Positions 1-41,943 of a DNA stretch of 41,943 bases are shown here, piece by piece. Each line of letters begins with the position of its first letter. Within the stretch, counting starts at the first letter, position 1. Source of the stretch: Geminocystis sp. NIES-3709 (GTDB lineage: Bacteria; Cyanobacteriota; Cyanobacteriia; Cyanobacteriales; Cyanobacteriaceae). The notes beneath the pieces were generated by a model that was not told the DNA's origin, did no database searches, and was given only the letters and a program-made list of their open reading frames with translations. The stretch covers positions 1 through 41,943 of the forward strand of contig NZ_AP014822.1 in the NCBI RefSeq assembly GCF_001548115.1, given 5' to 3'. The position numbers were made by a program, and so were the translations under genes.

Positions 1-868
1 AACTATGCAGGATCTAGCTTTGCAGTTTGAGCGGTTAGATTTAGATGCGTTGGTGGCACAAAAGGTACAGGAATATTTAGATATTCACCTAAATTCTTTA
101 GTTAATTACTTAGTAGAGAATAAGTTAAGACCTATATCAAATATAGACAAGAGGGAAACAGCAATAGATGAGAACTTAGTTAAGAATGGGTTATTAACTA
201 ATGATTTGGAAGAAGATGAAAGTTTGGCTGAAAGCAATATTGCTGATGATGGAGAGTTAAAAGTAGTCCCTGACAAGGATAAGGATGAAAAGGAAGTTTT
301 TTCTCTACCAGTGCAGGGTGCACAACGCCTTGGGGATAAACAGAAAAAGGAATCTGACCAAGTTAGTAACAAAGATATTGACCAAGTTGATGACTTAAAT
401 AGAAAGGATAGTAATAAAGATACTAACCAAGTTGAGAAGGTAAGTGAGGAGGATATATCTCCAACTGAACAGGGTCATAATTTAGTTAGCAATAAAGTTA
501 GTAACAAGGTCATCGAGAATGATGAAGGGAAACAAGATGTCAAGGATTCTTCCACACCAACTATTACAGAGGAAAATCCAGCTTCTCAATTAGTTAATAT
601 CCACGCTCAGAATGAAGTTAATAACCAAGCTGATGTGAGTGATATTCCTGCGGACTTTTTAGCGTTACCACGAGAGAAGGTGGAAACTAAGATATTGGCT
701 CAGACTCTCGGTTTTAGTTCATCTGCAAGGGTAAGTGAGTTGGCTAGTGGTAAGAAGAAAACTCTGCCTTTTCGAGAGTTTTGGGATTATTTGTCGGTAA
801 AAAAAACTACCAAAACTGATAAGAATGGTAAGCAGGTTAATTCTTATGAGTGGACAAAGATTAAGTAA
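1..868 (+). CDS. Unknown plasmid protein, C-terminal part of an origin-spanning gene
   Basis: This is the continuation of the gene that starts at 41777. The last two bases of the window plus base 1 make GCA, and the frame runs through the ATG at 5-7 without a stop, giving a 344-aa protein. An internal start at position 5 has no Shine-Dalgarno room, so that ATG is probably just an internal Met. The joined protein has an N-terminal helical, DNA-binding-like segment, a long acidic Asn/Asp/Lys-rich linker with repeated SNKD/SNKV motifs and Gln-Val pairs, and a compact C-terminal block of about 70 residues (from roughly DFLALPREKVETKIL) rich in basic residues. I do not recognise the family. The ordered ends with a low-complexity middle resemble the RHH gene at 16480. 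A role in plasmid maintenance or gene regulation is a guess. It is followed after 36 bp by the next gene and may share a transcript with it. Confidence 0.7.
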   Translation, partial: TMQDLALQFERLDLDALVAQKVQEYLDIHLNSLVNYLVENKLRPISNIDKRETAIDENLVKNGLLTNDLEEDESLAESNIADDGELKVVPDKDKDEKEVFSLPVQGAQRLGDKQKKESDQVSNKDIDQVDDLNRKDSNKDTNQVEKVSEEDISPTEQGHNLVSNKVSNKVIENDEGKQDVKDSSTPTITEENPASQLVNIHAQNEVNNQADVSDIPADFLALPREKVETKILAQTLGFSSSARVSELASGKKKTLPFREFWDYLSVKKTTKTDKNGKQVNSYEWTKIK

Positions 869-904
869 CTTAAATGTTAGTATTTATATTCAAAGGGAGA
901 TATA

Positions 905-1894
905 ATGACGCAAACAAGAAAGGTTAAGATTTCGGTGGGGAATTTTATTTTAGAGGCTTCCCAACGGTACATTAAAAAACGTTTTGCTGAGTTACCTCCT
1001 GCTATAAAGACTACTATTCCTGAGCGCAAGGGTTTAATTGCATTGACTCAGTGGGAGTCGGCTAAGGTTTTTTGGCAATCTCAGGCTGAGATGGGAAATA
1101 CCCTAGCTCAAGATTTAATCAAGGCTATTGCTGAATATAGGGTGACTGATTTCCCGATAATTCCATCTCTTCCCCCCGTTGAGGTTTCTAATTTTGTCTC
1201 AAATAATCTGCTCGATGGTTCGATCGATCCTTCTATAGCTATCTCTGAAACATCTGAACCTATACCCGTTTGCTCGATCGTCCAAAACCAAGATATTAGA
1301 GATACACAATCAACTTCAGTCAATAATACTGCCACTGAAACGCAATTTACTTCAGTTAATAATACCTTCTCCGAAGCACAATCAAATTTAGTTAACAATA
1401 CTGCCCCTGAAGCACAATTACCTTTAGTCAACAATAGTAATAATGAGGTTAAATTAATCGCTGATAGCATTGAAGTTGCGTCTGTCTGGATGATTGAGGC
1501 GGGTATTGATGAGAAGGCGATGGCTTCTTGGAAGTTGAAGGAGTTAGCTAAACAGATACCTGCTTTACAGGGTGTGATAAGTTCGGCACTTGAAATTATT
1601 ACAAGTAACAGTAATTCCCCTAGTGGCATGATTGTTAGTCAATTAGCTACGGAGTTATCAACTAAAATGGGCACTAAAGTGACACCAGCCAAGATAAACC
1701 AAGCCTTACATGATTTGGAGTTGCAGGATTGGGCTAAACCAGGGGTAAATCGTGAAAGGAAGTTAACCCCCAGAGGGCAACAGTATGGGGTGGCGTTGTT
1801 AACGACTTCGGCTGATGGTTGGCAGGGCGCTCAACTGCGGTGGTATGATTCCGTTATTCCCTTACTGTGTCAATATTTCGATGCTTCAAGTTGA
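905..1894 (+). CDS. Unknown plasmid protein with a winged-helix-like C-terminus
   Basis: 329 aa, preceded by a good GGGAG ribosome binding site 5 bases before ATG. Three parts are visible. An N-terminal helical region (to about residue 85) contains a TQWESAKVFW segment. A linker holds four 12-residue repeats around a SVNNT/LVNNT core (about 1315-1455). The C-terminal half has GMIVSQLATELSTKMG, then a basic turn NRERKLTPRGQQYGVALL and WYDSVIPLL, a layout reminiscent of phage antirepressor/KilA-C type winged-helix ends. I infer DNA binding but cannot assign a family. It lies 36 bp downstream of the origin-spanning gene on the same strand, so the pair may be an operon, and the 244-bp gap before hsdM probably separates it from the restriction locus. 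Confidence 0.7.
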   Translation: MTQTRKVKISVGNFILEASQRYIKKRFAELPPAIKTTIPERKGLIALTQWESAKVFWQSQAEMGNTLAQDLIKAIAEYRVTDFPIIPSLPPVEVSNFVSNNLLDGSIDPSIAISETSEPIPVCSIVQNQDIRDTQSTSVNNTATETQFTSVNNTFSEAQSNLVNNTAPEAQLPLVNNSNNEVKLIADSIEVASVWMIEAGIDEKAMASWKLKELAKQIPALQGVISSALEIITSNSNSPSGMIVSQLATELSTKMGTKVTPAKINQALHDLELQDWAKPGVNRERKLTPRGQQYGVALLTTSADGWQGAQLRWYDSVIPLLCQYFDASS

Positions 1895-2138
1895 GTTTTA
1901 TCGATCGAGGGAATTCTTAAAGCTAGGTGATCATTTTTACCCCATTAAAAGCTAATGAGGTAATGCAAAAAACTGTAACAAAATAGGTTGTTTGCAATAT
2001 CTACTATACCATTATCAAAGTCTTAATTTCCCTTTTTCTACCGCTTGATCGATCGCGCCTCTGAGAAAATCCGATTGATAATTATGTTGTCATCAAGGAC
2101 AATAGGAAAGATAAGCAAAACTAAAGGTATCCCGATAA

Positions 2139-3647
2139 ATGATTACAGGTGAGTTAAAATCTAAAGTTGATAAATTGTGGACAACGTTTTGGAATAACGG
2201 TATTAGTAACCCTCTTTCAGTGATAGAGCAAATATCGTACCTACTCTTTATCAAACGTTTAGATGACTTACAATTAGCCCAAGAGAAGAAGATAAAACGT
2301 TTAGGGGGTACTTTAGACAATCCTACCTTTACCCCAGAAAATAACCATTGTCGTTGGTCAGTATTCAAAAATCAAAATCCTTCTGATATGTTAGTCACAG
2401 TAAGGGATTCCGCTTTTCCTTTTATCAAAACCATCGGTAGGGAAGGGGGTGCTTATGCCCAACACATGAAGGATGCAGTATTTTTAATCGCTAACCCTGC
2501 TTTATTGGCGAATGTAGTGGAACAGGTTGAGCAGATGCTTGAGTTACTGACGAAACAAGCTAATGATTCTCAAGATAAAACCTACATCGATTTACAGGGG
2601 GATTTGTATGAGTATATGCTTTCAAAGCTCACCACCGCAGGAACTAACGGGCAGTTTCGCACTCCTCGCCACATTATCAAGATGATGGTGGAGTTAATGA
2701 ATCCTTCCCCCCATGAGGTAATTTGTGACCCTGCTTGTGGTACAGGAGGCTTTTTGGTGGCGGTAGCAGAATATCTACGTCAGAAAAAGGATAGTGAGGG
2801 TAATTATATTTTGCATAATCCCGCCCACCGTAAGCATTTTAACGAGGAGATGTTTCACGGTTTTGACTTTGATGCTACCATGTTAAGGATAGGTAGTATG
2901 AACATGATGTTACACGGCATTGAAGACCCGAAAATTGAGGCGAGGGATTCTTTAGCTCAAGAGCATTCAGAGGTATCGGAAGCCTTTACTTTAATCTTAG
3001 CTAATCCTCCCTTTAAGGGTTCTTTGGAAGCTAATACGATCGCTAAGGATTTAACGAAGGTAATTAGTACCAAAAAGACGGAGTTGTTATTTGGGGCGTT
3101 ATTTCTGCGGTTGTTGAAGAAGGGAGGAAGAGCGGCGGTAATTGTGCCAGACGGGGTGTTATTTGGTTCTTCTAATGCTCACAAAGCCCTGCGTAAAACG
3201 TTGGTAGAGAGTCATAAGTTGGATGGGGTTATCTCCATGCCTTCGGGGGTTTTTAAGCCCTATGCTGGGGTTTCTACGGCGGTGCTGATGTTTACTAAGA
3301 CGGGGGTTGGTGGTACTGATGCGGTGTGGTTTTATGATATGTCTGCCGATGGTTTATCTTTGGATGATAAGCGTCAACCAGTAGAGGAAAATGATATTCC
3401 CGACATTATCAGTCAGTGGCATAGTCGAGATATTGACAAGGATACTAACCGCACGGCTAAGGCTTTCTTTGTGCCGAAGGAGGAAATAGTCAAAAATGGT
3501 TATGATTTGTCTATCAATCGTTATAAGGAGGTGGAGTATGAGGAGGTTAGTTATGAGTCTCCTAGGGTGATTTTAGGTAAGCTGAAGCTGATGGAGGAGG
3601 AAATTATGGGGGATTTGGAGTTTTTGGAGGGAATGTTGGCTAATTAA
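2139..3647 (+). CDS. hsdM: Type I restriction-modification DNA methyltransferase subunit HsdM
   Basis: 502 aa, a normal length for HsdM. It methylates adenine N6 in the target set by HsdS, using S-adenosylmethionine, and with HsdS forms the modification enzyme. An N-terminal helical HsdM_N domain (KVDKLWTTFWNNG... SYLLFIKRLDDLQ) is followed by the methyltransferase fold: the SAM-binding motif DPACGTGGF at about residues 197-205 and the catalytic NPPF at 289-292. It is the first gene of the hsd locus, and nothing in it looks damaged. The C-terminal region (YDLSINRYKEVEYE) is the usual HsdM tail. With hsdR interrupted downstream, this subunit should still be able to methylate together with HsdS. 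Confidence 0.95.
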   Translation: MITGELKSKVDKLWTTFWNNGISNPLSVIEQISYLLFIKRLDDLQLAQEKKIKRLGGTLDNPTFTPENNHCRWSVFKNQNPSDMLVTVRDSAFPFIKTIGREGGAYAQHMKDAVFLIANPALLANVVEQVEQMLELLTKQANDSQDKTYIDLQGDLYEYMLSKLTTAGTNGQFRTPRHIIKMMVELMNPSPHEVICDPACGTGGFLVAVAEYLRQKKDSEGNYILHNPAHRKHFNEEMFHGFDFDATMLRIGSMNMMLHGIEDPKIEARDSLAQEHSEVSEAFTLILANPPFKGSLEANTIAKDLTKVISTKKTELLFGALFLRLLKKGGRAAVIVPDGVLFGSSNAHKALRKTLVESHKLDGVISMPSGVFKPYAGVSTAVLMFTKTGVGGTDAVWFYDMSADGLSLDDKRQPVEENDIPDIISQWHSRDIDKDTNRTAKAFFVPKEEIVKNGYDLSINRYKEVEYEEVSYESPRVILGKLKLMEEEIMGDLEFLEGMLAN

Positions 3648-3794
3648 AAGAATATAAGACTATTTCCGATAGAGAGGTTTTAAAAATTTAGCCTTTACTA
3701 AGGTATAGAGGAGTTAAATGATTGTAAATTGGTTAAGGAAAGCTAGATATTTAGGATCAGCGGTAGTAAAATGATATTTTATTGATAAACTATC

Positions 3795-4451
3795 ATGGCT
3801 CAATACACTAAGAACTATTTAGAAGGATTATACAAGATACTTAAGGTAAATCCAGATTTCCCTTTAAATCAACAACTCAAGATAGATATTAATTATGTTT
3901 ATTGGGCACTTACCGACTACGATAATTACGTCATTATAAACTCATTTAAACTGCTTGAAGATTATTATTATCTCAAAGCTTATCATCCTGACAATAGTCA
4001 TAGAGAAGTTAGTTATAGAGGATTAGAACAGGCTAAGGCAATTTCTTTACTAGAGAGTATCCCTTGGTTACTAGATAATCTAAATTGGAATGATAAGGAA
4101 GAATTTATTTATAACGGTAAACGCTTACAGTTAATTAGTAAATCCCAAAGTAATGTTTACTTTATTCTAAAGAATAGTATTGAAAAAATATCACCTGAAG
4201 ACTATATACGTATAGTTGAAGCACAAAATAAGATTGAATCAGAAAAGTCATCTACAACAGCTAATCCGACTATAGAAAGTTTCTTAAGATATTTAGATAG
4301 CCTAAACCCTGATGGTTACGCTTCTACAGATTCTATAACTAGAGGTGATGTAATAAAATATCTAAAAGAAATTAACTACAAACTTGAACCAAAACATTTA
4401 ACTATGGAAGATCTAGAAAATATCGCTAAAAAAGGGAATGTTGGCATATAG
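3795..4451 (+). CDS. Unknown protein between hsdM and hsdS
   Basis: 218 aa. I do not recognise it. The sequence is Tyr/Asn/Lys-rich, with no membrane segment. The N-terminal half (MAQYTKNYLEGLYKILKVNPDF ... WALTDYDNYVIINSFKLLEDYYYLKAYHPD) looks like a folded alpha/beta domain. The C-terminal 60 residues (ESFLRYLDSLNPDGYASTDSITRGDVIKYLKEINYK) look helical. It sits in the hsd locus 147 bp after hsdM, and its base composition is more AT-rich than hsdM or hsdR, which suggests separate arrival. Accessory genes between hsd subunits are common, often anti-phage or regulatory, but nothing here shows a function. Confidence 0.7.
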   Translation: MAQYTKNYLEGLYKILKVNPDFPLNQQLKIDINYVYWALTDYDNYVIINSFKLLEDYYYLKAYHPDNSHREVSYRGLEQAKAISLLESIPWLLDNLNWNDKEEFIYNGKRLQLISKSQSNVYFILKNSIEKISPEDYIRIVEAQNKIESEKSSTTANPTIESFLRYLDSLNPDGYASTDSITRGDVIKYLKEINYKLEPKHLTMEDLENIAKKGNVGI

Positions 4452-4609
4452 TAGAATTTGCATTTCATGTGTTATGGCAAGTATTACATATAAGCACCAG
4501 TTGGGCTAAGTTGATTATGCTTTCTTGTCATGATGAAAAGGCTGGTTTTGATAAGTTTTTCCTCTTGTTAGATGAGTTTAGGCAACAGGCACGGCAACAA
4601 GTGGCTTAG
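4442..4609 (+). pseudogene. Short orphan coding remnant before hsdS
   Basis: An open frame overlapping the end of the preceding gene reads VEFAFHVLWQVLHISTSWAK and then LIMLSCHDEKAGFDKFFLLL, ending DEFRQQARQQVA at 4609. The only internal ATG (4517) would give 30 residues and has no clear ribosome binding site. The amino-acid texture looks like the end of a real helical protein whose front is missing, so I read it as a truncated remnant. It could also be nothing. Confidence 0.3.
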
Positions 4610-4649
4610 GTATTTGTATTGTTATTGATTATTTTTGGAGATGTCACGG

Positions 4650-5819
4650 ATGAAAGAAAAATATGACCTTGTAAAACTTAGCGATATATGTGAAATTAAA
4701 AGCGGAGGCACTCCATCAAGAAATGAAAAAGATAATTATGACGGTTCAATTCCTTGGGCTAAAATTTCAGATATAGAAGCCTCTAATGGTACTTTATTTA
4801 CAACAGAAGAAACAATAACAGAGAAAGGCTTAAAAGCAATTCGCAATAGAATTTTTGATGAAGGTACTTTACTTTTTGCTATGTATGGATCTGTTGGTAA
4901 AATGGCATTTACAGAAGTAAAAGTTTCTACTAATCAAGCAATTTTAGGAATAAATATTAAGGATCAAAGTAAATTATATGATCGATATTTATATTACTGG
5001 TTATTAGGAAAAAAAAATGAATTTCTATACTTAGCAAATGGTGTCACTCAAAAGAATTTATCGGCAACTTTTCTCAGAAATGTAAAAATCCCTTTACCAT
5101 CGATCGAACTTCAACGTAGGATAGCAGAGATATTGGATAAGGCGGATGAAATCGTGAGGAAAAGGAAAGGCTCGATCGACCTCACCGAACAACTGCAAAA
5201 GTCCATCTTTCTCGATATGTTTGGAGATCCCGTTACTAATTCTAAAGGTTGGGAAATAAAAAAATTAGGGGATGTTGGTATTCTTGAAAGAGGAAAATCG
5301 AAACATCGTCCCAGAAATGATCCTTCTTTATTGGGGGGAGAATATCCTTTGATTCAAACAGGAGATGTCGCTAACTCAAAGGGTTTAATAAAATCATATA
5401 CTCAGACTTACTCAGAAAAAGGTCTGGCTCAAAGTAAACTTTGGAAATCAGGAACTCTTTGTATAACGATTGCCGCCAATATTGCAGATACTGGAATTTT
5501 ACTATTTGATGCTTGTTTTCCTGATAGTATTGTCGGATTTAGTCCATCAACAGAAGTTACAACAGAGTATATACAAGGATGGTTTGATTTTTTTCAACCG
5601 ATATTAGAAGCGAATGCCCCTCAATCAGCACAAAAAAATATTAATCTAAATATTCTCAAAAACCTAAATGTAATGATAGCTCCAATAAAACAACAAGTAC
5701 ATTATTCTCAAGTTATTAATAGTTTGCGGAAACATTTGGAAAAATACGAGAAACACTTACAAGAATCAGAAAACTTATTTAACGCCTTATTGCAGAGGGC
5801 ATTTAAAGGAGAGTTATAA
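4650..5819 (+). CDS. hsdS: Type I restriction-modification specificity subunit HsdS
   Basis: About 390 aa. HsdS reads the bipartite DNA target with two target-recognition domains (TRDs) held apart by conserved helices. TRD1 begins at YDLVKLSDICEIKSGGTPS. The central conserved helix contains LPSIELQRRIAEILDKADEI, followed by TRD2 opening GWEIKKLGDVGILERGKS, and a second helical conserved region near the C-terminus (SLRKHLEKYEKHLQESENLF). I chose ATG 4650 because GGAG at 4637-4640 lies nine bases upstream. ATG 4641 directly abuts that site, and an upstream TTG is less likely. It should pair with HsdM. The specificity cannot be read from sequence alone. Confidence 0.92.
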   Translation: MKEKYDLVKLSDICEIKSGGTPSRNEKDNYDGSIPWAKISDIEASNGTLFTTEETITEKGLKAIRNRIFDEGTLLFAMYGSVGKMAFTEVKVSTNQAILGINIKDQSKLYDRYLYYWLLGKKNEFLYLANGVTQKNLSATFLRNVKIPLPSIELQRRIAEILDKADEIVRKRKGSIDLTEQLQKSIFLDMFGDPVTNSKGWEIKKLGDVGILERGKSKHRPRNDPSLLGGEYPLIQTGDVANSKGLIKSYTQTYSEKGLAQSKLWKSGTLCITIAANIADTGILLFDACFPDSIVGFSPSTEVTTEYIQGWFDFFQPILEANAPQSAQKNINLNILKNLNVMIAPIKQQVHYSQVINSLRKHLEKYEKHLQESENLFNALLQRAFKGEL

Positions 5820-5822
5820 AAT

Positions 5823-5879
5823 ATGAAAATTCCCGAAAATGCCATTATCCCAGAAGCTAAAATCACCAGATATTTATAA
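5823..5879 (+). pseudogene. DUF6883-like N-terminal remnant
   Basis: Only 18 residues: MKIPENAIIPEAKITRYL then stop. The phrase closely matches how small DUF6883-type proteins begin (from memory: an ...ENAIIP..K...YLL opening). Such proteins are usually about 100 residues long, so this looks like the stump of a gene whose body was deleted. It begins 3 bases after the hsdS stop. Confidence 0.35.
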
Positions 5880-5906
5880 CCCTAAAACCTTATCGAGGAT
5901 AACACC

Positions 5907-6008
5907 ATGAATATTGAACTATATGTTGTTACTGTGCCTATTTCCGCCATTAAACCCCTTACCTCAGAGGATATATTAACCAGTCGTAAACAAGAAATTT
6001 TATTATGA
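5907..6008 (+). CDS. Small ORF coupled to the DUF2283 gene
   Basis: 33 aa (MNIELYVVTVPISAIKPLTS ...). Its TGA overlaps the ATG of the next gene (ATGA at 6005-6008), an arrangement typical of translational coupling. The sequence resembles the start of a small beta-rich protein but is too short to assign. It may be a leader that feeds ribosomes to the DUF2283 gene, or the front of a broken partner gene. Confidence 0.35.
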   Translation: MNIELYVVTVPISAIKPLTSEDILTSRKQEILL

Positions 6009-6232
6009 ATACCCTAAAAATTTACTACGACAGCGAAGCGGACTTTTTAGAAGTACAATTTTCTCCCGTCAGTGGTTATATGAGAGAAACCGACAACGAT
6101 AACGTGATGGAGAGAGTGGATTTAGAAGGAAAGATTATCGGCTTTTCCGTGCTAAACCTGCGTCAATTAGCCCAAGATAAACCCCTCATCGCCCGTATTT
6201 ATCACCTAAGTCCAGTAACATTAACAGTATAA
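6005..6232 (+). CDS. DUF2283 family small protein
   Basis: 75 aa. The sequence MNTLKIYYDSEADFLEVQFS ... DLEGKIIGFSVLNLRQL is a textbook DUF2283 protein: a beta hairpin with Y-D..AD.L.I.F, then an acidic turn, then GKI.GFSVLNL. These proteins are often encoded next to DUF4258 or other small toxin-like genes and are suspected antitoxins. No DUF4258 partner is visible here; the remnants just upstream may be what is left of one. It lies between hsdS and higBA. Confidence 0.8.
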   Translation: MNTLKIYYDSEADFLEVQFSPVSGYMRETDNDNVMERVDLEGKIIGFSVLNLRQLAQDKPLIARIYHLSPVTLTV

Positions 6233-6320
6233 AATTAATTTTGTTCCCAAAATGGTAACGATTAACTTATAATTCATAAATAGACAGAAAAAAGGACTAG
6301 AATAATTATGAATAAAAACA

Positions 6321-6632
6321 ATGCGAATTATCTCCAGAAGAGTATTAACTGACTTTTACAGTAATCCTCAATATTCCGATGCCAAAACTCCTATTGAAGC
6401 ATGGTATTCAGAAGCAAAAACCGCAACATGGCAAGATCCCTCAGAAATAAAATCGAGCTACCGAAATGCTAGTATTCTGAAAAATAATCGGGTTGTTTTC
6501 AATATAGCAGGTAACAAATATCGCCTAATTGTTTCCATTAACTATCCAGCTCAAATTATGTACATTAAATTTATTGGAACTCATCAACAATACGACAAAA
6601 TCAACGCTAACACCGTAGAAATCAAAGATTAA
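6321..6632 (+). CDS. higB: HigB-type mRNA interferase toxin
   Basis: 103 aa. MRIISRRVLTDFYSNPQYSD ... IEAWYSEAKTATWQDPSEIK... NRVVFNIAGNKYRLIVSINY ... MYIKFIGTHQQYDKI is characteristic of the HigB_toxin family (a RelE-like fold, typically about 100 residues). The GNKYRLIV strand and the terminal F.GTH.QYD..NA are well conserved. These toxins cleave mRNA on the ribosome and are held in check by HigA. The toxin comes first, then the antitoxin 4 bp later, as usual for higBA. The pair is embedded in the restriction locus just before hsdR. Confidence 0.9.
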   Translation: MRIISRRVLTDFYSNPQYSDAKTPIEAWYSEAKTATWQDPSEIKSSYRNASILKNNRVVFNIAGNKYRLIVSINYPAQIMYIKFIGTHQQYDKINANTVEIKD

Positions 6633-6636
6633 AACC

Positions 6637-7014
6637 ATGCACACCACAACCATTAAACCCATCAGAAACGAGCAAGATTACCAAGAAACCCTCACCAGAA
6701 TTGAACAGCTAATGGAAGCCATACCAAATACGCCAGAATTTGACGAATTGGATGTACTTACCACCCTAGTGGAAGCCTACGAAGAAAAACATTATCCCAT
6801 TGCCCCACCAAATCCCATCGATGCCATTAAATTTAGAATGGAACAACTTGGACTCAAACAGAGTGACTTAATACCCTACATCGGCAGTAAATCAAAGGTA
6901 TCTGAAATCCTATCCAATAAACGAGCATTAAGTAAACAGATGATTCGCTCATTACATGAAAGCCTAAACATTCCCCTAGAAGTTTTAATTCAACCTTATC
7001 CCCTTAATAATTAA
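6637..7014 (+). CDS. higA: HigA-type helix-turn-helix antitoxin
   Basis: 125 aa. The N-terminal segment (IRNEQDYQETLTRIEQLMEA ... ELDVLTTLVEAYEEKHYPI) is the toxin-neutralising, oligomerising part seen in COG5499-type antitoxins. The C-terminal XRE-like HTH (IKFRMEQLGLKQSDLIPYIG ... KVSEILSNKRALSKQMIRSL) should bind the operon's operator. The start follows the higB stop by 4 bp, so the two are probably co-translated. The HTH suggests autoregulation, although no clear operator dyad stands out upstream of higB. Confidence 0.92.
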   Translation: MHTTTIKPIRNEQDYQETLTRIEQLMEAIPNTPEFDELDVLTTLVEAYEEKHYPIAPPNPIDAIKFRMEQLGLKQSDLIPYIGSKSKVSEILSNKRALSKQMIRSLHESLNIPLEVLIQPYPLNN

Positions 7015-7038
7015 CCAACAATAAGCAAACAGAGAAAA

Positions 7039-8370
7039 ATGGCATCCAACTTCGACTTTTTAACCACCGACTTTCCCGAAATTTACGAAAGTGCTACCCG
7101 TGTCGAAAACCTCGCCCTTAGCGATAGTCGTGCCTGTTGTTTTTATGCCCGTTATACCCTCGAACAAGCCGTTATTTGGTTATACGACAATGACCCCTAC
7201 TTACAACTACCCTACGATAATAACCTAGGGGCATTAATCCACGAACAGACATTTAAAGATAACCTACCCCCCAACCTCTTCCCCAAAATCCGCATCATCC
7301 ATAAAATGGGCAACCGTGCCGCCCACAGTAACCAGAAAATCAGCCAAAAAGAAGGGCTTTATATCACAGAAGAACTATTCCACTTTCTCTATTGGCTATG
7401 TCGCTACTACTCCCCCAACGGTAAAAACCTCCCCAAACTCCAATACATCACCCCCTCATCAACCAATATTCCCCCCTTATTAAGGGGGGTTAGGGGGGAT
7501 CAAACCTCACAAATAGGGATGAGGGAAGATGAAACCTTACCCACAGAGGTAAAAACTGAAATTACCCCAGAGATAACCGTTGCCCAACTGCAAAAACTAG
7601 AGCAAGAACTATCTCAAGCCCAAGAAATGGCGAGAATTGCCGAAAAAAGACAAAAACAGACCCAAGCAGAATATAACCAACTCAAAGCCGAGATCGATCG
7701 TATCAAACAGGCAAACAGTGCCATCAAAGACAACCATGACTATAACGAAGCCGACACCCGTAAATACCTAATCGATGTCTTACTCAAAGAAATGGGGTGG
7801 GATATAACTCAACCCGACTTTACCGAGTATGAAATAACAGGAATGCCCCAAAGCATTAACCCCACAGGCAAAGGCTACATTGATTATGTCTTATGGGATG
7901 ATAACGGCTTACCCTTAGCCGTCATAGAAGCCAAACGCACCCAAAAAGATGCCCACCTCGGTAAACAACAAGCCAAACTCTATGCCGACTGCTTAGAAAA
8001 GAAATTCCACCAACGCCCCATTATCTTTTACAGCAACGGTTATCAAACCTACCTTTGGGATGACAAAAACTATCCCCCTCGCCTCGTGGAAGGCTTCCTC
8101 AAAAAAGATGAACTGCAAAGAATGATTTATCGCCGTAGTCATAGCAAACCCCTTGAGATAGTCTTACCCAACCAAGAAATAGCAGGGAGAAGTTACCAAA
8201 TAGAAGCCATTAAACGGGTAACAGAAACCCTTGAACATAAAGCCCGTAAAGCCTTGCTAGTGATGGCAACAGGCACAGGAAAAACAAGGACAGCCATCGC
8301 CCTCATAGATATATTAACGAGGGCAAACTGGATTAAAAGAGTGCTATTTTTAGCAGATCGTACATCATTA
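7039..8370 (+). pseudogene. hsdR: HsdR restriction subunit, 5' part (interrupted by an IS5-family element)
   Basis: The first 444 codons of the type I restriction ATPase/endonuclease. An N-terminal DUF4145-like segment (FPEIYESATRVENLALSDSR) is followed by a helical region with an in-frame repeat-derived stretch (about 7466-7503), the HSDR_N nuclease domain (YNEADTRKYLIDVLLKEMGW ... PLAVIEAKRTQKDAHLGKQQ) and the first helicase motifs, with Walker A ATGTGKT at about residues 410-416. The frame is cut just after LFLADRTSL by an IS. The surviving reading frame runs 45 bases into the IS and ends at 8415. Removing the IS and one ATTA copy restores LADRTSLLTQAKRA in frame, giving a 1262-aa HsdR. 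Restriction is therefore probably off, while the damage is recent and perfectly reversible. Confidence 0.9.
7466..7503 (+). repeat. Short GC-rich palindromic repeat inserted in frame in hsdR
   Basis: CCCCCCTTATTAAGGGGGG (7471-7489) is a hairpin followed by TTAGGGGGGATC. It encodes IPPLLRGVRGDQ inside the linker between the DUF4145-like and nuclease domains. The same motif family returns at 9655. Its base composition stands out sharply from the AT-rich gene around it. I recognise it as a type of dispersed repeat common in cyanobacterial genomes. Confidence 0.7.
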
Positions 8371-9506
8371 GATCTCTTGCAAAATTATAATGAACATAAA
8401 AAGATGATAGGATAAGACAAAATATTAGCAATCGCCTTTAATTTAATTAAAGAAAATAAGTGCCTTTATACAGTTAATCATAATTCTTGCTTATATAATT
8501 CTCAACCTAGGAAAGTAAATACCCATTGGCGATAAAATACACAAATTAATTTACTGGATTCTTTAATATAGTTCTTAAATAATAGCTATGTCTTTTTTCA
8601 CTATTTCATAGTTATAAATTCCCGCAATTAAGTTGAATCTTAACCCAAATCTTTTTCTTTTATTTCTATATTTTTCTGATAGTATTCTAAATATTTTAAG
8701 TTTTCTATTTACATGTTCAATTACGATTCTTTGTCGATTTAACTCTCTATTTTTTCTTTTTTCTTCTTGGGTTAACTTTCTTTTTTTTGTTTTCTTTTTT
8801 GGTATTTCGCTTAATTTATGAATTTTTTCTATACCTTGATAACCTTTGTCTACTAAACACTTTATTTTTTCACTTAATGGTAATCTACTGTTTTTAAAAA
8901 TTTTAAAATCATGTTCTCTTCCTCGTCCATTTACATAACAAATTATTTCCAAGGTATCTTTATTAACTACTAATTGTGCTTTAAATGTATGTTCCTTCTT
9001 TTTGCCACTATAGTAAATTTTTTGTCTTTTTTTTGGTCTTTCGATTGCTATTTCAGTAACATCTATTAATACTGCCTTAATTTCATTCTCTTTTTTTATC
9101 AATTCTTTTTTACCACCTAGGGAAAAATAACCTGATTTGAGCAAGATTTTTTCAATTTTATGAACTGTTCTACAAACCGTTGATTCTGAGATATTCCAGT
9201 ACTCTGATATGTGAAAATAAGTTCGATATTCTCTCAAATATTCCAAGGTTACTAAAATCTGCTCGGACACTGTTAATTTGCTTTTCCTTCCTCTTTTGTG
9301 ATTGTTTTGTTCTTTTTTGACTATTTCTACTAAAAGATTATAGGTTTCTTTTTTTACTCCAAATCTCCTTTTAAACTTTTCTGGCTTTAATTTTTTTATT
9401 CTCTCAAGTTTCATAATTAAATCTTATACTTAAGGTATCCTCCATCGCCCAAAATTATAGATTATTCTGGTTAATCCTATCTCGTATTTAATTTTGCAAG
9501 AGGTCT
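8371..9506 (-). mobile_element. IS5-family insertion sequence in hsdR
   Basis: 1136 bp. The ends carry a perfect 14-bp inverted repeat, CTCTTGCAAAATTA at 8374-8387 and its complement at 9489-9502. Including the outer imperfect bases, the ends read GATCTC... and AGACCTC.... ATTA at 8367-8370 and 9507-9510 is the target duplication (4 bp, or 3 bp if TTA). The element holds one transposase gene on the minus strand (8575-9414) and about 190 bp of non-coding sequence at its left end. Precise excision would restore hsdR. Confidence 0.9.
8575..9414 (-). CDS. IS5-family transposase (DDE_Tnp_4 type)
   Basis: 279 aa, intact, one frame. An N-terminal HTH region (KLTVSEQILVTLEYLREYRT ... YWNISESTVCRTVHKIEKIL) precedes the DDE catalytic domain. 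Asp lies in AVLIDVTEI, Asp in CLVDKGYQGIEK, and Glu in IEHVNRKLKIF followed by basic residues. The single-ORF structure, size and 2-4 bp AT-type target duplication fit the IS5 family (IS1031/IS427-like groups). It catalyses cut-and-paste of the element in which it lies. No sign of damage, so the copy may be active. Confidence 0.93.
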   Translation of the reverse strand: MKLERIKKLKPEKFKRRFGVKKETYNLLVEIVKKEQNNHKRGRKSKLTVSEQILVTLEYLREYRTYFHISEYWNISESTVCRTVHKIEKILLKSGYFSLGGKKELIKKENEIKAVLIDVTEIAIERPKKRQKIYYSGKKKEHTFKAQLVVNKDTLEIICYVNGRGREHDFKIFKNSRLPLSEKIKCLVDKGYQGIEKIHKLSEIPKKKTKKRKLTQEEKRKNRELNRQRIVIEHVNRKLKIFRILSEKYRNKRKRFGLRFNLIAGIYNYEIVKKDIAII

Positions 9507-9510
9507 ATTA

Positions 9511-11967
9511 CTAACCCAAGCCAAAAGAGCCATCCAGAAAAACTTACCCCACGCCATAGCAGTGGATTTGACCAAAGAAAAAGACGTAAGCGGTGCAAAT
9601 ATAATTCTTTCTACCTATGCCACCATGATGAATCGCATCAACAACGACACAGACATTCCCCCCTTATCAAGGGCGGTTAGGGGGGATCAAATTCTCCCTA
9701 ATCCTAATAGGAGAGGGGTTGGGGGCGAGGTTAAAACCTTATCAAGCAAGGTAGGGGGTGAGGTTAACAGGGGGAAAAATGAGGTTAAAACCTTTGGGGT
9801 AGGTTACTTCGACTTAGTAATAATTGACGAAGCTCACCGCAGTATATACAAAAAATATCAAGCCATTTTCAGCTATTTTGATGCCCTCTTAATCGGCTTA
9901 ACCGCCACCCCCAGAAACGAAATTAACCGAGACACCTACCGCATCTTTGACTTAGAAGCAGGAAACCCGACTTTTGCTTATGAATTACAAGACGCTATTA
10001 GTGACGGCTACTTAGTGCCACCCACAGGGATAAACGTACCCTTTAAATTCCTACGACGGGGGGTTAAATACGCTGAACTTACCCCAGAAGAACAACTAGA
10101 ATACGAAGAAAAATTCTATGACGAAGAAACAGGGGAAATCCCCGATGAAATCAACGCCGCCGCCCTCAACCGTTGGTTATTTAATACCGACACCGTTGAT
10201 AAAGCCTTAGAAATCCTCATGGATAGAGGCTTAAAAGTTAATCAAGGAGATCGCCTCGGCAAAACCATTATCTTTGCCAGAAATCATAAACACGCCGTAT
10301 TTATTGAAGAGAGATTTAACTATAACTATCCCCATTTTCAAGGCAAATTTGCCCGTATTATCGACAGTCATGACAATTATGCCCAAAGTATCCTCGATGA
10401 GTTCTCAGACCCCGAAAAAGAGCCAATAATCGCCATTTCTGTGGATATGTTAGACACAGGGGTGGACGTGCCAGAAGTAGTCAACCTCGTCTTTTTCAAA
10501 CCCGTTTACTCCGAAGTCAAATTTAACCAGATGATAGGTAGGGGTACTCGTTTATGCCCTAACCTATTTGCCATAGGTACAGACAAAACCGAATTTCTCG
10601 TTTTTGACCTTTGTGATAACTTTGCTTACTTTAGTCAAGAAATAAACGAAAATAACACTCCTGCCACAATGGGGCTTACCAGTCGTTTATTAAAGGCGAA
10701 ATTAGAACTACAAGAATATTTACTAACCATTGAGAATATTAAGCCCAACCAAGATAGTAACGGCGATAATAGTCTAGTAAATCAAATTAATAACCCCGCA
10801 AATCTTGAAAAAGAGACAAATTCAGGAAATAAGAGCAGATATTCCCTCAAAGAACCTGAAATTAATCCCTATTCCTTAGATAAGAGAAAAAATGAGGATT
10901 TTAGTGAGAAAAATGGAGAAACAGCACCCGTAAAAAATTTAAGAGAGAAACTACTGGATGAGTTACATAACCATGTCAATGCCATGGAAGAGAATAACTT
11001 TTTAGTTCGTCGTCACCTGCAACAAGTAGAAACCTTTAAACAGAGGGATAAATGGGATAAATTGACCCCTGAAGACAAAGAAATAATCCTCAATACCCTT
11101 ATTCATCTACCCTCTAGTATTCCCCCCGAAAATCCCCGTATCAAAAACTTTGACCTCCTCTGCCTCAAAGTACAACTGGCAATACTCACCAACAGTAATA
11201 ACTTTGAAACCCTCAGAGACAAAATCAGGGACTTATTGGGGCGTTTACAGGAGAAACAAACCATCCCCGCCGTCAAAGCAAAATTAGAGCTAATTGAAGA
11301 GGTACAATCAGAAAACTGGTGGCAAGATATTAAAGTGGAACAAGTGGAGGAAATGAGGCTCAACCTCAGAGATTTTGTCACCTTCATTGATAAACAGGAT
11401 GAAGGGATTATTTATACTGATTTTGCCGACGAATTGGGAGAGATAGAAGAAATCGATATTCCCCAACGACAAACGGGATTTAGTCCTTACCAATACCAGA
11501 AGAAAGTAGAAGCCTATATCAGAGCTAATCAAAACCACATAGTCATCGCTAAGTTAAGAAAAAATTTACCCCTTACCGAAGGAGATTTGAAGGAATTAGA
11601 AAAGATGTTATTCTCCTCAGAAGAGATCGACTCCAGGGAGAAATTTGAGTTAGTGTATGGCAAAAAAAACCTCAAGAGTTTTATTCGTGAACTGGTAGGA
11701 TTAGACAGAAACACGGCTAAAGAAGCCTTTAGTAAATATTTAGAAAAGAATAACCTCACCGCCAACCAAATCCGCTTTATTGACCAGATTATCAACTGGT
11801 TAACCAAACATGGAATAATGAATCCCCATCTGTTATACGAGCCTCCCTTTACCGACATTCATACCGAGGGATTAGACGGGGTATTTAACGACGAAGATGC
11901 GGATAATATCATTGAGATTGTACGTTGCTTTAATGAAGGAGTAGAGGCAACCTTTAACTCGGCGTAG
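9511..11967 (+). pseudogene. hsdR: HsdR restriction subunit, 3' part
   Basis: 818 codons that continue the interrupted hsdR from LTQAKRAIQKNLPHAIAVDL. A GTG at 9562 could start an orphan fragment, but it is internal to the original gene. It contains helicase motif II DEAH (9826-9837), motif III-like GLTATP, the second RecA domain (GKTIIFARNHKHA ... SVDMLDTGVDVPEV, then motif VI MIGRGTRL) and the long C-terminal HsdR domain ending NEGVEATFNSA. Near its start is a 30-residue stretch made from dispersed repeats (9655-9745). Without the N-terminal nuclease domain and Walker A, this piece cannot restrict. Confidence 0.9.
9655..9745 (+). repeat. Two adjoining dispersed repeats translated in frame in hsdR
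   Basis: A degenerate copy of the CCCCCCTTAT..AAGGG..GG repeat (IPPLSRAVRGDQ) is followed by a second type, CTAATCCTAATAGGAGAGG and GTTGGGGGCGAGG (NPNRRGVGGEV). A partial third copy of the GGCGAGG unit follows at about 9747-9790. Together they add roughly 45 residues in a loop before the DEAH motif without breaking the frame. Confidence 0.65.
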
Positions 11968-11986
11968 TTAAACCATAAGTAAGTTA

Positions 11987-12150
11987 CTAAAAATCAACAT
12001 AATCAGTGGCACATTCAGTTTTAATGGTATGGAGGTAACGGCTAGTAGTGGAAATATTACTATGCCCCAAACTCTTGGATACTAAGAGTAAATCTGCACC
12101 ATTAGCTAAAGCAGTAGAAGCAAAAGTATGCCTTAACCACACGGAAACAT
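11987..12150 (-). pseudogene. Tyrosine recombinase C-terminal remnant
   Basis: The minus strand from the MITE edge reads [20 protein letters not shown] then [20 protein letters not shown], ending [14 protein letters not shown] and stop at 11987. This is the C-terminal catalytic block of a XerC/D-like recombinase: HxxR-equivalent WLRH, the LGH histidine and the nucleophile Tyr in TSRYLH. Everything upstream (N-terminal domain and the first Arg) is missing, and in the reconstructed pre-MITE sequence a stop lies eight codons upstream, so it was already a fragment. About 53 residues remain. Confidence 0.75.
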
Positions 12151-12151
12151 A

Positions 12152-12549
12152 GGGTTCGTGTCATGAGGGGCAGTGAGAAGCTCAAAGCTATACTTAGCAA
12201 TAGTTTTAGTCTTTTTTCTTCCTTGACTGTTAAGAGTCTTTTTTGCTCTCAAATGATAAGTTTTACAAATATGTTAATAAATAAGCATTTGACACATATT
12301 AAATAGTATGCGGTTGGGTATTTGTAGAAGGGGTACTAAGGGTGACATAATTTTAACTTGCCCATAAATGATATTTAGGAACGATCGACGAAGGGACGCA
12401 AAATTAACTCTTCATACTATCTATTTAAAATAACTTCCCCATAAATGGTCAAAAATGTGCAAGTTTGATTGAAATAACTTATCAATCAAGCCTAAAAACT
12501 AATTGGTTTGTACTGATTTTTTGAAGACTGCCCCTCATGACACGAACCC
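12152..12549. mobile_element. MITE, copy 1 (398 bp, TA-flanked)
   Basis: Ends are perfect inverted repeats of more than 20 bp (left 12152-12174, right 12527-12549; outermost bases GGGTTCGTGTCATGAGGGGC). It is flanked by TA on both sides (12150-12151 and 12550-12551), as for Tc1/mariner-IS630 type elements. Without the element the target reads AACATATGTT, a palindrome. No coding capacity. The interior, especially about 12343-12485, is nearly identical to the second copy at 20641. It has displaced whatever lay upstream of the DNA polymerase gene. Confidence 0.8.
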
Positions 12550-12550
12550 T

Positions 12551-14791
12551 ATGTTATCGCGAATTAGGGCTGAAAATAAAAAAGAATTAATCGGATATGT
12601 CAAATTAATAGCCTTACCTTATAAAGAAAAGTTAGGGAATATCTCAAGAGAGGATATTGATCAAGAAGGCTACCCAGAATTAAGCAAAGAGGAGTTTTTA
12701 AATAAGTTTTTCTCAGGTAAAGATGTTAACTCCGAGGTATGGGTAATTAGTTTTGAATTTATCCCCCTCACAGATAACTTAACTAATACTACTCAATCCG
12801 ATAACTCTAAAACCGTTGTAACGTCACAACAGTTTAATAACCCTAATAAATCCGATAAAATATCTGATTCAGTATCTGATACTAATTCAGGTATATCAGA
12901 TAATAATGATAATGAGGGTTTTGAGTTATCCTCTGACTCTAACTTTAATTTTGGTGTAATAGGTAGTCAATCCTCACCTCTTTCTGTCTCATTGTCAAAG
13001 ATAGATGATAGTTACCAGTTGATAGAGAATGATGAAGATTTGGTAAAGTCGATCGAACTCTTAACTAATGAAAAGGTGTTAGGCATTGATACTGAAACTA
13101 CTGGTTTAGATCCTCATTTACATAAATTAAGATTAGTTCAGATTGCCTCGGTAAATAATCCCACTTTTCTTATTGATTGTTTTAAGTGTGATGTTAAGTT
13201 ATTACAGCCTCTCTTACTCAATGAAGCTGTTAAGGTATTCCATAACGCAAAATTTGATATTCAATTTCTAATGAGTAAAGGATTAGAAATTAATCAAACT
13301 ATCTTTGATACTCAATTAGCTCACCAATTAATTAACTCTGGTAAACCTAATATAAAAGCCTCATTAAAAGCTATAGCCTCGGAGTATTTAGGGATTGAAT
13401 TAAGTAAACAAGAGAGGTTAACTGATTGGACTAAAGAGGAGTTAACCATTGAGCAATTAAAGTATAGCTCGATCGATGCTAAAATCTTACTTCCATTAAG
13501 AGAAAAGTTAAAAGAGGCTATCATTACAGCTAATTTATCGAGAGTAGCTAAGATTGAGTTCGATTGCGTAAAAGCCGTGGCAATGATGGAATTTAATGGG
13601 ATGTTATTAGATGTTTCACAGTGGCAAAATATCTTAGAGGATAGCCAAAAAAGAAAAGGTGAGTTAGAAATAGAATTACAAGCTATACTCAAGGAAAAAA
13701 TAGCTAATTCTACTAATAATAAAAGTGAGCAATTAACGTTAATAGCTAATGATTTTGAGTTTAGTGAGGAGATTAATTTAGACTCTCCTAGTCAGTTAAA
13801 AGAGGCACTTAATAAGGCTGATATTAAATGCGATAATACTAACTCTAAAACCCTTAAAAAATTATTACCCCTAAACCCAGAGGTATTAAAACCCTTACTT
13901 GAATATAAAAAATTGAGTAAATTAATTAGCTCATTTGGAGATTCTCTGTTAAAGAAAATTAATCCGATAACAGGTAGATTGCATGGTAGTTATTGGCAAC
14001 TTGGATCTCAATCAGGTAGGTTTACAAGTTCAGAGCCGAATTTACAGCAAATACCCAGAAATAAAGAATCAAGATCATGTTTTGTAGCAAGTCCGAATCA
14101 TAAACTCGTTATAGCTGATTATTCCCAGATAGAGTTAAGAATTGCCTCTGAGGTAGCTAACGATCGAACTATGATTGAGGCATATAACAGAGGAGAGGAT
14201 TTACATAAATTGACAGCCTCGATCGTACTCAATAAACCATTAGATGAGGTAACGAAAGAAGATAGACAGATAGCAAAGAGTGCTAATTTTGGACTAATTT
14301 ATGGTGCTAGTGTTAACGGGTTTAGAGGCTATGCTGAGAGTAATTATGGGATCAGTTTATCCGAGAGTGAAGCTAAAACCATTATGGATAACTTCTTTAA
14401 ATCCTATAGCGGTTTAGCTAATTGGCATAAAAAAACCAAGTCAAGAATCTATAATCAAGGTATTAACGAGACTAGAACATTATCAGACAGAATCAGATAT
14501 TTTGATAATGCCTCACCTCAACAAATCCTTAACACTCCCATTCAAGGCACGGGGGCTGATATGGTAAAACTTGCACTCGGTAAACTGGTATCAGCCCTTA
14601 CACCTTTCAATGGTAAGGCTCGGATACTTGCCACAGTCCATGATGAGATTATTTTAGAGGCTCATGAGAGTATAGCTGAGGATGTAGCTAAAATATTATC
14701 TGAGGTAATGGTTAGCAGTGGCAAGGAGTTTTTAAAGTTAGTACCCATTGAGGCTGATTCGAGTATGGGGGATAATTGGGCTGATAAATAA
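12551..14791 (+). CDS. Family A DNA polymerase with 3'-5' exonuclease, N-terminus probably lost
   Basis: 746 aa from ATG 12551. An upstream TTG at 12503 lies inside the MITE and is unlikely to be original. Residues 1-75 (GYVKLIALPYKEKLGNISRE ... EVWVISFEFIPL) look like the back half of an ASCH-type domain with its first strands missing. After an Asn/Ser/Asp-rich linker comes a DEDD exonuclease: DTETTGLDP at about 180, FHNAKFD, then YSSIDAK. The Pol I fold follows: motif A ADYSQIELR (Asp about 523), motif B RQIAKSANFGLIYG, motif C TVHDE at about 695-699. All catalytic residues are present. It resembles Pol I-type enzymes encoded by cyanobacterial plasmids and phages and probably works in plasmid replication or repair. 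The start codon uses the A of the MITE's TA duplication and has no visible ribosome binding site, so expression is uncertain. Confidence 0.9.
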   Translation: MLSRIRAENKKELIGYVKLIALPYKEKLGNISREDIDQEGYPELSKEEFLNKFFSGKDVNSEVWVISFEFIPLTDNLTNTTQSDNSKTVVTSQQFNNPNKSDKISDSVSDTNSGISDNNDNEGFELSSDSNFNFGVIGSQSSPLSVSLSKIDDSYQLIENDEDLVKSIELLTNEKVLGIDTETTGLDPHLHKLRLVQIASVNNPTFLIDCFKCDVKLLQPLLLNEAVKVFHNAKFDIQFLMSKGLEINQTIFDTQLAHQLINSGKPNIKASLKAIASEYLGIELSKQERLTDWTKEELTIEQLKYSSIDAKILLPLREKLKEAIITANLSRVAKIEFDCVKAVAMMEFNGMLLDVSQWQNILEDSQKRKGELEIELQAILKEKIANSTNNKSEQLTLIANDFEFSEEINLDSPSQLKEALNKADIKCDNTNSKTLKKLLPLNPEVLKPLLEYKKLSKLISSFGDSLLKKINPITGRLHGSYWQLGSQSGRFTSSEPNLQQIPRNKESRSCFVASPNHKLVIADYSQIELRIASEVANDRTMIEAYNRGEDLHKLTASIVLNKPLDEVTKEDRQIAKSANFGLIYGASVNGFRGYAESNYGISLSESEAKTIMDNFFKSYSGLANWHKKTKSRIYNQGINETRTLSDRIRYFDNASPQQILNTPIQGTGADMVKLALGKLVSALTPFNGKARILATVHDEIILEAHESIAEDVAKILSEVMVSSGKEFLKLVPIEADSSMGDNWADK

Positions 14792-14907
14792 TCATAAAAT
14801 TTAAGAGTTATTTTTAACTTTATAATCAAAATAATCCTTTATCCGTTAATAAGGATCACCAAAGATATTTATAGCTGATAAATACTAATCAGTTTACTAA
14901 TAAAAAT

Positions 14908-15465
14908 ATGAATAAAACTGAAAAAAAAAGATTGATAAGTAAAATTGCAGTTGCTTCTGGTGTAGCTAAATATGCCATTGAAGATAGAATAACTAAGGCA
15001 AAAATGAGTGAAGATGACTTAATTAAATTGTCTCAACATTTAGATATTCTCAAATTACTAAAACCTGCTAATGATTATAATCGGCATTGTCAAGGGGAAA
15101 AAACTGCCGAAGCTAATGCTAAATTAAAAGAGTTTATTAATCCTAATAACTCAGAAATAATTAAGTTGGGTAGATGGTTATTTAGTGCTTTAGATAAAAA
15201 AGCAGAAGAAAGAAAAGAGCATTTATTAGAAAAAGATTTAGTACATAAAGAATATTATAATGAGTCAATTACGAATTTAACTGATGTGATTGAAACTCAA
15301 CAACAAGGGTTAAAAGAGCAAATACTACTAGCTCAAGAAAAGATACAGTTATTAGAAGAAAAAAATGATACTTATAGAAAGCAATTAAATAAGATTAAAA
15401 ATTATATAAGCATTAATTTAGGTTCTAAAGTATGGGAGGAAATCAGAAAGTATATAGCTAGTTAA
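14908..15465 (+). CDS. Unknown protein with C-terminal coiled coil
   Basis: 185 aa, Lys/Glu-rich, no family recognised. The first 60 residues (KKRLISKIAVASGVAKYAIE ... LIKLSQHLDILKLL) look like a small helical domain. Residues about 105-170 (EERKEHLLEKDLVHKEYYNE ... QILLAQEKIQLLEEKNDTYR) have heptad-like Leu/Ile spacing typical of a coiled coil. No signal peptide or membrane segment. It follows the polymerase by 116 bp and precedes two further small genes with short gaps, so a polymerase-orf-orf-HNH operon is likely. Confidence 0.75.
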   Translation: MNKTEKKRLISKIAVASGVAKYAIEDRITKAKMSEDDLIKLSQHLDILKLLKPANDYNRHCQGEKTAEANAKLKEFINPNNSEIIKLGRWLFSALDKKAEERKEHLLEKDLVHKEYYNESITNLTDVIETQQQGLKEQILLAQEKIQLLEEKNDTYRKQLNKIKNYISINLGSKVWEEIRKYIAS

Positions 15466-15489
15466 AATTTAACTTAATTAATAATAATA

Positions 15490-15843
15490 ATGAAAATCAG
15501 AGAAAACTTAACTTATCGCCAATGGCAAAAGAGAAATAGCTCTATATTTAATCAACTAACAAAATCTGAGCAGAAAGAATTGAGAGAAAAAGGTTATCGA
15601 AATATTGGGTGGAATAAAGTACAACAATCATGGCTAATTTTGCAAGAATTAAAGTCTAAAGTTGTTAATTTATTTGACCATAAATTAGCTAAAGGTGATT
15701 TAATTGGTGCTATTGATTTGGCAATTATTGACTCAGAAAATACCAGTAAAATTGCTAAACAAACTCTGAAAACTTTAACTGAAAATGAGGCAAAATTAAC
15801 TAAATTAGCCGAAGAAACATTAGCTAAATATCAACTTTTATAA
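15490..15843 (+). CDS. Unknown small helical protein
   Basis: 117 aa. It starts MKIRENLTYRQWQKRNSSIF and is predicted mostly helical. The C-terminal half has a run of hydrophobic-spaced Lys/Glu/Thr residues (SKIAKQTLKTLTENEAKLTK LAEETL, a coiled-coil-like helix). I recognise no family. It lies between the coiled-coil gene (24 bp upstream) and the HNH gene (12 bp downstream), so co-translation with the nuclease is likely and it may be a partner or regulator of it. Confidence 0.72.
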   Translation: MKIRENLTYRQWQKRNSSIFNQLTKSEQKELREKGYRNIGWNKVQQSWLILQELKSKVVNLFDHKLAKGDLIGAIDLAIIDSENTSKIAKQTLKTLTENEAKLTKLAEETLAKYQLL

Positions 15844-15855
15844 ATAGTAATTAAT

Positions 15856-16359
15856 ATGAGTAAAAGTCAATTAAAAAATTTAAGATTAGACAGTTTATAT
15901 GACTCTCAAGAAATAGCACAAGTCTGGAAAAATAATCAGAATCAACCACTTATTCAACACCCACAAAAAGGCTGGATTACTCCTCATCAATACCGTAGTT
16001 TATATGCAGGTAAACCTTGCCCTTATTGTGGTAAAAAAATGGTTCACGGACAAGAAAAATACTCTACTATTAGTAAACAAGTAGCTCGAAAAAGAGGATA
16101 TGAATATAAAAATAAGCAAGGAAAATTAACTTTTAATCGCATTGGTAATATTTATTTTCACCCTAATTATATTACTATAGACCATAAAATGAATAAGGCT
16201 AGATTTCCTGATTTAATGTTTGACTTTAATAATTTAGAGGCTATTTGTTGGAGTTGTAATAATGAAAAAACAGATAATAATGCTTTTGAACTTGAGCATA
16301 ATTTAGATTATTTTGAGACTTTGTATAAGGTAGTAAATCAACGCTATAAAAAACTATAG
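15856..16359 (+). CDS. HNH endonuclease
   Basis: 167 aa. Two CxxC knuckles frame an HNH motif: KPCPYCGKKM (about residue 55), then ITIDHKMNKARFPDLMFDFN with the catalytic His in IDH, then the Asn and ICWSCNNEKTDN. This is the zinc-supported beta-beta-alpha-metal nuclease fold. The family includes homing, restriction and phage-packaging nucleases. Nothing shows which job it has here. Neighbouring genes (polymerase, coiled-coil protein, small helical protein) suggest a DNA-metabolism cassette, phage-like in flavour. Confidence 0.85.
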   Translation: MSKSQLKNLRLDSLYDSQEIAQVWKNNQNQPLIQHPQKGWITPHQYRSLYAGKPCPYCGKKMVHGQEKYSTISKQVARKRGYEYKNKQGKLTFNRIGNIYFHPNYITIDHKMNKARFPDLMFDFNNLEAICWSCNNEKTDNNAFELEHNLDYFETLYKVVNQRYKKL

Positions 16360-16400
16360 CTAAATTAAGTTAATAAATAAAATGCCACGATTTACCCCTA

Positions 16401-16465
16401 TTTAACTGTTAACTTACCTGATTAACTGATAATAAGTTATAATAGCAGTTAGATTAACTGATAGA
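16401..16465 (+). promoter_or_regulatory. TTAACTGATA repeat cluster upstream of the RHH gene
   Basis: Two exact TTAACTGATA decamers (16422-16431, 16454-16463) plus near copies (TTAACTGTTAACTT from 16402 and an inverted half, GCAGTTAGA) lie within 65 bp just before the ATG at 16480. Three more exact copies lie inside the gene (16783, 16828, 16852), and an inverted copy lies in the dyad at 19163. I infer binding sites for the ribbon-helix-helix protein encoded next to them, for autoregulation or plasmid partition. Confidence 0.55.
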
Positions 16466-16479
16466 TTAATTAAAATATT

Positions 16480-17145
16480 ATGGCAAAAGATAAAAGCGGT
16501 AAATCGGATGTAACGAGAATAGATTTAAGGATACCTAACCATATTTTTGAGGAGATAGAGAAATTAGCTGAGGAGACTAACCAGCCCTTACATCACATAT
16601 CTGGTAAAGTTATTACTACCCCAGTTATTCTCAACTTAATCAATCTGGGTTTAGAGTCAGTAAGAAAAGAAGATTTTGGCATTGAATCGATCGCCTCAAA
16701 AGATAGTCTAAGAGAGGCTGAAATAGAAAAAAAGATTATAAATACCCTGAGTCAGAGGTTAGAGGCTATCGTATCAGATAAGTTAACTGATATAATAGAG
16801 AATAAAGTTAAAGAGGCTATTAATAGTTTAACTGATAATCTAACTGAACAGTTAACTGATAGTAAGGATATAGATAAGGAAACTGAGGGTAAAGAAGATG
16901 TAACAGCCGTTGATTCTGGGGATAATGATATTAACTGCACTTTACCAGATAACTTAACTGACAATATAACTATTAATAGTGATTTAGAGATTGAGAATAA
17001 TGAGACTAACTCCGAGAAAATAGATCCCCCAGAGGATAATGAGACTGTTACCCGTACCCCAGAGATAGTTAATGAGTCTATATCAGCCCTTGAGAGTAAC
17101 GAGGATAACTCCGAACTTACCGAGAATAAGCTAAGACGCATTTAA
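16480..17145 (+). pseudogene. RHH-type DNA-binding protein, 5' part (cut by an IS630 element)
   Basis: The original gene is 16480-17124 joined to 18370-18585 (one GAG kept). As it stands, translation runs 21 bases into the IS and stops at 17145, giving 221 aa with the false tail NKLRRI. The N-terminus (VTRIDLRIPNHIFEEIEKLA EETNQPLHHISGK ... ILNLINLGLESV) looks like a ribbon-helix-helix domain. Next are helices with repeated LTD motifs and a long acidic Asn/Asp/Glu/Thr linker. The missing C-terminus is at 18367. RHH proteins dimerise on short repeats, and such repeats (TTAACTGATA) lie in front of and inside this gene. The DNA-binding half may remain functional. Confidence 0.7.
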
Positions 17146-18299
17146 CTTACATTGATTAATTCACCCTTATTCTTAAATTTTTTACTCCAATTAATTACTA
17201 AACCTCCTTCATTTAATAAGTAATTTACTGTTTTTTCTAGCTGTTCTTTATTTTCAAAGTTTCTATAAGCTATATATTCCTTTGCCGAATGCCACACTAA
17301 TTCTATTAAGTTATAATCTGGACTATATACCGGTAAATATTCTAGTCTTATATTCGGTAGATTTTTTTCTATTTTTTCTACTATTTCCTTTTTTTTATGG
17401 AAACTTGCGTTGTCTAATATTATGATTATTTTCGGACCACATTCTTTAAAATCTTTTTCATCATTTCCCTTACTTACCCATTCATTTTTTATTTCTTCCC
17501 ATAACTTTTTTAATTGTTCACAAAACGTTTCTGAATCACCTTTTTTTATTACAAAACATCTTCTTTTTTTATCCGAATATCTTATTCCTCCCATGATATT
17601 TACTCTTCCTCTTCTTCTTTCTCCCTTCACCTTTTTTCTTTTTCCTTTTTTCGTCCATGTTTTTGTTCTTATCACCCTTAAACTAAAACCACATTCATGA
17701 GGGGCTGTGTGGCGAATTTAGTTCGCCACTTTAAACGCCCCATCCCAAAACCATACTTGAACTAACTCAGGATTCTCTTTACCTATTTCTATGTAATGTT
17801 CTAATTTTTCTTTAAATGCTTTTCTTTGTTCTTGATTTTGTTTGTCTTTTAAACTATATTTTCCCCAAATATAACTATACTTTTTTCTTTTTAATATCCT
17901 CACTACTTGTGATTTGCTTAATTTAATTCCTGTTTCTTTTTCCAAATGTTCTGATAATCTTTGCCCCGTCCATCGACCAAAATCATATCCAAAATCTTCA
18001 GGATTTTTATCAACTACTTCTAATAATCTTTCAATATATTTATCCGTTGCTTTTGTTTGGTTTCCTTTTCTTCTTTTATCTTGCAATGAATCTACATTAT
18101 TAGGATTACCATGAACTGCCCAGTAAGCCACCGTTTTGGGGGAACAACCCAAAAAAACTGCTATTTCTTGATAATTTTTACCATCATTCTCTAATAAAAA
18201 TATTAAAATTCTTTCCCTGACTTCCGATCTCTTTTCTATTTTTAAAGCATCTTGTAGATACTTTCTTTCTTCCTCTGACAAAAAATTTTTAGAAGGCAT
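17142..18299 (-). pseudogene. IS630 transposase, interrupted by a 45-bp palindromic insert
   Basis: From ATG at 18299 the frame gives a HTH region (EIAVFLGCSPKTVAYWAVHG), a second HTH-like segment (ETGIKLSKSQVVRILKRKKY) and the first catalytic Asp in VQVWFWD. The insert then adds GAFKVAN and a stop at 17718-17720. After the insert the same frame continues ECGFSLRVIRTKTW, with IIIILDNASFHK (second Asp) and LPVYSPDYNLIELVWHSAKE (Glu). Without the insert the protein reads VWFWDECGFSLRVI, a normal IS630 sequence of about 370 aa. So the only lesion is the insertion, placed right at the first catalytic residue. Confidence 0.88.
17697..17741. repeat. 45-bp palindromic micro-insertion
   Basis: A near-perfect hairpin: outer arms GAGGGGC.. 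and ..GCCCC, inner arms GTGGCGAA and TTCGCCAC around a TTTAG/CTAAA centre. It has AT on both sides (17697-17698 and 17742-17743), possibly a 2-bp duplication. Its outer bases CATGAGGGGC match the ends of the MITE at 12152. It looks like a minimal non-autonomous element or REP-like unit. Confidence 0.7.
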
Positions 18300-18366
18300 A
18301 AATCACACCTAAGTTTTATCTTTTCTGACTTAAATTATATACTAAATCAATGCGTCTTAGCTTATT

Positions 18367-18585
18367 GAGGCAATAAATGAGGAGATACCAGAGGTTAATG
18401 AGGGTAATAATAATGAGATAAAATCTTTTGAAGAGGCTGTTAAAGTGATTAAGAGTTCATCAGAGCAAGGATTAGGTGTGAAGGCGATCGCTCAAAAATT
18501 AAAGGGTAAGTTTTACACAAAAAGAAAATTTACTAATTGGGCTGAAGTGCAAGTAAGAAGGGTATTAGCTGAGGTTAAGGGTTAA
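18367..18585 (+). pseudogene. RHH-type DNA-binding protein, 3' part
   Basis: The C-terminal end of the gene begun at 16480, beyond the IS630 element. It reads EAINEEIPEVNEGNNNEIKS, then FEEAVKVIKSSSEQGLGVKA IAQKLKGK and ends NWAEVQVRRVLAEVKG. The last 50 residues look like a small helical HTH-type module. It has no start of its own. It ends four bases before the brnT ATG, so the original transcript probably ran on into brnTA. Confidence 0.7.
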
Positions 18586-18589
18586 AGTG

Positions 18590-18877
18590 ATGAGTAAATT
18601 AAATCTTGAATTTGAATGGGATGATCAAAAAAATATCAAGAATCAAGAAAAACATGGAATTAGATTTGAAGATGCGATCGAAGTATTTGATTATCCGATG
18701 TTCACAGAGATAGATGATAGATTTGATTATGGTGAGGTTAGGGTAATAGGGATTGGTAAGAAGGTGACGATTTATTTTACCGTTGTTTATACTGAAAGAG
18801 GAGAAAAGATTAGGATTATATCAGCCCGTAGATCCAATAAAAAAGAGAGGTTAAAATATGACAATTATTACAGTTAA
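18590..18877 (+). CDS. brnT: BrnT family toxin
   Basis: 95 aa from ATG 18590 (a GTG at 18587 is possible but less likely). LEFEWDDQKNIKNQEKHGIR FEDAIEVF is the signature of BrnT toxins: F-WD..K...N..KHGI.F..A..VF. The rest has the RelE-like strands (YGEVRVIGIGKKVTIYFTVV YTERGEKIRIISARRSNKKE R). BrnT is a ribonuclease that blocks translation. Its gene overlaps the next by 20 bp, the normal toxin-first brnTA order. Confidence 0.9.
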   Translation: MSKLNLEFEWDDQKNIKNQEKHGIRFEDAIEVFDYPMFTEIDDRFDYGEVRVIGIGKKVTIYFTVVYTERGEKIRIISARRSNKKERLKYDNYYS

Positions 18878-19052
18878 AAGAAGTGAAATCCCCCCTATGA
18901 CTGAAGAAAGAATGAAAGAAATTGAGGCAATGTCAGATGAGGATATAGATTATTCAGATATACCAGAATTGGATGATGAATGGTTTAAGAAGGCTAAATT
19001 AGTTGACTATTCCAAAGGTGAAAGTTTTAAATCTTTAGCGAAAACAAAATAA
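18858..19052 (+). CDS. brnA: BrnA-like antitoxin
   Basis: 64 aa, overlapping brnT by 20 bp. It begins MTIITVKRSEIPPMTEERMK and continues acidic (EAMSDEDIDYSDIPELDDEW FKKAKLVDY). The EI...SDEDIDYSDIPELD..WF.KA stretch is the toxin-binding part shared by BrnA antitoxins. The C-terminal RHH DNA-binding domain usual in BrnA appears shortened or absent here (only about 15 residues follow). It may neutralise BrnT without strong autoregulation. A hairpin terminator follows 6 bp after the stop. Confidence 0.85.
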   Translation: MTIITVKRSEIPPMTEERMKEIEAMSDEDIDYSDIPELDDEWFKKAKLVDYSKGESFKSLAKTK

Positions 19053-19058
19053 ATACCC

Positions 19059-19089
19059 AAAGAGGCTGTAATATTGCCTCTTTACTAAA
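19059..19089 (+). terminator. Terminator after brnTA
   Basis: AAAGAGGC (19059-19066) pairs perfectly with GCCTCTTT (19076-19083) over a 9-base loop, directly after the brnA stop. The trailing T run is merged with the stem (CTCTTTACT), so it is moderate rather than strong. Confidence 0.65.
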
Positions 19090-19162
19090 GGTGTTTAGAG
19101 TCCGATAATGAGACTTTTGGATCTCTATTGACTTTTTCTCTACCTTTTCGTTAGGATATTAC

Positions 19163-19194
19163 TATCAGTTAAGTTAACAGTTAACTAACTGATA
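19163..19194 (+). promoter_or_regulatory. Operator-like dyad upstream of the recombinase
   Basis: A 32-bp near-perfect dyad: TATCAGTTA at the left end and TAACTGATA at the right, with AGTTAAC units between. It contains an exact inverted TTAACTGATA, the decamer repeated near and within the RHH gene at 16480. It lies 54 bp before the recombinase start, so the RHH protein may control that gene. Confidence 0.55.
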
Positions 19195-19248
19195 AATAAA
19201 AAACTACCGACTTGGGTAGCCTATCTAATATATTAATTAATTACTATT

Positions 19249-20241
19249 ATGACAAATTTAACGATCGCTTCTCAAGTAGGGATACTCCCATTAAGTCAGC
19301 CCTTAGATGATGTCTATAGCGGTTTAATAGCCTCTGTCCATAAAAAGACTACCCAAAGCACCTATAAGCAAGGGATAAAGCATTTTTGTTATTACCTTTT
19401 AACTGGTGAGGTAGTAAAGGGTATTAAGGTTAATCTCTCAGAATATCAGATTAAATGGGTAATATCAGATTATCTCAAGTTAGATGCTAAAACTGCTAAT
19501 GCTTATCTGGGTAGTTATAGAACTGCAATGATTGAGGCTGGTTACTCCTCTAATTCAATTAATGTCAAGATTGCCTCGGTTAAAGCATTGGTAAGATATG
19601 CTTTTGATTTTGAGCAATGTAGCTTTTTATTAGACAAGGTAAAGGCTGTTAAAGCGAAGGTTTACCGAGACACTAAAGGCACGACACCAGATAATATTAA
19701 TGCGATGTTATCCCTACCTGATACTTTAACAGTTAAAGGAAAAAGAGATTATGCAATCTTAAGGTTACTCTGGGATAATGGTTTAAGACGTAGTGAGGTG
19801 TCTAACCTAAATATTGAGGATTTTAACCCTAGCAATCGCACTTTAAGAATTATGAGCAAGGGTAAAATAGATCCCGAATATGTTTACCTCTCAAATAAAA
19901 CTATTGAGGCTGTTGAGGCTTGGTTATCGGTACGGTATCAGCCCTCTAACTCCTCTCTTTTTATCTCGTTAGATAATGCTAGTAATGGACACCCATTGAG
20001 CGATAAAAGTGTTTATCGTCTTGTTAAGAAGTATTCTAGTGAGATACCTTCTGGTAAAGTCTTATCACCTCACCAAATCAGACACTCATCAATCACGGCA
20101 CTTCTTGAGGCAACTAATGGCAATGTCAGATTAGCTCAAAAATTCTCAAGACACTCTAACTTAAATACCCTCATGATTTATGATGATAACCGAGTTGCGT
20201 TACAGCAAGAGGCTGTTAATATCCTCTCCTCACTTGCTTAA
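19249..20241 (+). CDS. Tyrosine recombinase/integrase
   Basis: 330 aa, intact. The N-terminal SAM-like core-binding domain (STYKQGIKHFCYYLL ... YLGSYRTAMIEAGYSSNSIN) is followed by the catalytic domain: Arg in LLWDNGLRRSEVSNLN, Lys in IMSKGKIDP, HxxR in LSPHQIRHSSI, His in KFSRHSNLNT and Tyr in LMIYDDNR. The full RKHRHY set can be seen. Such enzymes resolve plasmid dimers or integrate elements; the substrate is not evident. The start is 54 bp beyond a TTAACTGATA dyad. It is unrelated in detail to the larger recombinase at 39986. Confidence 0.93.
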   Translation: MTNLTIASQVGILPLSQPLDDVYSGLIASVHKKTTQSTYKQGIKHFCYYLLTGEVVKGIKVNLSEYQIKWVISDYLKLDAKTANAYLGSYRTAMIEAGYSSNSINVKIASVKALVRYAFDFEQCSFLLDKVKAVKAKVYRDTKGTTPDNINAMLSLPDTLTVKGKRDYAILRLLWDNGLRRSEVSNLNIEDFNPSNRTLRIMSKGKIDPEYVYLSNKTIEAVEAWLSVRYQPSNSSLFISLDNASNGHPLSDKSVYRLVKKYSSEIPSGKVLSPHQIRHSSITALLEATNGNVRLAQKFSRHSNLNTLMIYDDNRVALQQEAVNILSSLA

Positions 20242-20640
20242 CATTCCCAACTGTAATGTCCACCCAACTTTTTAAAAATAATTAGAAACTACTTCGGAAA
20301 AATCAACTTCTTGTGGAATTTGCATAATTGTTGCCATACTATCATGCAACTCAATTTCTAAAGGATGAATTAGCTAGTATATATTAGTTTCATCTTAATT
20401 TTTAGTGCTTACTTCTTTTGCTTTCAAAATGATTTAATCTCGCTATATCCAAACAATCAATATCTTTTTTCCCCCTATTCGATCGATTTCTATCCAATTC
20501 CTTATTATTTAGGCGTTTGAGTAGCAAGTGAGAGAAAAACAACGCACTTGGTTAAAAGTCTTTCATAGCAACAGTTTCAAATGTTGATTTTTGTGAACTT
20601 TTGTATCTTGAAAATTGTACCAGTTTAAGGCGGAAATATA
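20242..20640. other. Intergenic stretch with one possible coding remnant
   Basis: About 400 bp without an intact gene. On the minus strand, 20370 down to 20272 reads IHPLEIELHDSMATIMQIPQ EVDFSEVVSNYF and stop, with no start, so possibly the tail of a lost gene. Otherwise there are AT-rich sequence and a few CGATCG motifs. The right edge (CGGAAATATA) borders MITE copy 2. Confidence 0.4.
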
Positions 20641-21039
20641 GGGTTCGTGCAACAAGCGTGCAACTTACATAGAAATTATTGATATATAAGCCTTTCAAGA
20701 TTTTAGTCAGGAAAACTTATTTCATATAGTCTTATGCTAATCAATAAGTTTTACAAATATACACTAAAAAAGCTATTTGACAAAAATTACTTAATATACA
20801 GTTGGGGATTATTAGAGGAGGGGCTAAGGATGACATAATTTTAACTTGCCCATAAATGATATTTAGGAACGATCGACGAAGAGACAGAAAATTAACTTTT
20901 CATAGGACGTATTTTAAATAACTTCCCCATAAATGGCTGAAAATGGGCAAGTTTGATTCAAATAACTTATCAATTAGGGCTAAAAAATGACCGAGTTTAA
21001 CCAAGTTTTTTGAAGTTGCACTTGGTTGCACGAACCTTC
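20641..21039. mobile_element. MITE, copy 2 (399 bp, TA-flanked)
   Basis: Same family as 12152-12549. The interior is nearly identical over about 150 bp (both contain GATATTTAGGAACGATCGAC and two near-identical CCCATAAATG boxes). The ends are imperfect inverted repeats starting GGGTTCGTGCAAC on the left and GAAGGTTCGTGCAACC on the right (complement). They diverge from copy 1 just after GGTTCGTG, so the two copies belong to different subtypes. It is flanked by TA (20639-20640, 21040-21041). It has no coding capacity and is inserted in the Tn3 transposase remnant. Confidence 0.75.
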
Positions 21040-21215
21040 TATTTACGCCTAATACTTTGATTATTCAAGAAGTGTTAGGTGAAACTGCATGGATGCAAAG
21101 AATGAACCCAAATGATTTGAAGGCATTAACACCTTTGATTTGGAGTCATGTAAATCCTTATGGCACTTTTCGTCTCAATCTTGATGAACGATTACCTTTG
21201 AAAATGGTAGCTTAA
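21039..21215 (+). pseudogene. Tn3-family transposase C-terminal remnant
   Basis: Reads LFTPNTLIIQEVLGETAWMQ, RMNPNDLKALTPLIWSHVNP, then YGTFRLNLDERLPLKMVA and stop. The LTPLI..HVNPYG.F.L...RLPL ending is characteristic of Tn3 TnpA C-termini. The rest of the roughly 1000-residue protein is missing, and MITE copy 2 sits at the break. It marks the right end of an old Tn3-like transposon. Confidence 0.75.
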
Positions 21216-21256
21216 AATTCAGTTGGGGCAAGAGTTTCAGACTCAGATTGCCCCTG
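21213..21256 (-). repeat. Probable Tn3-type terminal repeat
   Basis: Read on the minus strand the segment begins GGGGCAATCTGAG and ends AATTTTAAG, matching the GGGG...TAAG format of Tn3 ends, and it overlaps the tnpA stop as is common in that family. It also folds as a hairpin (GGGGCAA/TTGCCCC), so a terminator is an alternative reading. Confidence 0.4.
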
Positions 21257-21344
21257 ATGACAGCTTCGCTAGATCCCCTCCGAGTAAAGTTAGCAGAAAT
21301 ATCGTTATTTTGAGAAGTAAAGATGGTGATTGATTGTTGAGATC

Positions 21345-22037
21345 CTAAGATAAGACATTTTGAGTTATATTGCAGTTAGGACAGTAATACTTGAGATGTT
21401 GAATAAGCTCATTTCCAGCATCCATAAGTTGTTTGATTGAATATGGAGGAAGTATATCTAACACGAAATAGGCATTACTGGTATTTATTGTTAAGGCTGT
21501 GCGATGGCATTGTCGCCAGTTCCATCGACGGCAAGTAACTCCAGAATTATCAGCCCAGATCACTTCGTTTGGTTTAGGATTTTCGATAATTTCTTGACCA
21601 TTTTGATAAGTGATAAAATGCTCTTTTCCCGTTGCAATTTGTAGCGTTAAGTCACTGGTTAGTTGATCTAAATCTTCACCACCAATGGGAATGAGATGAT
21701 TAATACTAACTGCATTATATATATCTACGAAACGATTGATAGTTGGTAAATAATTACCCTTGAGGGTACGACTTAAAAGAGCTTCTACCGAGCATAAATA
21801 TTTACTAGAGTTTGCACCAAAACCTTTAAAAACCTCTCGCCAAGCGGCAATATGACTATGGGAAGAAGGTTTGTCATTCCCGAAGATTTGACGTTGTTTT
21901 TCTTCTGCTTGTCGTAATAATTTAGTGCTGTAATCATCACTAGGAGCGTTAATTAACCCATTAGCGTATATTATCAAAGCAGAATAATTTGGGTATTGTT
22001 CTTGAATTTGAGGATGTATGTTGAGTTTGTAATTCAT
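21345..22037 (-). CDS. Stand-alone B3/B4 domain protein (tRNA-editing-like)
   Basis: 230 aa from ATG 22037 (a TTG six bases upstream is weaker). It matches the B3/B4 domain known from the beta subunit of phenylalanyl-tRNA synthetase and from free-standing COG3382-type proteins. Key stretches are SSHSHIAAWREVFKGFGANS, YLCSVEALLSRTLKGN, PTINRFVDIYNAVSINHLIP IGGEDLDQL, and EVIWADNSGVTCRRWNWRQC HRTALT. In the synthetase this domain removes wrongly attached amino acids; free versions are thought to act in trans or bind unusual amino acids. It is the second gene of the left outward operon, 112 bp after the metalloprotein gene. A second editing-type protein (32933) sits in the sister operon. Confidence 0.85.
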   Translation of the reverse strand: MNYKLNIHPQIQEQYPNYSALIIYANGLINAPSDDYSTKLLRQAEEKQRQIFGNDKPSSHSHIAAWREVFKGFGANSSKYLCSVEALLSRTLKGNYLPTINRFVDIYNAVSINHLIPIGGEDLDQLTSDLTLQIATGKEHFITYQNGQEIIENPKPNEVIWADNSGVTCRRWNWRQCHRTALTINTSNAYFVLDILPPYSIKQLMDAGNELIQHLKYYCPNCNITQNVLS

Positions 22038-22149
22038 TGTCAATGTTTTTCTTTACATTAAATGGGTGAATAGGTTGGGAGAGATAAAAAGTAATTCTCT
22101 CCTGCAAATAAGCTCAGAATTTCTGTAGTAATTTTCTGTTGTTGTTCCT

Positions 22150-23370
22150 TTAACGAAGTCCTTTCCAAAGATCTCGACAAGTACTTATAACTAACCCATC
22201 AAAAATCTCTTTTGTTGCGGGATGAACTTTGAGAACAGAACTGTAAAGTGCAAAAATACCTTGAGGATATTTTAGATTTAATTCTTGACGAGTAAGGGAA
22301 ATAGCTTCAACTCGATGAAGTTCAACAGCTTTCAATAAACCTTGATAAGAACAATCTCGCAGAGCTAGTTGACCTTTTTTAATGTAGATAACTCCATTAC
22401 GAAAAAGACTATCTAAAGTAAGCAATGCACAATTAACATCAGCATCTCTTTCTAAACCACCATTACGATGAGCATCTAAAGCAAAGCGGACGCATAAGTT
22501 AACTGCTATGATTTTGCCCACTAAATCCGAAGGTAATAACCGAGAAGCTAGTTCAAATTCGACTCCATCAGAACGCCATTCTTCAACGCAACCATACCAA
22601 TAATTAGGGAATAAATTATGTTTAATTTTATAGTCAAGTCCTAATCCAGTAGCATGACCAAAATCATGAATTTGATATTCTAGGTGACGATTATTGTTAG
22701 CCGTCGGTTCTTCTATTAACGGTGTTGAAAGTAGTTGAGCTGTCTCAGGTTCAAAAATACGTTCGATACATAGCAAACCAGATTCGATAAATCTTTGTCG
22801 TTGTTCGCTAATGTCATTTAAAGCAGGACCTTTTGAGTTATTGCAAAAATCCCAACCATTGGGTACTATAAATGCTTCTCCTGTTTCCCCGCCAACATTA
22901 CCACAGGAAGCGATGCGATTAAATGGCAAAATTACGGGTAGAGGTTGTCTTAATTCACCAAATAATTCTTTGATTTTGGATTCTACTTTATCCTCTGAAA
23001 GCTCAGAAGTAGGAATCATAATTTGACCAAAAATGGCGGTTAATTTTACTACCTCTTTAGCTTCTCGTTTAACACGATAAGGAGCAATTATGAGAAAATA
23101 ACCATTTTCGCCTATGAATTTCTCTTGTTCAAAGCCATCAGTTAACAAACCCCAGTTTTGTCTTTTTAAGGCTTGAGCCAATTGGAGAACCCATAATCTA
23201 GGTAATTCATGAGATTTAACTGCTAACTGATATAGCATTTCTACCGCTTCTTTTTGATGTGAGTTTTGAATACAGTGAATAATTTCTTTGATTAATTGAA
23301 TTTCCTTGCTGGTAGTAATTTGATAATCAGAGAAATTTTGATTATTTTGTTGAAAACGGACAGTAACCAT
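22150..23370 (-). CDS. Metalloenzyme-like protein with HxxxH and EExRxD motifs
   Basis: 406 aa, family not securely identified (DUF6014 is my tentative recollection). The telling block is EYQIHDFGHATGLGLDYKIK (His 235, His 239) followed about 25 residues later by CVEEWRSDGVEFELA (Glu 263/264, Asp 268). The HxxxH plus EExR[AS]D pairing resembles zinc sites of M49/zincin-like hydrolases, so a metal-dependent hydrolase is a fair inference. Before it are a helical N-terminus and a PVILPFNRIASCGNVGGETG EAFIVPNGWDF segment. No signal peptide. It is transcribed outward from the left arm behind a TTGACA promoter and a ~190-nt structured leader shared with the oxygenase gene at 31337. Its first codons (MVT-VRFQQN) also resemble that gene's. 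Confidence 0.75.
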   Translation of the reverse strand: MVTVRFQQNNQNFSDYQITTSKEIQLIKEIIHCIQNSHQKEAVEMLYQLAVKSHELPRLWVLQLAQALKRQNWGLLTDGFEQEKFIGENGYFLIIAPYRVKREAKEVVKLTAIFGQIMIPTSELSEDKVESKIKELFGELRQPLPVILPFNRIASCGNVGGETGEAFIVPNGWDFCNNSKGPALNDISEQRQRFIESGLLCIERIFEPETAQLLSTPLIEEPTANNNRHLEYQIHDFGHATGLGLDYKIKHNLFPNYWYGCVEEWRSDGVEFELASRLLPSDLVGKIIAVNLCVRFALDAHRNGGLERDADVNCALLTLDSLFRNGVIYIKKGQLALRDCSYQGLLKAVELHRVEAISLTRQELNLKYPQGIFALYSSVLKVHPATKEIFDGLVISTCRDLWKGLR

Positions 23371-23560
23371 AGCTATAATGCTCCTAGATATAAATTTAAT
23401 TTGAAATCTAGTTTTGTTGATTGCTACGTTGAATCCTGCTCAAAGAGAGAAAAAAAAAAGATCAGGAAACAAGTAACACATCAGTAAGATATTGGTCGGC
23501 AAACCATATATCTAATTAAAGAGCCTTGTTATTCAATGTTCAAGGCTTAGCTAGATTCTT
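23371..23560 (-). ncRNA. Structured 5' leader RNA (copy B), candidate riboswitch
   Basis: Between the promoter at 23567-23595 and the ATG at 23370. A closing stem ATCTAG (23551-23556) pairs with CTAGAT (23406-23411). Inside are a hairpin GCCTTG/CAAGGC, a second AGATAT..GGT(TTGCCG)ACC.ATATCT (23487-23513) and a CCTG/CAGG hairpin with a U-rich loop. All four elements recur, with changes that keep pairing, in the leader of the gene at 31337. This argues for a selected RNA structure that senses something common to both operons. Confidence 0.6.
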
Positions 23561-23566
23561 ATGTTT

Positions 23567-23595
23567 ATAATATACATTTTTTTTTAAACTGTCAA
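23567..23595 (-). promoter_or_regulatory. Sigma70-type promoter of the left operon
   Basis: On the minus strand TTGACA (23595-23590), 17-bp spacer, TATTAT (23572-23567). The initiation point would fall just before the leader's closing stem. The promoter of the right operon is at the same relative place. Confidence 0.75.
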
Positions 23596-24001
23596 CTATC
23601 TTGTTGATTTTTTTTTTAGCTAATTCAAGTTAATATTATCTGAGCACAATCATTAAAAATTTTTAGTTAGTTAAGGTTAATCGAAGTTAATTAAAGTTAC
23701 TTTAAATCTTTATAAATTATTCATAGCATAGCTTTCAAGATTTTATTTTAATCTTAAATAAATTTAATTAAGGTTAATTGAAGATTAATAATTAATTTAA
23801 AAATAATTGAAAGTTAAATAAAGTTAATTAAGGTTAAAGGTAGTGAATTAAAGTTATTTTTTTTACTATTTATATATCATTTTATTTGAACATTTTTATG
23901 CAGTTTAAAACCAATAATTAACAAAACTTAATATTGAAAAAAATATTCTCTAAGTAAACCACCAGCATTAAATAATAAGAGTTGGAAGGGTTTAATTAAC
24001 G

Positions 24002-24210
24002 ATCGCTCTAAGCCAAAATTTACCAAATCGTTTGACAGGAGGCTTAACAAGACAGTGGGGAAATAAACCTCTAAATACTTTTGGCAAGGCATTGGAAGCG
24101 TTTCGTACGGCAGTGTCTTTTCGCTTTTTTCAATGGTAAAAAGACAACGTAGAAGTATTTAGCTTATATAAAGCTAGTTTGGGGTTTATTCGATCCTCAA
24201 TTTTTGTTTA
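24002..24210 (+). pseudogene. Transposase C-terminal remnant (IS4-like)
   Basis: Reads LPNRLTGGLTRQWGNKPLNT then FGKALEAFRTAVSFRFFQW, an in-frame stop at 24137, then KDNVEVFSLYKASLGFIRSS IFV and stop. The LTGGL ... ALEAFRTA..FRF.QW ... KASLG ending is familiar from cyanobacterial IS4-type transposases. No start and an internal stop, so a fossil. It indicates that the space between the arms was hit by an IS in the past. Confidence 0.55.
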
Positions 24211-24300
24211 AGTACCGTTAGTAAAAAATCTTAATATTTATTTTATTAATGACTTTCTATTTGGCTAAATAACCTATTTAATCAATAAAAATGCTAGTTA

Positions 24301-24360
24301 AAGTTAAGTAAAGTTAATTGAAGTTAATTGAGGTTAATTGAGGTTAATTGAGGTTAATAA
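24301..24360 (+). repeat. Six tandem decamers (AAGTTAATTG type)
   Basis: Six consecutive 10-bp units: AAGTTAAGTA, AAGTTAATTG twice, AGGTTAATTG twice, AGGTTAATAA. Looser versions of the same unit fill 23667-23860 and 30840-31090 in the arms. The 10-bp period places every unit on the same face of the helix, as for arrays bound by a repeating protein. Confidence 0.75.
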
Positions 24361-24498
24361 AAAGCTATTAAAATAGCATTGACAAAGTAGGTGTAGCTAT
24401 CTATAATAAAAAGATAGTAATCTAAATAAAGAAGATTTTTAACTTCTAAAAAAAATGTTTACTTCTTACTATTTATTCTCAAACAGATCTTGTGAATT

Positions 24499-24549
24499 AA
24501 TATCAATTATTCATAGGATATTATATATAATCTATGAATAATTGATATT
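24499..24549 (+). promoter_or_regulatory. 18-bp perfect inverted repeat before the small gene
   Basis: AATATCAATTATTCATAG (24499-24516) is exactly complemented at 24532-24549 around a 15-base AT loop, 23 bp before the ATG at 24573. The stem lacks GC pairs, so an operator or an RNA hairpin controlling translation is more likely than a strong terminator. Confidence 0.6.
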
Positions 24550-24572
24550 ATTTTTATTAAGATTTATCTTTT

Positions 24573-24935
24573 ATGGACAATCCAACGCCTCTAACTGCAG
24601 AACAAAAATTAGAAATGTTAAGAAGATGTGGTTTTTCCTTAAGGAGTCTAAGACTAAGGCGTACTATGTTGTATTACTTGGAGATTGAATATGAACAACT
24701 CGAAGATAACTGTAACACTACGACTATTATTTTAAATAGACTGCAAGAAGATCAAAAAAATATGACTGAGAGTGCAGTAAAAGCACGGATGGTTCTCATT
24801 TGCCAAGAATTCAACAATTTTTTAAATAGCCGTCCTAATGGTCGACATATTCTTGAGTATTTAGGAGGAAAAATAAACAGAAGAAAATTAACAATTGCGA
24901 TCGATGATTTTCTGAAGGCAGAGCTAGAGCTCTGA
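24573..24935 (+). CDS. Unknown small protein between the arms
   Basis: 120 aa, mostly helical and charged: TAEQKLEMLRRCGFSLRSLR LRRTMLYYLEIEYEQL, then VKARMVLICQEFNNFLNSRP, ending AIDDFLKAELEL. I recognise no family. It is the first of three same-strand genes inside the inverted arms, preceded by an 18-bp inverted repeat. It could be a regulator or adaptor for the PIN/CHAT pair downstream, but 340 bp separate it from the next gene. Confidence 0.65.
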   Translation: MDNPTPLTAEQKLEMLRRCGFSLRSLRLRRTMLYYLEIEYEQLEDNCNTTTIILNRLQEDQKNMTESAVKARMVLICQEFNNFLNSRPNGRHILEYLGGKINRRKLTIAIDDFLKAELEL

Positions 24936-25275
24936 GCTTAGTTCTTCAAACAGAACATTAACCTAACCGTACTTTGTTTGAAAAATTTTTGTCCAAAAAT
25001 AGCTTCAAATACAGTCAGAGTAAGGGGTTTAGGTAAACACCATAAAAACGGCTGAAACTCTTGGTATAAAAGGAAAAGTTATCAATCGATGTAAACTCTT
25101 TAATTTATAAAGATTTAAGGCTCATAATTTGATATTTTTAGTTTAAGTACCGTTAATCTAGCAGAACTTCTTTCTTACTATCTAATTCTTGTAAATTTTT
25201 TAATAAAAACAATAATTTTTAAAAATAATTAAGTTGATAACTTAACTGTATATCGACAATTTATATTGACGTTTT
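24936..25275. other. 340-bp AT-rich gap before the PIN/pentapeptide gene
   Basis: No gene seen. GTTTAAGTACCGTTA at 25141-25155 is an exact 15-bp copy of 24206-24220 (the end of the IS remnant), in the same orientation, so this stretch may hold another IS end. The 80 bp before the ATG at 25276 are AT-rich, with possible -10 boxes but no convincing -35. Confidence 0.5.
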
Positions 25276-28005
25276 ATGCCTTTTAATAATAAAAATATGA
25301 TTTACACAAATTCAAAAGAAAAAAATGATTATTGTTTTGACGATACAGAAATTATAATCAATACTAAAGAAACTATCGATAGAGATTTGATCCCATTTCT
25401 ACTTGAGCCAGAAAAAACTCTTCAAAAAATAGAAGAGGAAGCTAAAAAAGAGAATACTTCAGCTCAGGAGATAATTGCTTATTATCTAGAAAAAGGTATT
25501 AAATCTGAAACAGAAATAGATGATTTTAATGAATTATTACGATATAAAAAAGGTTTATATTCTAAAAAACAAGACCAACAAATTCCGAGAATTTTAATTG
25601 ATGCTAGTCTTATTCAAGACGTTTTATTGAAACGAGATTCTGTTTTTTTAAAAAACGGACAAAAAATATTAGATCTCGTTTTAAATGACAAGATAAGTGG
25701 ATATATCTCTGAAATAGGCTTACGAGACATTTATGATAATACCCTCAAAATGAACGGTAAAGAAGATGCAAATTTTTCAATGATAAAATTATTAAACTAT
25801 TTTTATATTTGCAATATTTCTCCAGAAATTATCGAAAAAGCTCATTTTTATAAGACAATAAGTATTGAAAGTGCCATTAAAATAGAATGTGCTAAACGAG
25901 ATAATATTGACATTATTATTACTCTCCGAGAAAAAGACTTTCTTGCTCATGATTGGAAGAAAAATGTTTTGAATCCTAGTCAATTTCTTAGCGAATATGA
26001 TAAACATCAATTTCAAAAATCTTCTTCAGAGGAATTAGATAAAGAAGTTGAAGATTCATTATCTAGATTAAAACTCAATAAAGAACTATATCCAGAAGAT
26101 TACGCAAAAGAAGAATTATCATTATTTGATGATGAATGGGTAATTCAACATTTTAATGTTTTAACAGCTAAAAATAACATATGTGATGCAACAGTCTTTT
26201 TAGCCAAAAAAGGCGACAAAAAAACCGACGCATTTAGAGCTTGGGATGAAGGTAGTATAGCCGCTTTATCTAGAGCCTTGGATAAAGCAATTAAGGAAAT
26301 AAAAAAAGATCAAGCCATAAAATATACTATTGAAGATATAACAGAACGAGAATTAGAACAAGGATTAGATAGTTCTATTTATGCCTCTGTCACCTTAAAA
26401 TTTGGTAATTCTACAGTAGAAGCCTACCATATTCATAAAGATACAATCAAAGCTCATTTTTATGCTTATGTAAAAGCAATTAACCTCATTTATGATGCTC
26501 AAAAAGATTCCCAAAGTAATAATTATGAAGGAAAAAAACTTATTTCCCTCATAATGCCCGTTAATGAAGATACCTTTATTCAGTTGTATCGACACGGAAG
26601 ATTACTAGGTGAAAAAAAAATGTTAGATTTCCTGAAGATGAATCTCAGAGAAATAAATTTAGTTGGGAAAAAACTATCTGGTATTAATCTTAGTTATTCT
26701 GATTTGACTGATAGTAATCTCGAACATATCAATCTCAGTAACTCTAGTTTAGAATCCTGTCTTTTAGAGAGGGCTAAGTTATTTCATGCTACTTTGAAAG
26801 ATTGTACTTTATTTAAAGCCAATCTCCGAGGTGCAAAGCTAAATAAAGCAATATTATCTAAGAGCAATCTTAGCCGTGCTGATTTAACGGAAGCAGATTT
26901 AGATAACGCCATACTCAAAGAGTGTGATTTAACAAGTGCTAATCTTACCAGTGTAATTTTGAAGGAGGCTATTTTAATTGGTGCTTATTTGAATAAAGCT
27001 AATTTAACTAATGCCGAATTAATAGAAGCTAATTTGACTTCAGCCGATTTAACTAATGTAAATTTAACTGATGCTGACTTAAGTGGTGCTGACTTAAGTG
27101 GTGCTAATTTAACTGGTGCTATCCTCAATAAATGTAATTTAACCAATGCTAATTTAACCAATGCTAATTTAACCAATGCTAATTTAACTGATGCTAAGTT
27201 AAGTAAAGCTAACCTTAGTAAATGTAATTTAACCAGTGCTAATTTAACTGATGCTGAGTTAATTGATGCTGAGTTCAATAATACTAATTTAAGTGATACA
27301 AATTTAACTGATGCTAAGTTAATAAGTAACGAGTCTTCGGAAATTTTTGACTTTGACAAACAACGGCGACAACTTGAAGAAAATTATGCCAATAACCAAT
27401 GGTTTGATCGTTATGAGGAAATAGAGGGTGAAATTTGTTCAGCTATTCGCCAGTGTCGAGAACAAAAAGAACAAACCCTTATAGACCAAGTTTTCAATAT
27501 ATATGAAAAAGGCTCTGCTGAAGAAAAAGAATTTATCTCCTTAGCTGATTTGGATAACCCTAGCGAAGATGACATAGATAAAATGAAATCTTTACTAGAC
27601 AAAATTGATGCCCTAAAACTTTCTTATATATCTTTCAAACTTGCTGATATAAATCTTAATCATCCTTTTGCAAGTAAAAGAAAGCTCACTAAAATTGAAT
27701 GGAATAATCATGCTTTCTTATTTTGTATTTATTACTTTGATAATCCCAATACTAATAAGTTAAATGTATTTTTAAAATTAACCACTTTCTATAGTGATCA
27801 ATGTTTATCTTCAGACTTTAATATGGTTATTAATTTTCCCAGTAACTCACCAGAGAAAAAAAAAGGGCAACTACAAGGGAAATGGAAAACTCAACCATCT
27901 CCAAGAATAGAGCAATTTTTTAACTTGGATAAAAATGATCCTTTTGAGCTAAAAGTTACTTTTAAAAATCAGTCAATCAAGAAAATAAAATTCATTAACA
28001 ATTAA
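25276..28005 (+). CDS. PIN - LeuA-dimer - pentapeptide repeat protein
   Basis: 909 aa. Residues about 45-75 (EPEKTLQKIEEEAKKENTSA QEII) are helical. Residues 105-260 look like a PIN ribonuclease: Asp109 in ILIDASLIQDVLL, Glu in YISEIGLRDIY, then IKIECAKRDNIDIIITLREK D. Residues about 287-410 match the regulatory/dimerisation domain of 2-isopropylmalate synthase (VIQHFNVLTAKNNICDATVF ... EGSIAALSRALDKAI ... GLDSSIYASVTLKFGNSTVE AYHIHKDTIKAHFYAYVKAI N), without any catalytic barrel. Residues about 450-685 are pentapeptide repeats, A[ND]L(S/T)xx, which fold as a right-handed beta helix. The last 220 residues are unassigned. I infer a toxin-like nuclease tied to a small-molecule-sensing domain. 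A CHAT protease follows. Confidence 0.82.
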   Translation: MPFNNKNMIYTNSKEKNDYCFDDTEIIINTKETIDRDLIPFLLEPEKTLQKIEEEAKKENTSAQEIIAYYLEKGIKSETEIDDFNELLRYKKGLYSKKQDQQIPRILIDASLIQDVLLKRDSVFLKNGQKILDLVLNDKISGYISEIGLRDIYDNTLKMNGKEDANFSMIKLLNYFYICNISPEIIEKAHFYKTISIESAIKIECAKRDNIDIIITLREKDFLAHDWKKNVLNPSQFLSEYDKHQFQKSSSEELDKEVEDSLSRLKLNKELYPEDYAKEELSLFDDEWVIQHFNVLTAKNNICDATVFLAKKGDKKTDAFRAWDEGSIAALSRALDKAIKEIKKDQAIKYTIEDITERELEQGLDSSIYASVTLKFGNSTVEAYHIHKDTIKAHFYAYVKAINLIYDAQKDSQSNNYEGKKLISLIMPVNEDTFIQLYRHGRLLGEKKMLDFLKMNLREINLVGKKLSGINLSYSDLTDSNLEHINLSNSSLESCLLERAKLFHATLKDCTLFKANLRGAKLNKAILSKSNLSRADLTEADLDNAILKECDLTSANLTSVILKEAILIGAYLNKANLTNAELIEANLTSADLTNVNLTDADLSGADLSGANLTGAILNKCNLTNANLTNANLTNANLTDAKLSKANLSKCNLTSANLTDAELIDAEFNNTNLSDTNLTDAKLISNESSEIFDFDKQRRQLEENYANNQWFDRYEEIEGEICSAIRQCREQKEQTLIDQVFNIYEKGSAEEKEFISLADLDNPSEDDIDKMKSLLDKIDALKLSYISFKLADINLNHPFASKRKLTKIEWNNHAFLFCIYYFDNPNTNKLNVFLKLTTFYSDQCLSSDFNMVINFPSNSPEKKKGQLQGKWKTQPSPRIEQFFNLDKNDPFELKVTFKNQSIKKIKFINN

Positions 28006-28267
28006 CTCAAAAATACTATGTACAACTAAATTTTTACCATTGAATCTCAAAGGTTCTAAAAATACAATGAAGGAAAAGTAACTTTAAAAGTTTTAGAGGT
28101 TGTTTGAGAAGTCTGAGATCCCGATTTATTTAAAGATTACTTTCCGTTGCTATTTTAGCTTTTTCAACATCTATAAAACGGGTATCAATCAAAATCTATA
28201 CTTTTCAAACATTCTCTTATTCCTTCTTTTTAAGTTGCACACTGCGTTATTAAAAAACAAAATAGAA

Positions 28268-30466
28268 ATGGGCAAAATATTTTACTTCAAAGAACACAAA
28301 TCTGAATCGGGTTTTAAATTTAAAGCTCAAGTATTAGGTAAAAAGATAGTTCGTGAATTTATCTCAAAAGAAGATTTTCAACAAATCTTTCAACAGTATC
28401 AAGAATGGATAAATAAATTCAAACACCTAATTAAGTCTAGAAAATCTCGACTTTCTACTAGGGAATATGAGGAAATGGATTTTGACGATTTTGAGTCTTC
28501 ATCATCCAATAGAAATGAAGTAAATGATAGATCAATAAGTCCTCAAGAACAAACTAAAAGAAAACAAGAATGTCACAAATCACACAGTGATTTACAAAAT
28601 TTATTAGAAAACCTTTTTGATAACCATGAAATTACAGAATGGATGATTGAGGAGTTAGAAGCAAATGATGATGATGATGTTAAAGTTGTTATTCATTCAA
28701 ATAATGATGACACATTAATGATTCCTTGGCAAAATGAGAAAATTTGGACTGCTCTTGATAATAAGAGTCTCAGAAAATTTTTCGTAGGTTTAGATTTGTC
28801 AGAAGAAGATTTTGATGAAAACCAGATTTATGATGCAAACAATTATACTAATAATGATTCCAGAATTTTAGTGATTTTGGGCAGTGAAAAAGGTGCTAAC
28901 AATAAGCGTATTAACACTAATGTTGACAGAAAAGAGTTTGAAGAATTGAAAAAAGAGTTAGAACAAATAAACTCTAGTATTTATATTCAGATAGAACAAC
29001 CTTCTCCACAAGAATTAGAAGTTCTACTTCAAGAAGATTGGGATATAATATACTACGGTGGTCATAGCATTACTGAGGAAGATGATGGAAAAATAGATCT
29101 AAAAGGTGGTTCAATCTCCATAAGTAAGCTAAAGGAATATTTTAAAACTCTTCTTAAAAATCAAAGATTAAAATTATTTATTGCCAATTCCTGTGATGGT
29201 ATTGGTATTGCGAAAGTTTTAAGACGTTGTGGTTTACCTTTTGCTTTGGTAATGCGTGAGTCTATTCCTGATTCTTATGCCCATAAATTTTTGACATATA
29301 TCATTCAATCTTTTCTCATTGGAGTTCCACTGAGTCAAACTATAAGACTTTCTCGACCATTTTTCGGCATGGCATTTGATCAACAGTATGAACTCCCTGG
29401 TGCTAGTCTTCTTCCCTTATTTTCTCTCAATTATAGACACATTAATGACCTTGATTTACCAATTATAAATCTTAAGGGAGTAAACGAACAAACTTTGGAA
29501 ATGAATGCTTTGGCTGAAGCGGCTAAAAGTCGGCTAACTGTTAGTAATCACGAAATATCCGAGCTACAACTTCTTCAATTTTATGCTGATTACCTACGTC
29601 ACAAGAATATTGTTGAAGATCCTAACGACAATAATACATATTGGATTAATGATTGGAATTTAATTAGTTCTAGAATCAAAGAACACAAATCCCAAGCTCA
29701 CCGTGATGATAAAAAAGAACGTAAACTTCAAGCTGATGATACTAATAAAAAAGAAGATAAGCCTCAAGCTCACCATAATGATAAAAATGTAATCTGGGAA
29801 ATTGAATTCTTAGCAGATGTAGATGGTCAAAAATTAAAATGGGGTGCAGGTTTTGTTAACATCAAAACTGGTGATAGTGAACTACTTCTCGATACTCGCC
29901 CTTCTATGTGGACTGGTAAACCATTTATCGTTAATGAGGAAAAACTAAAGTGGTTAAAAATAGGAAACAATCTAGATTTACCTACGGAAGAATACCGTCC
30001 TCAAGAAATAACTTTTACTACTATTGCTCTATTTCTGTTAGATGAAGAATATAAAAAATATGCCTCATCTGTAGATAGTTGCGAAGCGAAGGAAATTAAA
30101 AATTTTGGTGGATGGCTCAAAGATGAGAATCGCAAAAAATTTCAACGGGAATTTGCTATTTTACTTTGGCAGAATCCTAATGCTAACGAAGAATTAAAAA
30201 AAGAACTATTGAGACAATCTCTCTCTAAAATTCCCTTTGGTTTAGCAAGAGAAAGTCTAAGCATTAATCAGTTTACAATTGATACAGACATTAACTCTGG
30301 GAAAAAACAATACCCTTGGAAACCTCTTACTGAAATAATAGAAAAGGAAAAATGGGATGAAAAATTTTGCCAAAAATTAATTGATAAAAGAGTAAGCAAA
30401 GATCACTGGAGTGAAATACTTATTCCTGACAAAATCATCATCAGAAAAGCAACCAGAGCGTCGTAA
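28268..30466 (+). CDS. CHAT domain (caspase-like) protease
   Basis: 732 aa from ATG 28268. An earlier non-ATG start at 28100 would add an unlikely Phe/Leu-rich stretch. The CHAT fold spans about residues 190-400: RILVILGSEKG, then the catalytic His in DIIYYGGHSI (His 266) and Cys in LKLFIANSCDGIGIA (Cys 309), then FALVMRESIPDSYAHKFLTY. The N-terminal 190 residues are acidic and helical. The C-terminal 300 residues hold a charged linker (about 465-510) and an unassigned domain (IWEIEFLADVDGQKLKWGAG FVNIKTGDSE ...). CHAT proteases cut partner proteins to trigger defence or cell death in several known systems. The gene lies 262 bp after the PIN/pentapeptide gene, the obvious candidate substrate. 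Confidence 0.85.
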   Translation: MGKIFYFKEHKSESGFKFKAQVLGKKIVREFISKEDFQQIFQQYQEWINKFKHLIKSRKSRLSTREYEEMDFDDFESSSSNRNEVNDRSISPQEQTKRKQECHKSHSDLQNLLENLFDNHEITEWMIEELEANDDDDVKVVIHSNNDDTLMIPWQNEKIWTALDNKSLRKFFVGLDLSEEDFDENQIYDANNYTNNDSRILVILGSEKGANNKRINTNVDRKEFEELKKELEQINSSIYIQIEQPSPQELEVLLQEDWDIIYYGGHSITEEDDGKIDLKGGSISISKLKEYFKTLLKNQRLKLFIANSCDGIGIAKVLRRCGLPFALVMRESIPDSYAHKFLTYIIQSFLIGVPLSQTIRLSRPFFGMAFDQQYELPGASLLPLFSLNYRHINDLDLPIINLKGVNEQTLEMNALAEAAKSRLTVSNHEISELQLLQFYADYLRHKNIVEDPNDNNTYWINDWNLISSRIKEHKSQAHRDDKKERKLQADDTNKKEDKPQAHHNDKNVIWEIEFLADVDGQKLKWGAGFVNIKTGDSELLLDTRPSMWTGKPFIVNEEKLKWLKIGNNLDLPTEEYRPQEITFTTIALFLLDEEYKKYASSVDSCEAKEIKNFGGWLKDENRKKFQREFAILLWQNPNANEELKKELLRQSLSKIPFGLARESLSINQFTIDTDINSGKKQYPWKPLTEIIEKEKWDEKFCQKLIDKRVSKDHWSEILIPDKIIIRKATRAS

Positions 30467-30764
30467 CGGCGGAAATAGAAGGTTGGAGCAACCAGGTGCA
30501 ATCAATTCATAAGCACTATAAAAAGTCGTAAAATAAAGCTCGGTTGATAAGAAAGACAAATATTCTCATAACTGGAAAAGATAACTAGAGAATCATAATT
30601 GGTTTAATAATGAACATAAAGCCTATATTTCCATATATTTTGGCTCAGAGCGATCGATATTTAATACTTCCAACTTTGATTTTTTTGATGACAGCGATCG
30701 CTTTTATACCCTTCCCAACTTTTATTCTTCAATGCTAATGACTAACTATAGAATATTTGTTCTA
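30467..30764. other. Gap after the CHAT gene with a solitary MITE-like end
   Basis: GGCGGAAATAGAAGGTTGGA (from about 30470) and GCAACCAGGTGCAA directly after the CHAT stop closely resemble the right end of MITE copy 2. No matching second end is visible nearby. The rest is AT-rich with GCGATCGC at 30690 and no gene. Confidence 0.45.
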
Positions 30765-31112
30765 TTATTAAGTTTTGTTAATTATTAGTTTTAAACTGCA
30801 TAAAAATGTTCAAATCAAACGATATATAAATAGTAAAAAATTAACTTTAATTCACTACCTTTAACCTTAATTAACTTTATTTAACTTTCAATTATTTTAA
30901 AATTAATTATTAATCTTCAATTAATCTTAATTAACTTTATTTAAAATTAAACTAAAATATTGAAAGCGATGCTATAAAAGACTTATAAAGATTTAAAGTA
31001 ACTTTAATTAACTTCGATTAACCTCAACTAACTAACACTTTTAAATGATTATGCTAAGTTAATATTAACTTTAATTAACTTTAAATAAACTTGGAAAAAT
31101 TGACAAAAAAAA

Positions 31113-31141
31113 TTGACATTTAATGTCTAATTTGTTAGATT
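31113..31141 (+). promoter_or_regulatory. Sigma70-type promoter of the right operon
   Basis: TTGACA at 31113-31118, 17-bp spacer, TAGATT at 31136-31141. It aligns exactly with the left-arm promoter. A further TTGACA lies at 31100-31105. Confidence 0.7.
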
Positions 31142-31149
31142 ATAAACAC

Positions 31150-31336
31150 AACAATCTAGTCGAACCTCGAAAATTTAATATTCAAGGCTCATTATCGAGA
31201 TATTTGGTTGGCAGACCAATATCTTACGAGATGCTTACTTATGTCCTGTCGTCTTTCTTTTTCTTTCGGCAGGTTGCAAAGTAGCAATTCAACTAGATCT
31301 AACATTAAATGTTTATCTATTAATGGAGTTTAACAC
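31150..31336 (+). ncRNA. Structured 5' leader RNA (copy A), candidate riboswitch
   Basis: A closing stem ATCTAGT (31154-31160) pairs with ACTAGAT (31292-31298). Within it are a hairpin around AACCTCGA/TTCAAGG, the conserved AGATATTTGGTTGGCAGACC then AATATCT hairpin (31198-31224; loop TGGCAG against TTGCCG in copy B) and CCTGTCG/CGGCAGG with a pyrimidine-rich loop. The ribosome binding site GGAG (31325-31328) lies outside the closing stem, so control by transcription termination or by alternative pairing is possible. Confidence 0.6.
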
Positions 31337-32377
31337 ATGGTTAGCTTACCTGTACGTTTTCCACAAGAAAATCCTGTTTCTATTTCTTATAAGGATTGGG
31401 GTGAAGTGAAATTAAAGCAATGGGAGAAAAAAGCCCAAGAAGTAAGTGGGAATGTTTTCCACGACTCCGACTCTTCCTTATTAATCCCTATTGCTCATGA
31501 TTTAGCCTCTCAATATTTACCTGAGGAATTACGACAGCAGATTAGTCAAATTAACCTGCCCGATGGCTTAACTCACTTGCATCTCAAAGGACTACCTCAA
31601 GATCCTTATTTACCTGCTTCTCCGGTTGACGGTAATCGCCCAATTGGTAAACGGACTTTCGTTAGTGAACTTGTATTGCTAGGAATTATTAGTCACGCAC
31701 TTGAGTCTGAAGTTTTTGCTTATCAAGAGCAAAAACAGGGTGACTTAGTGCAGAATGTAGTACCAATTCAAGGGCTTGAAAAAACCCAGTCCAATGCTAG
31801 TGTCGGAAACTTCGGATGGCACAGTGATGATGCATCGTTCAAACGCCCCTATCGTGCGGAAGGAATTGCTTTATTTTGTCTTCGCAATCAAAGTAAGACT
31901 GTAACTTATTTTGCTGAGGTAGATGACATTATCAAAGCCTTACATCCTATCGATTTGCAAGTGTTACGAGAACCACGCTTCCGAGTACGCACTCCGGAGA
32001 GTTTTAAATTGTACGGTGGAAAGATAGTTTCTTCTGAACCACGTGCGATTATCACTGACGGGGAAGCTGGTGCAGAAATTGCCCTTGCTACTTATAACGT
32101 TGTGCCTGTAGATGACGAAGATGAAGAAGCATTGGATGCCTTATATGCGTTGAAACTCGCATTGCGTACTCCTGTAGCTAAGTCCTTTGTCTTACAACAA
32201 GGAGAGGTTTTAATTATCTCCAATGTCAGAGGTGTTCATGCTCGTGGGCCAATTTTCGGAGGCGATCGCTGGCTGCAACGGTGTTACTTTCGGAAGGATT
32301 TAACTGAGTTACATAAAGTAACTAATTCTAGCCATGATTGCCGAGTGTTTGGTAGTGAAGACTTATTCTTGTTGTAA
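31337..32377 (+). CDS. TauD/VioC-type Fe(II)/2-oxoglutarate oxygenase
   Basis: 346 aa. It resembles the clavaminate synthase-like branch that hydroxylates free amino acids (AsnO, VioC). The iron triad is visible: GNFGWHSDDASF gives His162 and Asp164, and SNVRGVHARGPIFGGDRWLQ R gives the distal His301 and the 2-oxoglutarate-binding Arg. An expected segment, YRAEGIALFCLRNQ, follows the HxD. The reaction would be C-H hydroxylation of an amino acid or a derivative using O2 and 2-oxoglutarate; the substrate is unknown. It heads the right outward operon behind the promoter and leader shared with the gene at 23370. Downstream are a small membrane protein and a YbaK-type editing protein. Confidence 0.88.
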   Translation: MVSLPVRFPQENPVSISYKDWGEVKLKQWEKKAQEVSGNVFHDSDSSLLIPIAHDLASQYLPEELRQQISQINLPDGLTHLHLKGLPQDPYLPASPVDGNRPIGKRTFVSELVLLGIISHALESEVFAYQEQKQGDLVQNVVPIQGLEKTQSNASVGNFGWHSDDASFKRPYRAEGIALFCLRNQSKTVTYFAEVDDIIKALHPIDLQVLREPRFRVRTPESFKLYGGKIVSSEPRAIITDGEAGAEIALATYNVVPVDDEDEEALDALYALKLALRTPVAKSFVLQQGEVLIISNVRGVHARGPIFGGDRWLQRCYFRKDLTELHKVTNSSHDCRVFGSEDLFLL

Positions 32378-32422
32378 GGGCAAGGGCCGGGGCAGTTTGC
32401 AATCTTTTCTGATTAGAGGTTT

Positions 32423-32440
32423 GGTGGGCTTTGCCCTACC
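32423..32440 (+). terminator. GC-rich hairpin after the oxygenase gene
   Basis: GGTGGGCTTTGCCCTACC folds with a three-base loop and one bulge about 45 bp after the stop. There is no T run behind it. It could attenuate transcription into the next genes or be a dispersed repeat. Confidence 0.4.
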
Positions 32441-32558
32441 CTACTTATAGCTTTCGGTGATTCTCGTTAGTTAACTTAACCCCTTTTTAGAGGGCTGGAG
32501 AGATTTTTCCTTCCCTCTTATCAACTCAATACTTTCTTTTTAAATTACCAGAAAACTC

Positions 32559-32750
32559 ATGATTAATAGAACTGAATTAATACAAGAAGCAACCAAAATG
32601 GGTTTAGACATCGATTCTAACTCAATTGATGATTTATGTACCGTTATTAATTTAATCCAAATTATCTTAATTTCTTATCTGGGCTTATTGTTATATGTAG
32701 CCACCATAGTTATTATCGCCTTAGATAAAGGTATTCCCGTAGTTTGGTAA
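32559..32750 (+). CDS. Small single-pass membrane protein
   Basis: 63 aa: a polar N-terminus (INRTELIQEATKMGLDIDSN) and then one long hydrophobic helix (VINLIQIILISYLGLLLYVA TIVIIAL). It starts with MINRTELI and has no recognised family. It lies 181 bp after the oxygenase gene and 182 bp before the YbaK-type gene, same strand. Small membrane proteins like this can be toxins, transporter accessories or uncharacterised. Whether it is expressed is unproven. Confidence 0.55.
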   Translation: MINRTELIQEATKMGLDIDSNSIDDLCTVINLIQIILISYLGLLLYVATIVIIALDKGIPVVW

Positions 32751-32932
32751 ACCTTTATTTGCCATCTCAATTAAGTAATTAGAAGGCGATCGCTTAGTAT
32801 TCTTTTACTGCTCATTATTTAATAGTAGTAGAAACTCGATCGCTTTTTAACTAAAATTTTGCACCTTGAGTCAAACATCTTTTTTCATTGCCGTTAAATA
32901 TTACTGCACATATTATCCATTGGTAACAAAAT

Positions 32933-33478
32933 ATGACTATTACAGTTGACTTAACTCAACCAACACAAGCCACAGACAAAATTATCGCTTTATTCCAAAA
33001 TTCTGATATTGACTATAAACATATTCACCATGATGAATGTCGCACCTCTGAAGAAAGCCAAAAAGCCCGTGCCGAAGGTGGGGCTGGTATAGTAATTGGT
33101 GCTAAAGCTATCTTAATGAAAATTGATTTGAAACAAACAGAAAGTCAATTTTGGCTTTTTGTACTTGCGGGGGATAAGTCCATTGATTCTAAATCCTTGA
33201 AGAAGTCTCTAAAACAAAAATTTAGTGATTTCAAGAAATTTCGTTTTTCCACTGCGGAAGAAATGGCAGAAGTTACTAACGGTTTACAGCCCGGCACAAT
33301 GCCACCTTTTGGCAAACCAATTTTTGCAGACATAGCCCATTTATTTATTGATCGTAGCTTATTAAACCATGATGTGGTTGGTTTTAATGCCGCTTGTTTG
33401 ACTCAATCTTTAGTTATTCCTACAAAAGATTATATCAAGGTAGCTCACCCCACTGATTTTTTTGATTTTTGTGCTTAG
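32933..33478 (+). CDS. YbaK/ProX-type tRNA-editing domain protein
   Basis: 181 aa. The fold is that of the bacterial prolyl-tRNA editing domain and its free-standing relatives, which hydrolyse misacylated tRNA. Matching stretches are YKHIHHDECRTSEESQKARA EGGAGIVIGAKAILMKID, WLFVLAGDKSIDSKSLKKSL, RFSTAEEMAEVTNGLQPGTM PPFG (the GxxPPFG motif) and LFIDRSLLNHDVVGFNAACL. The lysine of the GAKA segment corresponds to the usual conserved Lys. It probably deacylates tRNA charged with a wrong or unusual amino acid, or acts on a free derivative. Its presence in the oxygenase operon, with a B3/B4 protein in the sister operon, suggests protection of translation from a modified amino acid. Confidence 0.88.
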   Translation: MTITVDLTQPTQATDKIIALFQNSDIDYKHIHHDECRTSEESQKARAEGGAGIVIGAKAILMKIDLKQTESQFWLFVLAGDKSIDSKSLKKSLKQKFSDFKKFRFSTAEEMAEVTNGLQPGTMPPFGKPIFADIAHLFIDRSLLNHDVVGFNAACLTQSLVIPTKDYIKVAHPTDFFDFCA

Positions 33479-33616
33479 TTTTAAACAATAAATAGGGAGT
33501 TTTTACTAAAGCAGAAAACCAATTGATTAGAACCTTATTCTCTTGCTAAGAGCCGAAAATTATTGTCATGTCAATACCTATTCATTAATTGCTATAGATA
33601 ATTAAGCTCCTTATTT

Positions 33617-33882
33617 GGCGTAAAGCTAGGATGACTGTAGAAACGGCAAAGTAAATTGACATAAGTTTCGAATAATCTGAAGTGTTCGCACTTCTTTCTA
33701 TTTTTCTGCGAAAATTAAGATTTATGTTATGAAATATTAATAATAAAGAGTCAAAAGTTCCGACACTATCCAAAATCAGCACTTTTTGAAACTTTTTAAA
33801 TTCTTTTGATAATAGCTAAAATCTATATTAGTTAAGGCTTTCAGCTACTTTGCCGATTTTGCAGTTTCTCTAGCTTTACCCC
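33617..33882. mobile_element. MITE-like element with TATTT duplication
   Basis: 266 bp with 37-bp imperfect inverted ends. The left begins GGCGTAAAGCTAG and ends CGGCAAAGTA; the complement of the right begins GGGGTAAAGCTAG and ends CGGCAAAGTA. TATTT flanks both sides (33612-33616, 33883-33887). It has no coding capacity. The stretches 33479-33616 and 33888-34059 around it hold no gene I can see. Confidence 0.7.
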
Positions 33883-34059
33883 TATTTTAATAAATAATCT
33901 AATAGTTTTTTGACTAAAATATTGCACAGATACAAATAATCTAACTAGGTTTTTTTAAAATTTATGCCAATTCAGTTAGTATTAATTCTGCAAATAAATA
34001 GTTAACCAAGTAAATATTTTTTATGAATCGGCAATAATTCCTAATTAATTTTTTAAATT

Positions 34060-34488
34060 ATGAAGCAAATTATTTTTCATTTAGCCTTTCCTATTAGCGA
34101 TATTACCCAAACTGAGCAATTTTATGTAGAAGGTTTAGGTTGTAAAATTGGTCGTAAAACTGCTAATGCTATCATTTTAGACTTTTATGGACATCAAATT
34201 GTTGGTCATATCACTACTCAAAAAATTGAAGTTCAAAAAGGTGTCTATCCTCGACATTTTGGCTTAGTTTTTACTAATGAAAATGACTTTGAAACTCTCT
34301 TAAAAATAGCAGAAGAAAAGCAACTTAAATTTTATCAATCCCCTAAGCGACGCTTTACTGATACACCTGTTGAACATCGTAGTTTCTTTTTAGAAGATCC
34401 TTTTTCTAACTTATTAGAGTTTAAATTTTACTGCCATTCTGAAGCAATTTTTGGTAGTACATTTTATGCCCAAATTGGTGATAGGTAG
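34060..34488 (+). CDS. VOC superfamily protein (glyoxalase/dioxygenase-like)
   Basis: 142 aa. It shows the paired beta-alpha-beta-beta-beta modules of the vicinal oxygen chelate fold: IIFHLAFPISDITQTEQFYV EGLGCKIGR and later YPRHFGLVF ... EHRSFFLEDPFSNLLEFKFY. Likely metal ligands are the His in IFHLAF, the His in RHFGLVF and the Glu in LLEFKFY. Members isomerise or cleave small molecules or sequester antibiotics; no substrate can be given. It is on the same strand as the oxygenase operon but 580 bp beyond its last gene with a MITE between, so it may be separately transcribed. Confidence 0.88.
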   Translation: MKQIIFHLAFPISDITQTEQFYVEGLGCKIGRKTANAIILDFYGHQIVGHITTQKIEVQKGVYPRHFGLVFTNENDFETLLKIAEEKQLKFYQSPKRRFTDTPVEHRSFFLEDPFSNLLEFKFYCHSEAIFGSTFYAQIGDR

Positions 34489-34499
34489 ATCCTAATAAC

Positions 34500-34518
34500 T
34501 GGGGACATCCCATTTTTT
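34500..34518 (+). terminator. Terminator after the VOC gene
   Basis: TGGGGACATCCCATTTTTT: a short stem TGGG/CCCA (plus a G-T pair) followed by six T, 12 bp after the VOC stop. A convincing if small intrinsic terminator on the plus strand. Confidence 0.65.
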
Positions 34519-34545
34519 GCGGATACACTATATCTGTTATTAAGA

Positions 34546-34590
34546 GTCACAATTGTATTGTGATTAAATAAAGTACAATACAATTGTGAC
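34546..34590. repeat. 16-bp perfect inverted repeat between converging genes
   Basis: GTCACAATTGTATTGT is exactly complemented at 34575-34590 around a 13-base loop. The left arm region also contains the small palindrome TCACAAT-TGT-ATTGTGA. It lies 40 bp beyond the end of the replication gene (minus strand), so it could be a two-way transcription stop or a protein-binding site. Confidence 0.65.
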
Positions 34591-34630
34591 AAAGTTATGC
34601 CTAAATTCCCTCTATGGCCGCATAGGTAGT

Positions 34631-37600
34631 TCACATTTTTACATTATCATCTATACCCTCAAAAACCATTGCACTAAGATTAATAGATAAATCTGCTAGA
34701 CGATCGTCAAATAAGGGTGAGACTGCCCATAAAAGCCTAGAAGCCATATAATAAGGCAATTCTAAACCTTTTACTACTTCTAAAAATCCACTTACTCCCT
34801 TTTCTTTAATGTTGTCCATAACTATTTTAATTAGGTGTTGTGGATTGTCTTTCATTTGGTATTCTGACCAATGAATTTCACCCCCCGTTTTGTCAACTTC
34901 TCCTATATAAGACTTTAATAGGGAAAGTTGACAAAATATAAATTCTTTCCAAGTGAGTCCTAACCCTTTCACTGCCTTACTTATAGCCTGTTTTGTTAAG
35001 TTTAGGGCTTCTCCCACGGTTTCACAGGTGGCTTTCACTCCTGATTTAATTAACGATACAACGGTGGCTTTTATTTTTGCTATGGTACGATCCCCTTTGC
35101 TTCCTAATTCGGGGGATAAAATAACCCCGTCCACTTCCTTATACTCCAATCCCATTTCTTTCAGGTAGGATAAATCTTCATTAGTTGTTAAATAGAACTG
35201 ATGTATTATTTTATCTTTAAAATGTTGGGCTCGCGATCGTCCTAATCCTTGCATCCTCAATTCATAAATTTTTTGCAAATAGTATTGTTCAAAGGTGGGA
35301 GAATTATCTCTGTTACTAAATAAAATATTGTATTCTCGTTGAACAGCACCGATATTAATATAAGGAGTGCCTACAAAAATTATTGCATCATAACCTAATA
35401 GTTCATTTGTCCCTCTGTCGTGTTTGCCATACCAGTAGGGAGTATTGAGGTTTTTGGCATAACGTTTCAATGTCATTACTGCTATTTTCTTATGGGGGTT
35501 TTGGGCTTTAATTAAGTCAATTCCCGTTTTTGCTCGATCGATGGCTTCCGTTGACCATTCATTGCTTCCTAAGCCTTGAATATCGATATTAAAGACTTTG
35601 AGGTTATCTAGGAATACTTTTTCATTTTGGATGGTGACAAGGGGCTCGTCGCAAATACTGAAAATTGCTTTTACTTGGGTAGCGGTGGCGGTAGCATCCA
35701 TGAACAAATTAAATTTACTCAGTTTAGCTAAATTTGAGTAAGTCTCATTGTAGGAAGAAACGCTTAAAACCCATTGAGTATTATTCTTTTTGCTTATTTC
35801 TTGAGTATGAGTATTATTCTTTTGGGTTATTTCTTGAGTATGAGTATTATTCTTTTGGGTTATTTCTTGAGTATGAGTATTATTCTTTTTGCTTATTTCT
35901 TGAGTATGAGTATTATTCTTTTTGCTTATTTCTTGAGTATGAGTATTATTCTTTTTGCTTATTTCTTGAGTATGAGTATTATTCTTTTTGCTTATTTCTT
36001 GAGTATAAGTATTATTCTTTTTGCTTATTTCTTGAGTATAAGTATTATTCTTTTGGGTTATTTCTTGAGTATAAGTATTATTATTTTGGGTTATTTCTTG
36101 AGTATAAGTATTATTATTTTGGGTTATTTCTTGAGTATAAGTATTATTATTTTGGGTTATTTCTTGAGTATAAGTATTATTATTTTGGGTTATTTCTTGA
36201 GTATGAGCATTATTATTTTGGGTTATTTCTTGAGTATGAGCATTATTATTTTGGGTTATTTCTTGAGTATGAGCATTATTATTTTGGGTTATTTCTTGAG
36301 TATGAGCATTATTATTTTGGGTTATTTCTTGAGTATGAGCATTATTATTTTGGGTTATTTCTTGAGTATGAGCATTATTATTTTGGGTTATTTCTTGAGT
36401 ATGAATATTATTCTTTTTGGTTATTTTTTGGGTGCTTAATATTGAGGTAGGATTGAGGGCAAAAATAGCTTCTAAAAGGTGATAAGGATTTATTGGCAAT
36501 GATTCTACGTTGTCCATGAGTTCACTTCTTTTGTGGTTTCTAACTTCTTTTTCTTCCTGTCTTCTTTTTTCTTTAAATTGATTAGAAACGTGTTTTACTT
36601 CCTCGAATGAGAAGTTAGTATTAGGCAATGTTTCTTCTAATTTCGGATCTAGGAATTGAACTAGGGATAAGTATTCATCACTATTTAATTCAGGAAGCTC
36701 AGGCATATTTTCCTTAATAATGTTGTGAGGCAATCCAAAATATTTTGAGGCACTTTCTATATATTGCCGTCCGTTTTGAGGATCAATAATACCTATTAAC
36801 CAAGTGGCAACGTTAATTATTTGGTCTTTCTTTTTACCTTGAATAACGCTATCATCAGCTTGTAATAGTTTGATGATTAAATCTTTTAATTCCTTGGTAG
36901 TGTAATGATATTCGTTGATAATAGGTAAAGTGCCAACTTCCTCCCATACCAAGCCAAAATGAGGAAATGTCTTCATTAATTTTTCTGTCGTTAATTGTGA
37001 CGGGTGCATCCTTCCGATGCCATACCCCAAAATATTGGCTATGTCTTTTTTCGTTTCATGTTTATATAAGCCCCCCGTAAAGGAACAGGTTTTCTTAAAT
37101 TCACATTTCTGACAGGGTAGATTATCGGTGACAGGATAACCTTTACTTTGAAGGTTGGTAAATGCTGGTTTTAAGTGACAGTTACCGAACGCTATCTTAT
37201 AAATATTTGGGTAGTTTGGATCTTCCCCTTTTAATCGGATTTCTTCATTAGGATCTGCTTTTACTTCTCCGTTAACCATGTATAACCCGTAATAAGTGCG
37301 AGGGGTATTCTCTGGTGCTGTTTTTAACTCAGGATTACTCGGATTTTTGTAGTTGGTGTCCAGATATAAAATGTTATTTAATTTGGAGACAGTGGCACTT
37401 TTCCATCCCCCCGTTTGCGAATTGTCAAAAACGTATTTAACTCCGATTGTCCGTAAATGATTGATAATTTTTGCTCGATCGTTAGGGTAACAATATTTCG
37501 GGGGAATTACGATGGTTGGCTCGTTATTAAAGTCTTCTTTTATGCTCAAGTAGAAAGTATCAGGATTGAAGATAATTTTTTCTTTGCCAAAATCAGGTAT

Positions 37601-38716
37601 TCTTACAACACCATCCTTAAAACCGATTTTGTATTTCTTACTGAGTTTGTTGTATTGTCTGATAAGTTCAGCTTGAAACTCAGAAAACTCATTATGATCA
37701 ACGGCAACTTTTAATTGTTCAATGGTAATAGCAGAATGTTCTTTGAGGTCATTTTGAGTTACGGCAACATACGCTCGATGTCGTGCTTCTTCACCAGCAA
37801 GAATTACTTTTCCGTATTCGGACGGATTGTTAATTATGTTGCCATAGGCTTCGTTATCTTCCTCAATCTTAATAACCTTTTTGGCATCAGGTTTTGTGAT
37901 TATTTCTTTGATTATTTCTTTGAGTTTATCCTTATTTAAGGCGATGCCACTCTCAATTATATTCTTCAGATTTTCGTTATCCGTCTGACTTAAACTTTGA
38001 CTAAATTCAACAAAATCATCACCTTTTTGGGCTTCGGGATAAATTACCTCAATGGGCAATACGATGGCTAATATTCCTAATTCAATGGCGATGGACATTA
38101 ACTCATTAGCTTTGTCTTTTCCTATTTTATCATTATCGGCAATGAAGACTATCCCCTTGTGTACCATTGCCAATTCTGACATTTTTGACTTGATATAGTC
38201 TTTATCTTTAGCTAATGAACCACATACGCAAGTACTAATTAATCCTTTTGATAGGGCATAATCGGCGGCTTTTTCTCCTTCGTGCCATAACATCCATTTA
38301 TTTACGCAGTAAGGAAAATACTCTCTACGATATAGTTGCCATTTACTGCGATCGTCTCCTAATTTCTCAATCCATTTATTTCCTTCTAAGTATTTCGGGT
38401 AAAAATCCTTTTTAGCATATTTGGTTTTCTTATTTTTATCTTGATAAATACTTATTACCCGATCTACATAATGATTCTCACCGTATTTTAATCTTATCGT
38501 ATGCCTTTGAAAATTTCTCCGCGCCATTTCTCGATCGCGCAGCGCCACTTCGTGCTCGTACTCATTTATTCTTTCTCGGAGGCTGTCATCTTTTGCCAAG
38601 TCAGCACAGAAGCCTAGATTAACTTCATCTAAGCTAAGGAATAAGTTAAGGAAATAAGAATCTTCGATTAAGGAATCTTTGATAATCGTTACATTACAGC
38701 CTTTTTCTGCTATCAT
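34631..38716 (-). CDS. Plasmid replication protein (CyRepA1-like; TOPRIM + helicase)
   Basis: 1361 aa, probably the replication initiator. It resembles the large cyanobacterial plasmid Rep proteins called CyRepA1 (Slr7037 of plasmid pSYSA is the type I recall), although it is longer. Residues about 140-240 form a DUF3854/TOPRIM primase-like site (LWHEGEKAADYALSKG with Glu; IVFIADNDKIGKDKA with the DxD). Next is a P-loop-like GVKYVFDNSQTGGWKSATV, a cysteine cluster (GNCHLKPAF ... LPCQKCEFKKTC), a Walker B-like FGLVWEEVGTL, about 20 eleven-residue repeats (ITQNNNAHTQE type), then helicase-like LFMDATATATQV and QGLGRSRAQHF. The C-terminus includes an HTH (TCETVGEALNLTKQAISKAV). The promoter should lie in 38717-38800. 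Elements for antisense control are described separately. Confidence 0.78.
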   Translation of the reverse strand: MIAEKGCNVTIIKDSLIEDSYFLNLFLSLDEVNLGFCADLAKDDSLRERINEYEHEVALRDREMARRNFQRHTIRLKYGENHYVDRVISIYQDKNKKTKYAKKDFYPKYLEGNKWIEKLGDDRSKWQLYRREYFPYCVNKWMLWHEGEKAADYALSKGLISTCVCGSLAKDKDYIKSKMSELAMVHKGIVFIADNDKIGKDKANELMSIAIELGILAIVLPIEVIYPEAQKGDDFVEFSQSLSQTDNENLKNIIESGIALNKDKLKEIIKEIITKPDAKKVIKIEEDNEAYGNIINNPSEYGKVILAGEEARHRAYVAVTQNDLKEHSAITIEQLKVAVDHNEFSEFQAELIRQYNKLSKKYKIGFKDGVVRIPDFGKEKIIFNPDTFYLSIKEDFNNEPTIVIPPKYCYPNDRAKIINHLRTIGVKYVFDNSQTGGWKSATVSKLNNILYLDTNYKNPSNPELKTAPENTPRTYYGLYMVNGEVKADPNEEIRLKGEDPNYPNIYKIAFGNCHLKPAFTNLQSKGYPVTDNLPCQKCEFKKTCSFTGGLYKHETKKDIANILGYGIGRMHPSQLTTEKLMKTFPHFGLVWEEVGTLPIINEYHYTTKELKDLIIKLLQADDSVIQGKKKDQIINVATWLIGIIDPQNGRQYIESASKYFGLPHNIIKENMPELPELNSDEYLSLVQFLDPKLEETLPNTNFSFEEVKHVSNQFKEKRRQEEKEVRNHKRSELMDNVESLPINPYHLLEAIFALNPTSILSTQKITKKNNIHTQEITQNNNAHTQEITQNNNAHTQEITQNNNAHTQEITQNNNAHTQEITQNNNAHTQEITQNNNAHTQEITQNNNTYTQEITQNNNTYTQEITQNNNTYTQEITQNNNTYTQEITQKNNTYTQEISKKNNTYTQEISKKNNTHTQEISKKNNTHTQEISKKNNTHTQEISKKNNTHTQEITQKNNTHTQEITQKNNTHTQEISKKNNTQWVLSVSSYNETYSNLAKLSKFNLFMDATATATQVKAIFSICDEPLVTIQNEKVFLDNLKVFNIDIQGLGSNEWSTEAIDRAKTGIDLIKAQNPHKKIAVMTLKRYAKNLNTPYWYGKHDRGTNELLGYDAIIFVGTPYINIGAVQREYNILFSNRDNSPTFEQYYLQKIYELRMQGLGRSRAQHFKDKIIHQFYLTTNEDLSYLKEMGLEYKEVDGVILSPELGSKGDRTIAKIKATVVSLIKSGVKATCETVGEALNLTKQAISKAVKGLGLTWKEFIFCQLSLLKSYIGEVDKTGGEIHWSEYQMKDNPQHLIKIVMDNIKEKGVSGFLEVVKGLELPYYMASRLLWAVSPLFDDRLADLSINLSAMVFEGIDDNVKM
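35777..36437 (-). repeat. About 20 tandem 33-bp repeats inside the replication gene
   Basis: Each 33-bp unit encodes an 11-residue repeat such as ITQNNNAHTQE. Variants occur in blocks: six AH units, then TY units, then ISKKNNTHTQE units, then ITQKNNTHTQE, which suggests expansion by slippage or unequal exchange. The opposite strand is open in two frames across the array, a by-product of the periodicity. Period and spacer-free structure exclude a CRISPR. Confidence 0.95.
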
Positions 38717-38770
38717 ATTAGTAGCTAAATTTTTTTAGTAACTAAATTTTTTAGTAATTAATTTTTGATT

Positions 38771-38790
38771 AAATAGGTGTTGTAGCACCT
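38771..38790. promoter_or_regulatory. Small hairpin in the replication gene leader
   Basis: AGGTGTTGTAGCACCT (about 38774-38789) forms a compact stem-loop roughly 60 bp before the replication gene start, in its probable 5' UTR. It could be the loop where an antisense RNA first pairs. Confidence 0.4.
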
Positions 38791-38830
38791 GTTAATAATA
38801 TTAGCATCATTTTGATGAAAAGAATGAGCA

Positions 38831-38870
38831 ATAAAAAAGGCGCTCATTTTAAAAATAAAAGCCTTTTTAT
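38831..38870. terminator. AT-rich two-way terminator candidate
   Basis: ATAAAAAAGGC (38831-38841) can pair with GCCTTTTTAT (38861-38870), with A runs on one side and T runs on the other. It lies behind the start region of the replication gene and can end transcripts coming from either side. Confidence 0.5.
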
Positions 38871-38885
38871 ATCGTATTTTTTCTT

Positions 38886-38910
38886 CCCGTTTGTTATAAC
38901 GGGCTTTTTC
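38886..38910 (+). terminator. Strong intrinsic terminator, plus strand
   Basis: CCCGTT (38886-38891), six-base loop, AACGGG (38898-38903), then CTTTTTC. No plus-strand protein gene ends just before it, so it suggests an unannotated plus-strand RNA starting within 38600-38880, antisense to the replication gene's leader. Confidence 0.75.
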
Positions 38911-39253
38911 AGTATTATCATTCAAAACCCAATTGAGCTATCGATACATAAAATAGCGTACCTGATAAACGATAAACGATCGAGGCATTTAAGTTGCATA
39001 TAATCCGATGAGAAATAAATAACCCTGTCTTCTTGTCTTTGGAGTATTGTCTCTACTGACAGCAAACTACATGAGTTTTAGCTTATTTGGGAGAATAAAA
39101 TATGTTGTACTCAGAATTGTTATGAGTAATAACGGTTCGCAGTATTCGAGATATTCCTTATGTTTAAGTCCTATTTTCTAATCACAAACTACAAACAGGG
39201 GATTTGAGTAGTAAGATAGAGACATTAGACACTGTATATTTTAAATTAGACAG

Positions 39254-39805
39254 ATGAAGAAGTATTATATTAATGATTTACAAGAAAGATATAATCTCAA
39301 GACTAGACAGTCTGTGTACGACCGACTTAAAGCCATAGGAACACAAGTAGAAAAAGAAGGGAATAAAAGCTATGTAACGGAGGGTGTATTGGAAGAATTA
39401 GACCAACTGCAAGAACATTTAAACTTAGGAGGAAGCATTAAAACCTTTATTCCCACCCTTAAAACTACTGTCCATTCTAAAATAGACAATGAAACTGTAT
39501 ATTCATCAATAGACACTGTTAACTCTGAACTAGACAATAATCTTCAATATGAACAACTTGAGTTATTTGAAAATTTGATGGAGAGAGTTGAAGAAGTAGT
39601 GGAGCGAATGATACCTCAAAATCCCATTAATCATTGGGAAAAATTAGATATAGCAGTGGAAAGAGGGTATATACTCAGCAGTAAAGAAGTAAAAAGCCTA
39701 GTAGGTACTAAACCATTTGGTGAACAATGGATAAGAGGAGCATTCATTTTTACTCGAACTGGGAAGATAGGTAATCAGGCAGGATGGAAGATTAGTCGGC
39801 TTTGA
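39254..39805 (+). CDS. Putative DNA-binding plasmid protein
   Basis: 183 aa. The N-terminus (YYINDLQERYNLKTRQSVYD RLKAIGTQV, then YVTEGVLEELDQLQEHLNLG G) is a MerR/excisionase-like HTH. The middle is a Ser/Thr/Asp-rich linker with repeated ID..TV motifs, and the C-terminus (NHWEKLDIAVERGYILSSKE VKSLVGTKPFGEQWIRGAFI FTRTGKIG) looks like a second small domain. Short TAGACA motifs recur before the start (about 39229 and 39246) and inside the gene (39484, 39516, 39532), possible self-binding sites. The location between the replication and recombinase genes fits a copy-number or partition regulator, which is inference. Confidence 0.72.
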   Translation: MKKYYINDLQERYNLKTRQSVYDRLKAIGTQVEKEGNKSYVTEGVLEELDQLQEHLNLGGSIKTFIPTLKTTVHSKIDNETVYSSIDTVNSELDNNLQYEQLELFENLMERVEEVVERMIPQNPINHWEKLDIAVERGYILSSKEVKSLVGTKPFGEQWIRGAFIFTRTGKIGNQAGWKISRL

Positions 39806-39933
39806 GAGACGATCAACACAGAAGGTAATTACTAGCCATCTTTCCATTCGGCTTTGTTTCAGGAGTAAGCTCGATCGATCTTAAAATCATCTTAAATCCG
39901 TAATACGGTAACAAAAACTTTCAAAGAAAAAAT

Positions 39934-39967
39934 AAAAAAATTAGCCCCATGTTAATTATAGGACTAA
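39934..39967 (-). terminator. Terminator of the second recombinase gene
   Basis: On the minus strand TTAGTCC pairs with GGGCTAA over a 13-base loop and is followed by seven T. It lies 19 bp beyond the stop of the recombinase gene at 39986. Confidence 0.75.
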
Positions 39968-39985
39968 ATAATACAAAAGAGTTAT

Positions 39986-41374
39986 TTATTGAGCTTGAAA
40001 AAGACTGTTTTCCTGCTTCATAAAAGCAATACCAATAGCCATTTTTTCTCTTGATGTTTGTTTGTTATAAACTTTGTCAGCCATTTCCTTGCTGTGGTGC
40101 ATGATATAAGCGATGGATTCCCTTTCTTTATCGCTAAGACCTAGATTATTAATATAAGTAACAAATATAGTTCGTAGTTTGTGAGGGGAAAGATTATACT
40201 TGGTGAGACGTAAAAATATGGATCTGACATAACCCCCAAATTTGGAGCGATTACTATCCCTAAAACTTATTCCAGATCTGGCTCTAATAAATACAGCATC
40301 AGTTTTACCTGCTGTTGCCAATTCATCACGATAACCTTCAAACAGCCACTTGTTAAGGTAGTCGTAAAAGAAAGTACCATCGCCAAAATCAATATTTTCA
40401 ATCTGATACCAAAACTCACCATAGGTTTTACCCGTTTTGTATTGGTGGGGTAATAGATGGATATAGTATTTTGATTTTGCGACTTCTTCTTTTGCTAATT
40501 GATCATAAGAAGTAAAATTTCCCGTTTCAGGGTTATAGATACCATACACCAAAGTTTCGCCAAAAGTTAGTTCTCGGTAAGTTCTACTGCGGTCTGTAGG
40601 CATAAATACCATTAAACCGATCACTAAAAAACTTTGTAAATGGAGAGCTTTAGCAAACTTACCTAGTTTATTTCCTCGATTATACTTGTAACCACTATTA
40701 TACTCATAGTTTTGGTCAGCTAACTTTTTCAGTCTCATGGCTACCTGTATAGTTTCTTCTCTGTTAAACGGGGGTACAATACCATCGTCTTCATCACAGT
40801 TATCCTTCTCTAAATTTCTTCTGTAGGCTTTAAGTCTATTGATTAATTTAATATCTTGATAATCATCTCCTTCGTCTTCGTCCGTTATATCGTAGTATAA
40901 ATATTTAGTCAAAGCGATTAAAGAATTACAAACTATCACCTTTGCACCAGTTGAAGTTTCAGCCATATAGGTGTTGAAATAGCGATTAAGTAATTTTATA
41001 AAAGATTTTGTATTTCGGTTAATTTTTGACTTTAACAGCCATTCTTTCTTCGCTAACTCAGTCATAAAATTATCGTCAAACTCATCTTCATCTTGGTAAT
41101 TATTGATGTAAGGATCAATCACAGGTATTATTTTCGTGATACTTAATTCATCGATCGTTAACTCAAGCTCCTCTTTACACCAACCAAAGAATCTTCTCAG
41201 TACATCTACATTGGTATTGATAGTTCTATCCCTTAATTTTTCTTCGTTTTTCCTAAATTCAGCAAAGTTATTAAAAGTATCAAAAATTTGAGTTAGACTT
41301 TCCGTTGATTTTTCAACTAACTGCTGCTGTGACAAATGTGGATATTTATTTTTTAACTCATCAATAAACTTCAA
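39986..41374 (-). CDS. Large tyrosine recombinase
   Basis: 462 aa, intact. The N-terminal 190 residues are a helical DNA-binding region with an acidic insert (ITDEDEGDDYQD). The catalytic domain shows Arg in MPTDRSRTYRELTFGE, HxxR in LSPHKLRTIFVTYINNLG, His in YIMHHSKEMADKVY and Tyr in KVYNKQTSREK. The spacing between the first Arg and HxxR is unusually long (about 130 residues), with strands such as YIHLLPHQYKTGKTYGEFWY. It probably acts in plasmid resolution or integration. It is clearly distinct from the 330-aa recombinase at 19249. Confidence 0.9.
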   Translation of the reverse strand: MKFIDELKNKYPHLSQQQLVEKSTESLTQIFDTFNNFAEFRKNEEKLRDRTINTNVDVLRRFFGWCKEELELTIDELSITKIIPVIDPYINNYQDEDEFDDNFMTELAKKEWLLKSKINRNTKSFIKLLNRYFNTYMAETSTGAKVIVCNSLIALTKYLYYDITDEDEGDDYQDIKLINRLKAYRRNLEKDNCDEDDGIVPPFNREETIQVAMRLKKLADQNYEYNSGYKYNRGNKLGKFAKALHLQSFLVIGLMVFMPTDRSRTYRELTFGETLVYGIYNPETGNFTSYDQLAKEEVAKSKYYIHLLPHQYKTGKTYGEFWYQIENIDFGDGTFFYDYLNKWLFEGYRDELATAGKTDAVFIRARSGISFRDSNRSKFGGYVRSIFLRLTKYNLSPHKLRTIFVTYINNLGLSDKERESIAYIMHHSKEMADKVYNKQTSREKMAIGIAFMKQENSLFQAQ

Positions 41375-41417
41375 AGGTTCATTTTGGAGAATGATTTGAC
41401 GATTAATTATTGAAGTG

Positions 41418-41615
41418 ATGGAGGTGCCTCAATCTCTATTTCTCAGAAAAAAGGGGCAAAGAGGTGTGGGAATGTATTGCCAAGATCAGCAAGTCAGAGT
41501 TACTTGTGGTATTTATATTACTCCTAGTGCTAAAAAATTTTTAGAATTATCTGCTAAACAAAAGGGTACTGATTGCTCTAAGTTAATTGAGTTAGCACTG
41601 AAGCAAATACTTTAA
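41418..41615 (+). CDS. Small ribbon-helix-helix-like protein
   Basis: 65 aa from ATG 41418, or 48 aa from ATG 41472, which has a better-placed GAGGTG site at 41461. The core (VRVTCGIYITPSAKKFLELS AKQKGTDCSKLIELAL) fits an RHH: a beta strand (VRVTCGIYI) then two helices. Such proteins act as plasmid repressors or antitoxins. It is divergent from the recombinase gene at 41374, only 43 bp away, so it may control that promoter. Confidence 0.6.
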   Translation: MEVPQSLFLRKKGQRGVGMYCQDQQVRVTCGIYITPSAKKFLELSAKQKGTDCSKLIELALKQIL

Positions 41616-41776
41616 TTATGACTTATATATTACTTGCCCCAATTATTTCAAAACTTAACAATCATATTTACAAATTCTCTTTTACTTAATCCAGTTAAAC
41701 TCTGTACGATCGATCATCTACAGACTTTGGTTTTTTGTTATTATCTAGTTATTAAAAAAGTTAAGACCTATTGAAT

Positions 41777-41943
41777 ATGCCGAGTTCGTTGCCGAAATAT
41801 TCTGGTTTGATTAGTGAGCATCAGCTTTCAATCCTTTCGGAGTTTATCGCCCTCCATGATGGGATTTCTAAGGCGAGGGTTTTAGGGCGATTATTGGAGG
41901 CTTGGCAGGATGCAGGTAAGCCGATTTTGGGAGACAGGGATGC
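41777..41943 (+). CDS. N-terminal part of the origin-spanning gene
   Basis: Starts at ATG 41777 and reads MPSSLPKYSGLISEHQLSIL, SEFIALHDGISKARVLGRLL and EAWQDAGKPILGDRD, then leaves the window. Joined to base 1 it continues ATMQDLALQFERLDLDALVA, giving 344 aa in all. The N-terminus is helical, with a pattern suggestive of a small DNA-binding or dimerisation domain. See the entry at 1-868 for the rest. Confidence 0.75.
   Translation, partial: MPSSLPKYSGLISEHQLSILSEFIALHDGISKARVLGRLLEAWQDAGKPILGDRD

Follow-up and report, generated by a model that had tools for sequence, protein, structure and literature searches.

A duplicated control block with a shared repeat array and a putative structured leader RNA precedes two small operons on a Geminocystis contig

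The window, the whole of contig C2 (41,943 nt) of the 4.43 Mb, 12-contig genome of Geminocystis sp. NIES-3709, contains two copies of a control cassette, by which two small operons share an array and a leader; this is the strong result of the analysis. Co-regulation of the operons by this shared cassette is well supported. The main reading, a duplicated two-layer cassette in which the leader is also functional, is given a rough probability of 0.45.

Duplicated block, repeat arrays and promoters

The original prediction was of a riboswitch-like RNA present as two leaders. The second leader copy was recovered by alignment (31139-31319 (+) vs 23385-23571 (-); 146/190 identical, 77%; E 5e-23), and leader DNA matched only these two copies in the genome. 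Likeness extends ~460 nt 5′ of the leader first noted and is highest there; the region first noted is the 3′-terminal part of a longer duplicated stretch (30693-31319 vs 24007-23385; 82% over 640 columns, E 8e-154), composed of a 10-bp direct-repeat array, a promoter and then the leader. The shared block stops 15-18 nt 5′ of both start codons, and the genes downstream of the two copies are unrelated. The main features are:

30693-31319 (+), duplicated block copy A, 82% identical over 640 columns with copy B
23385-24007 (-), duplicated block copy B, from the 640-column alignment; 88% identity over 30693-31089 in the genome search
30841-31090 (+), direct-repeat array copy A (TTAACYTNNN, 10-bp phase), chains of 3, 2, 2 and 2 exact units
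23674-23837 (-), direct-repeat array copy B, chains of 3 and 2 exact units
24298-24357 (-), third array, lacking a leader, 6 exact units
31113-31141 (+), promoter-like TTGACA-17-TAGATT of copy A, 10/12 positions
23567-23595 (-), promoter-like TTGACA-17-TATTAT of copy B, 11/12 positions
24379-24407 (+), TTGACA-17-TATAAT near the third array, a sequence match
31337-32377 (+), Fe(II)/2-oxoglutarate oxygenase of the VioC/GntD group (NCBIfam GntD 1.5e-34, VioC 3.7e-32; PDB VioC 3e-20)
32933-33478 (+), YbaK-like aminoacyl-tRNA editing protein (Pfam tRNA_edit 3.3e-16)
22150-23370 (-), DUF6014 protein (PF19477 1.6e-44) with HxxGH and EEW motifs
21345-22043 (-), stand-alone B3/4 protein, CtdA-like (Pfam B3_4 4.7e-25; plasmid homologues ≤47% identical)

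Identity between the copies varies along the block: 72% at its 5′ end (30690-30770), 92% in the region around array A (30771-31060), 70% in the following segment (31061-31145), 74% in the leader (31146-31298) and 70% in the tail. The leader is therefore barely above the array flanks (70-72%), and its likeness between copies is, by sequence comparison, that of a paralogous copy of the entire control region. This profile (array 92% vs leader 74%) favours a serious alternative, in which control depends on the DNA array and promoter alone and the leader is a passively copied 5′ UTR that is drifting, with an incidental fold. An inverted-repeat mobile element was considered and rejected, the flanking repeat being seen by eye in copy A only.

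Elsewhere on the contig, positions 1-868 match plasmid pDongsha4b of Cyanobacterium sp. (80.5% DNA identity), and the contig is possibly plasmid DNA from a relative in the Geminocystaceae. A type I restriction subunit R (7039-11967) is encoded in two ORFs, which flank a transposase-like ORF on the opposite strand. A 909-aa ORF (25276-28005) has PIN-like, LeuA dimerisation-like and pentapeptide-repeat regions, and ~20 tandem 33-bp units (35777-36440) lie within a minus-strand ORF (34631-38716) for which Pfam gives a weak apolipoprotein-like match alone.

The TTAACYTNNN units are spaced exactly 10 bp apart. A three-unit pattern gave six matches in 4.43 Mb, all on this contig (reversed control, 0); four of the six overlap within the third array. 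Two-unit matches are common elsewhere (40 genome-wide, 13 of them on this contig; control, 21), so that only the longer arrays are distinctive. The repeat pattern also has at least 120 matches in viral contigs. Repeats of the cyanobacterial Pho box are spaced 11 bp apart, from which the exact 10-bp spacing differs. The array is nevertheless similar in having at least three tandem TTAACC/T-like direct repeats 5′ of a promoter, the Pho box (SphR/PhoB) of cyanobacteria being described as at least three tandem 8-bp repeats with consensus CTTAACCT (PMC1906773).

In both copies the start predicted from the promoter-like matches lies just 5′ of P1, the stem closing the leader, although such sites are no commoner than in shuffled sequence (5 vs 4.9 for the copy A stretch; 5 vs 4.5 for B). 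The leader that follows the promoter match at the third array (24379-24572 (+)) holds a long inverted repeat (AATATCAATTATTCATAG..CTATGAATAATTGATATT) and is followed by a 120-aa ORF. This ORF has no Pfam match and is perhaps the gene of the array's regulator.

Genes behind the two copies

The original prediction gave each operon as an enzyme plus an editing-type protein. Both gene pairs are present, but the copy A pair is loose, with 555 nt between the oxygenase and YbaK-like genes vs 106 nt between DUF6014 and B3/4. A strong fold window (32701-32852 (+), z -4.9) lies between the oxygenase and the YbaK-like gene. The oxygenase belongs to the same sequence family as the VioC/GntD arginine-type beta-hydroxylases, but scores far under both equivalog cut-offs (119.8 vs 345; 111.7 vs 418.6), so that a substrate is not implied.

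The DUF6014 protein is perhaps a metalloenzyme, judging from its motifs (by eye, HDFGH here and HEAGH in two relatives). DUF6014 was found in four of 388 class genomes at E≤0.001, three of them above the cut-off and the own genome counted, and a literature search on it found no paper. In one of these genomes (G334) the DUF6014 gene adjoins non-ribosomal peptide synthetase genes, an ABC transporter and an MvdD-like gene, and a nearby 94-aa arginase-family fragment shares 78% identity with the arginase-family protein of the host across 91 aa. The single-sequence fold of DUF6014 was unusable (pLDDT 34.8).

The B3/4 protein is 38-47% identical to its plasmid homologues (182 records). Among four of these loci viewed, two encode a transsulfuration-type PLP enzyme and an SMR transporter close by, a third has ABC transporters, an aminotransferase and a homoserine dehydrogenase, and the fourth has no PLP enzyme, transporter or any of the other named neighbours. 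B3/4 proteins of the CtdA kind are described as deacylating canavanyl-tRNA-Arg, and their genes as often controlled by guanidine riboswitches (PMC10018355). A CtdA would be a stand-alone B3/4 protein near canavanine or guanidine genes; the protein here has the B3/4 domain, and with the PLP enzyme and SMR transporter at two of the four homologous loci it is a candidate CtdA. Together the genes suggest arginine-like substrates, a link that we infer because it is drawn from protein families.

This gene content, and the frequent guanidine-riboswitch control of CtdA-type B3/4 genes in that account (PMC10018355), favour the reading of the leader as a translational riboswitch of a new class, with a guanidino compound or an analogue of arginine as its ligand. 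This is unlikely, as only two copies exist, with no covariation, and neither matches the guanidine classes in Rfam. The host also has a guanidine-I riboswitch elsewhere, the sole RF00442 match in the genome (C1:817799-817922, L216 1501-1624; 75.8 bits, above the cut-off), 31 nt 5′ of an arginase-family ORF; free guanidine is thus an unlikely ligand for the leader, since the host already senses it by a known class. The leaders do resemble the guanidine-I and -IV riboswitches found before CtdA genes in being structured and 5′ of a stand-alone B3/4 gene (PMC10018355), but differ in lacking an Rfam match and a terminator, and copy A precedes another gene pair.

Leader structure and search for relatives

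The predicted leader features are:

31154-31298 (+), structured leader copy A, P1 closing P2, P3 and P4/P5
23406-23556 (-), structured leader copy B, from its fold and the shared stems
31294-31319 (+), stem TAGAT/ATCTA, alternative to P1 in copy A (P1 -43.1, alternative -41.8 kcal/mol)
23384-23411 (-), stem CTAGAT/ATCTAG, alternative to P1 in copy B (alternative -46.8, P1 -45.3 kcal/mol)

The stems described by the original prediction were recovered, one of them in part. The closing stem P1 (ATCTAG/CTAGAT) is in both copies, pairing 31154-31159 with 31293-31298 in A and 23551-23556 with 23406-23411 in B. P3 is the hairpin AGATAT..GGT/ACC..ATATCT with loops TGGCAG and TTGCCG, and P4/P5 is a long arm with a CCTG/CAGG tip enclosing a divergent U-rich loop. 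The GCC/GGC hairpin (P2) forms an uninterrupted stem of 7 bp in copy B, whereas its stem in copy A contains a C-A mismatch. An intrinsic terminator was found at neither copy.

A short ATG-started ORF with four Phe codons lies in the U-rich loop of both copies (31231 MLTYVLSSFFFFRQVAK; 23481 MCYLFPDLFFFSL), as would be expected of leader-peptide attenuation sensing tRNA charging. This is nonetheless very improbable: the ATGs are one alignment column apart with different frames, no clear ribosome site lies 5′ of either, U-rich loops yield Phe codons regardless and there is no terminator.

Both leaders fold better than shuffled sequence (z -3.3 for A and -3.5 for B; 0/200 shuffles as good for either) and rank 14 (A) and 12 (B) against 1394 contig windows, some of which overlap the leaders, which speaks against a merely passive 5′ UTR. 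The opposite strands come 39th and 25th, which is normal for inverted repeats. The alignment fold (-19.75 kcal/mol) was reached by none of 500 column shuffles (-6.4 ± 2.7), and the structure conservation index (0.47) by four of 500. Pairing is also retained above random placement of the substitutions, again contrary to a drifting leader: 40/53 pairs of copy A are kept in B (34.5 ± 2.5 expected; fraction 0.024) and 34/46 pairs of copy B in A (27.5 ± 2.5 expected; fraction 0.005). This retention is modestly above chance, and overall structure is modestly favoured.

The claim that stems are kept while loops drift, offered as a hallmark of structural selection, fared less well. On the fold of copy B changes avoid paired positions (15/89 paired vs 29/83 unpaired, p 0.005; 0/171 circular shifts as low), but on that of copy A there is no such bias (24/105 vs 20/67, p 0.20), as expected were the leader passive. 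A sharper contrast (3/70 paired vs 34/74 unpaired) is biased and was dropped as evidence, the pairs having been picked to fit both copies. Covariation is absent between the two leader copies, also consistent with a passive leader: 33 of the 35 shared pairs are invariant and one has a double change, and 273/500 shuffles scored as high. With two paralogues only, the covariation test here has no power. The argument for structural selection is consequently not supported in its original form, the whole region having been copied, the array being better kept than the RNA and covariation being absent.

The proposal that the leader matches no known cis-regulatory class is supported by the Rfam scans. 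A scan of the whole window against Rfam at gathering thresholds gave no match. At E≤10 copy A had one unrelated match and copy B six, all far below the cut-offs and none to a riboswitch; the guanidine-I riboswitch (RF00442) matched neither leader, nor did T-box at E≤10. Membership of a known class (guanidine-I to IV, T-box) so diverged that Rfam misses it, which gene context alone would favour, is accordingly the most improbable of the readings.

A covariance model (R1) built from both leader copies, which score 178 and 166 bits by construction, found no convincing relative. It gave one match outside the own genome in 388 sampled class genomes (G368; 24.6 bits, E 0.06), one in 15 family genomes (G300; 24.8 bits, E 0.06) and none in 388 sampled order genomes; these samples overlap, and the large ones were searched under stricter filters at which weak matches are lost. 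Both matches are considered noise, since the leader's own reverse strand reaches 23.3 bits. R1 had no match at 19 oxygenase-relative loci, two DUF6014 loci, the Dongsha4 plasmid, two viral stretches or the G350 locus, and the leader is absent upstream of the two DUF6014 relatives. A DNA search of the 388 class genomes gave three matches of 22-29 nt outside the own genome, with no leader around them (by eye). No match was obtained with blastn against plasmids and phages (E≤1), in a protein scan of genome contigs, or with the exact pattern GGTTNGCNGACCANNATCTTAC in genome contigs (the own genome possibly excluded) or viral contigs. At the sensitivity used the element appears, from these sequence searches, confined to this genome, which fits a leader that was merely copied. 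The original prediction was to be judged by covariation among further homologues, which does not apply because none was found.

In having few representatives, little or no covariation and suggestive gene context, the leaders resemble rare orphan motifs (ilvB, sucC-II and potE motifs) described from single-genome surveys (PMC8632094), but differ in being paralogues on one contig, copied with their promoter.

Possible switch mechanism and significance

P1 and the alternative stem are predicted to lie within 1.5 kcal/mol of each other in both copies, a near balance that suits a translational switch and is consistent with a riboswitch. The lack of a terminator at either copy also makes translation the likelier level of control. 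Against a switch, the predicted preferred states are opposite, P1 in A and the alternative in B, and coverage of the ribosome site is incomplete. In copy A the alternative fold brings CUC of the conserved GGCUC into pairing with GAG of the ribosome site, but this site is partly paired whichever state is formed, P1 included. In copy B the 3′ arm of the alternative stem overlaps AG of AGGAG, while GAG stays open in the alternative state (0.91-0.98 unpaired). When the tails are shuffled, 5 nt matching the P1 arm still turn up in 9% of cases for A and 11% for B, and the P1 probability is ≤0.1 in 0.3% (A) and 5% (B). On these predicted folds, that the leader itself is a switch is no more than a fair hypothesis.

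In the two-layer reading, a regulatory cassette of ~640 nt was presumably duplicated within an accessory contig, which would allow joint expression of two operons concerned with an amino acid of arginine-like (guanidino) type. As the first layer, the 10-bp-phased array would bind a regulatory protein whose gene may lie on this contig. As the second, a leader RNA would start just 5′ of P1, which is predicted to close a multi-branched structure and whose 3′ strand could alternatively pair with the ATCTA next to the ribosome-binding site. Stabilisation of the P1-closed fold by a ligand or protein would shift the near-balanced equilibrium and so change translation.

That the leader is a functional cis-acting RNA of some kind is a possibility not far from even, while direct sensing of a small molecule by it is rather unlikely. 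The amino acid-like ligand originally proposed is plausible to the extent that the genes may handle such a compound, and both riboswitch and ligand are putative; for a tRNA as ligand there is no evidence here. The most specific form of the model is quite improbable: a new lineage-restricted translational riboswitch that would sense an arginine analogue or hydroxylated guanidino amino acid and control, from two cassettes and together with a contig-specific array regulator, the hydroxylase, the DUF6014 enzyme and stand-alone editing proteins excluding the unusual amino acid from proteins.

Were the leader a switch, recognition of an unusual amino acid would be coupled both to its metabolism and to the proofreading of tRNA, and the leader would be a lineage-restricted RNA of a sort that surveys requiring many homologues would miss. 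Even if it is not, the cassette would join an arginine-type hydroxylase, a DUF6014 protein and two editing-type proteins in one regulon, and their substrates thereby become testable.
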